A stretch of 64,000 bases of DNA from Neptunicella marina (GTDB taxonomy: Bacteria; Pseudomonadota; Gammaproteobacteria; Enterobacterales; Alteromonadaceae), in assembly GCF_014270035.1 (NCBI RefSeq), contig NZ_JACNEP010000001.1, positions 372,001-436,000 on the forward strand. Direction: 5' to 3'. Numbering within the stretch: the first letter of the stretch is position 1; every line of letters starts with the position of its first letter. This document shows, one piece after another, positions 1 to 64,000 of the stretch. The notes under the pieces are model-generated. The model ran no database searches. It had not been told where the DNA came from and worked only from the letters and a program-made list of their open reading frames with translations. Position numbers and translations under genes: made by a program.

Positions 1-1408
1 CTGCCTGATAAGGTGCAGGCGGTTCATTACTGGCACGCCATGCATCCATAATGCCATCGACCCAGGTCCATGCCTGTTCAACTTCATCACGATGCACAAA
101 TAATGTCTGGTTGCCTAACATCACATCCAGAATCAGTTTTTCGTAAGCATCGGCAATACGTTCATCTTTAAAGGTTTCAGAAAAACTCAGGTTTAGCTTG
201 GTTTTTTGTAAATCCATGCCTTTTGAGCCTGTTAAGCCCGGTAATTTATTCATTACCGTGACTTCAACACCTTCATCCGGTTGCAGACGAATGGTTAATT
301 TATTGGGTGGCAAGCTTGGGAAACTGTCTTTAAACAGGTTGTGAGGCTGTTTTTTAAAGTAGATAACCACTTCACTCACTTTTGATGGCAAGCGTTTACC
401 GGTACGTAAATAGAACGGAACCCCAGCCCAACGCCAGTTATCAATTTCGACTTTTAATGCAACAAAAGTTTCAGTCTGGCTAACAGTATTAGCATCTGGC
501 TCTTCCAGATAACCCGGTACTTCTTTACCATTGATAAAACCGTTAACGTACTGACCACGAACGGTATTTTCCTCAACATTAGTGCTGTTGATTGGACGCA
601 GTGCTTTGAGTACTTTGACTTTTTCATTGCGGATACTGCTGGCTTCCAGTGTCGCGGGGGGTTCCATCGCGATCAGCGTCAGGATTTGCAACAAATGGTT
701 TTGCACCATGTCCCGCATCTGGCCGGCTTCATCAAAATAGCCCCAACGACCTTCAATACCCACCGATTCTGCCACGCTGATTTGCACATGGTCGATACAG
801 TTATGGTCCCAGTTATTGGTAAAGATTGAGTTAGCAAAGCGCAATGCAATCAGATTTAGTACGGTTTCTTTACCCAAATAATGGTCGATACGGTAAATCT
901 GATCTTCATTAAAGTATTCAGCAACCTGATCATTGATCACTTTAGATGATTCTAAATCATGACCAATGGGTTTTTCGAGCACGACTCGTAATGACGGATC
1001 AATGACACCGGCATGATGCATACCGTTACAGATATCACCAAAAATGGAAGGTGGTGTTGCAAAATAACACACCATGGTACGTTTGGATTCTGCATAAGGT
1101 TTTAAAGCCTTATAATCATCCATCTGCTTGAAGTCGATTTTGATGTAATCCAGACGCGTCAGCAATCGCTTTAATGTATCTTCGCAAATGGCATCTGAAT
1201 TAAATTTTCGAATATTTTCCTCTGCCATCTGCACATATTCTTCATCAGTCATTTCCTGACGTGCAGCCCCGACAATACGGGTTTCTTTGTGTAGCAGGTT
1301 GGCTTTTTCCAACTGATATAAAGAAGGCAACAATTTACGACGAGCAAGATCCCCACCGGTTCCGTATAAAACAAAATCGCAAGGGTTTGAATGATTGTCC
1401 AACACCAT
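1..1408 (-). CDS. zwf: Glucose-6-phosphate dehydrogenase, 3' end outside window
   Basis: Oxidises glucose 6-phosphate to 6-phosphogluconolactone with NADP+, the entry to the pentose phosphate and Entner-Doudoroff routes, in the cytosol. The minus-strand frame opens at ATG 1408 with a nucleotide-binding GTGGDLARRKLLPSLYQL segment (residues about 17-34). The substrate-site motif RIDHYLGKE lies near 866-892. The visible end reads PPAPYQA, close to the usual C-terminus, so only some 20 residues should be missing beyond base 1. It is divergent from hexR, and a HexR-like palindrome lies in the shared 238-bp intergenic region, so HexR control is likely. The family call is certain from these motifs; the missing end is an edge effect, not a truncation. 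Confidence 0.96.
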   Translation of the reverse strand, partial: MVLDNHSNPCDFVLYGTGGDLARRKLLPSLYQLEKANLLHKETRIVGAARQEMTDEEYVQMAEENIRKFNSDAICEDTLKRLLTRLDYIKIDFKQMDDYKALKPYAESKRTMVCYFATPPSIFGDICNGMHHAGVIDPSLRVVLEKPIGHDLESSKVINDQVAEYFNEDQIYRIDHYLGKETVLNLIALRFANSIFTNNWDHNCIDHVQISVAESVGIEGRWGYFDEAGQMRDMVQNHLLQILTLIAMEPPATLEASSIRNEKVKVLKALRPINSTNVEENTVRGQYVNGFINGKEVPGYLEEPDANTVSQTETFVALKVEIDNWRWAGVPFYLRTGKRLPSKVSEVVIYFKKQPHNLFKDSFPSLPPNKLTIRLQPDEGVEVTVMNKLPGLTGSKGMDLQKTKLNLSFSETFKDERIADAYEKLILDVMLGNQTLFVHRDEVEQAWTWVDGIMDAWRASNEPPAPYQA

Positions 1409-1502
1409 GTAATTACCTGATTCGTTGTCTAAAAACTAAAAACGTAAGCTTACTATATGAAGCAGAATTATTCTCGTTTTACTAACACTAGTAAAACTTA
1501 TT

Positions 1503-1517
1503 TGTAGTAATTTTACA
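1503..1517. promoter_or_regulatory. Candidate HexR operator between zwf and hexR
   Basis: TGTAGTAATTTTACA has the TGTA...TACA outer half-sites and AT-rich core of the HexR consensus (TGTAATTAAATTACA type). It lies in the zwf-hexR divergent intergenic region, 95 bp upstream of the zwf start. It is less symmetric than the copy before pykA. Family knowledge says HexR controls zwf in many gammaproteobacteria; binding here is inferred. Confidence 0.7.
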
Positions 1518-1646
1518 ACAGAATAGATTTTATTTTGACCTTATTAGGCAATGGTGTAGCCTATTCACCAGTTTCTGTTGGCTTAATTGTCAAAAAGTTA
1601 CGGATGACTTACCACTTTTGACCTTACATAAAGAACAATAGCAATA

Positions 1647-2489
1647 ATGAATATCTTAGAAAAAATAACGCTCCATCATAATCAATTCAGTAAATCGGAA
1701 CGTAAAGTGGCAGATGCCATCCTTGACGACCCCAAATCCACTATCCATTACAGTATTGCTACGTTAGCAAAACTGGCGGATGTAAGTGAACCAACGGTAA
1801 ACCGATTTTGTCGACGTTTAGATACCAAAGGCTTCCCTGATTTTAAATTGCATCTGGCGCAGAGCCTGGCCAATGGTACGCCTTATGTTAACCGTCACGT
1901 GGAAGAGAATGACACTGCGGATGAATACACCCGTAAAATATTTGAATCAACCATGGCCTCTTTGGATGTTGCACGTCAGTCTATTGATATCCAAACAGTC
2001 AACCGTGTCGTTGACCTGCTGACTCAGGCCAAAAAAATCTCTTTCTTTGGTTTGGGTGCCTCAGCTTCTGTCGCCCATGATGCATTAAACAAGTTTTTCC
2101 GCTTTAACGTGCCTGTTACCTATTTTGAAGACATTCTAATGCAGCGTATGAGCTGTATGAACTGTAACGAAGGGGATGTGGTGGTGTTAATTTCTCACAC
2201 CGGTCGTACTAAATCACTGGTGGATGTGGCGCAGATTGCCCGCTCTAATGATGCAACCGTAGTGGGTTTAACCAGTGAAGGCAGCCCGCTGGCCAATGAA
2301 TGTAACCATGTCATTTCAATGAAAGTACCGGAAGATACCGATATGTATATGCCCATGGCATCCCGTATTGCTCAGCTGGTTTTGATTGATATCCTGGCCA
2401 CTGGTTTTACCCTGCGCCGCGGACCAAAATTCCGTGAAAACCTGAAGAAAGTCAAAGACACCCTGCGCGGGTCCCGATATGACAAGTAA
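1647..2489 (+). CDS. hexR: HexR, RpiR-family regulator of central carbon metabolism
   Basis: A 280-residue RpiR-family transcription factor. The N-terminal 77 residues form the HTH_6 domain (MNILEKITLHHNQFSKSERK, then SEPTVNRFCRRLDTKGF as recognition helix region). Residues about 110-250 are a SIS sugar-phosphate-binding domain (FFGLGASASVAHDA, VVVLISHTGRT). HexR proteins usually bind 2-keto-3-deoxy-6-phosphogluconate and control zwf, edd/eda, pyk and gap genes. Its place between zwf and pykA and the palindromes found before both support HexR rather than another RpiR member. ATG at 1647 is the only sensible start; the length is typical. A strong terminator follows. Confidence 0.93.
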   Translation: MNILEKITLHHNQFSKSERKVADAILDDPKSTIHYSIATLAKLADVSEPTVNRFCRRLDTKGFPDFKLHLAQSLANGTPYVNRHVEENDTADEYTRKIFESTMASLDVARQSIDIQTVNRVVDLLTQAKKISFFGLGASASVAHDALNKFFRFNVPVTYFEDILMQRMSCMNCNEGDVVVLISHTGRTKSLVDVAQIARSNDATVVGLTSEGSPLANECNHVISMKVPEDTDMYMPMASRIAQLVLIDILATGFTLRRGPKFRENLKKVKDTLRGSRYDK

Positions 2490-2501
2490 ATGAAAAAACA
2501 T

Positions 2502-2525
2502 AAAGGAGCCAAATGGCTCCTTTTT
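2502..2525 (+). terminator. Rho-independent terminator after hexR
   Basis: AAAGGAGCC - AAAT - GGCTCCTTT hairpin followed by a T run, 12 bases after the hexR stop. It separates hexR from pykA, so pykA has its own promoter. Confidence 0.9.
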
Positions 2526-2629
2526 GTTAATATTACGACTAATTAGTGAAGCACTGGTACGAGCATTGATTAAATGGCCGCATAAAAGCGGGAATCGTTT
2601 CACATTTTTGCCATAGTGCTTTAATATTT

Positions 2630-2644
2630 TGTAATTAAATTACA
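2630..2644. promoter_or_regulatory. HexR operator upstream of pykA
   Basis: TGTAATTAAATTACA is a 15-bp palindrome with only the central base unpaired and equals the published HexR consensus. It ends 33 bp before the pykA start, in promoter position. Direct HexR control of pyruvate kinase is known from Shewanella; here it is inferred from the site. Confidence 0.88.
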
Positions 2645-2677
2645 ACAAACTTCGATTTCTACAGGCTAATCTCAATT

Positions 2678-4114
2678 ATGATGCTAAGAAGAACTAAAAT
2701 TGTTGCCACTCTCGGCCCTGCAACAGATAGCAAAGAACAAATCTCCGCCATTCTCAAAGCAGGTGCAAATGTTCTGCGAATGAACTTTTCTCATGGCACC
2801 GCGGAAGACCACATTGCCCGTGCTCAACGTGTACGTGAAGCAGCAGAAGAGCTGGGCAAATATGTTGCCATTCTGGGCGATCTTCAGGGTCCCAAAATCC
2901 GCGTAGCTCGTTTTGTCGAAGGTAGTATTAAACTGGCAATTGGCGATAAGTTTGTTCTGGATGCAGGTCTGGATCGTGACGCGGGTAATCAGCATTGCGT
3001 GGGTATTGACTACAAAGCGCTGCCTCAGGATGTTGAATCCGGCGATATCCTGTTACTGGATGATGGTCGTATCCAGCTGCGGGTAGAGAGCGTGGATGGC
3101 AACAAAGTCCTGACCGAAGTAACCGTTGGTGGCAAACTGTCTAATAACAAAGGTATTAATCGTTTAGGTGGTGGCCTGTCAGCCGATGCTCTGACCGAAA
3201 AAGACAAAGAAGATATCAAAACCGCAGCCAAAATGAATGTGGACTATCTGGCGGTATCTTTCCCGCGTAATGGTGACGATTTGCGTTATGCACGTGAACT
3301 GGCCGTTGCCGCCGGTTGTAATGCCAAAATATGCGCCAAGGTTGAACGTGCTGAAGCAGTTCAGACCGATGAAGCCATGGATGACATTATCGAAGCATCA
3401 GATGCAGTTATGGTTGCCCGTGGTGATTTGGGTGTGGAAATTGGCGACGCTGAATTAGTTGGTGTGCAGAAAAAACTGATTGCGCGTTCACGTCAGTTAA
3501 ACAAAGTGGTTATTACTGCGACTCAGATGATGGAGTCCATGATCGACAGCCCTATGCCCACCCGTGCTGAAGTCATGGACGTGGCAAACGCTGTACTGGA
3601 TGGTACCGATGCGGTGATGTTATCAGCGGAAACCGCCGCAGGTAACTACCCGGTTGAAACGGTGTCAGCAATGGCGCGTGTTTGTGAAGGCGCAGAGACA
3701 CATCCAAGTGTGAAAATTTCCAAACACCGAATAGATGAGCATTTTAGCACCGTTAGCGAAACTACTGCCTTGTCAGCGGTGTACGCAGCCAACCATTTGT
3801 CGTCAATAAAAGCCATTGTTGCACTGACAGAAACCGGTGATACTGCACGTCTGATGTCTCGTATTACCAGTTCGCTGCCTATTTTGGCCTTGTCCCGCCA
3901 CCAAAGCTCTCTCAACGTCATGGCACTTTATCGTGGAGTGAAGCCGGTTTATTTTGATTCCAAACACTGCCAGCCGGGTCGTTTAGCATTTGATGTTAAA
4001 GCCCGTCTACTGGAAAAAGGCCTGGTGCAACCCGGCGATCAACTGATCATGACCTATGGCGATAATATGGAAACCGTGGGTGCAACTAACAGCTGTAAAA
4101 TTATTACCGTATAG
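2678..4114 (+). CDS. pykA: Pyruvate kinase, PykA (type II) form
   Basis: Transfers phosphate from phosphoenolpyruvate to ADP, the last step of glycolysis and the ED pathway. The 478 residues align along their whole length with the E. coli PykA pattern: [14 protein letters not shown] at the N-terminus, GDLQGPKIR, the LSNNKGIN segment, the catalytic-lysine region AKVERAEA, the DLGVEIG Mg site and [10 protein letters not shown]. The C-terminal domain (about 355-478) carries the allosteric region. Two ATGs stand in tandem at 2678 and 2681; either may be used. A HexR operator lies just upstream, and an intrinsic terminator stands within the end of the convergent gene. The PykA rather than PykF type is judged from the overall pattern and length. 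Confidence 0.96.
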
Positions 4115-4628
4115 CAGCTTGTTTGTTTGAATCATAGTGATTACGCCGTCTGCTTAGGCGGCGTTTTTGTCTCTGTAAGCGTAAATATTTAATCGTGGAG
4201 GCATACACTAAACCACCACACCACCCCGCAAATACCTGAGTGGAAAGCCCCACAACGCCCCGGGCCCCGGCAATAAGATAAATATCAAATATTGCGCTTA
4301 TTAACAGATGCGCAATCAACATACTAAGCGCCCCGGCAAACGGAAATATCCAGTAAGACACACGCTTTCCATAGGAAGAAACCTGAAAACGCAATGCAGA
4401 GACCACAACAAACGCCAGCAACAATGCGGCAGCAACGATGGGGGCAAAACCTGCCAACAAATTTCCCCAGTCACTAATAACCGAACGCAGCCATACATCC
4501 GATGGCAGATTTACCCCCACATCCGTTAATGCACCTAATACCAATAAAGTATGAAAAGTACTCGCCAATAAATAGGTCAGCACTGTGGCAAAACAATAAC
4601 TAATCAATCTGCGATGGATTTTTTTCAT
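4104..4628 (-). CDS. Small integral membrane protein, unknown function
   Basis: A 174-residue protein with about four hydrophobic segments (roughly residues 9-32, 57-77, 94-115 and 121-145) and a basic C-terminal tail ([17 protein letters not shown]). No family was recognised. The last 11 bases overlap the end of pykA, tail to tail, and the pykA terminator lies inside its coding end. It stands alone; the next gene on its upstream side is divergent. The ATG at 4628 is the first in frame and is plausible. The gene is supported by its length and regular hydrophobic pattern, not by homology. Confidence 0.7.
4143..4168 (+). terminator. Terminator of pykA, inside the convergent gene
   Basis: ACGCCGTCT - GCTT - AGGCGGCGT is a 9-bp stem (one T-G pair) with a four-base loop, followed by TTTTT. 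It starts 29 bases after the pykA stop and lies within the last codons of the convergent membrane-protein gene. Confidence 0.85.
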
Positions 4629-4783
4629 GTGGCGCGTCCTGCAATTAGGGCAAGTTAATCTTTAGTTTGTTATGTGGTCGCCCGGCTCATTACCTTCCCT
4701 TGCCACTGAAGGCAGGTTAGGATAGGTTATTATTTTTTATACAATAATTTGAATTGAGACTCAAATCGCCACGGAATGCATAT

Positions 4784-5974
4784 ATGAATGTAAAACAGCG
4801 CTATTTGGCCATATCAGGACTGTATTTCATCATGGCACAAAGCATTGCCACACCGGAAACATCAACAGGTTACACTTTTCCGGCATATAATCTTGATGTC
4901 ATCACGCATTCACTTAACCATCCGTGGGCGATGGCGGAAATCGCCCCCCAAACCTTTTTAATCACCACAAAACCCGGTCAATTGTTACGCCTCGAAAAAG
5001 GTCAAATTGTGGCGCAAGTAACTGGTGTACCAGATGTCTATTACGCCAGCCAGGGTGGATTACTGGATATAGTATTACACCCTGATTTTCACACAAATCA
5101 CTTAATTTACCTTAGCTTTGCCCAGGGAACAGCCAGTCACAATCATATCAGCGTGATGCAGGCTGAACTGTCCGGAAATCATTTACAACATCAAAAAGTT
5201 ATATTCAGCGCCAGTCCGGACAAGGATACACCCGTTCATTATGGTGGACGATTGCTTTTTCTAGAGGACAAAACCCTGATATTAACGGTTGGTGAGGGGT
5301 TTAATTACCGCGAACAGGCACAGGTTAAATCCAGTCAAATGGGGAAATTGCTTAGAATGAAAGATGATGGCAGCGTGCCGGATGATAATCCTTTTACAGA
5401 TGATTCTGCTGTGGATCCCTATATCTGGTCCATTGGGCATCGTAATCCACAAGGACTGGCATATGATCCCAGACATCATGTTTTATATGAGCACGAACAT
5501 GGCCCGGCAGGTGGCGATGAAGTAAACCTGATTGAAAAAGGCAAAAATTATGGCTGGCCAGTGATCACCAAAGGCATGGATTATTCAGGTGCCATGATCA
5601 GCCCCTATCAGCAATATCCTGGCATGGAACAACCAATAGTAGACTGGACGCCGTCCATAGCCCCCTCTTCAATGCAAATCTATTACGGTGACATGTTTAA
5701 ACAGATAAATGGGGATTTACTGGTTACCACGCTAAAAACCCGGGCATTACGCTGGTTGAAAGTACAAAAAAATAAGGTCATGCAGCAACGAAACTTGTTA
5801 AGGCACCTCAATCAGCGCATGCGATATGTGCATATTGCCGCCGATGGCAGTATTTATTTATTAACCGACGGTAGTGATGCCAAATTACTGAGAATGTCGG
5901 CTAAAACCACTGCACCTGCACAAGTCCCCAAAAAATCAGTAGCAAAAGATAAATTACAGCCTGGGTCGGCCTGA
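4784..5974 (+). CDS. PQQ-dependent aldose sugar dehydrogenase, YliI family
   Basis: A secreted or periplasmic six-bladed beta-propeller that oxidises sugars with pyrroloquinoline quinone as cofactor. Family motifs are clear: QGGLLDIVLHPDF, GHRNPQGLAYDP and NEHGP-like EHEHGPAGGDEVN followed by GKNYGWPVI, the core of the PQQ/Ca site. Start: TTG at 4754 would add ten residues, but ATG at 4784 gives a compact N-terminus (MNVKQRYLAISGLYFIMAQSI) that looks like a signal peptide, so it is preferred. The protein is then about 396 residues, normal for the family. The 3' end overlaps the next, convergent gene by 74 bp. Substrate is not predictable, and no PQQ biosynthesis genes are in the window. Confidence 0.9.
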   Translation: MNVKQRYLAISGLYFIMAQSIATPETSTGYTFPAYNLDVITHSLNHPWAMAEIAPQTFLITTKPGQLLRLEKGQIVAQVTGVPDVYYASQGGLLDIVLHPDFHTNHLIYLSFAQGTASHNHISVMQAELSGNHLQHQKVIFSASPDKDTPVHYGGRLLFLEDKTLILTVGEGFNYREQAQVKSSQMGKLLRMKDDGSVPDDNPFTDDSAVDPYIWSIGHRNPQGLAYDPRHHVLYEHEHGPAGGDEVNLIEKGKNYGWPVITKGMDYSGAMISPYQQYPGMEQPIVDWTPSIAPSSMQIYYGDMFKQINGDLLVTTLKTRALRWLKVQKNKVMQQRNLLRHLNQRMRYVHIAADGSIYLLTDGSDAKLLRMSAKTTAPAQVPKKSVAKDKLQPGSA

Positions 5975-6302
5975 CCGCCGCCCTCAGATATTGATGAAGC
6001 AAAACACTCAGTCCACGGGGTTGATTTTGCCATTCGAGATACAGACGAAAGCCACCTTGCTGACTATTATTCTGAATGAATTGTTCAACCGTTAGTAAAC
6101 GGGATTCCAAACGTTGTTGAAAGGTTTTAAGCATACAGTCTATCAACAACAGCAAAACCACAAATATCGCTCCATAAGCTATCTGAAACCCATAAAGTAG
6201 TGCTGTTACAATCACAGCTACCACTTTAATGCTTAACGACAAGCGTTCATAACTTTCATATTGTTGTTGTAACAATAACCATTCCCGCTCGAGTCCTTTC
6301 AT
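5901..6302 (-). CDS. Small membrane protein, unknown function
   Basis: A 133-residue protein beginning MKGLEREWLLLQQQYES, with a hydrophobic stretch at about 24-57 that can form two close transmembrane helices, and another hydrophobic tail at 117-131 (VIYLLLLIFWGLVQVQW). No family was recognised. It starts 21 bases after the stop of the DMT transporter gene on the same strand, so the two may be cotranscribed. Its 3' end overlaps the convergent PQQ dehydrogenase gene by 74 bp, which is unusual but both frames look real. Confidence 0.62.
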   Translation of the reverse strand: MKGLEREWLLLQQQYESYERLSLSIKVVAVIVTALLYGFQIAYGAIFVVLLLLIDCMLKTFQQRLESRLLTVEQFIQNNSQQGGFRLYLEWQNQPRGLSVLLHQYLRAAVRPTQAVIYLLLLIFWGLVQVQWF

Positions 6303-6323
6303 TTTAATTCCCTGTTTGTAATC

Positions 6324-7262
6324 CTATTTGGCTTTTACACCCGGACGAGCTTTGCCCATCGATGCCAGAATAGATCCGAGCATAACCAACCCTGCGCCAA
6401 CATAAGCCAACAGATTAATGTCGCTTTGAGCAAAATACTGTGGCCAGAATTTTACCGCGAGTGACATACTAAAAATGGTCACTAATGGTGCTAAAGCGAT
6501 CACCGCACTCACTTTGGAGGCATGCCATACAGCCATGGCTTCCGTAAAAGCACCATAGCCAATAATGGTATTGGCACAACAGAACAACAGTGCCAAAAAT
6601 TGTAATTGATTCATCTCCAGCACTGTGAACAGGGTAGAAAAAGGCAATAACACCACAACGCCGGCTGTGTACATTATCAACGTCAGTTGTTTAGCATTCA
6701 TGCTTTTAAGCAAGCGTTTTTGCAATAAGCCATATACAGCCCAGGTAACAGCGGCAAGAATAATCATCAATACCCCCAGACTATAGCGGTTTACCGATGT
6801 TAACAATTCATCCAGTCGGTTATTAAAAAACAACAACATGCCACTAAACAAAATAAAAGCGCCCAGCCACTCCAGCCGGCTGAACTTTTCTTTATAAAGA
6901 AATATCCCCCCCAACATTACTAAAAACGGCGCCAGTTGAATAAGAACCTGCGCCGTTTCGGGATTCAGATAATCAAGCCCTTTTAAATAAAAGACATAGT
7001 TAACAATTAAACCCGCAGAGGCAATAAACAACCATCTGGCCTGCTGTCCACCCAACTGTGCTAAGGAAGGTAATTTGTTTTGGCGTAACAGCAACAAAAA
7101 CACAAATAAAGCCGCCACCATAAAGCGGTACCAGGTAATAGTGACCGGATCCATTTTTTGCAATGCGAGTTTTAGGAAAACCGGTAATACTCCCCACATG
7201 ATTGCGGTGGTTAACGCCAGAAAAAAGCCATACCAATGGCGCACTTCATATTGGTTTTGCAT
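6324..7262 (-). CDS. DMT-family transporter with two EamA domains
   Basis: An inner-membrane exporter of the drug/metabolite transporter superfamily. The 312 residues show ten hydrophobic helices as two EamA repeats (about 12-150 and 160-300). The first has the usual WGVLPVFLKLAL...RFMVAALFV pattern and the second AVTWAVYGLLQKRLL. Substrates of this family are metabolites such as amino acids or small toxic compounds and cannot be read from sequence. The ATG at 7262 gives a short cytosolic head before helix 1. It is followed after 21 bases by the small membrane protein gene. Confidence 0.88.
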   Translation of the reverse strand: MQNQYEVRHWYGFFLALTTAIMWGVLPVFLKLALQKMDPVTITWYRFMVAALFVFLLLLRQNKLPSLAQLGGQQARWLFIASAGLIVNYVFYLKGLDYLNPETAQVLIQLAPFLVMLGGIFLYKEKFSRLEWLGAFILFSGMLLFFNNRLDELLTSVNRYSLGVLMIILAAVTWAVYGLLQKRLLKSMNAKQLTLIMYTAGVVVLLPFSTLFTVLEMNQLQFLALLFCCANTIIGYGAFTEAMAVWHASKVSAVIALAPLVTIFSMSLAVKFWPQYFAQSDINLLAYVGAGLVMLGSILASMGKARPGVKAK

Positions 7263-7327
7263 CAGATAAATTCTACTTAAACAGGAAAGACAATGTGCTG
7301 CTGTCGCTTACCCGCCTTGAATGCCAC

Positions 7328-8167
7328 TTAGTGCTGGATTAAATCATCCAGGTCTTCAATTAAATCATCCAGTTCACGATTTAATTTCGCCACCTGTGCC
7401 GGGGTCAGGGTTTGATCAATATCTGCGACGAGGCGAGCGTACAACATCCTGTTTTGCTCTACCAGAGATATAAACGACTGATCCTGAAATTCTTCCGGAT
7501 GCCCAAGTAAATGTAAAAATTGTTGGTCAAAATCAGCCATTTTTTCACGTTGTAGCAACATCTCTTTGCATGCTTGCTGAAAAGCCTGCCGGTAAGCAAT
7601 CCAGGCTTTAAATGCAGAATTAAATTGTGGAGCTGCCTGTTGAATCATATCAAGCTGTTTGGCATTTAAATGACCGACAAACTCTTCGATATTTTCCCTG
7701 GTATCCTCTATCCGCTCTTCAAGCTTCTCGTTGGCAGATTTGTCCTGACGTCTTTTTATCGATTTGTTATTTTGCTTATCCAGTTCGGCAAATATGGAGT
7801 CAACCTGCTCATCGCTGATCAGATGTGCTAACGATACTAAATCAGGAATCACCCGGTCACGAAAACGATACCAATGCTCCCGGCCCTGCTCAAATTGCTC
7901 TAACCACTGCCCGGCGGTGAGTGGCCCCTGATATCGAAGTGACTTTAATGTTTCAAGTTGCTGCTTGTAACGAGCCAGCTCTTCTTTACGATGCCAGCTA
8001 AGCCATAGATTTAGCTTTTTATCCACCTGCTGTTTTTGCAGACGGCTTAAATCGATATAGTCATCAATGTACCAGTAACTTATCCAGTCCAGATTGTTGT
8101 AGGCGAATTTTGAACTACAGCCAGTTACTAAAAGCAACAACCCCAGTATCCCTGCCCAACGACGCAT
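7328..8167 (-). CDS. DUF6279-type lipoprotein
   Basis: The protein begins MRRWAGILGLLLLVTGCSSKF, a lipoprotein signal with lipobox VTGC, and continues with FAYNNLDWISYWYIDDYIDL, the hallmark of the DUF6279 lipoproteins common in Alteromonadales and Pseudomonadales. The rest is charged, helical and probably coiled (about 60-270). Function is unknown; it is expected at the inner face of the outer membrane or in the periplasm. A TTG three codons upstream (8176) is possible but has no spacing to the AAAAGG Shine-Dalgarno, while ATG 8167 has nine bases, so ATG is chosen. It is a single gene, divergent from pfkA. Confidence 0.85.
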   Translation of the reverse strand: MRRWAGILGLLLLVTGCSSKFAYNNLDWISYWYIDDYIDLSRLQKQQVDKKLNLWLSWHRKEELARYKQQLETLKSLRYQGPLTAGQWLEQFEQGREHWYRFRDRVIPDLVSLAHLISDEQVDSIFAELDKQNNKSIKRRQDKSANEKLEERIEDTRENIEEFVGHLNAKQLDMIQQAAPQFNSAFKAWIAYRQAFQQACKEMLLQREKMADFDQQFLHLLGHPEEFQDQSFISLVEQNRMLYARLVADIDQTLTPAQVAKLNRELDDLIEDLDDLIQH

Positions 8168-8333
8168 AAGAATCAACCTTTTGATGAATATATTTATTCA
8201 TCCTGCCGGGATTATGCTCTGGCTTCAATTATTTACTAACGCTTTGTTACAGAAAATGAATTTCCTTTGCTCTGTTAAAAAAATGTGGCATTTTTGACTT
8301 TTAATAAATTCATTCCAACGCAAGGAAAAGATT

Positions 8334-9338
8334 ATGAAGCGTATCGCAGTGTTAACATCAGGTGGTGATGCTCCGGGTATGAATGCATGTATCCGCGCCA
8401 TCGTATTAACTGCGCATCGTAATCAAATTGAGGTTATTGGTTATCGTCACGGATACAACGGGTTATTAAAACGCGAATATCAGCCACTTCACCCAGGTGA
8501 TGTGGTCAATATTATTCAGCGTGGCGGTACCATTTTACGCAGTGCCCGCTGCCCTGAATTTGTCAGCACCGAATCCGCAGAACGTGCAGCACAAAATCTT
8601 AATGACATGCACATCGATGCATTGCTGATAATTGGTGGCAATGGCTCATTTATGGGGGCTGAACACCTTGGCCGTCACTGGGACGGACAAATAATTACCC
8701 TGCCCGGTACTATCGATAATGACATTACCGGTACCGACGGCACTATCGGCTATTACACGGCGATAGATACGGCACTGGAAGCAATTGACAAAGTGCGTGA
8801 TACCGCTGATGCATTTGAGCGTATTTTTCTGATAGAGGTAATGGGCCGTCATGCCGGATTTATTGGCTTAAATGCGGCAATAGGCTCCGGAGCCGAACAA
8901 ATGTTGTTACCAGAATTGGTAGACGATGGTAACGCTATCGATTTAAAGCAAATCATGCGTCATGTAAAAGTCACTCGTGAAAAACGCGGTATGTGCAGTT
9001 ACATTATTGTCATTACAGAAAACCTTTATCCCGGCGGCGCAAACGCACTGGCGACCAAATTAACCGAAGAAATGAATGTAGATTGTAAACCCGTCATTCT
9101 GGGTTACATTCAACGTGGTGGTTCACCGGTCAGCATGGACAGGATCCTCGCGACAAAACTCGGGGCATATGCTGTTGAAGCCGCTCGTGATGGCAAGCAC
9201 CTGATAATGATTGGGGAACAAAACCACAATGTAGTTGAGATACCTCTGGAACAAACACGTAGCAGCAAAAAACCATTGGATCCATATTTAGTAGAAATCC
9301 AGCAGGACTTTTTTGATCTGGTTAAAAACCCGGTCTAA
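8334..9338 (+). CDS. pfkA: 6-phosphofructokinase, ATP-type, with D103N change
   Basis: Phosphorylates fructose 6-phosphate to the 1,6-bisphosphate in glycolysis. The 334 residues carry LTSGGDAPGMN (ATP loop), RGGTILRSAR, LPGTIDNDITGTD with catalytic Asp, VEVMGRHAG-like EVMGRHAG, and LGYIQRGGSP. A Gly after the Asn of GGNGS and the Gly before TIDND mark an ATP- rather than pyrophosphate-type enzyme. Odd point: the usual GGDGS reads GGNGS, so the Asp that helps hold Mg-ATP (Asp103 in E. coli) is Asn103 here. An AAGGA Shine-Dalgarno stands seven bases before the ATG. Its presence beside zwf, hexR and pyk shows that upper glycolysis is available, but no HexR site was seen here. Confidence 0.95.
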   Translation: MKRIAVLTSGGDAPGMNACIRAIVLTAHRNQIEVIGYRHGYNGLLKREYQPLHPGDVVNIIQRGGTILRSARCPEFVSTESAERAAQNLNDMHIDALLIIGGNGSFMGAEHLGRHWDGQIITLPGTIDNDITGTDGTIGYYTAIDTALEAIDKVRDTADAFERIFLIEVMGRHAGFIGLNAAIGSGAEQMLLPELVDDGNAIDLKQIMRHVKVTREKRGMCSYIIVITENLYPGGANALATKLTEEMNVDCKPVILGYIQRGGSPVSMDRILATKLGAYAVEAARDGKHLIMIGEQNHNVVEIPLEQTRSSKKPLDPYLVEIQQDFFDLVKNPV

Positions 9339-9349
9339 CACTGGGTTTT
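9325..9349 (+). terminator. Possible weak terminator of pfkA
   Basis: AAAACCC and GGGTTTT form a 7-bp stem around the pfkA stop codon with an 11-base loop. The T run is only four bases, so it is weak. Confidence 0.35.
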
Positions 9350-9359
9350 AGCCACTAAC

Positions 9360-9779
9360 TTAACCTGCCTTTTGCTGATATTGTTCCGATAATTCAGTTA
9401 ATACATGCATGGCTTTATAGGCCAGTTTTACCGGCACAAATACATGGTCATGGTAATAAGCTGCTACCACATTGGCACTAATATGATGAGCCGCTAAATG
9501 CTGGCTTATCGCAGCCGTTAATCCGACGGCCTCAAGTGAAGAATGCACTTTAAGCGTGATACACTTAAATACCCCCTCAAAATCCACGGCAAACCGCTCC
9601 GCCGTTTCACGCTTAACAATCAGGGTTATACCTTCTGGCTCCACAAAATGTGCCATAGGCTCCATGCCCAAAAAGTCACCGATTTGTCCATGCACAAAGG
9701 TACAAAATACAAATTCCTGCTCAGATAATACTGGCGATAAACTTGCCAGAATATGCTCTAAATCGGTTTCTCCAGCCAC
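9360..9779 (-). CDS. ACT-domain protein (ACT_3/ACT_7 type)
   Basis: A small cytosolic protein with two ACT-like halves: residues about 1-65 (GETDLEHILASLSPVL, then EGITLIVKRETAERF) and 66-130 (ITLKVHSSLEAVGLTAAIS, NVVAAYYHDHVFVP). That second motif is diagnostic of the ACT_7 family, thought to bind amino acids as regulators; no catalytic role is known. Start: ATG at 9809 is possible, but GTG at 9779 has a GGAG seven bases upstream and begins VAGETDL as relatives do, so GTG is preferred. It faces pfkA tail to tail and is 68 bases downstream of the dipeptidase gene on the same strand, so it may be read through from that operon. Confidence 0.85.
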   Translation of the reverse strand: MAGETDLEHILASLSPVLSEQEFVFCTFVHGQIGDFLGMEPMAHFVEPEGITLIVKRETAERFAVDFEGVFKCITLKVHSSLEAVGLTAAISQHLAAHHISANVVAAYYHDHVFVPVKLAYKAMHVLTELSEQYQQKAG

Positions 9780-9847
9780 TCTCGTTCTCCGTTCTGGCTC
9801 TGTTATCATTAGTGAAAATATGCGTTTAACTGCCTTGCGCGCCTCGA

Positions 9848-10558
9848 TTAATAAGCTAACACCGGAAAGTTATAATAATGTTTCGTTGTTTGCTGGCTAT
9901 CCTGTTCATGGGTGTAATGCCACCACTCCATGGGATAATTACTGAAATTGCCCTTTGCCATTAAATTTTTGAGGGTATAACGGTTAGCTCTTTGTTGAGC
10001 CGTAACCTCCGGGTTATCGGTATTGGACAGAGGATCAAACAAATCAAACTGCCCCCCCATATCCAGCAATTGCCACTGACCCTGTTCATTTTTCTGCGCA
10101 AGGCTTAAGTCTATGGTGTAACCACGACTATGGCCGGACTTTTCCGCGATATAGTCACCCAGCAAAACGCCTTTATCGAGATTAGGATAATATTCGGTTT
10201 TGGTTTTAGTATCCTCAATGTCATTCACCCAACGCACAAAATGATCTACCGCGCGCTGTGGTCGGTAACAATCAAATAACACCAGCTTTAACCCCTGAGT
10301 CTTTGCTGCTTGTGCCACCAATTGCAATGACGTTGCCGCGGTCGTTTTCAAAATACATTGCCGTGCCTGATAACCATCAACCACACTGCCAACAAAATTA
10401 TTACGGGTGGCATAACGCATTTGATAAATTGCATTGGGGATCAGTTTATTAACACTGGAAAAATCAGCAGGTAGTGACGGCTGTTCAGCCCGGAGCAAAG
10501 GACTGGCGAAAATAACTGCCAGTGCAACTAATGCTCTTGATTGTAAGAAGCTGGTAAT
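9848..10558 (-). CDS. D-alanyl-D-alanine dipeptidase (VanX/DdpX, M15D)
   Basis: A zinc dipeptidase that splits D-Ala-D-Ala. The family motifs are present: FDCYRPQRAVDHF, SGHSRGYTIDLSL (zinc His and Asp) and EWWHYTH (catalytic Glu and last zinc His). Start: in frame upstream of the mature part lies TSFLQSRALVALAVIFASPLL, a fine signal peptide ending LRA before EQP, but it has no ATG, GTG or TTG. An AAGGA sits eight bases before ATT at 10558, so a rare ATT start is proposed; the only canonical start, TTG at 10498, would cut the signal off. The start overlaps the upstream amidohydrolase gene by 31 bp. It ends a four-gene run with a two-component system. Confidence 0.85.
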   Translation of the reverse strand: MTSFLQSRALVALAVIFASPLLRAEQPSLPADFSSVNKLIPNAIYQMRYATRNNFVGSVVDGYQARQCILKTTAATSLQLVAQAAKTQGLKLVLFDCYRPQRAVDHFVRWVNDIEDTKTKTEYYPNLDKGVLLGDYIAEKSGHSRGYTIDLSLAQKNEQGQWQLLDMGGQFDLFDPLSNTDNPEVTAQQRANRYTLKNLMAKGNFSNYPMEWWHYTHEQDSQQTTKHYYNFPVLAY

Positions 10559-12072
10559 AATAATTGTCCTTGTCTGTTTAAATTAACGTTACCTTGCTCA
10601 ATAGCAAACTTACCATTAACCATCACCCATTCAAATCCGGTGGCTAACTGATGAGGATGCTGATAGTCAGCATGACTTTTTATCTGATTAAGGTCAAACA
10701 ACAACAGGTCAGCGCTGTATCCTTCGCGAATCAATCCTCGTTTCGGTAACCCGATGATCTGCGCAGCCAATCCTGTCATTTTATAGATGGCTTTTTCAAT
10801 GGTTAACAGACCCTGTTGTTTAACATATTGCTGCAAAACTTTTGCAAAACTGCCATAGCCCCGCGGATGATACATAGTCGGGCTGCCATCGGAACCAATT
10901 GCCACCAAACGGCTTTTCAGCAATTCTTCCTGAAGTGCATCGTCCATAATAAAATAAGCGGCAGAGGCACCTTCAGGCCCCAGATCATCAATTAATACAT
11001 CCTGAAAAGGCTTTTCCAGCAAGGTGGCGACTTCTTCCAGCGTTCTTCCCTTATATTTGCCGGTCCCCATTAAGGTGCTGCCCGGCCCTCCGCGGGATAA
11101 CACTTTATTTAATAAATATTGCTCCAGCTCTTTACGACGGGTCTGCACTGCCCGCTGCATCATGCCATCGGTTTTTGCCCATTGCGGAAATAATATGGCT
11201 AAACCGGTATAACTTGCCGTATAGGGGTAGATATCCGCTGTAATATGAATACGTTCGTTATTGTATTGCTCCAGCAGCGCCACGATGTCCTTACCACGCT
11301 CAGCGCCCTGGCCATAAACAGATTTAATATGCGAAATATGTACTTTGGCAAACTTGCCCTGACGCGCCAGTTCATGAATTGAGGTAAAAAGTTTGTCATC
11401 GTCCTCACTACGCATATGACTCATGATCAGCCGGTGTTTTTTACCAACAATTTTGGCCAGCGCGATGAGCTCTGATTCGGGAGCATGGATTGCAGGCACA
11501 TATTCGAGACCGGTTGATAAACCAAAATGCGTATCAAGTGCGTTGTTTAACACACTTTCCATTGCTGAGATTTGCTTTTCAGATACGTTGGAAACGTTTC
11601 CTATTCCAACATAGCGGCGCAGACTACCATGACCAACCAGCATGCCAATATTAACTGCAACACCCTGTGGATCCCACTGCTGTTGCCAGCTCTGGATACC
11701 ACTAATAGCCGGGCTAAAACCATCCTGTCCCAGTACAACGCTGGTAACCCCCATGCTAATAAAGTTAGTAAAAGCACCATCTTTAACCGGATTGCCATGA
11801 GCATGTAAATCAATAAACCCAGGGGTTAAATATTTACCCGCCGCATCAATAGTTTGCGTAGCGATAATATTGTGTTTAGCGGCGTCTCCAACAAAGCTGA
11901 CCTGCCCTCCCGTCACCGCAACATCACCAATAAAAGCAGGTCTGCCACTACCATCAATCACCCTTGCGTGGGTAAACAAAACATCAACGACACTGGCTCG
12001 CGCAGCAAAACCTGCAAGCAATAGGCTCACCGCAAGAAAAAACTGATAAAAGCGTCTACAGGATGTTGTCAT
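10528..12072 (-). CDS. N-acyl-D-amino-acid deacylase-like amidohydrolase, exported
   Basis: A metal-dependent hydrolase of the D-aminoacylase family, removing acyl groups from D-amino acids or acting on similar amides. The body starts ARVIDGSGRPAFIGDVAV and has the metal motif GFIDLHAHGNPV, a later SHMRSEDD, HISHIKSV and IGSDGSP with the last metal Asp. Start: GTG at 12111 overlaps the regulator gene by eight bases, but ATG at 12072 begins MTTSCRRFYQFFLAVSLLLAG, a clear signal peptide, and is preferred. The enzyme would then be periplasmic, like the VanX-like dipeptidase just downstream. Related exported deacylases are often annotated as D-glutamate deacylase or dihydroorotase-like. Exact substrate is unknown. 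Confidence 0.85.
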   Translation of the reverse strand: MTTSCRRFYQFFLAVSLLLAGFAARASVVDVLFTHARVIDGSGRPAFIGDVAVTGGQVSFVGDAAKHNIIATQTIDAAGKYLTPGFIDLHAHGNPVKDGAFTNFISMGVTSVVLGQDGFSPAISGIQSWQQQWDPQGVAVNIGMLVGHGSLRRYVGIGNVSNVSEKQISAMESVLNNALDTHFGLSTGLEYVPAIHAPESELIALAKIVGKKHRLIMSHMRSEDDDKLFTSIHELARQGKFAKVHISHIKSVYGQGAERGKDIVALLEQYNNERIHITADIYPYTASYTGLAILFPQWAKTDGMMQRAVQTRRKELEQYLLNKVLSRGGPGSTLMGTGKYKGRTLEEVATLLEKPFQDVLIDDLGPEGASAAYFIMDDALQEELLKSRLVAIGSDGSPTMYHPRGYGSFAKVLQQYVKQQGLLTIEKAIYKMTGLAAQIIGLPKRGLIREGYSADLLLFDLNQIKSHADYQHPHQLATGFEWVMVNGKFAIEQGNVNLNRQGQLLLPASYNQEH

Positions 12073-12103
12073 AACCGCCCAACTACATTGATGACCGAAT
12101 GTG

Positions 12104-12928
12104 TTATACACCTACCATGGTTTTCACTTTATCCCTATTACTACGACTGACTTTAAGCTCGCTACCACAGGTTAAAATAAGGTGATACTCACCACTCACA
12201 TGACTTACCATTTTGGTCACAAACCGAATATTGACAATAGCTGAACGGTGCACACGCACAAAATGTCTGGGGTCGAGTAATTCTTCGAGCTCCTTCATGG
12301 TACTGCGCATAATATGGGTACCATTCACCGAATGCACACACATATAATCTCCTGCAGCGTCTATCCATTTAATATCAGATAACGCCACCCGGGTAACCTC
12401 ATTACCATCTTTAACCGCCAGTACATCCGGATAAGGATTAATATTAATGTTTTTACCTTCGGCCAGGTCCTGCAATATGGTTTCGCAATCTTCACCTGTG
12501 AAATTGGCCACCAAAGAAGCCAGATGACGCTTTTGTTGTTCGCCTTCGCGCAACTGATAATGTTGCATCACTTTATTAATAGCCTGACCTAAACGCTCGT
12601 TGTCCACCGGCTTAAGCACATAGTCCAGCGCATGCACATCAAAGGCTTTAATCGCGTAGGTATCGTAAGCCGTGACAAAAATAATCAGGGGAAGAGGATG
12701 ATGATTTTGCGCCAGATACTGAATCAGCTGAAAGCCATTCATACCCGGCATTTGGATATCAAGAAAAACCAAATCAGGTTTTAACGCGACTATTTTATTG
12801 GCTGCATCGTTGCCATTATGACATTCACCCACCAATTGAATCTGTTCAAAATCCTGTAAACGAACCGATAATCCCCGCCTGGCCAGCGGCTCATCATCTA
12901 CTATCAGGGTTTTAATTTTCCTTTCCAC
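12104..12928 (-). CDS. LytTR-family response regulator
   Basis: A 274-residue LytR/AlgR-type DNA-binding response regulator. The receiver domain (about 5-120) has the acidic pair DDEP, phospho-acceptor Asp in LVFLDIQMPGMNGF, the Thr of FVTAYD and the Lys of YVLKPVD. The LytTR domain (about 168-270) has IDAAGDYMCVHS and HFVRVHRSAIVNI. Its start lies 17 bases inside the upstream histidine kinase gene, a sign of translational coupling and of a cognate pair. The deacylase and dipeptidase genes directly downstream are natural targets or partners. Confidence 0.94.
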   Translation of the reverse strand: MERKIKTLIVDDEPLARRGLSVRLQDFEQIQLVGECHNGNDAANKIVALKPDLVFLDIQMPGMNGFQLIQYLAQNHHPLPLIIFVTAYDTYAIKAFDVHALDYVLKPVDNERLGQAINKVMQHYQLREGEQQKRHLASLVANFTGEDCETILQDLAEGKNININPYPDVLAVKDGNEVTRVALSDIKWIDAAGDYMCVHSVNGTHIMRSTMKELEELLDPRHFVRVHRSAIVNIRFVTKMVSHVSGEYHLILTCGSELKVSRSNRDKVKTMVGV

Positions 12929-13994
12929 GTTTTTTTTCCTGAAATGGTAGCCTTATGCGGACTTTAACACCCGTGGGCTGATTTTTAGCAATATCAAATG
13001 AGTAATTGTCTCCATACAATGACTGCAAACGCTCCTTAATATTTGGCAAACCGACGCCTTTGCTACGGTACATAGAGGATTCATCCAAATTCACACCGGG
13101 GCCGTTGTCTGCGACTTCAATCAATACATCTTTGCCAAATGCGTTTGCTGATATCCAAATAGTACCACCTTGTTCAGATGCAGCAATGGCATATTTAATC
13201 GAGTTTTCAATTAATGGTTGCAATAACATACTGGGAACTAACGCATTTTCCACTTCAGGATCGATTGCAAAGTGCACTGTTAAACGGTCGTCGAAGCGTA
13301 CTTTTTCGATATCCAGATACAAACTTTCCACCTGAACTTCCTGCTTTAATGTCACCGTTTTAATCGGATCTTTGTCCAGTGAATAACGCAAAAAGTCACT
13401 TAATCGACTAACCATTTTATTGGCAGTATCGTTTTCTTTAACCAAAATCAGAGTAGATATGGCGTTTAAGGTATTAAACAAGAAGTGAGGATTTAACTGG
13501 TAGCGTAGCATTTTCAAATGAGCCTGATGTGCCATGCTCGACGCCTTTAATACATTACGTTTTTCTGCCTGCAGCATCTGGTAATACTTGATACCAAAAT
13601 ACAGCCCACTCCAGCTGAAAATGATATAAAACGAAGCCAGGCTATTGGTGAAATAATAAATCCAGTCTTCGGGCACATAACCAAATTTATAAATTTCCCA
13701 ATAATGCAGGTTTTTAATCACCGTCCATACCAGTGCAATTAAATAGGAAGCCAGTAACATGCTGCCAATTAATGCCAGTGGTTGAAAATCCCAGATACGA
13801 CGATAGAGATAACGCAGAGGGATAGTCAGTAACCAGCCCGCAATACCATTAAGCACAATAACCAAAACAAACACAGCACGCATATCGTGCAGAAACGATC
13901 CCAGATAATACACCAGCACAAAACCGGCCCAGCCACCGGTATGCAGGATCCAGAAAAAACGTTCCTTATCTTCAAACCACTTATTGATCGTCAC
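12912..13994 (-). CDS. LytS-type sensor histidine kinase
   Basis: A 360-residue membrane kinase of the His_kinase (PF06580) family. Four hydrophobic helices fill residues about 15-150 without a large outer domain. The H-box reads LRYQLNPHFLFNTLNAIST (phospho-His in NPHFLFN), and the ATPase domain has LQPLIENSIKYA (N-box), VADNGPGV and GVGLPNIKERL. The start is GTG at 13994 (MTINKWFEDKERFFW). The stop overlaps the response regulator start by 17 bases. With no sensory domain outside the membrane helices, it probably senses a membrane or cell-wall cue, but the signal is unknown. Confidence 0.93.
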   Translation of the reverse strand: MTINKWFEDKERFFWILHTGGWAGFVLVYYLGSFLHDMRAVFVLVIVLNGIAGWLLTIPLRYLYRRIWDFQPLALIGSMLLASYLIALVWTVIKNLHYWEIYKFGYVPEDWIYYFTNSLASFYIIFSWSGLYFGIKYYQMLQAEKRNVLKASSMAHQAHLKMLRYQLNPHFLFNTLNAISTLILVKENDTANKMVSRLSDFLRYSLDKDPIKTVTLKQEVQVESLYLDIEKVRFDDRLTVHFAIDPEVENALVPSMLLQPLIENSIKYAIAASEQGGTIWISANAFGKDVLIEVADNGPGVNLDESSMYRSKGVGLPNIKERLQSLYGDNYSFDIAKNQPTGVKVRIRLPFQEKKRGKEN

Positions 13995-14104
13995 GTGTTT
14001 ATCCGCTTAGAAATGTTAACGAGTGATTATATCAAGCGGGCCGTGAGGTAATCACGGCCACTGGTCTTAAGTCGGTGTTGACTTGTCGCAGTACTAAATA
14101 CGAA

Positions 14105-14569
14105 TTAATACTGGATATTTAATTTTTTGAGAAAACCGGAAATAACCCATACCGGTCCAATAAGCAGGAATTGTACATCCTTAAAGAAAGAGGGTTTTTT
14201 ACCTTCAATAGCATGACCAATAAACTGCAGGATCCACATCACGACAAATAAAATCAGGCTAAATTGCCAAACAGAAACATCCATATATTCCAGCCATTTA
14301 ATGCCCCAGAATACCAAAATACTCAGAGCTGTCATGGCGGCGCCCACCGGCCCCGATAATTTAAAGTAATAAAAAAGTACCGGAATAATTGCAACATGCG
14401 CAAAGGTAAAGTCGTACTTTTCCATAATGGGTAGTACCGGAATACAGTAAAGCAACGCAACGGTGACAAAATAAATCGCCGGCACCGCAATGTTGTGGAT
14501 TTTTTTGTTGGTAGGGTTTTGATGACTCTCTGAATATTCCTGCATTAATCGGTCAATATTTCGCATCAT
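14105..14569 (-). CDS. Mpo1/YGL010w-like (DUF962) membrane protein
   Basis: A 154-residue membrane protein with four hydrophobic segments. The family signature residues are there: ESHQNPTNKKIHNIAVP near the N-terminus and QFIGHAIEGKKPSFF near the C-terminus, which supply conserved His and Glu. The yeast relative Mpo1 is an iron-dependent dioxygenase in fatty-acid alpha-oxidation; a similar lipid role in bacteria is only inference. ATG codons stand at 14569 and 14566. It follows the PilZ gene by 39 bases on the same strand and could share its transcript. Confidence 0.88.
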   Translation of the reverse strand: MMRNIDRLMQEYSESHQNPTNKKIHNIAVPAIYFVTVALLYCIPVLPIMEKYDFTFAHVAIIPVLFYYFKLSGPVGAAMTALSILVFWGIKWLEYMDVSVWQFSLILFVVMWILQFIGHAIEGKKPSFFKDVQFLLIGPVWVISGFLKKLNIQY

Positions 14570-14608
14570 GCTCTCCGAAATGGCCTGTGGCCTGTCATTA
14601 TTGTTTTA

Positions 14609-15292
14609 TCAGATGGCGACCAGCAAATCGTCGAGTATTTCAGACACAGAATCTGCTGATTGTTCAAACTTTATACCATAATAAAAGCTCAGGCCATCAG
14701 TTCTGCTATTTACAATCATCGCTTTAATCATATGCGGCTCTTTACGATTACTTTCGATATGGACAAAGATTTCGCCGTTCTCCAGTTTTTGTTCGCTGTG
14801 ACCTATCTTCTTTACACTAATACGGCAACCTGTCGAGGACATATCAACAATCACACCCTCTTTTAAATATTTTTCATTGTCGCCGTTAAAAATTTTGGCA
14901 GGAATGCTGGTTGAGGCGCGTTTAGTAGAGCGCAAACCATGCAGCTGAATATTGCCTGGAAATTGTAAAAAGATCATATGCACAGGTTTGGTAAGCACAA
15001 ACATAACCTTACTCTGAAATGCTACAATTTCACCGGTATCTTCTTCAAGGATATAACGCACAACAATGTTCGCATCGTTAAAAATCATGTCACGCAAATT
15101 TCCCCATTTGCTCTCATCAGGAAATTTTATCATCAACATTTTATTACCATCACGGCCAATAAATTCAGAACGCACTCTTTTAGCGGCGTTAGGGCCTTTT
15201 AACTGCATATCAACGGCCATGCCCGGATGCATCGCATGCAGCTTTTTTAAATCTTCTAATGTCAGACGTTGAGTTTGCTTAAGGATTGCCAT
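14609..15292 (-). CDS. PilZ-domain protein with YcgR-like N-terminal domain
   Basis: A 227-residue cytosolic protein that probably binds cyclic di-GMP. Residues about 25-115 form a beta-rich YcgR-like domain. Residues about 120-225 form the PilZ domain, with RSTKRAS as the arginine-rich binding loop and VDMSSTGCRIS as the D-x-S-x-x-G motif. Such proteins often brake flagellar motors or adjust adhesion. The start is ATG 15292 (MAILKQTQRLTLEDL). It leads a short run with the DUF962 gene. No flagellar genes are in the window. Confidence 0.87.
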   Translation of the reverse strand: MAILKQTQRLTLEDLKKLHAMHPGMAVDMQLKGPNAAKRVRSEFIGRDGNKMLMIKFPDESKWGNLRDMIFNDANIVVRYILEEDTGEIVAFQSKVMFVLTKPVHMIFLQFPGNIQLHGLRSTKRASTSIPAKIFNGDNEKYLKEGVIVDMSSTGCRISVKKIGHSEQKLENGEIFVHIESNRKEPHMIKAMIVNSRTDGLSFYYGIKFEQSADSVSEILDDLLVAI

Positions 15293-15635
15293 TTAAATCT
15301 TTATCACCCGTAATACACTGAGGTACATCGTTAAATTTGTACGACAAGAAACTGTAAGTTAAAAATACCAACGTCCGTGTATATTTAATAACCTGTTGAT
15401 TATAGAGAAACATTTAACAACATGTTGATTTTTATGGGTGTATTAAATTCCTGAACAATGTTTTTTCATTGGCTGATTATTTTTGATACAAATAACCACG
15501 CCACATTTGCTGCTGTTAGAGAAAAACACAATCAGGTTTCATAAAACCAATTACAAAGTTCACCACACTCTAAAGCCAAATTATTGTAAAATTTTGCCAT
15601 CTGTCCATAACTTTATGTGAGCTGAAACAAAAACA
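15293..15635. other. 343-bp divergent intergenic region with a direct repeat
   Basis: The region separates the PilZ gene and the M61 peptidase gene, so it holds both promoters. No gene was seen. Two related 23-bp sequences, 15381-15403 and 15410-15432, share the pattern ATTTAA-AAC-TGTTGATT with 29-base spacing; the second contains the palindrome CAACATGTTG (15418-15427). They may be regulator binding sites, with no known protein assigned. Confidence 0.4.
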
Positions 15636-17435
15636 ATGACACAACAATTTCCCTCTGTGCATTATATTATTAGCCATGACGAGATAAATACCCACACATT
15701 TTGCGTAAAGATTGTCATCCCCACCCCCGATAAAAATGGGCAAGTGCTCAGCTTACCTGCCTGGATCCCCGGCAGCTATCTGGTTCGGGATTTTTGCAAA
15801 CATATTGGCGAATTTTCGGCAAAAAATAGCAATGGCGATGCTCTGTCATACTCTAAGCTGGATAAACAACGTTGGAAAGTCGAGCCCTGCCAGCAGAGTA
15901 TCGAAATAGACTACAAAGTGTACGCCTTTGATTATTCTGTTCGCGGGGCTTACCTTGATCAGGAGTTTGGCTTTTTCAACGGAACCAGTGTGTTTATGCA
16001 GGTCGAAGGCCAGCAAGAACAGGCGGTTGCAGTAACGTTAAATCAAAGTCAACATGCCAAAACTCACCAATGGAAAGTCGCCACAAGCCTACCACTGAGT
16101 GACACTACCCCACTTTACGCCTTCGGTGAATATCAGGCCCCAGATTATCAGGCATTAATTGACCATCCGGTAATGATGGGTAACTTGGATCTTATTCAAT
16201 TTGAACAACATGGCATTCAGTTTGATATGGTATTTGTTGGTGCAGCATCACTGGACAAACAGCGCATCGCAGATGATGTCAGTAAATTATGTGATCATCA
16301 TCTATCTATGTTCAGCAATGGCCTGGATATTGACCGTTATGTCTTTATGACCATGGTAACAGACAACGGTTTTGGCGGACTGGAGCATCGCGCATCTACT
16401 GCGCTAATTTGTGGACGCAATGATCTGCCCTCGCCGACTGATAACAAAGAAATATCAGAAAACTATCGCACATTTTTAAGCTTATGCAGTCATGAATTTT
16501 TCCACAGCTGGCTGGTTAAACGTATTCGCCCACAGGAACATATTAACGCAAATTTATCGCGTGAAGCCTACACCGAACAATTGTGGATATTTGAGGGCAT
16601 CACCTCTTATTTTGATGACTATGCACTGGTGAGAAGTGGCGTGGTTTCACAAGAGAGTTACCTTGAATTACTGGGGCAGATGTTAACCCGCGTGCACCGC
16701 AATCTGGGTAAATTTAAACAAACGGTTACCGAATCGAGTTTTGATGCCTGGACACGCTTTTACCAGCAAGATGAAAACGCCAACAACGCCATTGTCAGTT
16801 ACTACAGCAAAGGCGCGATAATAGCGTTGTGTCTGGATTTATATATTCGTCAAAATAGTGAACAGAAACTGACACTGGTCGAATTAATGCAAACCTTGTG
16901 GCGTGAATACGGGTTAACCCCTAATGGCACGCACCCGCGCGTTATTCACGATTTATGCACACAAATGGGGATTGATGCCGACAACCTGTTGAATCAGATG
17001 TTATACAGCACCGACCCATTACCTGTTGATAATTTACTAAACCAGCAAGGCATAGAAGTGAATTATCAGGCAGCTAATAATTATCAGGATAAAGGTGGTA
17101 AAAAGCTGACCAGCGCCATTAAACATCAGTTTGGTGCAACCTATAATGCGGAACCTAGCGGCGTTAAAATCACCTCGGTACTCAATGACTCCCCCGCAAG
17201 CAAAGCAGGTTTAGCCAAAGGAGATGTACTGGTCGCACTGGGTGAATGGCAAATAACGGCCAGCAATTTACAAAGTCTTATTGATAAATTAACGGCTAAG
17301 ACAACATTGTTAGTCTTTAGACGTGGCAAACTGCTTAAACTGACGTTTAGCCCTGTAGCAGCGTTAAAAGACAGTATTTATCTGACAGTTAAAGACAAAG
17401 ACTTAGCCGATAAATGGCTGGCAAAATCAATTTAA
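15636..17435 (+). CDS. M61 family metallopeptidase with PDZ domain
   Basis: A 599-residue relative of glycyl aminopeptidase. The N-terminal beta domain (about 8-160, with LPAWIPGSYLVRDF) is followed by the gluzincin domain. The zinc motif is HEFFH at residues 286-290, and the third ligand Glu sits in WIFEGITSYFDDY at about 320. A PDZ domain occupies about 510-580 (SGVKITSVLNDSPASKAGLAKGD cut short here). No signal peptide is seen, so a cytosolic role in peptide turnover is likely. Start ATG 15636 is preceded by GAGC but no strong ribosome site. A bidirectional terminator stands between it and feoB. Confidence 0.92.
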   Translation: MTQQFPSVHYIISHDEINTHTFCVKIVIPTPDKNGQVLSLPAWIPGSYLVRDFCKHIGEFSAKNSNGDALSYSKLDKQRWKVEPCQQSIEIDYKVYAFDYSVRGAYLDQEFGFFNGTSVFMQVEGQQEQAVAVTLNQSQHAKTHQWKVATSLPLSDTTPLYAFGEYQAPDYQALIDHPVMMGNLDLIQFEQHGIQFDMVFVGAASLDKQRIADDVSKLCDHHLSMFSNGLDIDRYVFMTMVTDNGFGGLEHRASTALICGRNDLPSPTDNKEISENYRTFLSLCSHEFFHSWLVKRIRPQEHINANLSREAYTEQLWIFEGITSYFDDYALVRSGVVSQESYLELLGQMLTRVHRNLGKFKQTVTESSFDAWTRFYQQDENANNAIVSYYSKGAIIALCLDLYIRQNSEQKLTLVELMQTLWREYGLTPNGTHPRVIHDLCTQMGIDADNLLNQMLYSTDPLPVDNLLNQQGIEVNYQAANNYQDKGGKKLTSAIKHQFGATYNAEPSGVKITSVLNDSPASKAGLAKGDVLVALGEWQITASNLQSLIDKLTAKTTLLVFRRGKLLKLTFSPVAALKDSIYLTVKDKDLADKWLAKSI

Positions 17436-17464
17436 ATCAGCATCTGCCGAATTAAATCCCCAAT

Positions 17465-17494
17465 AAAAACGCCGCAGATAAATGCGGCGTTTTT
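17465..17494. terminator. Bidirectional terminator between M61 and feoB
   Basis: ACGCCGCA - GATAAA - TGCGGCGT stem with five A on one side and T run on the other, serving both converging genes. Confidence 0.9.
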
Positions 17495-17519
17495 GGTTCA
17501 GGCTTGTTTTGCCGGCAAC

Positions 17520-19340
17520 TTAGCCAATAATTTGATAGGTCGTCATGGCAATGAAATAGGCAAGCACACCATAAAGAGCAAATAATCCCCATGCTATACG
17601 GCTTTTCCCGGTTTCAGCCCGTAATACCGCCACGGTGGCCACACACTGCAGAGCAACCACATAAAACAGCAAAAGACCAATGCCGGCACCTAATGCCAGA
17701 CCATCGGCCTGAATTTGCGCCGCCAGTCCACCGATATTTTCATCTGCACCATCAATGCCTAACATAGTTCCCAGAGCACCAACAAAGACCTCACGTGCTG
17801 CAAACGACATTAATATTGCCACACCATAACGCCAGTCCAGTCCTAACGGTGCAAAGACAGGTTCAATCACATGCCCAATTGTACCCAACCAGGAGTTTTG
17901 TAAGCCTCCTCCTTGTGGGAAATACCCCAAAAACCAAATCACAACTGACACCACAAAAATCACCGGAGCAGCACGTTTTATAAACTGCTTACCGCTGTTT
18001 AGCACCCTTTGGGACAAAGGCTTCCAGTGTGGTAAACGGTAGGTAGGTAACTCCAGAATAAAAGGCATATCAGATTTATCATCTTGTTGTGGTAGTGCAT
18101 GTTTCATGACTATGCTGACCACTAACGCCATCAGAATGCCAAACAGATATAAACCAAAAAAGGTCACACCCTGCAGGTTAAAAATGCCTAACACTGTATG
18201 ATCTTCTGGGATCAAGACGGCGATTAATAACGCATAAACAGGTAAACGGGCTGAACACGACATTAAAGGAATAGTCATCATGGTAATCAGACGTTTGCGC
18301 GGTGATTCAATAGTACGCGCAGCCATAATGGCCGGAATAGCACAAGCATGACCGGACAAATATGGAATAAAACTTCGGCCGGAAAGGCCAAAATAACTTA
18401 AGGGTTTATGACAAATCAGCGCAGCGCGTGCCAGATAGCCGCTGTCTTCCAGCAAACCGATAATCAGGGTTAACACCATAATCTGCGGTACGAAGGTAAT
18501 AAAAGCCCCCACACCACCAAAAATGGCATCATTAAGAAAATCTGTGACTATGCCTTCACCGGTAAACGAGGTGACAACAGCGGCCAACTCCCCCACCAAT
18601 GCTTCAACCCCATCCATTAAGGGATTCGCCCAGGTAAATACGCTCTGGAACAGAAAAAACATGATAAACAGGAAGGCCAGGCCGCCGAATACATTATTAA
18701 GCAGGAAGTTATCAATACGGTTTTGCTTTTTCAGCATAACATCCACATTGATACCGTATGTCTGGCCAAGTGTTTTTGCCTGTTGCAATACATTCAGTTG
18801 TGTTGTTTCTTCACTAATATCAGGAATATGCTGCTGTGGATTATCTGCCAGTTCAGGCAAGGCTTGCTGAAATTCCGCCAATCCGACCAGTGCCTTGGCG
18901 GATAACGCAAATACGGGAGAACCCAAAGCCTGTTGCAATCCATCCGTGTCAATTTTTAAACCATAGCGCTGTACCTCATCAATCATATTCAGTACAAATA
19001 CGACGGCTTTATTGTGTTTTTTAGCCAGTTGCTGAACCTGTAAACCAAACACCAGGCTACGCTCTAATCGTGTTGCATCCAGCACACAAACCATCAGAGC
19101 GGTGTCATCATCCAATAAAGATTCATGCAACTTACTAATGGCAATTTCTTCATCGCGCGATAGTGTTTGTAAAGAATAAGTACCGGGAAAATCAACCACT
19201 TCAAACTGTTTAAACTGACCGCTTTTCAACTCCACCGTCACGCCGGGAAAGTTGGCTACTTTTTGACGCAGACCGGTTAACTGATTAAATAACAGGCTTT
19301 TCCCGCAGTTTGGTTTACCGACTAAAATAATCTTTTTCAT
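17520..19340 (-). CDS. feoB: Ferrous iron transporter FeoB
   Basis: Inner-membrane Fe(II) uptake protein. The N-terminal G domain shows G1 VGKPNCGKS (family form is GNPNSGKT), G2 PGVTVE, G3 DFPGTYSL and G4 NMID; it reads as a working GTPase. The membrane part (about 215-606) contains two Gate domains, with LSGHACAIPAIMA and SCSARLPVYAL as typical iron-path segments. At 606 residues it is shorter than the E. coli protein (773) and lacks a FeoC gene nearby. It lies 55 bases after feoA on the same strand, with a Fur-box-like sequence upstream of feoA. Confidence 0.95.
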   Translation of the reverse strand: MKKIILVGKPNCGKSLLFNQLTGLRQKVANFPGVTVELKSGQFKQFEVVDFPGTYSLQTLSRDEEIAISKLHESLLDDDTALMVCVLDATRLERSLVFGLQVQQLAKKHNKAVVFVLNMIDEVQRYGLKIDTDGLQQALGSPVFALSAKALVGLAEFQQALPELADNPQQHIPDISEETTQLNVLQQAKTLGQTYGINVDVMLKKQNRIDNFLLNNVFGGLAFLFIMFFLFQSVFTWANPLMDGVEALVGELAAVVTSFTGEGIVTDFLNDAIFGGVGAFITFVPQIMVLTLIIGLLEDSGYLARAALICHKPLSYFGLSGRSFIPYLSGHACAIPAIMAARTIESPRKRLITMMTIPLMSCSARLPVYALLIAVLIPEDHTVLGIFNLQGVTFFGLYLFGILMALVVSIVMKHALPQQDDKSDMPFILELPTYRLPHWKPLSQRVLNSGKQFIKRAAPVIFVVSVVIWFLGYFPQGGGLQNSWLGTIGHVIEPVFAPLGLDWRYGVAILMSFAAREVFVGALGTMLGIDGADENIGGLAAQIQADGLALGAGIGLLLFYVVALQCVATVAVLRAETGKSRIAWGLFALYGVLAYFIAMTTYQIIG

Positions 19341-19395
19341 TCAACTACCTGTGATGACCCAAAAAGGCAAATAAGAAGGTGAGAATTCAGCTGAC

Positions 19396-19626
19396 TTATG
19401 CCAGTTGAATTTTATTGGCAACGTTTTGCTCCAGTGAATAAACACTGTCGCCAATTTGCACTACAACAGGGCCTTTAAGCGGAGAACGACGCAAGCAAAT
19501 TACATTCTGACCGGGGTTAAATCCCATCTCATCAAGACGTTGAGATACCGCACTACTTAACATAGAGCTTAAACTATGGATCTGTGCGATTTGTTTTACT
19601 TTGATGTCCCACAAGGTCATAAACAA
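19396..19626 (-). CDS. feoA: FeoA, SH3-like partner of FeoB
   Basis: A 76-residue cytosolic protein with the FeoA pattern SQRLDEMGFNPGQNVICLRRSPLKGPVVVQIGDS (shown in part), needed for FeoB function. The start is uncertain: TTG 19626 has GAGG seven bases upstream, while ATG 19620 (MTLWDIKVKQIAQ) would need a 13-base gap. It is first in the feoAB operon and is preceded by an AT-rich Fur-box-like sequence. Confidence 0.9.
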   Translation of the reverse strand: MFMTLWDIKVKQIAQIHSLSSMLSSAVSQRLDEMGFNPGQNVICLRRSPLKGPVVVQIGDSVYSLEQNVANKIQLA

Positions 19627-19641
19627 TTGCTTACCTCAAAT

Positions 19642-19660
19642 GATAATAATTATTATTAAT
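19642..19660. promoter_or_regulatory. Candidate Fur box before feoA
   Basis: GATAATAATTATTATTAAT matches the 19-base Fur consensus at 14 positions by hand alignment and lies 16 bases upstream of the feoA start. Repression by Fe-Fur is expected for feoAB but inferred. Confidence 0.72.
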
Positions 19661-19755
19661 TATTAAATATTTTTGTAATATGAACAATAGCTGCGGTGAC
19701 AAAAAGTGCGCAAATTAGCGGACTTGGTTAAATCACCAGCAACTATTTGATGCTT

Positions 19756-20616
19756 TTACGCCAAAGGTAAATAAATATCGGTAATTAGCTGGTGTTCCGG
19801 GGTTTCCGGATAAAGATTAATCCGTTCACAAAAACAGGGAAAATCTGCTAACTCCTCTGCGGATTCAGTTAACCATTCGCCATACAAATATTCCACCGCA
19901 CTACGCATATGATGCCAGGCCCCCATATAACGCAGGCAGGCATAACGACCGGCAGGAATGATTTTTTGTTTCAATTCACTGCCTTCGGGACTGATATCGG
20001 TTAATACTCCGACATCAATACGGTACTCAGCAGGATTAACATCGTCAGGATCGTGATAAAACACATTAAAAGTACGGCTTTTATCCGGCGACAAACCCTG
20101 TTTTTTGCGCCATTGAATTAATTTAGCAATGGATTGGGGTAAATGTTGTTGCGGCCCCTGATGCTCAATCACCGCCAGGGTTAAAGAAGGTAATTCGGTT
20201 ATTTCAACTTGCATTTTGTGCTCCGTTATTTGGGATGTAAAACGCAATTTCTGCACAGACACGGGTACCGTATTGGCATGTTTTCGATAATCAGTTGGCG
20301 ATTGTGCATACTGCTGTTTGAATGCACGTGAAAATGATTCCGCATTTTCAAAGCCAATCATTTCGCTGATCCTTTGCACACTATGATTTCGATACATCAG
20401 ATAGAACGCCGCCTTGTGCATACGTTGCAAGCGAATATATTGCCGCAGCGGCATACCTGTCAGGGCAGAAAATTGCCGGTGGAAGTGAAATTCAGATAAA
20501 TGTGCCAGCTCACACAATTCACTTAAGCGCAATGGCTGCTCTAAATGCTGGTTAATATAAGCACACACCTTCTCAAAGCGACTTAAATATGAAACTACTT
20601 GCATAATCTGCTTCAC
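19756..20616 (-). CDS. AraC-family regulator with GyrI-like domain
   Basis: A 286-residue transcription factor. The N-terminal double HTH (about 10-112) has LSELCELAHLSEFHFHRQF and ISEMIGFENAESFSRAFKQ, the normal AraC recognition helices. Residues about 130-286 are a GyrI-like small-molecule-binding domain (ITELPSLTLAVIEHQGP, PEGSELKQKIIPAGRYACL). This order, DNA-binding domain first, is as in Rob/BmrR-type regulators that sense drugs or other small molecules. Target genes are not evident. It is a single gene divergent from a hypothetical gene. Confidence 0.9.
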   Translation of the reverse strand: MKQIMQVVSYLSRFEKVCAYINQHLEQPLRLSELCELAHLSEFHFHRQFSALTGMPLRQYIRLQRMHKAAFYLMYRNHSVQRISEMIGFENAESFSRAFKQQYAQSPTDYRKHANTVPVSVQKLRFTSQITEHKMQVEITELPSLTLAVIEHQGPQQHLPQSIAKLIQWRKKQGLSPDKSRTFNVFYHDPDDVNPAEYRIDVGVLTDISPEGSELKQKIIPAGRYACLRYMGAWHHMRSAVEYLYGEWLTESAEELADFPCFCERINLYPETPEHQLITDIYLPLA

Positions 20617-20777
20617 TTACTGAATACACTGCACAAAATATTGCGTTATTGTGCCGCAAAAAACCTGACATCACTTGCGCAATTACAACTTTATAAAATA
20701 AAACACGTGAGTCGCGTTCTGGCACATAACTTGTACTATCTGCTCAATAACAGTTTGCCAACAGACCATATCACGCC

Positions 20778-21428
20778 ATGCAAATACAAAATGATTTCAG
20801 TACAAAATCCCAGTCACTGCTGCAGCTACGCGGGTTGAGTGAGCAGCAGGTCAGTGATTTTTCTGCCTTATTGACTAAAGCCCAGGCTCAGCAACAAGAG
20901 CAGCATTTAAGCTATAAACAAGTAGTACAAGGCTTGTCCGCCGACGAACTTAAATTACTGCAACAGGGTAACTCCCTGGCTAATCCAATCAACACCAGCA
21001 TGTTATCTGAAGAAGGAGCACAAAACCTGTTTGCTCAGCCAGATGGCAGTGATCTGGTAGATTTAAATAACGATGGTATTGTTGAACACGGTGAAGCCAA
21101 AACTATTACTTTCCCTCCGGCGAACGCGCCAGAATGGGTAAAAAAGGCATGGGATGAAGCGACTGCCGACATGAGCGAATCAGACAAAATGATGATGCAA
21201 TTTCACATGCATCACATGGTTTACGGCTTTCAAATTGATGGTGTTGCCACTAAAACCGCCCCCTTACCGGAACAACAGTGGTCCACCAGCGGTTGGCAGG
21301 ACTTAATTGCACGTTGTCGCTCGGCGCTGGATTTTGCGGTCAACATGGATGGCTGGACGGATTTTAATAAAGTCAGCAAAGCCTTTTATGACAATTTTGA
21401 GCAGGCGCTGAGCACTCACACTGCCTGA
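20778..21428 (+). CDS. Hypothetical protein with one EF-hand-like loop
   Basis: A 216-residue protein with no signal peptide. It is glutamine-rich near the N-terminus (TKAQAQQQEQ). A loop DLNNDGIVEHGE at about 95-106 fits a calcium-binding EF-hand (Asp, Asn, Asp, Ile, Glu in the expected places). Further features are a cluster MMMQFHMHHMVYGF and a C-terminal helical part. No family was recognised. The ATG at 20778 lacks a clear ribosome site. It ends one base before the convergent M23 gene. Calcium binding is inference from a single loop. Confidence 0.7.
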   Translation: MQIQNDFSTKSQSLLQLRGLSEQQVSDFSALLTKAQAQQQEQHLSYKQVVQGLSADELKLLQQGNSLANPINTSMLSEEGAQNLFAQPDGSDLVDLNNDGIVEHGEAKTITFPPANAPEWVKKAWDEATADMSESDKMMMQFHMHHMVYGFQIDGVATKTAPLPEQQWSTSGWQDLIARCRSALDFAVNMDGWTDFNKVSKAFYDNFEQALSTHTA

Positions 21429-21429
21429 A

Positions 21430-22230
21430 TCAGGGTTTACCTTTAACTAATAACTGCGGGTCAAAACGCACTTTAAACCAGTTCATGCGCCAGTCCAGAT
21501 GCGGACCTGTGGCGCGTCCGGTTTTACCAATGCGAGCCACAAGCTGACCTTGTTTAACCATGTCACCCACCTTTACTTCACTTTTACTAAGGTGCAAAAA
21601 AGCGGAGGTAATACCATGGCCATGGTCAATCAACATAGTACCGCCAGAGTAATACATATCCGGCATCCAGAAAGTCACAATACCATCGGCAGGTGCTACA
21701 ACAGCTGTACCCACTTTATTAGCGATATCCACACCGTAATGTGGATTTTTGGGTTTGCCGTTTAATACACGCTGGCTGCCGTATACACCGCTAATACGTC
21801 CTTTGGCAGGCCAGATAAAATCCATGGCAAAATCGGTACGGTCATCGTCGCGGGTTCTGGCTTTGGAGATGCGCCTGCCTTCTTCACGAATACGCGCAAT
21901 CACCTTTGGATCTGGCGTGACCATTTTAGGCGGCAAACCATCAATGCGGTCGATTTTGTATTCACGTTTTTTAAGCGCCAGGGATTGAGATTGTTTATCC
22001 TCCCCCGCCTGCTGCCAGCTTAGCGTGTGGGATAGCTCTGCTTCACGACTAAACGCAAATAAAAACTCGCCGTTTGCTGCTACTTTCAATGGCTTGTCAT
22101 CTAACCAAACCAAAGTACCCGGCTCGACTTTGCCAACTATCATACTGCCTTGCGTCATTTGTCCTTTAAGTTCAATGGCCTGCAGTGACAACGGCAACAA
22201 CATTAATAACAACAAGCACACTTTACGCAT
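21430..22230 (-). CDS. M23 (LytM) family peptidoglycan endopeptidase
   Basis: A periplasmic metalloendopeptidase of the LytM/peptidase M23 type. ATG 22230 gives MRKVCLLLLMLLPLSLQA, a signal peptide; a longer frame upstream would spoil it. A beta domain follows (about 20-100). The catalytic domain (about 145-260) has HYGVDIANKVGT with zinc His and Asp, and HGHGITSAFLHL with the catalytic His pair. Both zinc and catalytic residues are present, so it should be active rather than a NlpD/EnvC-type degenerate activator. Its start overlaps the stop of the PTPS-like gene upstream by eight bases, suggesting translational coupling, although no functional link is known. Confidence 0.9.
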   Translation of the reverse strand: MRKVCLLLLMLLPLSLQAIELKGQMTQGSMIVGKVEPGTLVWLDDKPLKVAANGEFLFAFSREAELSHTLSWQQAGEDKQSQSLALKKREYKIDRIDGLPPKMVTPDPKVIARIREEGRRISKARTRDDDRTDFAMDFIWPAKGRISGVYGSQRVLNGKPKNPHYGVDIANKVGTAVVAPADGIVTFWMPDMYYSGGTMLIDHGHGITSAFLHLSKSEVKVGDMVKQGQLVARIGKTGRATGPHLDWRMNWFKVRFDPQLLVKGKP

Positions 22231-23098
22231 CAGCAATCGCCCCTTTGCCCACACCTTCAAAAGCAAATACACGGTAATTTGCATCAGCCGCTAAGCGTTT
22301 TTGTTCGTCTGCCATAAATTGCGCTAAACATTCCACCGTAGAATCGGTTTGTACTATGTCGCTTTCTGCTTTTGGAATAATCAGCTCAAAGCGCCCCTGA
22401 GAGGATTCATAGGCAAAACAATAATGGTCGGCAAATTCACCCGCAAGATCAGTCATGCCCAGCGTTTGCACCGTGACAATATCTTCCTCTGTGCCAATGT
22501 AGATATCCTGCCAACGCTCGGCCCAGTATTGCTGCCATTTATCACTGATAGCGCCATCCTGATACACGATCACTTTTGAGCGATGCCCGTGGGCAATTCG
22601 CTGGCAATTACCGTCATGTTTCTTTAAGCCGTGGGTATAGTGGTAATAAGGGGTATCGATTTGCTCTGCACGTAAAGACAGCTCGAGCCCTGCGACATTT
22701 TCCGGTAAATGGGTGGCAATAATGTCTTTCAGATACTGGCTTACCGATTCCATGGTCACCGCATCGCTATACACAAAAGCATAGGCTTCTGCCGGGCAAT
22801 TAAGATGGATAGATTTATTATCTTCGCGATTAAAATCGACCTGAATGGTATCGGTTTGTGCATGCGGCACTATGCGGGTAAACGCATGTTCAGCCGGGAT
22901 CAGCAGTTTATGATCAACATACTGATCTATCAGCGCCTTTAAACGCTTTTTCACTTTGGAGAAATCCAAAACCATGCTTTCTTCGTTGAGATCGCCGTTT
23001 AAAATCACATCAACAATCCAGGACTCTCCTACCATACCGCGCTGTGGGCACAGATAAGAAAAATCCATAACGGTGAGATCATTAACAAATAACTGCAT
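22223..23098 (-). CDS. 6-carboxytetrahydropterin synthase-like, two-domain form
   Basis: A double-length (291 residues) member of the PTPS/QueD family. The N-terminal half has MVGESWIVDVILNG, ESMVLDFSKVK and DQYVDHKLL, the usual second part of a PTPS fold. The C-terminal half has HGLKKHDGNCQRIAHGH with candidate catalytic Cys and zinc His residues. It may be a duplicated or permuted enzyme acting on 7,8-dihydroneopterin triphosphate in queuosine or pterin formation; the reaction is not certain. Long forms of this kind are known from Alteromonadales and Vibrionales. It leads the pair with the M23 gene. Confidence 0.8.
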   Translation of the reverse strand: MQLFVNDLTVMDFSYLCPQRGMVGESWIVDVILNGDLNEESMVLDFSKVKKRLKALIDQYVDHKLLIPAEHAFTRIVPHAQTDTIQVDFNREDNKSIHLNCPAEAYAFVYSDAVTMESVSQYLKDIIATHLPENVAGLELSLRAEQIDTPYYHYTHGLKKHDGNCQRIAHGHRSKVIVYQDGAISDKWQQYWAERWQDIYIGTEEDIVTVQTLGMTDLAGEFADHYCFAYESSQGRFELIIPKAESDIVQTDSTVECLAQFMADEQKRLAADANYRVFAFEGVGKGAIADA

Positions 23099-23134
23099 GG
23101 TGGTGTAACTTCTCCAAATGAATAAAATAGACGA

Positions 23135-24139
23135 TTAATTACCAGACTTAAGTAACTGATCTTTCAAATTAGGCGGCACGCCTTTAATTAAAAGGGTATC
23201 GGAATGCGGGTCATATTGTACCCTTTCGCCCAGTAATTTGCGCTCAAAACTAATGGTTAATCCTGCTCCGCCGCCACTAAATTTACTCAGGCTTTTGATC
23301 ACAGCCGGATCGGCCTGAAACTTTTCTTCCATGGGTTGTTCGGTGTTGCGCGCAAAATCAACAAAACTGGCATTACCCTTAGGTAAATGATCGGCCAGTT
23401 CTTCGATGGTAATATCTTCACCCGCATCGATTTTTTCTTTGTAGTAACCGACCATTTGCTGACGGCCTTGTTGCTTTTCGTGCGGGTCGAGCTGTTCACT
23501 CTGGAAATAATCATCCACCACAGCAACGAGTTGTTTATTTTGCTGTTTGATATCAACCAGCTCTTCGCAGCCTAAAAACGCCAGAAAAAAATCAGACACT
23601 TTGCGTCCGGCCAAACCTTTAATGAAACTTACGTAACGATTGGCGTCCGGATTAATACGGCGCTCAGTTAAGTCGATACGCGCGGCCAATTGCATCTTGG
23701 CTAAATCCAGATGGGTACTGTAATTCAATTCCAGATTATGATTAATTTCCACATGTTGTTTGGTATTGAGCAAACCAATAAAAATATAGTCAGTGGCTAA
23801 AAACTGGTACTGACAAAAAATCAAAAAGCCGGTATCGGCCCGACCAAATTCTACCAGGGTATTTTTGAGGATATTGGCTGTCGCCACACTAAAGTCGTAA
23901 AAGCTTTGTTCGTCTTCACCCAGTTGTTGTAAAACACCGGTGAAATTGTCTTCGTCTGCATCAATTAAACCACCAACACCTTTGCCTGGCTTACCGGCAA
24001 ATACCTGGTTAAGTTGTGCTGCTAACCCTTCGATTTGAGCTGAAACCGGGTAACAGTTTTCACGCGGAACCAACGTCAGTTCCTGCGCTTCGTTAATTGC
24101 TAATTGATGAACAACAAAATGATGAATAATCGCACTCAT
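23135..24139 (-). CDS. yejK: Nucleoid-associated protein YejK
   Basis: YejK (NdpA, nucleoid-associated protein of 37 kDa). The start MSAIIHHFVVHQLAIN and the C-terminal SFERKLLGERVQYDP are typical. ATG 24139 is chosen over TTG 24151, which would touch the GAGG ribosome site. The 334 residues match the family length. The function is association with the nucleoid; details are unknown. It is divergent from yejL and yejM, the same gene neighbourhood as in many gammaproteobacteria. Confidence 0.93.
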   Translation of the reverse strand: MSAIIHHFVVHQLAINEAQELTLVPRENCYPVSAQIEGLAAQLNQVFAGKPGKGVGGLIDADEDNFTGVLQQLGEDEQSFYDFSVATANILKNTLVEFGRADTGFLIFCQYQFLATDYIFIGLLNTKQHVEINHNLELNYSTHLDLAKMQLAARIDLTERRINPDANRYVSFIKGLAGRKVSDFFLAFLGCEELVDIKQQNKQLVAVVDDYFQSEQLDPHEKQQGRQQMVGYYKEKIDAGEDITIEELADHLPKGNASFVDFARNTEQPMEEKFQADPAVIKSLSKFSGGGAGLTISFERKLLGERVQYDPHSDTLLIKGVPPNLKDQLLKSGN

Positions 24140-24271
24140 GGGGCGAACCAACCTCTTTTTCGACTTTATTGATGGTAGTTTCTACAACTGCACCAGCATG
24201 GCGCAGTTATTATGGAGCTACCTGCATTTACTTGCTACTATGTCGCATATTACTCAATAAGACCAATACAC

Positions 24272-24493
24272 ATGCCACAACAGTCTAAATATACCGATTC
24301 ACAATTTACAGCCCTGACCCATGACATTATCGATGTGCTGGAAAAACACCAGGCGAATCGCGATTTGTCATTAATGGTATTGGGCAATATCCTGACCAAC
24401 ATTTTTCAGCATCAGGTAAAACCGGACAACCGTGAGCAAATGGTCGCGCAGTTTACCCAAGTTTTAATAAAAAGTGTTAAAGCCAGTCAGTAA
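24272..24493 (+). CDS. yejL: YejL (DUF1414) small protein
   Basis: A 73-residue protein, MPQQSKYTDSQFTALTHD, with a helical C-terminal part (VLGNILTNIFQHQV) as in YejL of E. coli (75 residues). ATG 24272 fits the known family start better than an upstream in-frame codon at 24212. Function is unknown. It is 25 bases before the yejM-like gene and clearly in operon with it. Confidence 0.9.
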   Translation: MPQQSKYTDSQFTALTHDIIDVLEKHQANRDLSLMVLGNILTNIFQHQVKPDNREQMVAQFTQVLIKSVKASQ

Positions 24494-24518
24494 AAATTAA
24501 ATAAAAAAGACAAGCGCT

Positions 24519-26036
24519 ATGATTTTAACCGAAACACCCCGGCGTCAGCGGGTGACAAAATTAGTTGGATGGGGCCATTGGTTTGCCTTTTTCAATATTT
24601 TGATCGCCATTGTTATCGCCTCAATTTATACCTTTAATTCCCGTTTACCTGATACTGCTCTGGGCGCCGTTTACCTGTTCTCTAACTGGTTTGGGCATAT
24701 CAGTTTTTTAACCTTTATTGGTTTTGTTATCTTAATTTTACCACTGTGTTATTTGCTGCCAAACGTCAAAGTAGTCAAAGCCATTGCGTCGGTTGTGGCC
24801 GCAGTGGGTCTGGCCTTACTGGCTTTTGATGCGCTGGTGTATACCAAGTATGGTCTGCATGTTAGTTTCAGTTCAGCCGAACTATTGCGTAATGAAACTC
24901 GCAATGTAATTGCCAATTTTGGCTGGCAGCAATGGGGCTTTTTTGCCTTGTTATTTATTGTGTGGCTGAGTTTCCAGCTGATACTGGCGAATGCCTTATG
25001 GAAACGCACTGAACGCTTTAAGTTACGCAAATACGCACAACCTCTGGCGCTGTTTTTTATTGCTTGTTTTGTTACCAGCCACGCAACCCACATATGGGCA
25101 GATGCCAACTTGTATCAACCTATTGTCGAGCAGGACGACATGTTCCCGCTGTCTTATCCGGCAACGGCTAAAACCCTGATGTCGAAGTACGATTTATTGG
25201 ATCGTGACAGCTATGAACAACGCAAACAATTACAACTGGAACGCCGTATTCAGGGCGTAAATTACCCCACATCGGCGTTATATTGCTCTATCAACCCACA
25301 AAGCAATGTCAACTTGCTGGTGTTAAATCATGGTGATATCGATGCACTGGTGGCTGAATTGCCAGTAAGTAAAATCAATAACTACTATGATTTGTCATCA
25401 AGTGCGGTCGCGGGTCAGTTCAGTCTTTTATATGGTTTACCCGAAATGTATCAGCATGTGATGTATCCCATCACACCAGTACTGCTTGATTTACCGGCTA
25501 AACTGGGGCTTGAAACTTATGTTTATGCACCCGGTTTTAAATACGGCAACAGCAGTTGGGACGCGTTTAAACAACAGTTTGCACAACATTCTGCCCGTTT
25601 GGCTATCGCTTTTGTCAGCCCTGAGCAAGCACAGGAACTACTCAGTCATTTTGACTTTTCTGCCGGACAAATTGTGATTACCGGGTTGCAAAGTGATTCA
25701 CAGGTGTCAACTTATTCAAACTTGCAGGGGGTTGATCAGGTCAGTGTTGCCGGACATGAAGATATTGCCCCCACTTTATTAAATGCGATGGGCTGTTCAA
25801 CCAATACTGAGTTATACAGCACAGGACAAAACCTGATGCAACTTAAGCGTGACTGGATGGTGACCAGCCTGGGTGACAAAATTGTATTACTGAATCCGAC
25901 CCGTCGCATAGAAGTGGACTCCAACGGTAACCACAAGATATTTGATCGCCAGACCGGAGCCGAATTATCAGAGGACTTAAACACCAGTGTATTAAGTCAG
26001 GGCATTAAGCATTTAAGCCGTTTTATCGCCAAATAA
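24519..26036 (+). CDS. yejM: YejM/PbgA-like inner-membrane protein (DUF3413)
   Basis: Related to YejM (PbgA, LapC), which controls lipopolysaccharide synthesis through LapB in enterics. Five hydrophobic helices fill residues about 15-190 (DUF3413 part, start RQRVTKLVGWGHWFAFFN). A periplasmic sulfatase-fold domain follows (about 260-480). It is short, 505 against about 586 residues in E. coli, and the usual metal-binding motifs of active sulfatases are not visible, as expected for a pseudo-enzyme. The DUF3413 helices and the yejK-yejL context support the call; conservation of the LPS role outside enterics is inference. Confidence 0.88.
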   Translation: MILTETPRRQRVTKLVGWGHWFAFFNILIAIVIASIYTFNSRLPDTALGAVYLFSNWFGHISFLTFIGFVILILPLCYLLPNVKVVKAIASVVAAVGLALLAFDALVYTKYGLHVSFSSAELLRNETRNVIANFGWQQWGFFALLFIVWLSFQLILANALWKRTERFKLRKYAQPLALFFIACFVTSHATHIWADANLYQPIVEQDDMFPLSYPATAKTLMSKYDLLDRDSYEQRKQLQLERRIQGVNYPTSALYCSINPQSNVNLLVLNHGDIDALVAELPVSKINNYYDLSSSAVAGQFSLLYGLPEMYQHVMYPITPVLLDLPAKLGLETYVYAPGFKYGNSSWDAFKQQFAQHSARLAIAFVSPEQAQELLSHFDFSAGQIVITGLQSDSQVSTYSNLQGVDQVSVAGHEDIAPTLLNAMGCSTNTELYSTGQNLMQLKRDWMVTSLGDKIVLLNPTRRIEVDSNGNHKIFDRQTGAELSEDLNTSVLSQGIKHLSRFIAK

Positions 26037-26057
26037 CTTAACGCCTTTCGATTGCAG

Positions 26058-26085
26058 GCCGGTAAATCTCCTGGGGTTTACCGGC
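26058..26085. terminator. Hairpin between convergent yejM and hypothetical gene
   Basis: GCCGGTAAA and TTTACCGGC form a 9-bp stem with a 10-base loop in the 73-bp gap. There is no T run, so it may end transcription only partly or act as an mRNA end. Confidence 0.45.
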
Positions 26086-26109
26086 AGGCTCCCTTACAGA
26101 ATTCAAAAT

Positions 26110-26556
26110 TTATGCTTGCGCATAACCTTGCCAAACCTGACTCCCATCGCTCCCGGTGGAAAATCCATTTAACTGTTGCAAAACCTTGAGTGTTTTCAAT
26201 GCCAGCGGATCCCCCTGCTGAACTTGTTGGCTGTTTTGCATTTCGGCTAAAAAATTGGTTTTAGTTTGAAAATCATCATTCATACTGGAAGGTGCAGCCA
26301 GCTTCAATTGCATTTCAGAGGATATCAATCCTTTCTCTGCCAGTTGCCCGGCAAGTTCAGCACGCTCACTGGTGGAAATATTAGTGACATCAAAACGCGC
26401 GGCAATTTGTTGCCATTCCGCTTGTTCATTATCTGCAGTCACATTCTGTGTCGTCTGATTAGCCTTCTGTAACTGGTTGTTAGCTGTTTCGTGTGTTTGT
26501 AAGGTGAAAACGCTGTTATACAAGCGATTCACTGGATTATTGCTATTAATTTGCAT
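26110..26556 (-). CDS. Hypothetical protein, Gln/Asn-rich
   Basis: A 148-residue soluble protein, MQINSNNPVNRLYNSVF at the start, with high Gln and Asn content and mostly helical character. A good Shine-Dalgarno (AAAGGA, ten bases before ATG) supports the start. No family was recognised and no signal peptide or membrane segment is seen. A short similarity (NPxxxLY-S) to the start of the protein at 55454-55882 may be chance. It stands alone between convergent yejM and the rlmA gene. Confidence 0.6.
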   Translation of the reverse strand: MQINSNNPVNRLYNSVFTLQTHETANNQLQKANQTTQNVTADNEQAEWQQIAARFDVTNISTSERAELAGQLAEKGLISSEMQLKLAAPSSMNDDFQTKTNFLAEMQNSQQVQQGDPLALKTLKVLQQLNGFSTGSDGSQVWQGYAQA

Positions 26557-26652
26557 ATTAGCTTAGTCCTTTAATTAAAAGTCACTGTGCTTTGTATGCG
26601 TTTAGAGCAATTTATATACCATCCACTTTGGTCATTCGCAGTGGATATCCTT

Positions 26653-27498
26653 TTAAGCCGGCTTATTTTGATAAATGGAAATTTCAAACTCAATGCTAAG
26701 ATGTTGCATCGCATCTATCACGGCTTGTTTTTTAGCTTGCGGGGTAGACCAGTAATATGGCGTCATCATCAGTAAATCTTCGCGCAATGATTGCTCCTCG
26801 AGATCAATATCAAAACCAAGTACTTGTTGCTGCATGAGTTCTGCATTTTCTGCGCGTTTTGGGGTATCGAACTTAAGCGGCGTATCGTAAAGCGCCTGTT
26901 TTAACTGCCATAAATGTTTAGCAACCGGATTTACCTGGATCCAGAGTCCCCGTGATTTTAGTACCCGTAAAACCTGATTTTCATCAGCTGGCGCAAAGAT
27001 TTGAATAACCACATCCTGCGAGCCATCCGCAACCGGCAGGTCAAAACTGCTGGCCACTGCAAAATTGGCATCCGGATAACGTTTAGCCGCCTTCTGCACC
27101 GCAAATTTAGCAATATCATTGCCTGCTGCTGTTATTGTTTTACCCGCAGTTGATAACGTTTGACTTATTTGCCCGAGATAATAACCCTCACCGCACCCGG
27201 CATCATACAGATTGAGTTCGGTGTGCTGACAATGTTGCACTATGATGTCGGCTAATTTCATCGCCAGGGGCCGATAGGCACCGCTATCCAAAAAGCGCCG
27301 ACGTGCCGCCACCATCTGTTTATTGTCACCGGGATCACGTGAGTTTTTATGTTGTGCCAGTAACAAATTGACATGCCCTTCCTTTGCCACATCAAAACTG
27401 TGGCCATTGTCACAACGTAAGACTCTTTGCGAATTAGAGTTTGGCTGATGAAGATAAAGAGGACTTTTACAGGAAGGACAGGACCACATAAGCATCAT
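26653..27498 (-). CDS. rlmA: 23S rRNA (guanine-745-N1)-methyltransferase
   Basis: Methylates G745 in helix 35 of 23S rRNA with S-adenosylmethionine. The N-terminal zinc finger is CPSCKSPLYLH followed by CDNGHSF (three Cys and one His). Then come KEGHVNLLLAQHK and GDNKQMVAARRRFLD, the RlmA signature, and a Rossmann methyltransferase with LYDAGCGEGYYLG as SAM motif I. 281 residues is normal. Several in-frame ATGs (27498, 27495, 27489) compete; the last would begin directly at WSCPSC. Read from its own promoter. Confidence 0.93.
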   Translation of the reverse strand: MMLMWSCPSCKSPLYLHQPNSNSQRVLRCDNGHSFDVAKEGHVNLLLAQHKNSRDPGDNKQMVAARRRFLDSGAYRPLAMKLADIIVQHCQHTELNLYDAGCGEGYYLGQISQTLSTAGKTITAAGNDIAKFAVQKAAKRYPDANFAVASSFDLPVADGSQDVVIQIFAPADENQVLRVLKSRGLWIQVNPVAKHLWQLKQALYDTPLKFDTPKRAENAELMQQQVLGFDIDLEEQSLREDLLMMTPYYWSTPQAKKQAVIDAMQHLSIEFEISIYQNKPA

Positions 27499-27537
27499 TG
27501 ACTAAAACAATAAAACCCAATCATACCAAACAGCCAT

Positions 27538-27564
27538 AAAAAAAGCCTGCGATTGCAGGCTTTT
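27538..27564 (-). terminator. Terminator at the end of the valine operon
   Basis: On the minus strand AAAGCCTGC - AATC - GCAGGCTTT is followed by seven T, 24 bases after the SDR gene stop. Confidence 0.88.
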
Positions 27565-27587
27565 AGCATGTTAAAAACAAATGGGGA

Positions 27588-28349
27588 TTACACGCGGGTA
27601 CCACCATCAAGCTCTAACGTACGGGCGGTGAAATAATCATTTTCAAAAATGAATTTGGCCGCATGACCTAACTCTTCCACCTGCGCGAGTCGGCGCAAAG
27701 GTACGCTTTGCAGGAATTTTTCTTTCATTTCCGGACGCATCTGCGCAGCCATGGCGGTATCAACCAATCCCGGCGCGATACAACCGGTACGAATACCAAA
27801 ACGCGCCAGTTCTTTACCCCAGGTCACTGTCATGGTCGCAACCGCCGCTTTAGAGGCTGAATAATTACTCTGCCCCATATTACCGCCACGCGACACTGAG
27901 GAAATATTGATGATCACGCCCTGACTGCCAGTCTCAATCATCGCAGCCGCCGCTTCACGCCCGCACAGAAAAGTGCCGGTAACATTGACGTTAAGCACAG
28001 ACTGGAACTGGTCAGCCGACATTTTGCCTACCACTTTTCCGTCCTTTACTTTGAGTAACATGCCATCACGCATAATACCGGCACTGTTGATCAAACCATT
28101 TAAACGGCCAAAACGTTTAACAATCTCCGCAAAACCCTGTTCAACCGCCATTTCGTTGGTAACATCCATCACAAAATATTCAGCCTGAATGCCTTTTTGC
28201 TGTAATTCGCTGACGGCGTTTTGTAGCGCATCTTCCTGCAAATCGATTAACGCAATATGCGCGCCTTCGTTTGCAAGGGCTTCAGCCATTGCTCTTCCTA
28301 ATCCCTGCGCAGCACCTGTTACTGCGATTACGTTATCTTTAAGTTGCAT
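27588..28349 (-). CDS. SDR-family 3-hydroxyacyl-CoA/ketoacyl dehydrogenase-like
   Basis: A 253-residue short-chain dehydrogenase. The nucleotide site is TGAAQGLGRAMA, the catalytic set is Ser in NISSVSRGG and Tyr/Lys in YSASKAA, and the NAG-like motif is NSAGIM. It is the last gene of the valine operon, three bases after mmsB. In related operons such an SDR is thought to serve a 3-hydroxyacyl-CoA or 3-hydroxyisobutyrate-type oxidation in branched-chain or fatty acid breakdown. The substrate is not decided by the sequence. Confidence 0.85.
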   Translation of the reverse strand: MQLKDNVIAVTGAAQGLGRAMAEALANEGAHIALIDLQEDALQNAVSELQQKGIQAEYFVMDVTNEMAVEQGFAEIVKRFGRLNGLINSAGIMRDGMLLKVKDGKVVGKMSADQFQSVLNVNVTGTFLCGREAAAAMIETGSQGVIINISSVSRGGNMGQSNYSASKAAVATMTVTWGKELARFGIRTGCIAPGLVDTAMAAQMRPEMKEKFLQSVPLRRLAQVEELGHAAKFIFENDYFTARTLELDGGTRV

Positions 28350-28352
28350 GGG

Positions 28353-29249
28353 TTAATCCTGTTTTGCGCTATACATTTTAAAAATACTGGAAAAATCTAA
28401 CTGACCGTTGCCCGCCAGACTGTGCAATTTATAAAGGCTTTGCGCCATCGATCCCATAGGAATGGTAGACTGGCTTTTGTTAGCCGTATCAACCGCTAAA
28501 CCTAAGTCTTTTTTCATTAAATCCACCATAAATCCACCCTGATAACCTTTGGATGATGGCACATTCTCCAACACATCCGGGCATGGGTTATACAGCTCCA
28601 GTGTCCAGTTACGACCAGAGCTTTGCAGCATAATGTCACTTAATACTTTAGGATCAAGGCCATTATCAATACCCATTTGCAATGCTTCTGCGGTACCTGC
28701 CATTAACACCGATAACAACATATTGTTGCAGATTTTGGCAATTTGCCCCGCCCCGGTTTCACCGGCGTGGAATATGTTTTTACCCATCGCCGATAATACA
28801 GGGTGAGCGCGCGCTACATTCTCAGCATCACCACCCACAATAAAGGTCAGGGTGCCGGCAGTTGCACCGGCGGTACCACCAGAGACAGGTGCATCAATAA
28901 AGGCAATCCCCTGCTCTTCTAATGCCTTTCCCACTTCCTGTGCACTAGCCGCATCAATGGTTGAGCAATCAATCACCAGGGTATTTTTAGCTAATTGATG
29001 AATTAATCCATCATCAGCTAAATACAGGCTTTTCACGTGTTTACCAGCAGGTAGCATCGAAATAACAACATCCGCATCTTTGGCGGCATCGCTCGCACTT
29101 GCACTGGCCAACGCGCCTTGTTTAACCAGAGTTTCAACACTGCTGGCTACTAAATCAAAGACTTTGACGCTAAATCCGGCTTTGACCAGATTGGCCGCCA
29201 TGGGGCCACCCATATTACCTAAGCCGATAAATGCAATGGTTTGACTCAT
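28353..29249 (-). CDS. mmsB: 3-hydroxyisobutyrate dehydrogenase
   Basis: Oxidises 3-hydroxyisobutyrate to methylmalonate semialdehyde with NAD+ in valine catabolism. Rossmann motif FIGLGNMGGPMAANL, substrate motif DAPVSGGTAGATAGT, catalytic Lys in GQIAKICNNMLL and the C-terminal DLMKKDLGLA are all those of the family. 298 residues is standard. It lies between the hydrolase that makes its substrate (11 bases upstream) and the SDR gene, and its product is used by mmsA, the first gene of the same operon. Confidence 0.95.
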   Translation of the reverse strand: MSQTIAFIGLGNMGGPMAANLVKAGFSVKVFDLVASSVETLVKQGALASASASDAAKDADVVISMLPAGKHVKSLYLADDGLIHQLAKNTLVIDCSTIDAASAQEVGKALEEQGIAFIDAPVSGGTAGATAGTLTFIVGGDAENVARAHPVLSAMGKNIFHAGETGAGQIAKICNNMLLSVLMAGTAEALQMGIDNGLDPKVLSDIMLQSSGRNWTLELYNPCPDVLENVPSSKGYQGGFMVDLMKKDLGLAVDTANKSQSTIPMGSMAQSLYKLHSLAGNGQLDFSSIFKMYSAKQD

Positions 29250-29259
29250 TCTAAATCTC

Positions 29260-30387
29260 CTACTTTCCTATGCCTTTTAACGGATGCGCTTCATCTGTCC
29301 ATGGCGACGTAAAACAGTGTTCAACCAGTTCTGCAGGCACGTCTGCTACCGAGGCATATTGCCAATTTGGATTCTGATCTTTATCGATAAGCAAGGCGCG
29401 CACACCTTCCTGAAACTCGCCAGTGGATGCACAACGGCACGACATAATTAGTTCCATACGGAAACATTCCGCCAGTGTTTTCGACGCACCGCGTTTTAAT
29501 TGCTCAAATACCAAACAGGCAGTTAAGGCAGAGCCATTGTTTAACGTCTGCTGCGCGCGAGCTAACCACTTATCTTCACCGCAATCATGATTCAAAATAG
29601 CCTGATAAATCTGAGCAATATTGTCGCTGGCGGTTAATTGCTGAATTAATGCCTCGTGAGGTTTGACATTAGCCGCCGGCAACTGAGCTAAATGTTGCTG
29701 ATGGTACTGCTGACACAGATCAGTCAGTTTTTGATGATTCAGACTGACCGTTTCACCAAAAGGCAATGTCAGCAACTGTTCGATAAAACCGGCTTTTTGC
29801 TCATGGGGAATAAAATGGTCTGCCAGTTTGACATGCAAGGCATCCATCGCATTAATACTGGCGCCGGTTAATCCCAAAAACAAACCAACACCCGGTGCCA
29901 TTTTATTTAAAAACCAGCTCCCCCCCACATCAGGATATAAACCGATGCTAATTTCCGGCATGGCAATACGCGAAGACTCAGTAACAATGCGATGACTGCC
30001 ACCGCACAGCAGCCCTAAACCGCCACCCATCACAATACCATTGCCCCAGACTATAAAAGGTTTGTGGAAGGTATGAATCAAATAATCGAGGCGATATTCT
30101 TCACTGAAAAAGACTTCCACCGCTTCTGGTGTGACTTTTGGTGCTTTAACCATGGCATCGTGCATTGCCACCACATCACCACCGGCACAAAAGGCTTTAT
30201 CGCCTTCACCATCAAGCAAAACGGCCGCAATAGTGCTGTCGTTTTGCCATGCAAGTAGTTGTGGCATTAACGCCTGAATCATATCCAGATCCAGCGCATT
30301 GAGTGAACGCACTTTATTTAACCTGGCATAACCAATTTTTTTACCGTTATGGGCAGATAACTCCTCAAAAATGACTTTATCTGTCAT
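29260..30387 (-). CDS. 3-hydroxyisobutyryl-CoA hydrolase
   Basis: A crotonase-fold thioesterase freeing 3-hydroxyisobutyrate from its CoA ester in valine breakdown. The long 375-residue form, GGGLGLLCGGSHRI, and PEISIGLYPDVGGSWFL with the conserved Glu and Asp separate HIBCH from ordinary enoyl-CoA hydratases. The C-terminal region has SCRCASTGEFQEGVRALLIDK. It is nine bases after the acyl-CoA dehydrogenase gene. No separate methacrylyl-CoA hydratase gene is in the operon, so that step must be encoded elsewhere or be done by a general hydratase. Confidence 0.92.
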   Translation of the reverse strand: MTDKVIFEELSAHNGKKIGYARLNKVRSLNALDLDMIQALMPQLLAWQNDSTIAAVLLDGEGDKAFCAGGDVVAMHDAMVKAPKVTPEAVEVFFSEEYRLDYLIHTFHKPFIVWGNGIVMGGGLGLLCGGSHRIVTESSRIAMPEISIGLYPDVGGSWFLNKMAPGVGLFLGLTGASINAMDALHVKLADHFIPHEQKAGFIEQLLTLPFGETVSLNHQKLTDLCQQYHQQHLAQLPAANVKPHEALIQQLTASDNIAQIYQAILNHDCGEDKWLARAQQTLNNGSALTACLVFEQLKRGASKTLAECFRMELIMSCRCASTGEFQEGVRALLIDKDQNPNWQYASVADVPAELVEHCFTSPWTDEAHPLKGIGK

Positions 30388-30396
30388 ATGTTCTCC

Positions 30397-31554
30397 TTAA
30401 AGCAGGTCACCGGCATCGGCAGATAGAATTCTTCGACCGATAATCAGTCGCATAATTTCATTAGTGCCTTCTAAAATCTGGTGAACGCGCACATCACGCA
30501 TATGGCGCTCCAGTGGATACTCTTTGATATAACCGTAGCCACCGTGCAATTGCAGCGCTTCATTACACACTTTAAACCCGACATCGGTAGCAAAACGTTT
30601 TGCCATCGCACAATACGCAGTGGCTTCAGGATCGTTATTATCCAGTTTAAACGCCGCTAAACGCACCATTTGGCGTGCCGCAACCAGTTCAGTCGCCATA
30701 TCGGCTAATTTAAATTGCAGTGCCTGAAATGCTGCTAAAGGCTTGCCAAACTGCTCACGTTCCTGCATGTAATTTTTGGCCGTGTTTAACGCTTGCTGCG
30801 CTGTACCAATTGAGCAGGTGGCGATATTAATGCGGCCGCCGTCCAGGCCTTTCATGGCAAAGGTAAAACCCTGGCCTTCTTCACCTAATAAATGATCAAC
30901 AGGAATACGCACATCTTCAAAGGTGACCAAACGCGTAGGCTGAGCGTTCCAGCCCATTTTCTCTTCGGCTTTACCGTAAATAATACCTTTGGCATCGGCA
31001 GGCACGGCTACCGCAGAAATGCCTTTTGGCCCGGCTTCGCCGGTTCTTACCATCACCACTAAAATTTCGGTTTCACCGGCACCCGAGATAAACATTTTCG
31101 AGCCGTTAATCACATACTCATCACCATCTTTAACCGCGGTAGTGCGCAGAGATGCCGCATCCGAACCTGAACCCGGCTCAGTCAGGCAATAACTCGCCAG
31201 TTTGGCACCGGCCACTAAATCATCACACCAGCTATTTTTGAGCGATTCTGTGCCCCAGCTGGCAATCATCCAGGTGGCCATATTATGAATGGTCATCATG
31301 GCGGTGGTGGTGGTACACCCCATGGATAATTGTTCAAAAATAATCGAGGAATCTAAACGCGACAGCCCTAAACCACCGGCATCTTCAGGCGCGTATAATC
31401 CGCAAAAACCCAGCTCCCCGGCTTTTTGAATCACGTCTTTAGGGAAAATATGTTCCCTGTCCCATAATGCCGCATTGGGCGCCAGTTCCTGCTCGGCAAA
31501 CTGACGAGCGGTATCGGCAAAGGCAATTTGATCTTCGGTTAAATTAAAATTCAT
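30397..31554 (-). CDS. Isobutyryl-CoA dehydrogenase-like acyl-CoA dehydrogenase
   Basis: An FAD-dependent acyl-CoA dehydrogenase of 385 residues. Family motifs are YCLTEPGSGSDAASL, FISGAGE and the C-terminal QLHGGYGYIKEYPLERHMRDVR. The catalytic Glu is in ILEGTNEI, the usual MCAD/SCAD position, unlike the leucine-pathway enzyme in this window. Place in the valine operon between mmsA and the HIBYL-CoA hydrolase points to isobutyryl-CoA as substrate, made into methacrylyl-CoA. Substrate choice is inferred from context. Confidence 0.9.
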   Translation of the reverse strand: MNFNLTEDQIAFADTARQFAEQELAPNAALWDREHIFPKDVIQKAGELGFCGLYAPEDAGGLGLSRLDSSIIFEQLSMGCTTTTAMMTIHNMATWMIASWGTESLKNSWCDDLVAGAKLASYCLTEPGSGSDAASLRTTAVKDGDEYVINGSKMFISGAGETEILVVMVRTGEAGPKGISAVAVPADAKGIIYGKAEEKMGWNAQPTRLVTFEDVRIPVDHLLGEEGQGFTFAMKGLDGGRINIATCSIGTAQQALNTAKNYMQEREQFGKPLAAFQALQFKLADMATELVAARQMVRLAAFKLDNNDPEATAYCAMAKRFATDVGFKVCNEALQLHGGYGYIKEYPLERHMRDVRVHQILEGTNEIMRLIIGRRILSADAGDLL

Positions 31555-31563
31555 AACAGCGAC

Positions 31564-33054
31564 TTACCCTAAATTAATCGTCAAATTTGGACCTGAAGGA
31601 ATGTCATCCTCAAACCAGCGCGATGTAACAGTTTTGGTTTCAGTATAGAAGCGTACAGCTTGCTTGCCGTAAGCATGTAAATCACCATAGAAAGAATTTT
31701 TCCAGCCAGTGAAGGAAAAGAAAGGCAATGGCACAGGAATCGGCACGTTAACACCCACTTGTCCTACTTCAACTTCGTGCTGATATTTGCGTGCAGCGGC
31801 ACCATTGGCTGTAAAGATAGAGGTACCGTTACCAAATGGATTGCGGTTTACCAGTGCGATGGCTTCTTCTAATGTATCTACACAGACACAACACAGTACA
31901 GGACCAAAAATTTCCTGGGTGTAAATATCCATATCAGGTTTCACATCAGTGAACACCGTCGGACCAACCCAGTTACCCTGCTCGTAGCCGGCAACGCTAA
32001 AATCAGAACCATCAACAATACAATTTGCTCCCTGATCTTTACCCGATTGAATCAAACTTAAAACACGCGCTTTGGCTTGCGGGCTAATTAACGGACCAAA
32101 ACCGGCTTTTTCATCATTCCATAAACCCGGTTTTACTTTGGCGATTTCGCTGGCCAGTTCGTCAATCCACTGTTTGGAGTCACCCACAAAGACTGCTACC
32201 GAAATCGCCATACAGCGCTGACCGGCTGCACCAACACTGGCACCAACGAGGTTATTAATCACTTGTTGTTTGTTGGCATCCGGCATGATTACCGAGTGAT
32301 TTTTTGCCCCGGCAAAACATTGCGCACGTTTTAAATGATCGGTCGCTGTCTTATAAATGTGCTGACCAACAGGCACAGAGCCGACAAAGGATACGGCTTT
32401 AATATCATCATGGGTCAGTAAGGTATTCACCTGATCTTTGCCGCCATGTACCACGTTTAATACCCCTTTAGGGCAACCGGCTTCTTCGAACAATTCAGCT
32501 AAACGGGTGGGCGTAAGCGGATCCTGCTCAGAGGGTTTCAGTACAAAGGTATTGCCGCAGGCAATCGCCAGAGGGAACATCCACAATGGAATCATTGCAG
32601 GGAAATTAAAGGGTGTAATACCTGCGCACACACCTAAAGGCTGAATATAACTGCTGGTATCAATGCCCCGCGCGACATTTTCAACCGTTTCACCCATCAT
32701 CAGAGCTGGAATATTGGCGGCTTGCTCCACTACCTCGATACCACGCCACACATCGCCTTTAGCATCAGCAAACGTTTTACCGGTTTCTTTGGCCAGGATT
32801 TCCGCAATTTCATCGTGATGTTGTTTTAATAAATGCTGATAACGCATCATCAGTCGCGCACGCTCAGGCACCGGCACTTCACGCCAGTCTGCAAATGCAG
32901 ACTTAGCAGAGGCAATTGCCTGTTGCATTTCATCATCAGTGGCACAAGGTGCACGAGCAATAACTTCGTTATTCGCCGGATTGGTAACGTCAATAAATTG
33001 ATCGGCTTTCGATGACACAAACTTGCCATCAATAAATAATGGAACTGTATTCAT
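31564..33054 (-). CDS. mmsA: Methylmalonate-semialdehyde dehydrogenase, CoA-acylating
   Basis: Converts methylmalonate semialdehyde, CoA and NAD+ to propionyl-CoA and CO2, ending valine catabolism. The aldehyde dehydrogenase fold has the catalytic Cys in [14 protein letters not shown], the [15 protein letters not shown] motif of MmsA, and [13 protein letters not shown] 33054 ([13 protein letters not shown]) is chosen; a longer frame to 33114 has an unlikely N-terminus, and an AGAG ribosome site precedes the ATG. It is the first gene of a five-gene operon. A palindrome like the LiuR box stands upstream at 33136-33151. Confidence 0.95.
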
Positions 33055-33135
33055 AGGGTACTCTCTTGGCTGTGACTCAGTGTTTTGGCCTGAGGAACGA
33101 CATTTAATTTTCATAACATTAACAAAGTTTTCACT

Positions 33136-33151
33136 TTAACGTTAACGTTAA
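33136..33151. promoter_or_regulatory. Candidate LiuR operator before mmsA
   Basis: TTAACGTTAACGTTAA is a perfect 16-bp palindrome 82 bases upstream of the mmsA start. It agrees with the box before liuR (TTTACGTAAACGTAAA) at 13 of 16 positions, including both ACGT cores. This suggests one MerR-type regulator for both operons. Confidence 0.68.
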
Positions 33152-33326
33152 GGTTAAATATTTACAATAATTTTGCCAACCAGCTGTACAGATTTTTTAA
33201 CCCCTGCTCGCTTTGCATACAGAATAGATAAAATGCATAAAACAAAATTTCATTTATGACAGGAATTGTTGGTATTATCACAATTGCTTAAGCCAATCTT
33301 AATATTAAGGATGCTGTAACTCGTTC

Positions 33327-34994
33327 ATGGGAATTGCCAATATAAATGTCGCCATCGTAGAAGATAATGGAGTTGCCAGAATAAATCTGCGCAATCACCT
33401 GCTGGCGATGGGTTTCGTTGACATAGGCTGTTACAGCCACGGACGTGAATTACGCAATGCGATGCGTAAACGTTCCTTCCATCTGATACTAATGGACTTC
33501 CATTTAGGTCCGGATAAAACCGGGGTGGAGGTCATTCAGGAACTTCAACAATCTGGTAGCTTAAAACCCTCCACTGCTGTGGTATTTTTAACTGCAGACA
33601 GCGTGCCCATGGTGCTGGGTCAGATTGTTGATATTCACCCTGATGTAGTGGTGTTAAAACCCTATACCATCCGTAATCTCGAAAAAGCAGTGATCCTGAC
33701 ATTGCAATTTCGCGACGCATTAAAACCAGTCTTTCGTGAACTGGATAATCACCGTTACAACAAAGCGCTGGCACTACTGGATGAAGTCATCGCCAGTAAA
33801 AAACTGAGCAAAAGTCGTACTAACCTGACCAAGTTACGTGGTCGTCTGTTGATTAAAGCCGGACAGTTCAAAAAAGCCATTGCGCTTTACGAACGTATTT
33901 TACAAGCCTCTGACAAGGTGGTGTGGGCACAATGGGGGCTGGTACTCAGTCGCTATTTATCCGGTGATATTGCAGGCAGTGAAGCAGACCTTGAGCGTAT
34001 GCTTAATACACACATGACCAAAGACAAAGCATGTGAGTGGCTAACACGTATTAATATTCAGAAAACACAATACCAGCGCGCGCAGGGTTATATTGACATG
34101 ATCCGTGAAGGAGATTTAACCATGTCAGCCGCACGTCTTAAAGTGCATTTGTGTCAGGTACAGGACAATGTCGAAGACGCAATTAAGCTGCTGGAGAAAA
34201 AACGCGAAACCAATCGCCATTCCCGTGAACGTTTTGCTGAACTGACCATGGATTTAGCCCGCTGCCATCTGGTGTTAGCGGAAAAATCGTCCGGTAAAGA
34301 CAGAGATAACGCCATCAAGGCAGCACGTATGCTAATTGGCAGTGCCAGTCGTCGCGCAGTAGATGAAGAGCTAAGCCTTAAACGCAACTATATGAGTGCC
34401 ATGGTAGCAGTGCTTGAAGGGGATGAAGATAAAGCACTGGAAATCCTCAAACAGGACGGCATGATGGAACTGGAAAGTGCCGATGTGTCATTACTGGCAG
34501 ACGCCGCCAGTGCCTGGATGGGCGTAGGTGAAGCAGGTCTCGCCTCAGAATTAATGCAGGAATGTGAAGATAAAATGGCACAGTTACAGGATGAAAACGA
34601 AAAAACCGTTTCATCTTTGCGCATCCTCAAAAATGAAGAAACCATGGGTGATAAAAAATCCCGTGCACTGGAATTTAATAAATCGGGACTGGCGTTATTT
34701 AATCAAAGTGAGTTTGATGAAGGCATCGATTATTTCTATCAGGCGCATATTTTATTTCCAAAAGAACCAGCCTTTTTACTCAACCTGTTGCAATGCATGG
34801 TTGAAGCCAAGATAGCCAGTCACAAAAAAGTGCGTTCAATCGATATCTACCGCAAATTACTTGAATTCACGTTATCGGATGCCAACCAAAAACGATTTAA
34901 TGACGTGAAAGCCAAAATGAAAGCCGATGTGAGTATTCATCAACCACCGGCGACGTCCGAACAAACAGAAGAAGTAGCTGATTCAAAAGAATGA
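33327..34994 (+). CDS. Response regulator with TPR-type helical repeats
   Basis: A 555-residue protein. The receiver domain (about 5-128) has acidic VEDN, phospho-Asp in FHLILMDFHLGPDKTG, Thr in VVFLTAD and Lys in VVVLKPY. The rest (about 140-540) is helical and shows TPR-like units such as LRGRLLIKAGQFKKAIALYERIL and FNKSGLALFNQSEFDEGIDYF (both shortened). No DNA-binding or enzyme domain is present, so output is by protein contact. Similar single genes are widespread in marine gammaproteobacteria. No sensor kinase lies next to it. It converges on the thiolase gene with 16 bases between. Confidence 0.88.
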   Translation: MGIANINVAIVEDNGVARINLRNHLLAMGFVDIGCYSHGRELRNAMRKRSFHLILMDFHLGPDKTGVEVIQELQQSGSLKPSTAVVFLTADSVPMVLGQIVDIHPDVVVLKPYTIRNLEKAVILTLQFRDALKPVFRELDNHRYNKALALLDEVIASKKLSKSRTNLTKLRGRLLIKAGQFKKAIALYERILQASDKVVWAQWGLVLSRYLSGDIAGSEADLERMLNTHMTKDKACEWLTRINIQKTQYQRAQGYIDMIREGDLTMSAARLKVHLCQVQDNVEDAIKLLEKKRETNRHSRERFAELTMDLARCHLVLAEKSSGKDRDNAIKAARMLIGSASRRAVDEELSLKRNYMSAMVAVLEGDEDKALEILKQDGMMELESADVSLLADAASAWMGVGEAGLASELMQECEDKMAQLQDENEKTVSSLRILKNEETMGDKKSRALEFNKSGLALFNQSEFDEGIDYFYQAHILFPKEPAFLLNLLQCMVEAKIASHKKVRSIDIYRKLLEFTLSDANQKRFNDVKAKMKADVSIHQPPATSEQTEEVADSKE

Positions 34995-35008
34995 ACCAGC
35001 TACCTTTT
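34974..35008 (+). terminator. Possible terminator of the TPR response regulator gene
   Basis: GTAGCTG (34974-34980) and CAGCTAC (34997-35003) can pair around the stop codon, followed by CTTTTG. The large loop and short T run make it weak. Confidence 0.3.
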
Positions 35009-35010
35009 GC

Positions 35011-36180
35011 TTAGTTTACTAACTCAATCGCTACCGCAGTGGCTTCACCACCACCGATACATAACGACGCAATACCTTTTTGTTTACCGTATTGCTGCAT
35101 CGCATGAATTAAGCTAACCACAATACGTGCACCGGATGCACCAATTGGATGCCCTAAAGCACAGGCACCACCGTGTACGTTAACTTTGGCATCATCTAAA
35201 CCTAACTGGCGCGTTGCCAGCATAGTGACCATGGCAAAAGCTTCGTTAATTTCAAATAGATCCACCTCGTCTTTGCTCCAGCCGGTTTTATCAAACAGCT
35301 TTTGCATTGCGCCCACAGGCGCCACGGTGAAGTTTTCTGGTTCAATCGAGTTGGTAGTATGTGCTACCACTTTCGCAATCGGTGTTAAACCTAATTCATC
35401 GGCTTTGCCTTTGCTCATCATTAACAAAGCGGCGGCACCATCAGAAATCGAACTGGAGTTAGCCGCCGTGATAGTACCGTCTTTTTTAAACGCCGGACGC
35501 AGGCCCGGGATTTTATCCGGCATGGCTTTAGTTGGAGATTCGTCAATATTCACCTCAACGTCGCCTTTACGGGTTTTGATGGTTACCGGCACGATTTCGT
35601 TATCGAATTTACCCTCTGCAGCGGCTTGCTGCGCTTTCGACAATGAGCTTAACGCAAATTCATCCATTTGCTCACGGGTGATACCTTCGCTGTCGGCAGT
35701 ATCCTGGGCAAAACAGCCCATAGCTTTACCGTCGTAGGCGTTTTCCAGACCATCCAGCATCATGTGATCCAGCACCTGACCATGGCCCATGCGGTAACCG
35801 CCACGTGCTTTTGGCAATAAATAAGGCGCATTACTCATGGATTCCATACCACCAGCCACCACTACCTCGGCGCTGCCAGCTTTGATTAAATCATGCGCTA
35901 ACATAATGGCTTTCATGCCTGAACCACACACTTTATTGATGGTAGTGACACCAGCCGATAAAGGTAAACCTGCCGCTAACGAGGCCTGACGGGCCGGAGA
36001 CTGACCCAGACCAGCAGGCAATACACAGCCCATAATCACTTCATCTACCTGCACATCATTTACCGCAGCTTTAATCGCTACCGCACCTAAACTGGTGGCA
36101 GTTTCGCTGGACAGGCTCCCCATAAATCCGCCTAAAGGCGTACGTTTGGCAGTTACTATTACAATGTCATTTGCTTGCAT
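35011..36180 (-). CDS. Acetyl-CoA C-acetyltransferase (thiolase)
   Basis: A biosynthetic/degradative type thiolase that joins or splits acetoacetyl-CoA. The nucleophilic Cys is in NKVCGSGMKA, the His in GGACALGHPIGASGAR and the second Cys in CIGGGEATA. ATG 36180 (MQANDIVIVTAKRTP) is used rather than TTG 36198. 389 residues is standard. It is divergent from liuR with a LiuR-type box between them, and probably handles acetoacetyl-CoA derived from the acetoacetate formed by leucine breakdown. No acetoacetate activating enzyme (CoA transferase or synthetase) was found in the window. Confidence 0.93.
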   Translation of the reverse strand: MQANDIVIVTAKRTPLGGFMGSLSSETATSLGAVAIKAAVNDVQVDEVIMGCVLPAGLGQSPARQASLAAGLPLSAGVTTINKVCGSGMKAIMLAHDLIKAGSAEVVVAGGMESMSNAPYLLPKARGGYRMGHGQVLDHMMLDGLENAYDGKAMGCFAQDTADSEGITREQMDEFALSSLSKAQQAAAEGKFDNEIVPVTIKTRKGDVEVNIDESPTKAMPDKIPGLRPAFKKDGTITAANSSSISDGAAALLMMSKGKADELGLTPIAKVVAHTTNSIEPENFTVAPVGAMQKLFDKTGWSKDEVDLFEINEAFAMVTMLATRQLGLDDAKVNVHGGACALGHPIGASGARIVVSLIHAMQQYGKQKGIASLCIGGGEATAVAIELVN

Positions 36181-36252
36181 GTTGAATTCCACTAACAAAA
36201 ATTAAACGGCTAATTTACATAGGCTTTAGCCCTGTCGCCATAACACTTAGGT

Positions 36253-36282
36253 ACACCCTGGCTAATTAATTTATCAGGGTGT
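36253..36282. repeat. Inverted repeat in the thiolase-liuR gap
   Basis: ACACCCTG and CAGGGTGT with a 14-base AT-rich spacer; flanking GTAC/GTAC also pair with a short bulge. It could be a second operator or an mRNA hairpin in the thiolase leader. Not a terminator, as no T run follows. Confidence 0.4.
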
Positions 36283-36373
36283 CGTACAGGAAATTGCACA
36301 TATTTGCTTAAAATCCAGTCACCAGTGTATTGACGCACGACCAAGGTTACTTTACCTTTACGTTAACCTATCA

Positions 36374-36389
36374 TTTACGTAAACGTAAA
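36374..36389. promoter_or_regulatory. LiuR operator upstream of liuR
   Basis: TTTACGTAAACGTAAA fits the known MerR-type LiuR box of Alteromonadales and Shewanella. It ends six bases before the liuR ATG, so LiuR likely represses its own operon and perhaps the divergent thiolase. A half-similar sequence, TTTACGTTAACC, lies at 36357-36368. Confidence 0.82.
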
Positions 36390-36395
36390 GTAATT

Positions 36396-36791
36396 ATGAC
36401 TGAAGACATCACATACAGTATTGGTGAACTGGCAAAAGAATTTGACATTACCACCCGTTCCATCCGTTTTTACGAGGAACAAGGGCTGCTTAATCCAGAG
36501 CGCAATGGCCAAAATCGCATCTACAACAAAAAAGACCGCGTACGCTTAAAACTGATTATGCGCGGTAAGCGTTTAGGCTTTTCACTGGCAGAAACCAAAA
36601 CCCTGTTTAACCTGTATGACAGTCATGAAAACTCTGCAGCACAGTTGCATGCCATGCTGGAAATGACCCACGAAAAACGTGCGGTACTTAACCAGCAACT
36701 GGAAGACATCAACTTGCTGATGAATGAATTAAATGAAGTGGAACAGCGCTGCCGCGAAGATCTGGCCGAGCTGGAAACCCAAAACAAATAA
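36396..36791 (+). CDS. liuR: LiuR, MerR-family regulator of leucine catabolism
   Basis: A 131-residue MerR-type regulator. The winged helix (about 5-75) reads YSIGELAKEFDITTRSIRFYEEQGLL (shortened) with NRIYNKKDRVRL, then a coiled-coil (about 80-128). It lacks the Cys set of metal-sensing MerR proteins. ATG 36396 is preferred; a TTG at 36330 would run through the operator. It leads the liuABCDE operon, 47 bases before liuA, and the box before it is of LiuR type. The coeffector is presumably a pathway acyl-CoA, not shown here. Confidence 0.93.
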   Translation: MTEDITYSIGELAKEFDITTRSIRFYEEQGLLNPERNGQNRIYNKKDRVRLKLIMRGKRLGFSLAETKTLFNLYDSHENSAAQLHAMLEMTHEKRAVLNQQLEDINLLMNELNEVEQRCREDLAELETQNK

Positions 36792-36838
36792 ATACCCCAG
36801 CCTGTGACACAACAGGTTTCGAGATTGAGGATAATTAA

Positions 36839-38008
36839 ATGAATGCTCCGTACCCTACTTTAAACTTTGATCTTGGCGAAGACGTGGATATGTTACGTGA
36901 CCACGTGTATGCCTTCGCACAGGGTGAAATCGCCCCTCTGGCGGAAAAAGCCGACGAACAAAACAGCTTCCCCAATGAACTTTGGCCTAAAATGGGCGAA
37001 ATGGGTTTGTTAGGTGTGACCGTGGATGAAGAATTCGGTGGTGCCAATATGGGTTATTTAGCTCATGTGGTGGCGATGGAAGAAATCAGCCGCGCCTCTG
37101 CCGGTATCGCACTTAGCTACGGTGCGCACTCTAATTTATGTGTGAACCAGATTTACCGTAACGGTAACGATGCACAACGTGCCAGGTACCTGCCAAAACT
37201 GATCAGCGGTGAACACATTGGTGCACTGGCAATGAGTGAACCTAACGCCGGTTCCGATGTAGTTTCCATGAAACTGACCGCTAAAAAAGACGGCGATCAC
37301 TATGTGCTAAACGGCAACAAAATGTGGATCACCAATGGTCCTGATGCACATACCTTTGTTATTTACGCCAAAACCGATGTGAGTGCCGGTCATAAAGGCA
37401 TCAGTGCTTTTATCGTTGAACGTGGCACGCCAGGTTTCTCACAGGCGCAAAAACTCGACAAATTAGGCATGCGCTCATCCAATACCTGTGAACTGGTATT
37501 TGAAGATTGCCGTGTACCGGCTGAAAATCTGATGGGTAACGAAGGCGACGGCGTTAAAATTTTAATGAGCGGTCTGGATTATGAGCGTCTGGTTCTGGCG
37601 GGTGGCCCACTGGGCATTATGCAGGCCTGTATGGATTTAGTGGTGCCTTATATTCACGACCGTAAACAGTTTGGTCAGTCCATCGGTGAATTCCAGTTAA
37701 TTCAGGGCAAAGTGGCCGATATGTACACCCAGATGAATGCCGCCCGTGCTTACGTTTACACTGTAGCGAAAGCCTGTGACCGTGGTGAAACCACCCGTAA
37801 AGATGCCGCAGGCGCGATTTTATATGCCGCAGAACTGGCAACCAAAATGGCGCTGGATGCCATCCAGTTATTAGGGGGTAACGGTTATATCAACGAATTC
37901 CCGGCCGGACGTTTATTGCGTGATGCCAAATTATATGAAATTGGCGCCGGTACCTCAGAAATTCGCCGTATGTTAATCGGTCGCGAATTATTCAAAGAAT
38001 CGGCTTAA
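36839..38008 (+). CDS. liuA: Isovaleryl-CoA dehydrogenase
   Basis: An FAD-dependent acyl-CoA dehydrogenase turning isovaleryl-CoA into 3-methylcrotonyl-CoA in leucine catabolism. It has [13 protein letters not shown] and WITNGPDA. The catalytic Glu is not at the usual C-terminal place, which reads IGAGTSEI, but in the helix [17 protein letters not shown], the trait that marks isovaleryl-CoA dehydrogenases. 389 residues is standard. TTGAGGATAA supplies the ribosome site. It is first after liuR. A hairpin follows before liuB. Confidence 0.96.
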
Positions 38009-38029
38009 TCCGCCGCCGGACAACCTAAT

Positions 38030-38051
38030 AAGCCGGCCTTTGCCGGCTTTG
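38030..38051 (+). terminator. Hairpin between liuA and liuB
   Basis: AAGCCGGC - CTTT - GCCGGCTT is a perfect 8-bp stem followed by only TTG. It lies inside the operon and may act as an attenuator or an mRNA processing or stabilising site. Confidence 0.55.
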
Positions 38052-38069
38052 TCAGAATAGGAGCACCAG

Positions 38070-39677
38070 GTGCCAGTTATTCAATCGACAATCAATACCA
38101 AAAGCCAAAGCTTTAGCGATAACGCCGCCGCCATGCAAACGGTGGTGGATGATTTGCAAGATAAAATCGCCCAAATCAAACTTGGTGGCGGTGAAAAGTA
38201 CCGCGAAAAACACGTGTCGCGCGGCAAGTTACTCCCGCGTGATCGCATCAACGCCCTGCTCGACCCCGGCAGCGCCTTTTTGGAATTATCCCAATTGGCT
38301 GCATGGGAAGTATATGAAGATTACGTACCGGCAGCCGGCATTATTACCGGTATAGGCCGTGTGGCGGGTGTGGAATGTATTATTGTGGCTAACGATGCCA
38401 CAGTAAAAGGCGGAACCTATTACCCGCTGACAGTAAAAAAACACCTGCGCGCACAAACCATCGCCAGCCAGAATAATCTGCCGTGTATTTATTTGGTGGA
38501 TTCCGGCGGTGCTAACCTGCCGCGTCAGGATGACGTCTTCCCCGACCGCGAACACTTCGGGCGTATATTTTATAATCAGGCGACCATGTCGGCCGAAGGT
38601 ATCGGCCAGATTGCTGTGGTGATGGGCTCTTGTACCGCAGGCGGTGCTTATGTACCGGCCATGGCAGATGAGTCAATTATCGTACGTGAACAAGGCACCA
38701 TCTTTTTAGGTGGGCCACCACTGGTAAAAGCTGCCACCGGCGAAGTGGTCACGGCCGAAGAATTAGGCGGCGGTGACGTACATACCCGCACCTCGGGTGT
38801 GGCGGATTATTTAGCCAATAATGATCACCATGCACTGCAACTGGCGCGTGATGCCATTGGCCGTTTAAACCGGGTTAAAACGCTTAACATCGATGTGCGT
38901 GAACCGGTTGCGCCTAAATACGATGCCAAAGAAATCTATGGCCTGATCCCCAAAGACAGCAAACAAAGCTTTGATGTACGCGAAGTGATTGCGCGCATTG
39001 TCGATGGCTCAGAGTTTGATGAGTTTAAAGCGCTGTACGGCACCACTTTGGTGTGTGGTTTTGCACGAATTTTCGGATATCCGGTGGGCATTGTTGCCAA
39101 TAACGGCATTTTGTTTGGTGAGTCGGCCTTAAAAGGCGCGCACTTTGTTGAGCTATGCGCTCAGCGCAAAATCCCGCTGGTATTTTTGCAAAACATCACC
39201 GGTTTTATGGTGGGTAAACAATACGAGCAAGGCGGTATTGCCAAACACGGCGCCAAAATGGTCACGGCGGTGGCCTGTGCCAATGTGCCTAAATTCACCA
39301 TTTTAATCGGCGGCAGTTTTGGTGCCGGTAACTACGGCATGTGCGGCCGTGCTTACGATCCGCGCTTTTTGTTTATGTGGCCCAATGCACGTATTTCGGT
39401 AATGGGCGGCGAACAAGCGGCTGGCGTATTAGCCCAGGTGAAACGCGACCAAAAAGCGGCTGCAGGTGAAAACTGGCCAGCTGAAGAAGAACAAGCCTTT
39501 AAACAACCGGTAATCGACACCTACGAAAAACAAGGTCACCCTTACTACGCCTCGGCGCGGTTATGGGATGACGGCGTGATCGATCCGGCCGATACCCGCA
39601 AAGTACTGGGGCTGTGTATTTCTGCCTCGCTGAATAAACCAATTGAAGACACACGCTTTGGCGTGTTCAGAATGTAA
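38070..39677 (+). CDS. liuB: Methylcrotonyl-CoA carboxylase, carboxyltransferase subunit
   Basis: Beta subunit that moves the carboxyl group from biotin to 3-methylcrotonyl-CoA. The 535 residues include [20 protein letters not shown] (shortened), [30 protein letters not shown] and [21 protein letters not shown], the usual biotin- and CoA-site segments. The start is GTG 38070 with TAGGAG nine bases upstream. It works with the biotin-bearing LiuD two genes on. Confidence 0.96.
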
Positions 39678-39688
39678 GGAAGCGAATT

Positions 39689-40483
39689 ATGTCTGATGCA
39701 TTACTTTATTCAGTCGATAAGCGCGGTGTGGCCACTGTTACGTTAAACCGCCCGCAAAAACACAACGCCTTTGACGATGCGTTAATTGCCGAGCTAACCG
39801 CGCAGTTTAAACAGATTGCCGCAGATAAAACTGTACGTGTGGTGGTATTAACCGCCAACGGCAAAAACTTCTGCGCGGGTGCCGATTTAGGCTGGATGCA
39901 GCGCATGGCCGGTTACAGCGAAGAGGAAAACCGCCGTGATGCCAACGCGCTGGCCGAGATGTTATTTACCTTAAACAGCCTGCCACAACCGACTATCGCC
40001 CGTGTAAACGGCGCGGCTTTTGGCGGTGCGGTAGGCTTAGTGGCCTGCTGTGATATGGCAGTCGCCACCAAGCTTAGCCAGTTCTGTTTATCGGAAGTCA
40101 AACTGGGATTAATTCCGGCCACCATCAGCCCTTATGTGATTGCTGCCATTGGCGAACGTCAGGCGCGCCGTTATTTCTTAACTGCCGAGCGTTTTACCGC
40201 TCGTCGTGCGCGTCGTTTAGGCTTAGTTAATGAAACCGTCACCGAAGAAGACTTAGAGCCAACGGTCAACGGCTTAATCGATTCACTGCTGCAAAACAGT
40301 CCGGCAGCCATTGCGGCAGGAAAACAATTAATTGCCAACGTAAGCAAGCGCAGTGTGGATGATAAATTACTGGCTTACACCAGTGAGCAAATCGCGGCCA
40401 TTCGAGTATCCCAGGAAGGTCAGGAAGGGCTCAATTCCTTTTTAGAAAAGCGCTTACCGGCGTGGCGTCAGGGGCAGGAGTAA
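39689..40483 (+). CDS. liuC: Methylglutaconyl-CoA hydratase
   Basis: A crotonase-family enzyme hydrating 3-methylglutaconyl-CoA to HMG-CoA. Oxyanion-hole motifs are FCAGADLGWM and NGAAFGGAVGLVACCD, with the catalytic region SEVKLGLIPATIS. 264 residues is standard. Eleven bases separate it from liuB and four from liuD, so translation is probably linked. Context in the liu operon sets the substrate. Confidence 0.94.
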   Translation: MSDALLYSVDKRGVATVTLNRPQKHNAFDDALIAELTAQFKQIAADKTVRVVVLTANGKNFCAGADLGWMQRMAGYSEEENRRDANALAEMLFTLNSLPQPTIARVNGAAFGGAVGLVACCDMAVATKLSQFCLSEVKLGLIPATISPYVIAAIGERQARRYFLTAERFTARRARRLGLVNETVTEEDLEPTVNGLIDSLLQNSPAAIAAGKQLIANVSKRSVDDKLLAYTSEQIAAIRVSQEGQEGLNSFLEKRLPAWRQGQE

Positions 40484-40487
40484 TCCA

Positions 40488-42479
40488 ATGAAAAAACTAT
40501 TAATTGCCAACCGTGGTGAAATCGCCTGCCGTGTTATCCGCAGCGCGAAAAAACTCGGTATCAAAACCGTGGCGGTATATTCCGATGCCGATGCCCATGC
40601 CATGCATGTGCAAATGGCCGATGAAGCAGTACATATTGGCGCTGCACCCTCTAAAGAAAGTTACCTGCAAGGCCAGCGAATTTTGGATGCAGCGATTGCT
40701 TTAGGTGTGGATGCCATTCACCCGGGTTATGGCTTTTTATCCGAAAATGCCAATTTTGCCCAGGCCTGTGCAGATAATGGCATAGAGTTTGTTGGCCCAC
40801 CCACTGGCGCAATTGAAGCCATGGGCAGTAAATCGGCAGCCAAAGCGATAATGGAAAAAGCCGGTGTGCCACTGGTACCCGGGTATCATGGCGATAATCA
40901 GGACGCCGAATTTTTAAAACAACAAGCCATTGATATGGGCTTTCCGGTATTGCTCAAAGCCGCAGCCGGTGGCGGCGGCAAAGGCATGCGTCAGGTGCAT
41001 CAGCTAAGTGAATTTGATGAAGCACTGGCCGCCGCCAAGCGTGAAGCCATGTCGAGCTTTGGCGATGATTTAATGCTGGTAGAAAAATACCTGATGCAAC
41101 CGCGCCACGTGGAAATTCAGGTATTTTGCGATAAACACGGCAACGGCGTGTATCTGTTTGAGCGTGATTGCTCGTTGCAACGTCGCCACCAAAAAGTGAT
41201 TGAAGAAGCCCCGGCACCGGGCATGCAAAGCGAATTACGTCAACAAATGGGCGAAGCGGCACTAAAAGCAGCCGAAGCCATTGGTTATGTGGGCGCCGGC
41301 ACGGTGGAGTTTTTGCTTGATGTCGACGGCAGTTTCTATTTTATGGAAATGAATACCCGTTTACAGGTAGAGCATCCGGTTACCGAAATGATCACCGGCG
41401 AGGATTTGGTGGAATGGCAAATCCGTGTGGCCGATGGTGAACATCTGCCAAAAACACAGCAGCAGCTGACCTTAAAAGGCCATGCCTTTGAAGCGCGGGT
41501 GTACGCCGAAGATCCGGACAACGACTTCCTGCCTGCCACCGGCACGCTCAAATTACTGCAAGCGCCAGCTGAATCGCGCTTTGTGCGGGTGGATACCGGT
41601 GTTACCGAAGGTGATGAAGTATCGGTGTATTACGACCCAATGATCGCCAAGCTGATCGTGTGGGATGAAAATCGCGATAAAGCGCTGGCACGCATGCAAA
41701 GTGCTTTGCGTGATTACCGTATTAGTGGCGTGACCACCAACCTCGATTTTCTGCATCGTTTAGCAGTGCATCCAGCCTTTGCAGCGTGCGAACTGGATAC
41801 CAACTTTATCCAAAAACATGAAGCAGAACTCTTTGCCGGGCAGGATGTACATCTAGGTGACAAACTAGTGTATGCCGCAGCCTATTTGGCGCTACGTCAG
41901 CAGCAAAACCGCAGCCATGTTATTCCGCGCTCACAGGATGCTCATTCGCCCTGGCTGGCGCAGGATAACTGGCGCAGCAATGAAACACTGGAGCAAGTGT
42001 TTGAACTGGCACACGGTGAAGACCTGTTCAGGTTAACCGTATTTCAGCAGGATAATCTGCTGCATATCCAGCACGACAATGTGGTGCATTTGGTTGATGC
42101 CAGGTTAAACGGCCGCACTTTGGATATCGCACTGGACGGTCGCCATGAGCAACTTACCGTGTTTGCCGATGGCAATCAGATCCAGTTATTTGACGATAGC
42201 GGCAGCGTGTTGATTGAGCAGCAATTGCCCGATTTACAGCTCGATAGCGACCACGCCGGCCCGGCTGATTTTGCCGCACCGATGAATGGCACTATCGTCA
42301 CCCATCTAGTAGAAGCTGGCCAAAGTGTGGAAAAAGGTCAGGCACTGTTGGTGATGGAAGCCATGAAAATGGAACACAGCATCAAAGCCCCAGCGGCTGG
42401 CAAAGTCACCGAGTTTTATTATCAGCCCGGTGAACTGGTCGATGGCGGCAGCGATCTGCTGGCGTTTGAAGCCGATTAG
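40488..42479 (+). CDS. liuD: Methylcrotonyl-CoA carboxylase, biotin subunit
   Basis: Alpha subunit with biotin carboxylase and biotin-carrier domains. The N-terminal part (about 1-445) has KLLIANRGEIACRVIRSA, the ATP-grasp GGGGKGMRQVH and the catalytic EMNTRLQVEHPVTEM. The C-terminal carrier domain has the biotinyl Lys in VMEAMKMEH at about residue 626. The linker region 450-590 is the usual MCC-type. 663 residues matches LiuD. It pairs with LiuB encoded upstream. Confidence 0.96.
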   Translation: MKKLLIANRGEIACRVIRSAKKLGIKTVAVYSDADAHAMHVQMADEAVHIGAAPSKESYLQGQRILDAAIALGVDAIHPGYGFLSENANFAQACADNGIEFVGPPTGAIEAMGSKSAAKAIMEKAGVPLVPGYHGDNQDAEFLKQQAIDMGFPVLLKAAAGGGGKGMRQVHQLSEFDEALAAAKREAMSSFGDDLMLVEKYLMQPRHVEIQVFCDKHGNGVYLFERDCSLQRRHQKVIEEAPAPGMQSELRQQMGEAALKAAEAIGYVGAGTVEFLLDVDGSFYFMEMNTRLQVEHPVTEMITGEDLVEWQIRVADGEHLPKTQQQLTLKGHAFEARVYAEDPDNDFLPATGTLKLLQAPAESRFVRVDTGVTEGDEVSVYYDPMIAKLIVWDENRDKALARMQSALRDYRISGVTTNLDFLHRLAVHPAFAACELDTNFIQKHEAELFAGQDVHLGDKLVYAAAYLALRQQQNRSHVIPRSQDAHSPWLAQDNWRSNETLEQVFELAHGEDLFRLTVFQQDNLLHIQHDNVVHLVDARLNGRTLDIALDGRHEQLTVFADGNQIQLFDDSGSVLIEQQLPDLQLDSDHAGPADFAAPMNGTIVTHLVEAGQSVEKGQALLVMEAMKMEHSIKAPAAGKVTEFYYQPGELVDGGSDLLAFEAD

Positions 42480-42491
42480 GAGTCATCAGTC

Positions 42492-43394
42492 ATGAGCTAT
42501 CCTGAATTTGTCAAAATCGTTGAAGTGGGTCCGCGTGACGGACTGCAAAATGAAAAGGCACTGATTGATTTAAGCCACAAAGTGGCACTGGTCAACCAGC
42601 TGGCCGATGCTGGTTTTAACGTGGTAGAAACCGGCAGTTTTGTCTCGCCCAAATGGGTGCCACAAATGGCCGACAGTAGCGCGGTATTTACCGGCATTGA
42701 ACGTAAAGCGGGTGTTACCTACTCTGCGCTAACGCCAAATCTCAAAGGCTTTGATGCCGCAATTGAAGCTGGCGCCGACGAAGTGGCGATTTTTGGCGCC
42801 GCATCAGAAAGTTTTACCCACAAAAACATCAATTGCAGCATAGCGGAATCACTGGAGCGTTTCGCGCCAGTGGTAGCAGCAGCCAAAGCCAAAGGCTTAA
42901 AAGTACGAGGTTATGTTAGCTGCGTATTAGGTTGCCCCTACGAGGGTGAAATCGCCCCAGCCAAAGTGGCCGAGGTCAGCAAAGCACTACTGGATATGGG
43001 CTGCTACGAAATTTCCCTCGGCGATACCATAGGTGTTGGCACCCCGGTAAAAACCGAAGCCATGTTAAATGAGGTATTAAAAGTGGTGCCGCTTGAAAAA
43101 CTGGCGGTGCATTTTCACGATACCTATGGTCAGGCACTGGCAAATATCCTGCAAGCGCTGAAAATGGGCATTGCCGTAGTGGATTCTGCAGTAGCCGGTT
43201 TAGGCGGCTGCCCCTACGCTAAAGGCGCCAGCGGCAATGTAGCCAGTGAAGATGTGTTGTACATGCTGCACGGCATGGGCATTTTAACCGGTGTTGATTT
43301 GGATAAAGTAATCGAAGCGGGTGATGCGATTACCAAAGCATTGGGCAAAGAGAATCAGTCTAAAGTGGCAAAGGCCAAATTGGCAGATTGCTAG
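42492..43394 (+). CDS. liuE: Hydroxymethylglutaryl-CoA lyase
   Basis: Cleaves HMG-CoA to acetyl-CoA and acetoacetate, the last step of leucine breakdown. Motifs are [33 protein letters not shown] (metal His) and [14 protein letters not shown] with the active-site Cys. 300 residues is standard for the bacterial (MvaB/LiuE) enzyme. It ends the liu operon and a strong terminator follows. Confidence 0.96.
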
Positions 43395-43422
43395 AGATGC
43401 GATTGCATCAATACAATCTTTT

Positions 43423-43449
43423 AAAAAGCCGACAGTCGTCGGCTTTTTT
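43423..43449 (+). terminator. Terminator of the liu operon
   Basis: AAAAAGCCGAC - AGTC - GTCGGCTTTTT, 28 bases after the liuE stop, with a six-T run. Confidence 0.93.
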
Positions 43450-43552
43450 GTGTTTTTAGCCAAATAGTCGCATGGCTAGTCTGCGACTCTGACTGTTGTA
43501 TTCGCAATGACATCATCCCTGATGTTTTTCACCCCCAGTCCCGTGGGCGCGA

Positions 43553-43886
43553 GCCTATTTGGAAAGACCCAAATAGGCGAAAGGTCTTTCACTCCGCCAA
43601 CTTTCTTAACGCCAAAATCAGACTGGCTTAAATTCGAAACGGCCAAAGGCAGCAATCCCTGCAAAGCGTTGGCCTTGGCCGAACGTCCTGTTCGGCCATT
43701 CGAAAGCCAATTTGATTTTGTCTAAAAGTTAGAGTCGCATTAAGTCAGCCGTTGGCTGACTAGGTTTAAAACCAAAGACATCAGAATTTTCAGCGACAGC
43801 AGCCAAACAAAGTTTGGCTAATTGCGACTCAAACTTGCCTTGTGTAGGTGAAATTTGTTCGAACGGGAAAACAGGACGTTTTCCCG
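43553..43886. repeat. Block of perfect hairpins in a 710-bp non-coding region
   Basis: The region 43395-44104 contains no convincing gene. It holds a run of exact inverted repeats: 43553-43578 (10-bp stem), 43562-43590 (8-bp stem that competes with the first), 43677-43697 (GGCCGAAC/GTTCGGCC), 43743-43761 (AGTCAGCC/GGCTGACT), 43801-43819 (AGCCAAAC/GTTTGGCT) and 43864-43886 (9-bp stem, CGGGAAAAC/GTTTTCCCG). The hairpins at 43677 (read on the minus strand) and 43864 (plus strand) have different stems but the same loop AGGAC. It may be a repeat cluster or a structured RNA. Short open frames across it look like repeat shadows. Confidence 0.6.
43671..43735 (-). repeat. Dispersed repeat, copy D (reverse orientation)
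   Basis: Read on the minus strand it runs GCGACTCTAACTTTTAGAC, then TTGGCTTTCGAATGGCCGAA and the hairpin with loop AGGAC. It matches copy B at 47480-47545 closely through the TTTCGAATGGCCGAACA core. Confidence 0.65.
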
Positions 43887-44104
43887 ATGTGCGTGTTTTG
43901 CACGGATAGCTACCTCGCACAGGTTCGTTTTCAACAAGTCTTGTTTTCCCCAGACATAAAATCATACTTAACGGCAAAGGTGACAACCTAAAGTATTGGT
44001 TTTATTAACATAAAGGGATAAGGTAAGAAAAAATTTGGGAATAGCCGCTCCGGACTTATACGGAAATCGCGCTAATACACTGTTAGCCTTACATAAAGGA
44101 ATAT

Positions 44105-44590
44105 ATGAGTATCGATTGGAACGTAATCTTAACTGGTCTGTTAGCCCCTGTTGCAGTGCTAATTATCAAAACTATCCTTGATTTCAAGCTGGCTCCATTA
44201 TTTGTTAAATATTTTTGGTGGATTCCGGTACGTGGGATGTTTAGATCGAAACCAATAAATATAGCGGGTAAGTGGGAGCAAATTTGGGAATCAGCAGGTA
44301 GTTTAGGGTTTTCTAAGTCTAGCCAACGCCACAGCCATCCTGTAATTCGTCAGTTTGGAAGTTATTGCTATACAGAGTTCGAATCCAAATCAAAAACCTA
44401 TGTGGTTTTTGGTAAAATCGTCAACGATTATTTGGTTGGTGACTGGTTTGATAAGAATGACGCTAGTGGCTATTTCGGTGCATTTCAATTGCAGATAATT
44501 GATGCAAGCTCTATGAAAGGACGCTGGATTGGTCACTCCAAAACAAAGCATGAAGTGAAAGGCGATGAATGGAACTGGAATAGAATGTAA
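44105..44590 (+). CDS. Membrane-anchored protein with probable beta-barrel domain
   Basis: A 161-residue cassette gene product. One hydrophobic N-terminal helix (about 8-26, then a possible second at 29-43) is followed by a beta-rich domain (about 50-161) with INIAGKWEQIW, IVNDYLVGDWFD, GYFGAFQLQI, MKGRWIGHS and DEWNWNRM, a repeated G-x-W pattern like small lipocalin-type barrels. Membrane helix plus small barrel recalls Cap15-type CBASS effectors, but this is a structural guess. A good ribosome site (AAAGGA, five bases) precedes ATG 44105. The gene fills integron cassette 1 and ends at its attC. Confidence 0.7.
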   Translation: MSIDWNVILTGLLAPVAVLIIKTILDFKLAPLFVKYFWWIPVRGMFRSKPINIAGKWEQIWESAGSLGFSKSSQRHSHPVIRQFGSYCYTEFESKSKTYVVFGKIVNDYLVGDWFDKNDASGYFGAFQLQIIDASSMKGRWIGHSKTKHEVKGDEWNWNRM

Positions 44591-44691
44591 GGCTAACAAA
44601 CAACTTATGTGGGACTTTTAAAGCTTGCTTTGGTTCCGCTTCGCTACACATTTTAGCCAAGCTTTATAAGCCCCATACTTGGGTGTTAAAT
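44591..44691 (+). other. attC site 1 (101 bp)
   Basis: R'' GGCTAAC begins right after the stop codon and R' GTTAAAT ends it. The arms pair imperfectly: CTTATGTGGGACTTTTAAAG with CTTTATAAGCCCCATACTT, leaving unpaired bases as in true attC sites. R'' is an exact complement of the core at the start of this cassette (44082). Confidence 0.85.
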
Positions 44692-44706
44692 GTCAAAGGA
44701 GATAAC

Positions 44707-45018
44707 GTGCGTGATATTCAGGAAGAAATGCTGACAGGCGAGATCAAATCCTCGAAGGGTTTTGTATCCGCATCTAAGTGGCTAAAGGTATCTTTGGCCT
44801 GCTTGGTTGTATGTGCGTACTTCACGGATGCAGCATGGTTAACTGATGTAATTGTATTCTCCGTTGTCTTGTCGCTAATCCTACCACTAGTTTTTTTCGA
44901 TGTATTCATTCAGAAGCTGCTGGAGTACAACACCCTAAAGGTGCAGGAGCGCCAAGTGTTCAATGCCAAGGAAGCTAATGAGCATTTTGAAAAGCTATAC
45001 AAGAAGGTTGGCAGGTAA
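44707..45018 (+). CDS. Small membrane protein paired with the TIR gene
   Basis: A 103-residue protein in integron cassette 2. GTG 44707 is chosen because AAAGGAG stands five bases upstream; an earlier GTG at 44683 lies inside the attC core. The N-terminal part (about 1-24) is polar, then two hydrophobic helices (about 25-43 and 48-66), then a charged helical tail (QKLLEYNTLKVQERQVFNAK) with a coiled-coil look. The stop overlaps the TIR gene start as TAATG, so the two are translationally coupled. No family was recognised. It may anchor, sense for, or restrain the TIR protein. Confidence 0.72.
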   Translation: MRDIQEEMLTGEIKSSKGFVSASKWLKVSLACLVVCAYFTDAAWLTDVIVFSVVLSLILPLVFFDVFIQKLLEYNTLKVQERQVFNAKEANEHFEKLYKKVGR

Positions 45019-46010
45019 TGCCATTTAACAAGTTGCTGTTGTCGCAGCGCAAAAGGCGTGCTTTGGGAGGTATGCAGACAGTTATGAATGGATTAGAAAA
45101 AATTGAATTCCTAGATAACATTGGATCAGAGCTTCAGTCTAGGATGACCTTTTCTGATATTGATACATATTTCCGAGGGTATGGCGTTCCAACACAGGAC
45201 GATTATCCTCACAATAGCAAAAGAGCATACGCAAAAGATATGCTTGCTAATGTAGATGATGAGTTACTTTTTAAAATTGCGGATGAACTAGGAATAATAG
45301 AAGTTCCAAATAGCTCGACTTCGGCTAAGGATGTCAGTTTTTGGAAAGCAGGACACTTCCGGCTTTTTCTTAGCCACTTGGCTTCGTTTAAGGTTCAAAC
45401 ATCTCATCTTCAAACGGCTCTCAGAAAATATGCTATATCGAGTTTTGTTGCTCATGAAGATATTGAGCCAACCAAGGAATGGCAAAATGAAATTGAGGCT
45501 GGTTTGCGTACAATGGACGCTATAGCGGCCATTCTTATGCCAGGCTTTCAAGAAAGTAAATGGTGCGATCAAGAAGTTGGAGTTGCAGTCGGTCGTGATG
45601 TCTTAGTAATTCCGATTCGCAAAGGGCAGGATCCCTACGGATTTATAGGGAAGTATCAAGGCATTCAGGCGAAAGGAAAAACAATAGGTGAAGTAGCTGA
45701 GGCTGTATTCAAAACTTTAGTAAAATCGCCCAAAACCAGAAATAAGATACTAGTTGCGTTATCTGGTGCAATTGCAAATGCAACTACTAGCGAGGAGGCA
45801 ATTGAAAAGGTTTTAATCTTCAACTCTTTAGATGGCGTCCCATCAGAAATCCTGGAAAATCTAAAGCAGCAGGTTGTTGACAATAGCCGTCTTACAGAAT
45901 CCAAGGAATTTGTCGATAATCTGAACATGATGCTTAGCAAATTCAATGTTAAGAAACTTACGATTGGAAAAACAGAACAGGAAGCTGAATGGGATGATAT
46001 TCCGTTCTAG
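45018..46010 (+). CDS. TIR-domain protein, putative NADase effector
   Basis: A 330-residue protein. The TIR domain (about 112-235) opens FRLFLSH, has the loop FVAHEDIEPTKEWQNEI, DAIAAILMPGF and SKWCDQEVGVAVGRDVLVIPI; Glu186 in WCDQE is at the catalytic position of NAD-cleaving TIR domains. Residues about 20-100 form an N-terminal helical domain (FSDIDTYFRGYGV, SKRAYAKDML, IADELGI) resembling those before TIR or AbiJ-type domains; the C-terminal 90 residues are helical. Start ATG 45018 overlaps the preceding stop (TAATG). It shares integron cassette 2 with the small membrane gene. An abortive anti-phage role is inferred from the TIR family, not shown. Confidence 0.87.
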   Translation: MPFNKLLLSQRKRRALGGMQTVMNGLEKIEFLDNIGSELQSRMTFSDIDTYFRGYGVPTQDDYPHNSKRAYAKDMLANVDDELLFKIADELGIIEVPNSSTSAKDVSFWKAGHFRLFLSHLASFKVQTSHLQTALRKYAISSFVAHEDIEPTKEWQNEIEAGLRTMDAIAAILMPGFQESKWCDQEVGVAVGRDVLVIPIRKGQDPYGFIGKYQGIQAKGKTIGEVAEAVFKTLVKSPKTRNKILVALSGAIANATTSEEAIEKVLIFNSLDGVPSEILENLKQQVVDNSRLTESKEFVDNLNMMLSKFNVKKLTIGKTEQEAEWDDIPF

Positions 46011-46016
46011 ATACGC

Positions 46017-46076
46017 ACATAACGAGACGGTCAAGTAAGGACGCAGCAAACTGTGCCGCTTAGCTTGGCGTTATGT
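46017..46076 (+). other. attC site 2 (60 bp)
   Basis: R'' ACATAAC (46017-46023) and R' GTTATGT (46070-46076) are exact complements. Inner arms GTCAAGTAAGGACGC and GCCGCTTAGCTTGGC pair with unpaired bases, giving a classic 59-base-element form. It follows the TIR gene stop by six bases. Confidence 0.93.
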
Positions 46077-46077
46077 A

Positions 46078-46416
46078 ATGATGGTGGATAGTAAATACGC
46101 TGTGAGATTACAAACAAAATACAACTTATATTTAAGTTTTTTATTTATTGCCGCCCTTGGTATTTTTTACGTAGTGTGGGACTTGTTGTATTCATTATTT
46201 CACGTTTTAGGAATCGAAAAATATGCTTCAGGAGAACCTGGTGAAAGTCTTAATATATTTGATTATGTATATTTGATTTCACTTGTTTTAACGTTTCTTG
46301 TCTCTTATTTAGCTACGGCATTGGCAGTTGGTATCTTTAATAACTGGACTGTAAAACAAACTTTAGACAGGCTTGTCAATTTCAAAAATATTCCAGCTCA
46401 TTGGTATAAACAATGA
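46078..46416 (+). CDS. Small membrane protein of cassette 3
   Basis: A 112-residue protein with hydrophobic segments at about 16-42 and 62-90 and a short basic C-terminal tail (NFKNIPAHWYKQ). No family was recognised. Its first ATG is only one base after the attC2 core (another ATG follows directly at 46081), so the usual room for a ribosome site is lacking; a leaderless or weakly translated start is possible. An incomplete attC begins three bases after its stop. Confidence 0.65.
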   Translation: MMVDSKYAVRLQTKYNLYLSFLFIAALGIFYVVWDLLYSLFHVLGIEKYASGEPGESLNIFDYVYLISLVLTFLVSYLATALAVGIFNNWTVKQTLDRLVNFKNIPAHWYKQ

Positions 46417-46503
46417 CGACCTAACAAACTTTTTAGAGTGGAAAATCAATCAAAGTGGTCAGGGCTAATTATTTTGAATAAAAAAAGTGAATTAAAATTG
46501 TCA

Positions 46504-46590
46504 GTAACTCCTAAAAGCTAAACAACAACTTAGCTTTTTTGTTTTTCAGTGACTCTGACTTTTAACCAGAAACGAGCTGGCTTTTGAATA
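46504..46590 (+). repeat. Dispersed repeat, copy A
   Basis: Pattern: GTAACTCCTAAAAGCTAA, terminator stem, then TTTTCAGTGACTCTGACTTT, CCAGAAACGAGCTGGCTTTT and GAAT. Copies B, C and D share the same order. Confidence 0.72.
46513..46540 (+). terminator. Terminator after the cassette cluster
   Basis: AAAAGCTAA (46513-46521) and TTAGCTTTT (46530-46538) with an eight-base loop and T run; it forms the head of repeat copy A. Confidence 0.75.
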
Positions 46591-46641
46591 ATCATGCTTA
46601 ATGTTAACGTCGATTAAAATAACAAATAACCACATACGAAA

Positions 46642-47403
46642 ATGACATTAACAAAACTCACCAGCGCCATAATCTTATTACCTTTGACAATTTTATTGAC
46701 CAGTTGCGCTTCTACACAAAAACCTGACCCCGTGCCAAATGCAATTGACCTTTATCTGGCCGATTTACATAAAACTGAGCAACGCGGTGGTTCATTGTAT
46801 TGTGAAAAGGACGAGGACAATCATCAATTTAAGAGTTGTGAAGCGTTTAACCAACTTAAACAACAAGGCTGTTATGGCAATTCAACTTACGCTATGAGCG
46901 TTGAACTGAACTATGAAAGATTATGCAATCAAATCGATAGATTAAAAAATGCCAAACTAACCAAGGTAAATTATTTTGACTTGTCATCACCCAATTGGTG
47001 GCAGGCTATTCCAGCTGAAATTATTCCCATGTCGGGCGGTATTTATAGCGATGACTCATGGAAAATCGCACAGCAAAACAGACAAAAACTTGTATCAGGC
47101 AAACAACTTGGTGAGCTTAATTTATCAAATACCTCAAGCGATACAGCAACGCTTGAACTGATATTAGCGACAGATAAACAAGCCTGTGGTGAGATAAATG
47201 ATACCTTCAATTTATCGGTAAAACTGGTTGCCGATTTTGATAATGACGGCATCGCTGAATTACTGCTACAAGGCTATCGAGTTGACCGTTCAGACACTTG
47301 CAGATTAGGCAGCGGCAATAGCCTTGGAGCAGGCTTTACTGCGATGATTAAAAAGCCCGCTGAAAACGCACCGATTGAAATTTCGCCTTTCCCTGCAAAC
47401 TAG
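46642..47403 (+). CDS. Hypothetical lipoprotein
   Basis: A 253-residue protein beginning MTLTKLTSAIILLPLTILL with lipobox LTSC at about 19-22, so an exported lipoprotein. Five further Cys in the mature part (YCEKDEDN, SCEAF, GCYGN, LCNQ, ACGEI and DTCRL among them) suggest disulfides. A short loop DFDNDGIAELLL resembles an FG-GAP/EF-type segment. No family was recognised. It lies between repeat copies A and B, beyond the last cassette remnant, and has its own terminator, so it may be another acquired gene. Confidence 0.72.
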   Translation: MTLTKLTSAIILLPLTILLTSCASTQKPDPVPNAIDLYLADLHKTEQRGGSLYCEKDEDNHQFKSCEAFNQLKQQGCYGNSTYAMSVELNYERLCNQIDRLKNAKLTKVNYFDLSSPNWWQAIPAEIIPMSGGIYSDDSWKIAQQNRQKLVSGKQLGELNLSNTSSDTATLELILATDKQACGEINDTFNLSVKLVADFDNDGIAELLLQGYRVDRSDTCRLGSGNSLGAGFTAMIKKPAENAPIEISPFPAN

Positions 47404-47438
47404 TTAAAGAACTAATCGTAATGTCAAATCACATTATC

Positions 47439-47545
47439 ACTAACTCCCAAAAGCCAAGCTCCGCTTGGCTTTTTCCTTTCAGCGATTCTGGCATTTAGCC
47501 AAAAACAAGCTGGCTTTCGAATGGCCGAACACGACTTTCGGCCTT
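47439..47545 (+). repeat. Dispersed repeat, copy B
   Basis: Pattern: CTAACTCCCAAAAGCCAAGC, stem, then TTTCAGCGATTCTGGCATTT, CAAAAACAAGCTGGCTTTCG and a hairpin GGCCGAA/TTCGGCC at 47523-47543. It is the fullest copy and joins copies A and D. Confidence 0.75.
47449..47474 (+). terminator. Terminator after the hypothetical lipoprotein gene
   Basis: AAAAGCCAAGC - TCC - GCTTGGCTTTT, an 11-bp perfect stem and T run; head of repeat copy B. Confidence 0.85.
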
Positions 47546-47664
47546 GGGCGATATGGATGTCGCACGAAAAAACAATGGCAGGCTGTAAAACGTTGTTGTA
47601 CGGATGTGGGCGCTGCCAGTTGTAATAGGTCATTGGTGGAATGAGCAGTTTCCGTGTCTTATCT

Positions 47665-48561
47665 TTATATTTGCGCTAGCAGGTAATCCAGTTGCTCTAT
47701 CACGGTTTCAGGTTCCACATAATGAATATAGTGATTATCCGTTTTTGAAAAAACAACTCGAATGTTTGTTGAAAGTTTGTGCATATCGGCAATTGCTTTA
47801 AGGTAGCTATCTCTTGTACGTTCCCAAACTTTTGGGAGACGTTGTTTAAAACTACTGTTATTGGGGTCCCAAATCCCATTTTTAGCCCATAATAAAACGT
47901 AAGGTTTATCGCCGAAGTCTTGTGTCTTTTTTATAATCGATTCATTCATTTTTATATCGATAAAAGCCTTATTTTTACCAGGATCATCCCAGTATTTAAA
48001 ATCTTCTTTCAGTCTTGCTGACTCCCACTCTCCTTCATAACTTTCCGTGTTCAAGTGCCACCTATTTACTCTGTTAAACCACATACCATATTGGCTTGGA
48101 TCTATCAGCAAAATAGCTTTTACATCATCTGGATACAGATGATTGTATGCTTTTACAGGATAGGAACCATATGAATGCCCAACCATAATATAAGGAGGAT
48201 TAACATTGGCATTGTTTAATACTTTTTTTAACCGGTGACTCATATCATTGATATTATTTGCATGCTTTAATTTATCGCTTTTACCGGTATGCGCTCTGTC
48301 ATAAATGCAGATTCTATTCTTTGACTGGATATTGTCGATAATTGCATTCCAATGCCCCTGGGAACCATAATCACCTAATCCTGAATGAACAATTATCGTA
48401 GGTGATTGATTACCATAACATGCTAAATGCAGCTTTGCGTCTCCGGCATCGAACATTCCTATCAGTGGTTTTTGTGGTTCTGCGGCTATAACACTTCTAA
48501 AAATTATAGTTCCAATAACAGTTAAAAAAATCCAATACTTAAGATACTTCACTAGAGTCAT
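47665..48561 (-). CDS. Alpha/beta hydrolase, exported
   Basis: A 298-residue hydrolase. ATG 48561 gives MTLVKYLKYWIFLTVIGTII, a signal peptide or anchor; a longer frame upstream is less likely. The fold shows the oxyanion region VHSGLGDYGSQGHW, YDRAHTGKSD, nucleophile Ser in VGHSYGSYPV, acid Asp in AILLIDPSQ or nearby, and C-terminal His in DNHYIHYVEP. Substrate is unknown. Codon use and the AT-rich sequence differ from the liu region, in line with the accessory character of 43.5-48.9 kb. Confidence 0.85.
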   Translation of the reverse strand: MTLVKYLKYWIFLTVIGTIIFRSVIAAEPQKPLIGMFDAGDAKLHLACYGNQSPTIIVHSGLGDYGSQGHWNAIIDNIQSKNRICIYDRAHTGKSDKLKHANNINDMSHRLKKVLNNANVNPPYIMVGHSYGSYPVKAYNHLYPDDVKAILLIDPSQYGMWFNRVNRWHLNTESYEGEWESARLKEDFKYWDDPGKNKAFIDIKMNESIIKKTQDFGDKPYVLLWAKNGIWDPNNSSFKQRLPKVWERTRDSYLKAIADMHKLSTNIRVVFSKTDNHYIHYVEPETVIEQLDYLLAQI

Positions 48562-48804
48562 CCATTTGATATTGTAAAGATTACATTTGTAATCATAATG
48601 TATGAACAGACTAAAGATCAATCTGGTTTATAAATTAACAAAAATAATAGGGCGGAGTCTGAGGGTTCCCTGGTTAATATAAAACGCAGGCGCTAAGGCT
48701 GGCGTTGTCTGGCTGTTACTGAATTAATACGAGCCGTCAACAAAGGCGGCTAAATCATCTTTGATGTCTAACTGTGAGCATAGTTAACTTAAACCACTTT
48801 GATT

Positions 48805-48858
48805 AACGCCTAAAGTCAAGCAACAGCTTAGCTTTCTGTGACTCTGACTTTAGTCAAC
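48805..48858 (+). repeat. Dispersed repeat, copy C (partial)
   Basis: AACGCCTAAAGTCAAGC, CTTAGCTTT, then TGTGACTCTGACTTTAGTC: the first half of the repeat seen at copies A and B, more diverged. Confidence 0.55.
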
Positions 48859-48859
48859 A

Positions 48860-50182
48860 TCAAACTATTGCAGAATCATCCACCTGCTGACATGTTTTAA
48901 AACTGTTGACTGTTTTATCCAGCTGATTGGCAACACCATGCAAACCGTTGACTATCTTGCCATTGGTATCAGCTTGCTGTTGAACCTGTTTCGACAAGTC
49001 AGTAATACGGTGAACATTTTGATTGATATCATTGATTACCATGCTTTGTTCTTCTGTCGCAGCAGAAACCTGCAGATTTGAAGCCATGACGCGTTCAAAT
49101 TTACTGTTCAGCACGTCAAATTGCTGAGTATTCTCATTCAACATGGTAACCATACTTCTTACTTCTGCCTCAGAGTGCTGCATATTGTGTACAGCAGACT
49201 CAGACACCGTTTTAAGGGCGGATATCATTGTTTCAATTTCCTGAGTACTTTGCTGTGTTCTCGCTGCCAGATTACGCACTTCATCCGCAACAACGGCAAA
49301 CCCCCGACCTTGTTCCGCAGCGCGCGCCGCTTCAATTGCCGCATTAAGTGCCAATAAATTGGTTTGCTCTGCAATACCCTGAATGGTGGTAATAATGCTA
49401 TTAATCTTTTCCACCTGAGAGCCTAATTCCACCACTTCTTTTGCGGATTGAGACATCCGCAGGTTAAGTTTGTCCATGTCGCTCATCACAGTGCGATAAT
49501 TACAGTTCATCTGACTACTTTGCTCACTGACTTCCTGAACTTCAGAACTCGCTGACTGAACGCTTTGGGTTATCTCTTTAGCTGATGCCTGTAATTGATT
49601 GATGGCAGTCGCAACGTTATGCATATTGTCATTAACATGATTGATGCACTCCATTGTTGACGACGTCCGGCCCATAAGGTCATCAGCATTGCCAGCCACT
49701 TTGGTACTGGAAGAGCGAATGTCATTCATCACATCTTCTATATTAACCATCATTTGGTTAAGTGACTGAGCCAGAGTGCCCAGTTCATTATTGACATCCA
49801 GTTGCAACCTGTAGTCCAGACCGGTTTGAGGGTCGGCCATTGTTGTAATTTGATGTATCAGACTATCCACTTTTGACATTATCTGACGTACAAGGAAAAA
49901 ACCGCCGGCAACCAGGCTAGCCATCAGAATAAGGATAACGAATATCGCTTTTGTGGTTACATCCACCTTTTTTAACCGACCGAATTCAGCAAATTTCTGC
50001 TCCAACGAGGTTTCTGACAATGTCGATACATCATTCATACGAACAAATGCTGCAGATTCCTTAGCCTGTTGAGTAATGATTTTACTCATGTCAGTCAGTG
50101 CGGCGGTTATTATAATGCAGGTAAGGATCAGTGCAGGCAGAATGGCAACTAAGGTTAATTGGGTACGAATTGATAACTTCAT
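48860..50182 (-). CDS. Methyl-accepting chemotaxis protein with tiny outer domain
   Basis: A 440-residue chemoreceptor. Helix 1 (about 8-30) and helix 2 (about 77-100) enclose only about 45 residues, too few for a normal ligand domain. HAMP follows (about 98-155), then the signalling coiled coil with the highly conserved tip [20 protein letters not shown] and [15 protein letters not shown]. It probably senses something inside, in the membrane, or via a partner. ATG 50182 has a normal N-terminus with basic residues. It is a lone gene beside repeat copy C. Confidence 0.93.
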
Positions 50183-50320
50183 GAATAACTCGTCTAATGG
50201 CTTATAGTTAGAATAATCTGCAGATTAGAACGACATAACCCTGATTTAATTACAAAATATACAGCAAAGATCAACACGCTCTAAGTAATATAAAAACCCT
50301 CGCCAACAAACATAAAAATA

Positions 50321-50851
50321 TTGAGTAACACAGTGTTATACCTTCGCTCCCCTGCTCCCAGCGACATCAAAATCTTAAAACAACTTTATGCAGCGAGTAG
50401 CTCTTTACATCAGCCATGGAGTTATGCGCCGACTGACTTTGAACAATTTATACAGGACGAAGGGCGTTATCTGTTGTGCCTGAAAGTGGACGATTCAATT
50501 ATTGGGACATTTCATATTTCCGGCATCGTACGGGGTTATTTTCAGTCCGCGTATTTAGGCTTTGAGGTGTTTGCGCCTTATCAGGGTAAAGGGTTTATGA
50601 AACCGGGCTTACAGCTGTTAATAAAAGAAGCCTTTGAAACCCTTAATTTGCATCGGCTTGAAGCCAATATTCAACCAGAAAATAGTGCATCGACTAAGTT
50701 GGTATCGGGTGCAGGTTTTGTGAAAGAAGGCTTTTCAAAGCAATATTTAAATATTGGTGGCAAAGGCTGGAAAGATCATGAACGCTGGGCATTGCTCAAT
50801 ACTCATTGGCAATCAAATGGTAAAACTAAAATTGGTAATACTGCTAGTTAA
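50321..50851 (+). CDS. GNAT-family N-acetyltransferase (RimJ/RimL type)
   Basis: A 176-residue acetyltransferase. LRSPAPSDIKILKQLY starts the fold; the acetyl-CoA site is in YQGKGFMKPGLQLLI, and LHRLEANIQPENSASTKL and GFVKEGFSKQYLNI complete the RimJ/RimL pattern. Members acetylate ribosomal protein N-termini or other amines; the substrate here is open. The start is uncertain: TTG 50321 or GTG 50333, neither with a clear ribosome site. Confidence 0.87.
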   Translation: MSNTVLYLRSPAPSDIKILKQLYAASSSLHQPWSYAPTDFEQFIQDEGRYLLCLKVDDSIIGTFHISGIVRGYFQSAYLGFEVFAPYQGKGFMKPGLQLLIKEAFETLNLHRLEANIQPENSASTKLVSGAGFVKEGFSKQYLNIGGKGWKDHERWALLNTHWQSNGKTKIGNTAS

Positions 50852-50923
50852 AAAAAGCATTCTAAATTAAGACAACCAGCATTAACGTTTAATTAACACA
50901 ATATATAAGTTAATGGTTTATTT

Positions 50924-52309
50924 ATGTTTTTTGGGCGAGTTCACCGATTTATTCCAAGGGTTGTTACATGTATTTTCGCATTGGCCAGTATCGCAGCCTG
51001 CAACCCTGCATCACAAAGTAGCGCCTCACCCAAACAAGATAACCCGCTTTCATCTAAACCCAGGCTAGCTAAAAACCTTATTAGAGTAGAGTTCGACCAT
51101 CGCATAAAACCAGTAACACATGTAGCCTCTGGCGCTTTATATGGTGTGGTTGAACATATCCCCGAAGATTTACAACAATTAGTAACGCCCTTGCAACCCA
51201 GTACCTATTTGCAACCGGCTCTTGCAGGTAAAGATGCACAACAGCCTTACGGCAATGCGGTTGCGGTAGCTGAACGATTGACAAATGTCAGCGATGCCAA
51301 AGTAACAATTAGGCTGGCAGATGTATTGCCCGGCTGGCCATACGAATGGACAAATTGGCAGCAATGGCAAAGCAAAGTGATGCAGGTTATTAATTCACGC
51401 CAGCATTCCAACAGCAATAACTACTATGGCTATGAAATTTGGAATGAACCCGATGTGACCTGGCAAGCGAAAAATGGTCAGTTTAATCGTGATGTATGGC
51501 TAAAAACTTACCAGCTATTAAAGCAACATGATCCTCAGCAAGCGATTATAGGTCCTTCATTTGCGGTATATGAACAACAAAAAATGCGCGAATTCCTGCT
51601 TTTTTGTAAGCAATACAACTGCTTGCCTGATGTCATTTCCTGGCATCAATTACAAGGTGTGGAAAGCGTGGCGACGAATGTCGCTAATTACCGCGCAACT
51701 GAGAAAGAATTAGGAATAGCGGCCAAACGATTGAGTATTAACGAGTATTCTCACGATACACACGAATATGAGGGAGCACCTGGTGTATCCGTGCCTTTTA
51801 TTGCCAAGTTTGAGCGTCATGGCGTGGAGAGTGCCAATATATCATGGTGGTTCCCTGCTCTCCCCGGTCGATTAGGTAGTTTACTTACGGCTAATAATCA
51901 GAAAAATGGAGGCTGGTGGTTATATAAATGGTATGGCGATATGCAAGGAGACATGGTTAAAACAGTTCCACCCGATGATAACAGTGATGGTCTGGACGCC
52001 TTTGCGAATATCGACCTGCTCAATAATTCAGCGAGCATTGTGCTGGGCGGCAATTTTACCGGCACCGCCAGTGTTAACATTAGTGGATTGCCACAAGCCT
52101 TTGGTGACACAATTTTAGTAAAAACTGAACATGTTGTTTGGGACAGTAAAGAAAGTCCGGTTAATCAAACGATAACGGATTCAGTAAAAACCTATGACAT
52201 TGAACAAGGCGAAATAAAGCTGGATGTCGTTGTAGAAAATGCGTTGTGGGGTTATCGACTGCAGCTAACACCACAAAAAAACACTAATTTACACAACGTT
52301 AGAAGCTAA
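50924..52309 (+). CDS. Clan GH-A glycoside hydrolase lipoprotein (GH39-like)
   Basis: A 461-residue secreted lipoprotein: N-terminal hydrophobic signal ends in the lipobox IAAC (Cys26). The TIM-barrel part (about 60-350) has EIWNEPDVTW with probable acid/base Glu175 and LSINEYSHDT with probable nucleophile Glu274, the arrangement of clan GH-A retaining glycosidases such as GH39. A beta domain follows (about 360-455). Relatives are often annotated as arabinofuranosidase- or GH39-like. Substrate, probably a marine polysaccharide, is inference. It ends four bases into the convergent hybrid kinase gene. No other polysaccharide-use genes are next to it. Confidence 0.78.
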   Translation: MFFGRVHRFIPRVVTCIFALASIAACNPASQSSASPKQDNPLSSKPRLAKNLIRVEFDHRIKPVTHVASGALYGVVEHIPEDLQQLVTPLQPSTYLQPALAGKDAQQPYGNAVAVAERLTNVSDAKVTIRLADVLPGWPYEWTNWQQWQSKVMQVINSRQHSNSNNYYGYEIWNEPDVTWQAKNGQFNRDVWLKTYQLLKQHDPQQAIIGPSFAVYEQQKMREFLLFCKQYNCLPDVISWHQLQGVESVATNVANYRATEKELGIAAKRLSINEYSHDTHEYEGAPGVSVPFIAKFERHGVESANISWWFPALPGRLGSLLTANNQKNGGWWLYKWYGDMQGDMVKTVPPDDNSDGLDAFANIDLLNNSASIVLGGNFTGTASVNISGLPQAFGDTILVKTEHVVWDSKESPVNQTITDSVKTYDIEQGEIKLDVVVENALWGYRLQLTPQKNTNLHNVRS

Positions 52310-54240
52310 CGACTGACTTTTTCAATCACTTGTGCAATGTCTTTTAACACAATCGGTTTGGTTACAAACTCACGCATTCCGGCGTTGAGACACTTGTCTT
52401 TATCCTCCTGCAGGGCATTGGCGGTCATGGCAATAACAGGTATACCGGGATTAATTTTTAAAATAAGTTTAGTTGCGGTCACACCGTCCATGACCGGCAT
52501 CTGCATATCCATAAATATCAGTGAATATGCCTGCTCAGTACACATGTCCACCGCCTGTTGCCCGTTTTCCGCAACATCACATTCATAACCCAAATTTTCC
52601 AGCATGCTCACGGCCACAATCTGATTCACAATGTTGTCTTCCACCAGCAAAATCTTATGTGGGTGATGGCTGGCGAAATTGCTCATATCTATATGGTTGC
52701 TCGTTTCCTCCTGTTTCTCGCCGCGCTGCATGTCGAGTTCAAACACAAAACTGGAGCCAATACCTTTTTCACTATTTACCCGAATATTCCCCCCCATTAA
52801 ATCAATCAACTTGGCACAAATGGCCAGTCCTAAACCTGTGCCGCCAAACTTACGGGTAATACTGTTATCTGCCTGACTAAAATCCTGAAATAGTTTTGCC
52901 TGCTCATCGAGTGACATGCCTATTCCACGGTCCTGTACACAAAACTCAACCCTCAGGTTATCTTGTGACTCATTAAGCAGGGAAACATTTATAAAAACAT
53001 CAGAATCACTGTATGAAAATTTAACTGCATTACTGACCAGATTCATCAATATCTGTTTAAGTCTGACCACATCACAAACCAGATATTCGGGCACATTGGA
53101 ATCGATAAACGAATGAATGGTTATGCCTTTTTCAGCGCTGGCATTGGTATTTAAAAACGCAACTTCTTCGATAATTTTTTGTAGCTGAAAATTCACCGCC
53201 TCTATGGTCATCTTGCCGGATTCAATTTTTGAAATATCCAGAATGTCATTGATGATTATCAGCAAACTATCGCTACAGGATTTGATGATTTTGAACATTT
53301 CACGCTGATTATCATCAAGCGATGTTGCTTCCATTAAAGACAGGGAGCCCAGAATACCGTTCATCGGTGTGCGGATTTCATGGCTCATATTGGCTAAAAA
53401 CAGAGATTTGGCTTTTTCAGCTGATTGCGCCTGTTCTTTGGCCCAAATCAGCTCCTGCTGTTTTTGTTTTATTTCACTGATATCACGGATAATACCGGTA
53501 AAATAGATGCCATCATCGGTGAGCGCTTCGCCGACATTTAATGCGATAGGAAAAACCGTACCATCTTTTCTTTTTGCTTCTAATGCCCGGGTTTTACCAA
53601 TAATACTGGCTCGTCCTGTCGTCAGATAATTTTGAATATATTGATCATGATGAGAACGATGCTCATCGGACACTATCATCGATATATTCTGGCCTGTAAA
53701 TTCCTGCTCAGAATAACCAAACATTTCAGTACTTTTTTTATTGACGCTTTCAATAATGCCTTGTTTATTAATCACAAAAAAAGCGTCGGGCATCGTGGTA
53801 AAAATAGAATTTAACTTGGCGTTATTTTTTTTATTTTCCAGCGCCTCCTGTTTTAATTCGGTTATATCGCGCGAGGAGGCATATAAAAAAAACTCACCGT
53901 CCAGCTCAATGCCACGGGCGTTAATTTCCACATCAAACTGTGAGCCATCTTTACGCTCGTGACGGGTCTGAAAACGTCTGGGGGATTGAATTAAATCTTT
54001 AATAATCGGAACTATCTGCACGACAGGGAAAACACGATCCCAGTCTTTTACATTGAGGTTCAAGGCTTCTTCCAGCGAATATCCCAGTAACTCAGCAAAT
54101 GCAATACTGCAATAAACGACATCGCCCTGAGTATCAACAACATGCACGCCATCCGAGGCATGTTCGACCAAATTTTTTAATAACAGCAGTTCACGTTCCG
54201 GTGTCGCAAACTGAGTTTTTAGGTTTTTTGAATCATTCAT
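52306..54240 (-). CDS. Hybrid sensor histidine kinase with two PAS domains
   Basis: A soluble hybrid kinase of 644 residues from ATG 54240 (a TTG at 54252 is less likely). Order: PAS 1 (about 18-138, HASDGVHVVDTQGDVVYCS), PAS 2 (about 145-262, MPDAFFVINKQGIIESVN), HisKA with phospho-His in FLANMSHEIRTPMNGIL, HATPase with NLVSNAVKF, DRGIGM and GGTGLGLAI, and a C-terminal receiver (about 525-640) with LLVEDNIVNQ and Asp in LIFMDMQMPVMDGV. No membrane helix, so it senses an internal signal such as redox or oxygen. No partner gene is adjacent. Confidence 0.94.
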   Translation of the reverse strand: MNDSKNLKTQFATPERELLLLKNLVEHASDGVHVVDTQGDVVYCSIAFAELLGYSLEEALNLNVKDWDRVFPVVQIVPIIKDLIQSPRRFQTRHERKDGSQFDVEINARGIELDGEFFLYASSRDITELKQEALENKKNNAKLNSIFTTMPDAFFVINKQGIIESVNKKSTEMFGYSEQEFTGQNISMIVSDEHRSHHDQYIQNYLTTGRASIIGKTRALEAKRKDGTVFPIALNVGEALTDDGIYFTGIIRDISEIKQKQQELIWAKEQAQSAEKAKSLFLANMSHEIRTPMNGILGSLSLMEATSLDDNQREMFKIIKSCSDSLLIIINDILDISKIESGKMTIEAVNFQLQKIIEEVAFLNTNASAEKGITIHSFIDSNVPEYLVCDVVRLKQILMNLVSNAVKFSYSDSDVFINVSLLNESQDNLRVEFCVQDRGIGMSLDEQAKLFQDFSQADNSITRKFGGTGLGLAICAKLIDLMGGNIRVNSEKGIGSSFVFELDMQRGEKQEETSNHIDMSNFASHHPHKILLVEDNIVNQIVAVSMLENLGYECDVAENGQQAVDMCTEQAYSLIFMDMQMPVMDGVTATKLILKINPGIPVIAMTANALQEDKDKCLNAGMREFVTKPIVLKDIAQVIEKVSR

Positions 54241-54407
54241 TACGCCGGACAACTTTGTAATGGCAGGAGGATTATTATTGGTATTTAAAGTGTAGCTGTA
54301 AATCTCAATTATGTGATTATTAATGGCTTTTTAAAATTGATAGTGACTGTTTGAATGAGAACAACCGAATATGCGACACTGCTGCTCTTTATTTTGTCTC
54401 GCGCTGT

Positions 54408-55421
54408 ATGATTATGACACCACTGCCGTCCTTTTCCGAAAACACCTTATTCTCTGAACCATTGTTAAACTGGATTGCTCAGTGCAACCTGTGGAATTTA
54501 TGGGTGCCCAAAAACTATGGAGGGCTGGAAACCGGTTTTCTGACCGGACTTCAGCAGTTACAAACATTGGCAAGAACCGATAGTAGTCTCGGCTGGACAG
54601 TTACCTTATGTGCAGGCGCCAATTATTTTGTCGGTAATTTGCTTCCTCAAACAGCCGATCAGATATTCGCCGGGGGCAAAGCTATTTTAGGTGGCAGTGG
54701 TGGCATGTTTGGCACTGCAGAGAAACTGGACAACCACTACAAGCTTAATGGTACCTGGCGCTACGCAACCGGCGCACCTTACTTAACCCACTTCACACTC
54801 AATGCACAAATAACCGAAAATGGTCAGGCACTCACTCATGCCGACGGCTCACCACAGTTTTTGTCCTTTGTGATCCCGGCCAGCGAAGTGGACATTATTC
54901 AGGACTGGAACACCATGGGTTTAAAAGCCTCTGCTACTCATTCCTTTAGCGTTAGCAACTTGCTCGTGAATCAGGAAGCCAGTTTTAGCTATAACCATTG
55001 CCATTTACCGCAAGCGATTTTCCGTATTCCCTTTAGTCTGTTTGCTGATTTAACTTTATGGGTGAACTACCTTGGCATGGCCGAACATTTTGTAGCAGAG
55101 GCACAAGATGTATTGCCAACTGAATCAGCACAAGGCTTACTAGCTGAGCTGCAAGCGGCAATCACGCAAGCCAATCAACAAATAATCGACTTTGCCACAT
55201 TAACCAGTGAAAGGGTTGAAAACGCTCGGGAACCCGCTAGTGCATTTTGCGACAAGGTACACCAAAGCGCCTGTGATTCTGTGAAATGTTTTAGCCAACA
55301 GATAGTGACCATATTCCCGCATTTAGGCGTAAAAGCGGCGCGCGAAGAGCATATCCTTAATCAAATATTCCGCGATTATTTTACTGCGAGCCAACATCAT
55401 ATTTTTAGCGATATGGTTTAA
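54408..55421 (+). CDS. Acyl-CoA dehydrogenase-like flavoprotein, shortened
   Basis: A protein of about 338 residues with acyl-CoA dehydrogenase features: LWNLWVPKNYGGLETGFL, ARTDSSLGWTVTL, GGSGGMFGTAEKLDNHYKLNG (shortened), WRYATGAPY and DWNTMGLKASATHSFSV. It resembles the hydroxylase branch (HsaA/DszC-like, using reduced flavin) more than true dehydrogenases. The C-terminal helical domain is short and irregular and lacks the usual last motif, so it may be divergent or partly degraded. Start is uncertain: ATG 54408 or 54414 instead of a TTG at 54351. It stands alone. Confidence 0.75.
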   Translation: MIMTPLPSFSENTLFSEPLLNWIAQCNLWNLWVPKNYGGLETGFLTGLQQLQTLARTDSSLGWTVTLCAGANYFVGNLLPQTADQIFAGGKAILGGSGGMFGTAEKLDNHYKLNGTWRYATGAPYLTHFTLNAQITENGQALTHADGSPQFLSFVIPASEVDIIQDWNTMGLKASATHSFSVSNLLVNQEASFSYNHCHLPQAIFRIPFSLFADLTLWVNYLGMAEHFVAEAQDVLPTESAQGLLAELQAAITQANQQIIDFATLTSERVENAREPASAFCDKVHQSACDSVKCFSQQIVTIFPHLGVKAAREEHILNQIFRDYFTASQHHIFSDMV

Positions 55422-55446
55422 TAATGGCGTGCAATAACCGACGGCT

Positions 55447-55468
55447 TCCGGACTTACGCCAGTCCGGA
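55447..55468. terminator. Hairpin between convergent genes at 55.45 kb
   Basis: TCCGGACT - TACGCC - AGTCCGGA is an 8-bp perfect stem overlapping the end of the minus-strand gene. No T run. Confidence 0.45.
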
Positions 55469-55882
55469 GAACGAAGATAATTGTTGTTTGTGGTTGGTTT
55501 GATAAGCCTGATGCAATTTATTCACGTTGAGATTATTAGCAGAAACGTTGTCTTTAACCGGCTGTTCTTTTTCACTGGAAGACTTGACATATTGAGCCAT
55601 CAATTGCTCTTCCAACTTAGATAATAATAACTGTTTTTCCTGAGTGCCTAAATCGGTGTCATTCTGAATATCGACTTTTAACCCCTGCAACTCCTGAGTC
55701 GCTTTGATATTTTTCACCTCGACTTCTTTGGCATCCAGATTAACCAGGGGACTATGGTTATTTGAAGGATTAACGTTAGCAGAGGAAGCGCTTGTCTTTG
55801 AACGGTAAAGGGCCGTATAAGGATTTATGCCAGAATCGATATTCACAGTATTAAGCGTCCTTATTAAAGGTTTTAAAATCAT
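55454..55882 (-). CDS. Hypothetical protein
   Basis: A 142-residue soluble, charged, Lys/Gln-rich protein, MILKPLIRTLNTVNIDSG at the start and HKQQLSSFSGLA at the end. A helical segment in the middle (EKQLLLSKLEEQLMAQY) could form a coiled coil. No signal peptide, membrane helix or known family was recognised. The ATG has only a poor ribosome site. The frame is open across its length and is the only sensible one in this stretch, so it is kept at moderate confidence. Confidence 0.5.
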   Translation of the reverse strand: MILKPLIRTLNTVNIDSGINPYTALYRSKTSASSANVNPSNNHSPLVNLDAKEVEVKNIKATQELQGLKVDIQNDTDLGTQEKQLLLSKLEEQLMAQYVKSSSEKEQPVKDNVSANNLNVNKLHQAYQTNHKQQLSSFSGLA

Positions 55883-56264
55883 CTATTTCTTTATTTCAAT
55901 CTCAAAAGCAATAAATACGCCAAACAGTAATACTGTTTTTACCGGTTGTTTTCACCTGTAAGGATATGAATTAGCGGCAATATTTTTCCCATAAGGTATA
56001 TCGTTGCCACCCACTAACAGCAACGTATTAATGAACCTCAGGAACATAATAACGCAGACAATCAAAAACGTGATGCTGCTCGTTTGAATCAGGATGCACA
56101 ACCATCTGACATATGAATAAAAATATTAACTATTGCAGAGCGCACGACAACCCCAGTCTTAACAAATCAATTTAAATCAATTAGTTAGATAATTAAAACA
56201 AAGCATTCGCATTTAAATCAGCGACTGATTACACTGAGTGGCAATCTTAATCAGGATTGTTAGC
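55883..56264. other. 382-bp intergenic region before the sigma factor gene
   Basis: AT-rich, no gene seen. A small hairpin AAACAGT-AAT-ACTGTTT plus T run lies at 55922-55940. The last 100 bases before 56265 must hold the sigma gene promoter, but no copy of the ECF42-type TGTCGA box was found there. Confidence 0.5.
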
Positions 56265-57500
56265 ATGACCGCAATTTCCCAGCCAATAAACGACATCTAC
56301 CGAACAGAATCACGCCGTATTTTGGCGACGCTGGTGCGCTTATTAGGTGATATAGAGCTGGCGGAAGATGCCATGCAGGATGCATTTAATGAAGCCTTGA
56401 ACCACTGGCCAGTCAAAGGTATGCCGGACAATCCTCGTGCCTGGCTGATATCCACCGGCCGTTTTAAAGCTATCGACAGATTGCGCCGGCAGGCTAAATT
56501 CAGCACCTATGCCGAATTACCCGATGATCATCAGATTGATATGCAGGATGACCCCGCTTTGCAAGACGAACAATCGATTGTCGATGATCAACTACGTTTA
56601 ATTTTTACCTGCTGCCACCCTGCTCTTTCTGCCGAAGCGCGTGTTGCTTTAACCCTGCGCGAGGTGTGTGGCATGAGTACAGAACAAATCGCCAGTGCCT
56701 TTTTACAAAGTACCACAACTCTGGCTCAGCGAATTGTGCGCGCTAAAAGTAAAATTCGTCAGGCTGGCATTCCATACGAAGTACCAGAACAGGAAGATTT
56801 ACCCGAGCGTTTAGATGCGGTGTTGCAAGTGATTTATCTGTTATTTAACGAGGGTTACAGCGCCAGCAGCGGCGAAAATTTGCTGCGTCAGGAATTATCC
56901 AACGAGGCGATTCGTTTGGGGAAATTACTACTGTCACTGCTGCCCAACGCAGAAATACAAGGTCTGTTGGGATTAATGCTGTTGCATGAATCACGGCGCC
57001 ATGCTCGTATGGATGATGATGGCGATATGATCCTGCTTGAAGAACAAAACCGGGCTTTATGGGATAAGCAGTTAATTGAACACGGCGTAGCGCTCGTTGA
57101 GCAAGCGTTAAAAAGCGGTGAGTTTGGCGCTTACAGTTTGCAAGCGGCGATTGCTGCGGTGCACTGCGAGGCTGAATCGGCCAGCGATACCGACTGGGCG
57201 CAAATCATTTTGCTGTACGATAAACTGCTCGAACTAACGCCCTCACCGGTGATTGAACTTAATCGTGCAGTCGCTATCGCGATGCGTGATGGCCCAACAG
57301 ATGGGCTTAAACTTTTACATCAGTTGCAACAGCAACCTGCACTTAAAAATTACTATTGGTTGCAAAGCGCTAAAGCCGACTTATATCGCCGTGCCGGTGA
57401 TAAACAAAACGCGCTAAAACATTATCAGCAAGCACTTGGTTTAACTGAACAAGCAGCTGAACAACGTTTTTTAAAAAAACGTATTGCCCAATTAAGTTAA
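56265..57500 (+). CDS. ECF42-type RNA polymerase sigma factor (SigI/DUF6596)
   Basis: An extracytoplasmic-function sigma factor of 411 residues from ATG 56265 (AGGA eight bases upstream; a GTG at 56238 is less likely). Sigma region 2 has EDAMQDAFNEALNHWP and PRAWLISTGRFKAIDRLRR; region 4 has ALTLREVCGMSTEQIASAFL. Then comes the long C-terminal DUF6596/TPR-like extension (about 190-410, VIYLLFNEGYSASSG, PVIELNRAVAIAMRDGP) typical of group ECF42, which has no anti-sigma factor. Two DGPF/YCII genes follow, the standard ECF42 neighbourhood. The extension probably controls activity. Confidence 0.93.
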   Translation: MTAISQPINDIYRTESRRILATLVRLLGDIELAEDAMQDAFNEALNHWPVKGMPDNPRAWLISTGRFKAIDRLRRQAKFSTYAELPDDHQIDMQDDPALQDEQSIVDDQLRLIFTCCHPALSAEARVALTLREVCGMSTEQIASAFLQSTTTLAQRIVRAKSKIRQAGIPYEVPEQEDLPERLDAVLQVIYLLFNEGYSASSGENLLRQELSNEAIRLGKLLLSLLPNAEIQGLLGLMLLHESRRHARMDDDGDMILLEEQNRALWDKQLIEHGVALVEQALKSGEFGAYSLQAAIAAVHCEAESASDTDWAQIILLYDKLLELTPSPVIELNRAVAIAMRDGPTDGLKLLHQLQQQPALKNYYWLQSAKADLYRRAGDKQNALKHYQQALGLTEQAAEQRFLKKRIAQLS

Positions 57501-57517
57501 AAAATATTTTCAGCCAA

Positions 57518-57544
57518 TGTCGAAATCATTAACCATCAAACGAC
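57518..57544 (+). promoter_or_regulatory. Candidate ECF42 promoter before the DGPF genes
   Basis: TGTCGA (57518-57523) as -35 and CGAC (57541-57544) as -10 with a 17-base spacer match the promoter pattern reported for ECF42 sigma factors. It lies between the sigma gene and the first YCII gene, 37 bases before its start, so the sigma factor likely drives those genes. Confidence 0.72.
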
Positions 57545-57580
57545 TACTTGCTGAAACCTAACCTACAAAAGGATATTCAG

Positions 57581-57943
57581 ATGAAATTTATGTTGTTAAT
57601 GATCCCCAATGTTTATCAGCCTGGTAGCAATCCCACATCCGATTTCACCCCCGATCCGCAAAAAATGGAGGAAATGGGACGCTTTAACGAAGAGCTCGGC
57701 AAGCGTTCTAAAATTACCGATTTAAATGGCCTGCAACCACAGCTAAACGGCGCACGTGTGGCCTTTAACAAAGGTCATGCCACGGTTACCGATGGTCCTT
57801 CTATTGAAAGTAAAGAAGTACTGGGCGGCTACTGGATGATTGAAGCTGACAGCAAAGAGGCTGTGGTTGAAATGATGCAGCAATGCCCGGCAGAAGACGG
57901 CGATATCATTGAAATTCGCCAGATATTCGAATTCGAAGAATAA
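57581..57943 (+). CDS. YCII/DGPF-domain protein 1
   Basis: A 120-residue small cytosolic protein of the YCII-related (DGPF) family. The strand motif VTDGPSIESKEVLGGYWMIE holds the DGP-x core. ATG 57581 has AAGGA nine bases upstream; a longer in-frame reading from 57548 lacks one. YCII proteins have a dimeric ferredoxin-like fold; here the function is unknown, but they are the usual partners and targets of ECF42 sigma factors. Ten or so bases separate it from the second family member. Confidence 0.9.
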   Translation: MKFMLLMIPNVYQPGSNPTSDFTPDPQKMEEMGRFNEELGKRSKITDLNGLQPQLNGARVAFNKGHATVTDGPSIESKEVLGGYWMIEADSKEAVVEMMQQCPAEDGDIIEIRQIFEFEE

Positions 57944-57955
57944 GTAGGTGAAGTG

Positions 57956-58354
57956 ATGAAATACATTTGCCTGGGTTATATCGAAGATAAATATTTCGAA
58001 GACTTAACCGAAAAACAGCAACAGGATTTTATGGATAGCTGTTTTGCCTACGATGAAGAACTGCAAAAAAACGGCCATATGATCGGTGGTGAGGCATTGC
58101 AACCCACCAACACCGCTACCACAGTGCGCCAGCGCGGCGGTAAATTGCAAATTACCGATGGCCCCTTTGCCGAAACCAAGGAATATTTAGGTGGCATTAT
58201 GTTGCTCGAAGCCAGGGACTTAAATGAAGCCATTCAATTAATGTCGCACCACCCCAGCATTGGCATGGGCGGCACCTTTGAAATCCGCCCTGCTGCCGAC
58301 CTTGATGCCATGTTTGAGCAAAGTCGTCTTCGACGTAGTTCATCTAATAACTAA
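57956..58354 (+). CDS. YCII/DGPF-domain protein 2
   Basis: A 132-residue member with the exact family motif [15 protein letters not shown]. It begins [14 protein letters not shown] at ATG 57956 (a GTG stands one codon before). The C-terminal tail [10 protein letters not shown] is basic and flexible. It is cotranscribed with YCII protein 1 behind the ECF42-type promoter. The pair may form heterodimers; the biochemical role is not known. Confidence 0.9.
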
Positions 58355-58401
58355 CCCAGAACGCGATTTAAGTTCCCATGTCTTAAATTTGCGACAGGCA
58401 T

Positions 58402-58436
58402 AAAAAAACCGGTGCCAACCGAAGTTGTAACACCGG
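58402..58436 (-). terminator. Terminator of the DUF4382 gene, UUCG type
   Basis: Read on the minus strand: CCGGTG, then an inner CAAC-TTCG-GTTG hairpin, then CACCGG followed by seven T. Both stems are exact; it ends the DUF4382 gene and may also stop the YCII transcript. Confidence 0.8.
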
Positions 58437-58460
58437 AACACAAAGGGGAAAAGTGTGTTT

Positions 58461-59435
58461 TTATTCGCCGCTAGCTTGCTCAGTAGCGGTGAATTCAACA
58501 TGAGTAGTCTGATTTGCTTCAACCATCGCAGATTGTGATGCCAAAAAGCTAAAACCGTCTTGTGCATTTTGATCTGTTTCAGGTTCATCAATTTGCGCCA
58601 TGCAGCTAAAAGCGACTGTGTATTCACCTGTGGGGACATAACCAGCTTCGAACTCGTAAGCCTGAGTATCATCGTTGAAATTAACTGCTGCAGTGGTAAA
58701 TGGGGTCACTTCATCCTGATTTTCCGGCTCATCTGCATCATCACCCAGAAGGGTCATATCGGTATGTTCACCTTGATAGATATACACTGCGTTACCCATT
58801 TCCATGTCGGTCTTACTGGCACATGATTCGTCATTAATGAGATCAGTCGACACGGTTCCATTAATGGTTCCAATGTCATTGTTCGCTACCAAACGAACAC
58901 CGCGAGGTTTCAGGAATACCGCTTGTTGTCCCACAGGATCGACCAGTGACTTACGTAAATCGAATTCCACTGTGTACGCCGCTTCAACATTCGCTTGTGC
59001 TGTAATGCCGTCCAGCTTTAGCTCACCACTTGGAACGCGCAAATTAAAGGTTCCACCCAACATTTCGATATAAGATTCATCGGTAACATGTAAACGAATT
59101 TGTGAATATTCACCGGTGGGGATTTCCACATCCGTCACCAAAGAAGCGAAATCACTGCCCTGCACCGTTAACAAGTCAACTGATTTTGCTTCACTATTTT
59201 CATCCTTAACATCAATCACAATAGGATCGCCATTTCCCTCAAGCGTAATGGCATCAAAATACACTACGACCTTAGTGGCGTTATCAACCGGTGCATCTGA
59301 TACATTCATTGAAAAGTTAGTTTTATTACTGGTTTGAGCTGGAGGTGCAGTATTAGAGCTACTATTGTCGCTACCACCACCACAGGCACTTAAAAGACAA
59401 ACACTACTGACCAGGGGAAGGATTACTTTATACAT
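58461..59435 (-). CDS. DUF4382-domain lipoprotein
   Basis: A 324-residue lipoprotein: MYKVILPLVSSVCLLSACGG with lipobox LSAC (Cys18), then a Ser/Thr/Pro linker. Residues about 40-185 are the DUF4382 domain (FSMNVSDAPVDNATKVVVYF, IPTGEYSQIRLHV, shortened). A second beta-rich part (about 190-310) is acidic (DDADEPENQDEV). It is probably anchored in the outer membrane and may be a carbohydrate- or surface-binding protein; function is unknown. It has its own strong terminator. Confidence 0.88.
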   Translation of the reverse strand: MYKVILPLVSSVCLLSACGGGSDNSSSNTAPPAQTSNKTNFSMNVSDAPVDNATKVVVYFDAITLEGNGDPIVIDVKDENSEAKSVDLLTVQGSDFASLVTDVEIPTGEYSQIRLHVTDESYIEMLGGTFNLRVPSGELKLDGITAQANVEAAYTVEFDLRKSLVDPVGQQAVFLKPRGVRLVANNDIGTINGTVSTDLINDESCASKTDMEMGNAVYIYQGEHTDMTLLGDDADEPENQDEVTPFTTAAVNFNDDTQAYEFEAGYVPTGEYTVAFSCMAQIDEPETDQNAQDGFSFLASQSAMVEANQTTHVEFTATEQASGE

Positions 59436-59779
59436 TGCTACCTCACTTCAATTCTCGTTATATACTTAATTTCCCTGAATTCGGTTTAGCCGACCACATC
59501 CATAAAATCGGTTTGTAATTGTCATATATCAAGTACTATTCCACTTTATAATTTTTGTTTAATAACAATAACTTAATTAACATTATGTAAATTGCGAAGA
59601 GTAAAAGTGTCGCTTTTTAGCAACAATTACATGCTGAGATATGAAAGATTTACCGCACAAAAAATATGCATAAGGAAATCTAGAATGAGCAAAGCACTAA
59701 TAACGCTTTGCTCATTCTAATAAAGGTCAATGTGGGATTGGTTAACGAATAAGACGGTGACGCGATTTAGTATCTATGA
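59436..59779. other. 344-bp intergenic region before the DUF4382 gene
   Basis: The region holds the promoter of the DUF4382 gene on the minus strand and the end of the phzF transcript side. It is AT-rich. A perfect 15-bp inverted repeat at 59681-59719 is its only clear structure. Confidence 0.5.
59681..59719 (+). repeat. 15-bp perfect inverted repeat with a tiny ORF
   Basis: TAGAATGAGCAAAGC and GCTTTGCTCATTCTA are separated by nine bases. Across it runs ATG AGC AAA ... TAA (59684-59719), an 11-codon frame (MSKALITLCSF) with AAGGA nine bases before its ATG. No T run follows, so it is not a standard terminator. Translation is uncertain. Confidence 0.4.
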
Positions 59780-60643
59780 CTAAATCTCTATTTCCTCAAA
59801 GCGAGATGGTTTGCCTACGCCACCCGCTTTAAGCCCAACAATTTCGCCTTGCTCAAGATTCAATACCACATTAATACAACTGGGTGATGCCGGTTGCATG
59901 GCATAGCCTTGCTCTATCTGGAAGCTGTATTTTTGAATATGCATGATATCGTGTAGATAACAAGCTAACGGCCCGGCTGCCATGCCTGTTGCCGATTCTT
60001 CATCAATGCCATAGCGCGGTGCAAACATACGCGTGCTGGCATCACGGTCTGCTACATTGGTTTCACTGGTAAAAACGTAATAACCAATCAGATCATATTC
60101 ATCCGACAGCTGTTCGATAATGGTTTGATTGGGTTGAATACTTTCCAACGCTTCGATACTGGTAACACCCACCACCAGAAATCCGTTGCCTGTATTAACG
60201 ATACGTGGTGAACCGACGATTTGTTGCTGCTCCAGACCTAAAGACAACAGAATTTGTTCCAGCTTATGCGAAACGTCAATGTAGCTGGGTTTAAGCTGCG
60301 CCATATAAGCAAAGTGACCCTGCACTTCAATGGTACGATCACCATCGATGGTCTCTTTAGAGGTATGCTGCGTAGGCACTAACCCTTGCTGTGATAAATG
60401 ACTAAAGGTGGCAATCGTGGCGTGGCCACAATGGGCAATCTGGCGATTAGGGGTGAAAAAGTCCAGCTTAAAATCGGCGGTTTGTGAGTCCGATACAAAA
60501 GCGGTTTCCGATAAACCGACTTTGCGCGCGATCTGTAATTTTTGTTCAGCTGATAAAGCATCAGCATTCAGTACAACACCGGCAGGATTTCCACCGCTCT
60601 GACCATCGACAAAAGCATCGACTATGGCTACGTTTACTTTCAT
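59780..60643 (-). CDS. PhzF-family isomerase
   Basis: A 287-residue member of the PhzF (phenazine biosynthesis-like) family, with diaminopimelate-epimerase fold. Key parts are FVDGQSGGNPAGVVL, GLSETAFVS with the conserved catalytic Glu, FFTPNRQIAHCGHATIA and GIDEESATGMAAGPLA. Outside phenazine clusters these enzymes are of unknown substrate, and no phz genes are near. It is 58 bases downstream of the MerR gene on the same strand and may be in one unit with it. Confidence 0.92.
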   Translation of the reverse strand: MKVNVAIVDAFVDGQSGGNPAGVVLNADALSAEQKLQIARKVGLSETAFVSDSQTADFKLDFFTPNRQIAHCGHATIATFSHLSQQGLVPTQHTSKETIDGDRTIEVQGHFAYMAQLKPSYIDVSHKLEQILLSLGLEQQQIVGSPRIVNTGNGFLVVGVTSIEALESIQPNQTIIEQLSDEYDLIGYYVFTSETNVADRDASTRMFAPRYGIDEESATGMAAGPLACYLHDIMHIQKYSFQIEQGYAMQPASPSCINVVLNLEQGEIVGLKAGGVGKPSRFEEIEI

Positions 60644-60701
60644 TTTGTTGCTCCGTGAGTGAATGAGAAAGTAAGCTTAACAACCTGGACCATGCTCTAG
60701 A

Positions 60702-61043
60702 TCAAGCGTTTTTGAACCGATTTATTTTATTTTTTGTCACTTCAACATAATGCTCGATATTTTGTTGCTGCACAGCCAAATGCGCCAGGTGTTCTTGCAG
60801 CAATTCAATACAGGCTTGTTTATCATCGGAATAAAAGGCATTGGTATATTGTTTGATTTTATTCAGAGACATACCTGAATTTTTCATACAGGAAATCCAG
60901 TTAAGCACTTCCACATCTTTATGCGCATAGGCGCGATGCCCACTGATATCTTTAACTGGCTTTTGTATTAACCCCTGTTTTTCATAGTAACGGATGGTAT
61001 GAATACCTAACCCGGTTTCACTGCTCACTGTACCTATTTTCAT
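60702..61043 (-). CDS. MerR-family regulator
   Basis: A 113-residue MerR protein. The DNA-binding part is MKIGTVSSETGLGIHTIRYY with EKQGLI and SGHRAYAHKDVEVLNWI, and the coiled-coil spans about 78-112. Only two Cys are present and not in the metal-sensor places, so a metal role is unlikely. It probably controls the phzF gene downstream or itself; no operator was found. ATG 61043 is the family start. Confidence 0.88.
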   Translation of the reverse strand: MKIGTVSSETGLGIHTIRYYEKQGLIQKPVKDISGHRAYAHKDVEVLNWISCMKNSGMSLNKIKQYTNAFYSDDKQACIELLQEHLAHLAVQQQNIEHYVEVTKNKINRFKNA

Positions 61044-61129
61044 ATTTATGCCTGATTGAATATCTGATTAAAATAATGCAATAAGCCAGTGAGCAATTCC
61101 AGTGGTTACATGCCTGATGGTTTGAACAA

Positions 61130-62380
61130 TTAATCCCGTTTTATACCTTGTGGGCGTAAAAACAATCGACTTAACTGTCCGGCTATTTTGGAGAAATCGC
61201 CAAATTCATCGACATTGCGATTAATGTTCACTGCCAGTGAAAACTGATATTCAGGGATCACCATTAAAAAGCTCTGTGCACCGCGGGATACGCCACCATG
61301 ACTGTAATAATCGACCTCTGGTAAAGCAGGATCAATGCTAATTTGATGTTTACGCCAGCCAATCGCATAATTTTGCGGATTTACCTCACCATTATTTAAT
61401 CGTTGCGGCTCATAAAACGCCTCTCTAACATCGGCCGGTATAAAGTCAGATTGCATAAAACCCTGACCAAACTGTGCCAAATCGCTTGAAGTAGACACCC
61501 AGCCACCGGCAGCTAATCGATGGCTTAAATCCACCTTGCGCCAAACATAAAACTGTTCTGAGTCGGATTTATCCTGTTTGTAAAACTGTGCAAGTTTAGT
61601 CGCTTTTTGCTCAATCTGAGTATGAGACAGTTTAAGCGGGCTAAAAACCTGATGTTGCATCCAGGCTGTGTAAGACTCACCCGTTGCCTTTTCAATCACC
61701 TGACTCAACAAAACCGTGCCCAGGCTTGAGTATTCAAAGCGTTCGCCGGGCTTACCCAACAGTTTACTTTCATCAAACAGAGCAACGGCATCATCCACAT
61801 GCTCATAATAATGATCCAGGGTCATGGATTTTAATAAGCCGCTAAACTCAGTGTTTTGACCATAATGTGGCAGACCTGCCATATGTGATGCCAGCTGCCT
61901 TGGGGTAATTTGTGCCCAGTTTGGATTGGGCAAATGTTCGTATAAGTCTTTTAGTGGCGTATCCAGAGTCAGTTTATGGCTCGCCACCGCGCGAGCCAAA
62001 CCTGCAGAAGTCAGTGCTTTTGAGGTGCTGCCAATACGTAATTGCGTATCGGTTTGCATGGGTAATGCATGTTTAAGATCGGCCCAGCCTGCCGCACCTT
62101 GCCACACCAGTTGATTATTAATCGCAACGGCAGCGGTAAAGCCCGGCGAATTAATAACCTCCCGGTGTTTTTCTAACATTGCAATTGCATCCGCGGCCTG
62201 GATTGCATAATCACTGTTATGCACCTTAGACACCATTGGCGCATTGGCATGAGGCATGGTTTGCTGACCAAAAGGCAGCATGGGTAATTTATCTTTGTGG
62301 CTTAAAAAGCCGTAAATCGGTGTCAGTAAATAACCAAGAATTACCAGTAAAAGTACTAATATCAGTTTTAATTTCATCAC
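61130..62380 (-). CDS. Serine beta-lactamase-like hydrolase (class C/LACTB fold)
   Basis: A 416-residue membrane-anchored or exported enzyme: N-terminal hydrophobic helix at about 3-24. The active site has SxxK as STSKALTSAGLA, Y-x-S in FEYSSLGTVLLS, and a probable HxG in YYSHGGVSRGA. This is the beta-lactamase/penicillin-binding protein-like (PF00144) family, including esterases, D-aminopeptidases and LACTB. True beta-lactamase action is not indicated. Start ATG 62380 (MMKLKLILVLLLVILGYLL) fits. It lies downstream of the membrane AraC gene on the same strand. Confidence 0.88.
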   Translation of the reverse strand: MMKLKLILVLLLVILGYLLTPIYGFLSHKDKLPMLPFGQQTMPHANAPMVSKVHNSDYAIQAADAIAMLEKHREVINSPGFTAAVAINNQLVWQGAAGWADLKHALPMQTDTQLRIGSTSKALTSAGLARAVASHKLTLDTPLKDLYEHLPNPNWAQITPRQLASHMAGLPHYGQNTEFSGLLKSMTLDHYYEHVDDAVALFDESKLLGKPGERFEYSSLGTVLLSQVIEKATGESYTAWMQHQVFSPLKLSHTQIEQKATKLAQFYKQDKSDSEQFYVWRKVDLSHRLAAGGWVSTSSDLAQFGQGFMQSDFIPADVREAFYEPQRLNNGEVNPQNYAIGWRKHQISIDPALPEVDYYSHGGVSRGAQSFLMVIPEYQFSLAVNINRNVDEFGDFSKIAGQLSRLFLRPQGIKRD

Positions 62381-62462
62381 AATCTCCTAAGTGTTTGATT
62401 GTGCTGATGCTGCTGATATTTAAGGGTTTTATCTTCTCAAAAATGAAAAATGCTGCGCATTT

Positions 62463-63482
62463 TTAAAATTGATCACGATATTCTGTCGGTGTCACACCTA
62501 TTTGTTGTTTAAATGCACGATTAAAGGTGGCAACAGAGCCATACCCCATGTCCAGTGCCAAGGTAAGAATCGGCAAAGATTTGTCTGCGGATTTGAGTTT
62601 TTCACACATGGCAGGAATGCGGTAGCTGTTTAAATAGTGAGAAAAATTACTGAATCCTAATTGCTGATTAATCAGTTTGCGAAGTTGATGTTCCGGCATA
62701 TTAATATGCTCGGCTAATTTACCAATGCTCAATTGTTCCTCGCGAAAACCGCCTTGCTGCATAAACTCTTCAAGTTTTGCCAGTTGAGGATTATTTGAGT
62801 TGGCCGCTTTTTTAGGTTTATCGACAGGTTGTTCTGCAGTGAGATGAATGTTCCTGAGTATCACCCAAAATACCAGCACAAACATAATCATGGCGTTGAC
62901 CATGCCAAATGCAGCCGTATTTCTAATCTGATGTAAAAACAACTCAAACAAGGTTAACAACGCCATATAGCTGCCAATACCAATACTAAGTTTGAGGCGC
63001 ATTTGACGACGCTTATCCACTAAATCGTCCTGATAACCACTTATGCAGCGATAAACCACCCACAGCAGCACCGCCATGCCCACCACATGACTTATGTCAT
63101 GAATTAGCCCACTACCCGGTGTAAAAAGGAAAAACCAAGCTAAAAAAACACACCAGCCTAATATCGGTGCGCTGATCCAAAATGGGGAATCCCGCCAATG
63201 CCATTTGGGCTGCAATTGCGTTTGTACATAAAACAGTATGGCGAATGCGGTTAAATCGGTGAACAGCAAAAGTGGCTGGCGTAACCAACCATAATACTCA
63301 TCTTCAATAGGCAAAGTTAACAGCAAATAGGCACTAACACAGGTTAACAACAATAAAACGGCTGTTCTTTTTACAACGGGAGCCGGATTTTTGATATTCA
63401 GCACCATCATCATCAATAACAAACCTACGGTGGCAAAACGAAATGCCAAATCAAATATGGCGGATGAAGGTAGTGAAATCAT
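62463..63482 (-). CDS. AraC-type regulator with membrane domain
   Basis: A 339-residue protein with seven hydrophobic helices (about 10-210) and a C-terminal AraC DNA-binding domain (about 235-338). The latter has LSIGKLAEHINMPEHQLRKLINQ (shortened) and TLALDMGYGSVATFNRAFKQQ. Membrane-bound AraC proteins of this layout are widespread in marine Gammaproteobacteria and may sense membrane or cell-wall changes. It is 82 bases upstream of the serine hydrolase gene on the same strand, which could be its target or operon partner. Confidence 0.9.
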   Translation of the reverse strand: MISLPSSAIFDLAFRFATVGLLLMMMVLNIKNPAPVVKRTAVLLLLTCVSAYLLLTLPIEDEYYGWLRQPLLLFTDLTAFAILFYVQTQLQPKWHWRDSPFWISAPILGWCVFLAWFFLFTPGSGLIHDISHVVGMAVLLWVVYRCISGYQDDLVDKRRQMRLKLSIGIGSYMALLTLFELFLHQIRNTAAFGMVNAMIMFVLVFWVILRNIHLTAEQPVDKPKKAANSNNPQLAKLEEFMQQGGFREEQLSIGKLAEHINMPEHQLRKLINQQLGFSNFSHYLNSYRIPAMCEKLKSADKSLPILTLALDMGYGSVATFNRAFKQQIGVTPTEYRDQF

Positions 63483-63599
63483 AAAATTAACAATGGCTTA
63501 CAAATGCGGTTAATGTAGCAATATTTACCTTATACAGCCAACACAGCTGTTTACTGCCAAATGAATAAACAGCTGTACAACCTCATAGATTGATGGCGA

Positions 63600-64000
63600 T
63601 TAGCTAAAACACGCCTTTAACTCAGCTAAATGGATTTCATAGTTTTTCCATTGCTGTTGTGCGCTTTTAAAAATTGGCTGGCGTACCTGTTCTGAACTTG
63701 GGGTTTTGATCTGGCGTTTGGTTTTATGAAAATCAACGCAGCTTTGCTCAAAGGGCAAACCACAAAAATCGAGCATACGTTTAACCTGCCCTTGCAAGTC
63801 ATCCAGTACGTCTTCGTGCTGTACTTTAAGCACAAAACCGGGCAGCACCTTGTTCCAGTGTTCCATCATGCGCAGGTAAGACTGATAATAACGACCAATA
63901 TCGTGCAGGCTGTAACTGAAATCCTGACCTTCACCAAAGAGCTGTTTAAAACCACTAAAACAACAGGCCATCGGCTCACGACGTGCATCAATCACTTTTG
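63600..64000 (-). CDS. Sulfotransferase-family protein, 5' part outside window
   Basis: Only the C-terminal 133 codons are present; the frame stays open through base 64000. It reads KVIDARREPMACCFSGFKQL, then FSYSLHDIGRYYQSYLRMMEHW and MLDFCGLPFEQSCVDFH, the C-terminal pattern of TPR-type sulfotransferases. The Arg of the 3'-phosphate site of PAPS is probably the RREP segment. Function of the whole cannot be settled without the missing N-terminal part. The stop is at 63600. Confidence 0.85.
   Translation of the reverse strand, partial: KVIDARREPMACCFSGFKQLFGEGQDFSYSLHDIGRYYQSYLRMMEHWNKVLPGFVLKVQHEDVLDDLQGQVKRMLDFCGLPFEQSCVDFHKTKRQIKTPSSEQVRQPIFKSAQQQWKNYEIHLAELKACFS

Follow-up and report, generated by a model that had tools for sequence, protein, structure and literature searches.

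A conserved LytTR-type kinase-regulator pair followed by an amidohydrolase and an M15 dipeptidase in Neptunicella marina

Two enzyme genes stand behind a kinase and a LytTR response regulator in Neptunicella marina. We consider it likely that a conserved, probably self-activating LytTR pair gained this downstream cassette here, so that the enzymes came under its control without being what the pair senses. The pair is intact in all 33 relatives examined, with the kinase orthologue adjoining the regulator in each, and both enzymes, an amidohydrolase of the D-aminoacylase superfamily (AH) and an M15 dipeptidase (DP), are absent from all 33 stretches (15–18 kb). At the match limits used, 2 of 58 relatives have an AH orthologue and 8 have a DP orthologue, leaving 56 without a close AH match and 50 without a DP match; where present, the orthologues are encoded on a separate contig from the regulator or 0.3 Mb or more away. 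The initial annotation had looked to relatives for conservation of the four-gene order and had named enzymes lying elsewhere as evidence to the contrary. The order is kept in 0 of the 33 relatives having the pair, and each relative searched either lacks the enzymes or has them at another place; a conserved four-gene operon was rejected.

Gene layout of the locus

The window is the whole 64,000-nucleotide stretch of DNA that was analysed. Four same-strand genes are present at the locus, according to the open reading frame list and a Pfam scan (Table 1). The 17-bp overlap first noted between kinase and regulator is borne out by their coordinates. AH is closely packed behind the regulator, as had been described, although it probably starts with the ATG at 12072, which is 31 bp past the regulator and opens a stretch that looks by eye like a signal peptide; the frame overlaps the regulator, by 8 bp, when opened to the GTG at 12111. 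AH is probably exported. An overlap of the two enzyme genes and a signal peptide on DP had also been claimed, and both hold only with an ATT start. If ATG, GTG and TTG are the start codons allowed, DP opens at 10498, leaving 29 bp from the AH stop, and lacks a signal peptide, whereas the third ATT start (codon 10558–10556, 8 nt after an AAGGA site) gives a 31-bp overlap with AH and a signal peptide. The DP N-terminus is longer in all eight relatives, and a signal-like or lipoprotein-like segment is visible by eye in most of them.

Table 1. Features of the locus, in window positions
Feature	Position	Strand	Basis or remark
Predicted regulator operator, half-sites CGACAA and AGACCA, 21-bp period	14062..14088	-	Repeat upstream of kinase, 18/34 loci
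Predicted -10 box TATAAT, 30 nt past repeat	14026..14031	-	-10-like hexamer, 18/18 repeat-bearing loci
Sensor histidine kinase	12912..13994	-	Membrane N-terminal half; His_kinase (PF06580) and HATPase_c
LytTR response regulator	12104..12928	-	Response_reg and LytTR
AH, D-aminoacylase superfamily, probably exported	10528..12072 (ORF open to GTG at 12111, 10528–12111)	-	Amidohydro_3
AAGGA ribosome-binding-like site for DP, within AH gene	10567..10571	-	Sequence
DP, M15 D-Ala-D-Ala dipeptidase-like	9848..10558 (ATT start, proposed) or 9848–10498 (TTG start)	-	Peptidase_M15
ACT_3/ACT_7 domain protein, in same inserted stretch	9360..9809	-	Pfam; no tie to enzymes shown
6-phosphofructokinase (PFK), convergent; edge of inserted stretch	8334..9338	+	Pfam, relatives' gene order

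The two enzymes and their possible substrates

Solved relatives of AH are named D-aminoacylase and N-acyl-D-glutamate deacylase. AH matches the D-aminoacylase 1rjp, which we take to be that of Alcaligenes faecalis, over residues 40–517 in three stretches, and the alignments with 1rjp and 9g5m show the HxH motif, both His positions and the Asp kept in AH; 3gip (N-acyl-D-Glu deacylase) and 9kb1 (PpOngB) are further solved relatives. D-aminoacylase relatives split L-Xaa-D-Xaa dipeptides. Compared with the A. faecalis enzyme, AH is probably exported and has Asp130 (GTG-ORF numbering) where known D-aminoacylases have a metal-binding Cys. According to PMC12017989, a Cys/His/His site defines subtype V amidohydrolases; in AH this site with its catalytic Asp is altered, in that Asp replaces Cys while the His and Asp positions are kept. 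The same Asp occurs in all 22 other loci of the AH clade (L017–L036, L057 and L098; 20 checked twice by sequence, L031 and L032 once), one of which, L035, has AH split into two ORFs. Cys, Asp and other residues are all seen at this position among 80 aligned proteins.

DP clearly belongs to family M15 (PF01427, 142.5 bits against a cut-off of 27), and its catalytic residues are conserved: the aligned Arg79, His123, Asp130, Glu191 and His194, presumably the VanX active-site residues, are invariant in seven of seven and kept relative to 1r44. DP thus shares family and aligned residues with the VanX/DdpX D-Ala-D-Ala dipeptidases, but it differs from them in scoring under the NCBIfam VanX equivalog cut-off (188.2 against 320 bits), in being probably exported and in the absence of both a ligase and a dehydrogenase from the eight scanned proteins of the stretch. 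A vancomycin-resistance-like VanRS/VanX system was also considered and rejected, given the missed cut-off, the LytTR-type regulator and the lack of a VanH/VanA-like partner among the same eight proteins.

Some AH relatives and some DP relatives adjoin the same murein-peptide genes, namely NlpC/P60, epimerase-like and NhaC-type transporter genes. When profiles were built from DP neighbourhoods only, with families verified by Pfam, a match fell four genes or fewer from AH at 7 of the 22 AH-clade loci, as against 2 of the 59 more distant amidohydrolase loci (L037–L096 minus L057; Fisher p 0.0012). Profiles seeded partly from AH-clade neighbours gave 9/19 against 3/51, a biased count. The 22 loci are not independent, because L019 is seemingly the same contig as the G037 locus and L024, L030 and L057 look like near relatives. 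A 'YkuD' profile match in L017 is transglutaminase-like by Pfam and was not counted, this locus counting through NlpC/P60 and an epimerase-like gene; the matches in L036 are weak (33–37 bits), and both proteins are Beta-lactamase by Pfam. With the own genome left out, both relatives that have AH also have DP (p 0.017), 5 of the 8 with DP also have NlpC/P60 (p 0.007), and 3 of the 8 also have the epimerase-like gene (p 0.07, not significant); these counts are small and the genomes related.

In the host, NlpC/P60, epimerase-like, MurQ and NamZ genes cluster together away from this locus, and an NhaC-type transporter gene lies elsewhere in the genome. A known cluster for comparison is the ykf-type murein-peptide cluster with the NlpC/P60 protein YkfC (PMC2954226). 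A similar grouping is seen in relative G006 (L178), where DP stands beside an SH3b1-NlpC/P60 gene and an epimerase-like gene; the host has that gene pair elsewhere (L215), and its AH and DP stand apart from it, behind a two-component system instead. Not one of the other 22 AH-clade loci has AH and DP side by side, and hence their pairing is not conserved.

It is plausible that the enzymes act on cell-wall fragments, as initially suggested, given part of the relatives' neighbourhoods and the co-occurrence; the suggestion does not extend to the sensor. The prediction for AH is removal of an acyl or aminoacyl group from a D-residue, for example in L-Xaa-D-Xaa murein-peptide pieces, and for DP cleavage of D,D-dipeptides or similar ones, D-Ala-D-Ala among them, presumably in the periplasm; their products would feed the murein-scavenging genes elsewhere in the genome. 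It is possible, though we think it doubtful, that the enzymes instead use free N-acyl-D-amino acids or other environmental D-amino compounds, the murein neighbourhoods being part of a broader D-amino-acid gene set. The names of the solved AH relatives fit this, as does the lack of any DP-derived family within four genes in 15 of the 22 AH-clade loci. Moreover, the AH superfamily also includes a GlcNAc1A deacetylase, according to PMC12017989, and thus its substrates vary widely. However, murein endopeptidases, or transporters of the family also neighbouring DP, adjoin AH in several phyla, and AH is linked with DP in the window.

A tentative and less probable extension of the murein-peptide reading is that the GQDG-clade AHs form an undescribed family of hydrolases, exported, containing Asp in the metal site and acting on murein peptides (L-Xaa-D-Xaa) within a scavenging set, and that here an autoregulated LytTR system became their switch by insertion, its sensor unchanged. 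The set comprises AH with an M15 dipeptidase, NlpC/P60, an epimerase and an NhaC-type transporter.

The kinase-regulator pair and its predicted control

The regulator is a LytTR response regulator by Pfam (receiver and LytTR domains, 91.1 and 76.7 bits, both above cut-off), and its top NCBIfam match, BtsR, stays below cut-off (167.6 against 246). The original label 'LytS' is too specific for the kinase: the Pfam scan reported His_kinase and HATPase_c only, and the 5TMR-LYT sensor domain of the strict LytS-type definition was not reported. The pair resembles YpdA/YpdB and BtsS/BtsR, systems of the LytS/LytTR type in E. coli, in that a kinase stands beside a LytTR regulator, but the E. coli kinases YpdA and BtsS carry the 5TMR-LYT domain.

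By a directed count, 18 of 34 genomes, the host included, have a direct repeat with a 21-bp period ahead of the kinase; the count replaced a free motif search swamped by coding sequence of the kinase start and the gene upstream. Other periods between 12 and 35 were found at 0–3 loci each, and period 21 on the opposite strand at none. All 18 loci with the repeat have a -10-like hexamer 28–30 nt downstream of it. The half-site pattern was composed after inspecting these same upstream regions and is loose, with 5 matches in the window against 3.4 expected, and it is unmatched in 16 of the 34 loci. The LytTR half-site consensus of the literature has a match in four of the 34 upstream regions (L158, L160, L166 and L176) and none in the window. 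PMC4847170 describes LytTR sites as two 9–11-nt repeats separated by 11–13 nt, a geometry that the predicted 21-bp period fits, and reports that YpdB binds a direct repeat, as is predicted for the regulator here, although the half-site sequence differs from the YpdB motif.

Because the repeat and the -10-like box precede the kinase (18/34), the pair is probably autoregulated, with the enzymes riding on its transcript. Transcription would start at the predicted promoter 5' of the kinase, the phosphorylated regulator would bind the repeat, and the transcript may run through the regulator into AH and DP. It is likely that the four genes form one run, as first annotated, and are under common control, given the shared strand, the 31-bp gap and the predicted autoregulated promoter, and AH and DP probably share the pair's self-controlled promoter. 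Terminator-like hairpins lie within the 3' end of the regulator (12193–12181) and within the start of AH (12030–12014), and the number of such hits overall is near chance (8 found, 5.9 expected).

It is unlikely that AH and DP are instead passengers that have a promoter to themselves and are uncoupled in regulation from the two-component system. PFK is present in 18 of the 33 relatives' stretches. In 5 of these 18 (L147, L150, L158, L162 and L170) other genes occupy the regulator-PFK junction, and in a sixth (L156) one 131-aa ORF does, as a passenger might lead one to expect. However, the regulator stop is only 31 bp from the AH ATG, no terminator-like site lies within this gap, and promoter-like sites in 9000–14700 are not above chance (10 found, 13.5 expected).

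The regulator-PFK junction and the origin of the arrangement

In the same-genus genome G001, PFK is followed after 70 bp by the regulator, then the kinase, Mpo1, PilZ and M61, and the gap between PFK and regulator contains no AH, DP or ACT gene. In the host, AH, DP and the ACT-domain gene lie between regulator and PFK. We infer an insertion of the enzymes behind the pair rather than repeated loss in relatives. A mobile element was rejected as its vehicle: the three genes resemble their surroundings in base composition, with no step, no long flanking repeats were found at the inserted stretch, only short repeat pairs within 9300–12200, the window has no tRNA, and no mobile-element protein occurs among the eight scanned proteins of the stretch.

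The sensor half of the kinase is not unusually diverged here, being as similar to those of its relatives as theirs are to one another (73% to G001; mean 58.7% in a close set of 12, whose other members range from 54 to 68%). It is very improbable that, as the initial annotation had it, D-amino acids or wall fragments are the signal of the kinase and AH and DP form a dedicated recycling system turned on by the regulator; the gene order, the short gaps, enzymes of the right kind and the general habit of regulators to control genes close by favour it, but the pair is an unlikely dedicated sensor of the enzymes' substrates because the relatives examined have it without the enzymes beside it, most relatives yield no match to either enzyme at the limits used, and the sensor half is ordinary. 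Under the capture that we favour, the kinase signal would be the same as in relatives without the enzymes, and it follows that the enzymes would have been captured by the system rather than sensed for.

Literature searches for LytTR with histidine kinase in Alteromonas found no description and those for D-Ala-D-Ala dipeptidase with LytTR found nothing; in a search on D-aminoacylase, dipeptidase, operon and two-component terms, D-aminoacylase was absent among the matches listed. The repeat and -10-like box offer a specific prediction of operator and promoter for this LytTR system, which is widespread in Alteromonadaceae and for which we found no description in the literature. The AH clade provides candidate murein-peptide enzymes. 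Finally, enzyme genes can be packed as in an operon with a two-component system that does not necessarily sense the enzymes' substrates; here the relatives point to a lineage-specific join.

Position of the enzyme genes in the window and its relatives

A kinase gene and a LytTR response regulator gene overlap by 17 bp and are followed by genes for an amidohydrolase of the D-aminoacylase superfamily (AH) and an M15 D-Ala-D-Ala dipeptidase-like protein (DP). This anatomy is mostly that of the initial annotation, whose four genes and 17-bp overlap stand, while its overlap of AH with DP and its DP signal peptide hold only with an ATT start. A Pfam scan of the kinase gave no hit to 5TMR-LYT, the domain that marks LytS proteins in the strict sense. 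The most likely AH start is an ATG at the onset of a signal-peptide-like segment (read by eye), 31 bp past the regulator stop. Because none of the ATG, GTG, or TTG starts of DP takes in a signal peptide and AAGGA precedes the third ATT by 8 nt, DP seems to start at this ATT (10558), which would give a signal peptide and a 31-bp overlap with AH. Longer DP N-termini occur in all eight relatives; inspection by eye shows a segment in most of them that is signal-like or lipoprotein-like.

Orthologues were searched for in 59 genomes (own and 58 others), and 35 of these contain a regulator match. Outside the own genome, AH orthologues were found only in G006 and G037 (45%–53% identity), with more distant relatives in G014 and G020 (31%–34%), and DP was found in eight genomes. 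By coordinates, AH and DP in relatives are located on a different contig from the regulator or are separated from it by 0.3 Mb or more. Regulator regions (15–18 kb each) were retrieved from 33 relatives with at least 48% identity; the kinase adjoins the regulator in all 33, and no AH or DP match occurs among the genes called there. The four-gene order is thus not conserved in these relatives.

The same-genus relative G001 shares the window flanks (EamA, 6-phosphofructokinase (PFK), regulator, kinase, Mpo1-like, PilZ, and M61), and its PFK-regulator gap is only 70 bp; in the window this gap is filled by AH, DP, and an ACT-domain gene, a relative of which (48%) lies at another place in G001. The parsimonious reading is that these three genes would be an insertion. 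PFK is present in 18 of the 33 regulator stretches and directly adjoins the regulator in 12 of the 18. One 131-aa ORF separates the two in L156, and other genes intervene in five stretches (L147, L150, L158, L162, and L170), including, by Pfam, an RND pump and adaptor, a GGDEF protein, LysR and DJ-1 proteins, and TonB receptors. Therefore, the junction looks like a site that takes up genes.

Signal and predicted operator of the two-component system

The idea of a dedicated system for sensing D-amino acids or cell-wall fragments failed the test set for it, as 33 of 33 relatives carry the pair without AH or DP in the stretch. Since the same sensor occurs in genomes lacking adjacent AH and DP, sensing of their substrates is unlikely. 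The sensor half shares 73% identity with its G001 counterpart, and the mean identity of the window kinase within the 12 closest systems (58.7% for the sensor, 68.0% for the kinase part) is ordinary for the set; the kinase does not look re-specialised.

Near the two-component system, pyruvate kinase is found in 11 of 33 loci (L097, L155, L158, L160, L164, L166, L167, L169, L170, L172, and L175), PFK in 18, an RpiR-type regulator in seven, and glucose-6-phosphate dehydrogenase in six, one member of each family being named by Pfam. It is possible that the signal is tied to central carbon metabolism. An RND-pump-like gene, from one cluster of similar proteins with one member named by Pfam, occurs in nine of 33 loci (L147, L150, L157, L158, L160, L166, L168, L171, and L176).

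In 18 of 34 loci, including the window, the region 5' of the kinase contains a GAY-type half-site that recurs in direct orientation at a period of exactly 21 bp, and the remaining 16 loci lack this pattern; the pattern was drawn up after inspecting these upstream regions, and the loci are related in sequence. The same half-site occurs at periods of 12–20 and 22–35 in 0–3 loci, and at period 21 on the opposite strand in none. Taken by itself, the repeat pattern is not a rare one within the window (five found vs 3.4 expected). A -10-like hexamer lies 28–30 nt past the repeat in 18 of 18 loci (searched range 20–39 nt). Usual LytTR sites are described in PMC4847170 as two 9–11-nt repeats with 11–13 nt between them. 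From the repeat, the hexamer, and this usual form, we conclude that the operon is probably under the control of the regulator it encodes, via the predicted operator. No promoter- or terminator-like site was scored in the 31-bp regulator-AH gap, and weak terminator-like hairpins were scored within the regulator gene end and the AH start (one each), in numbers near chance. From the sequence, AH and DP probably share the kinase-regulator transcript.

Candidate function of AH and DP

Features of the window and related loci
Feature	Location	Strand
Membrane histidine kinase, LytTR response regulator, AH, M15 DP	9848-13994	minus
Most likely AH start (ATG)	12072	minus
Apparent DP start (third ATT) with upstream AAGGA	10556-10571	minus
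Putative acyl-CoA degradation run	27588-33114	minus
Putative acyl-CoA degradation run	36839-42479	plus
Murein-scavenging-type cluster, own genome, another contig	L215 (G000:C41:248000-264000), 5997-15284	
Possible larger D-amino-acid region, own genome	L217, L218 (G000:C41:199000-236000)	
Planctomycete amidohydrolase outside the AH clade	L081, 7692-15063	
DP neighbour: NhaC-type transporter	L178-L181	
DP neighbour: NlpC/P60 proteins	L178, L183	
DP neighbour: epimerase-like enolase-family protein	L178	
DP neighbour: amidase/beta-lactamase-like protein	L180	
AH-clade neighbours, other phyla: NlpC/P60 and the epimerase-like family seen beside DP	L017	
AH-clade neighbour, other phyla: NhaC-type transporters	L019, L021, L023	
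AH-clade neighbour, other phyla: M23 peptidases	L020, L022	
AH-clade neighbour, other phyla: AbgT transporter	L098	

Profiles seeded from DP neighbourhoods only, and counted up to four genes from AH, match in 7 of 22 AH-clade loci vs 2 of 59 control loci, which hold amidohydrolases that are more distant (p 0.0012), and these families are absent within four genes in 15 of the 22. One control match (L092) has the epimerase-like gene only; the other (L081) has it on one side and a 1169-aa fusion with beta-lactamase and M15 domains on the other. DP, NlpC/P60, and the epimerase-like gene are all present in both relatives with AH, and NlpC/P60 adjoins the epimerase-like gene in nine of nine genomes holding both (coordinates). 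With the own genome excluded, DP and the epimerase-like gene taken alone show no significant co-occurrence (p 0.07). The host cluster comprises a DUF819 transporter, NlpC/P60, epimerase-like, sodium symporter, GlcNAc-kinase-like (below cut-off), MurQ, and NamZ genes; an NhaC-type transporter lies on a third contig, apart from the window and this cluster. On the basis of neighbourhoods, co-occurrence, and host scavenging genes, our best guess is that AH and DP function in murein-peptide scavenging.

Elsewhere in the genome, a second epimerase-like protein is encoded within ~21 kb of two more proteins of the D-aminoacylase-like kind, all three in one stretch of that length, which suggests a larger D-amino-acid region. 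In the window, acyl-CoA dehydrogenase, enoyl-CoA hydratase, 3-hydroxyisobutyrate-dehydrogenase-like, aldehyde dehydrogenase, and biotin-carboxylase genes (Pfam) form what may be two branched-chain-type degradation runs, a pathway name that we infer.

Over residues 40–517, three stretches of AH match solved structures of D-aminoacylases. The D-aminoacylase subtype is defined in PMC12017989 by a metal site containing Cys; this position is Asp130 in the window AH and Asp in all 22 clade loci. Asp is also found there in more distant amidohydrolases, and Asp130 is thus a variant and not a singularity. In DP, the aligned Arg, His, Asp, Glu, and His positions are kept in seven of seven sequences.

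What remains is a conserved LytTR system, probably autoregulated, that appears to have captured two likely murein-peptide enzymes in this lineage only. By-products of this apparent capture are a newly predicted operator and a clade of candidate enzymes.
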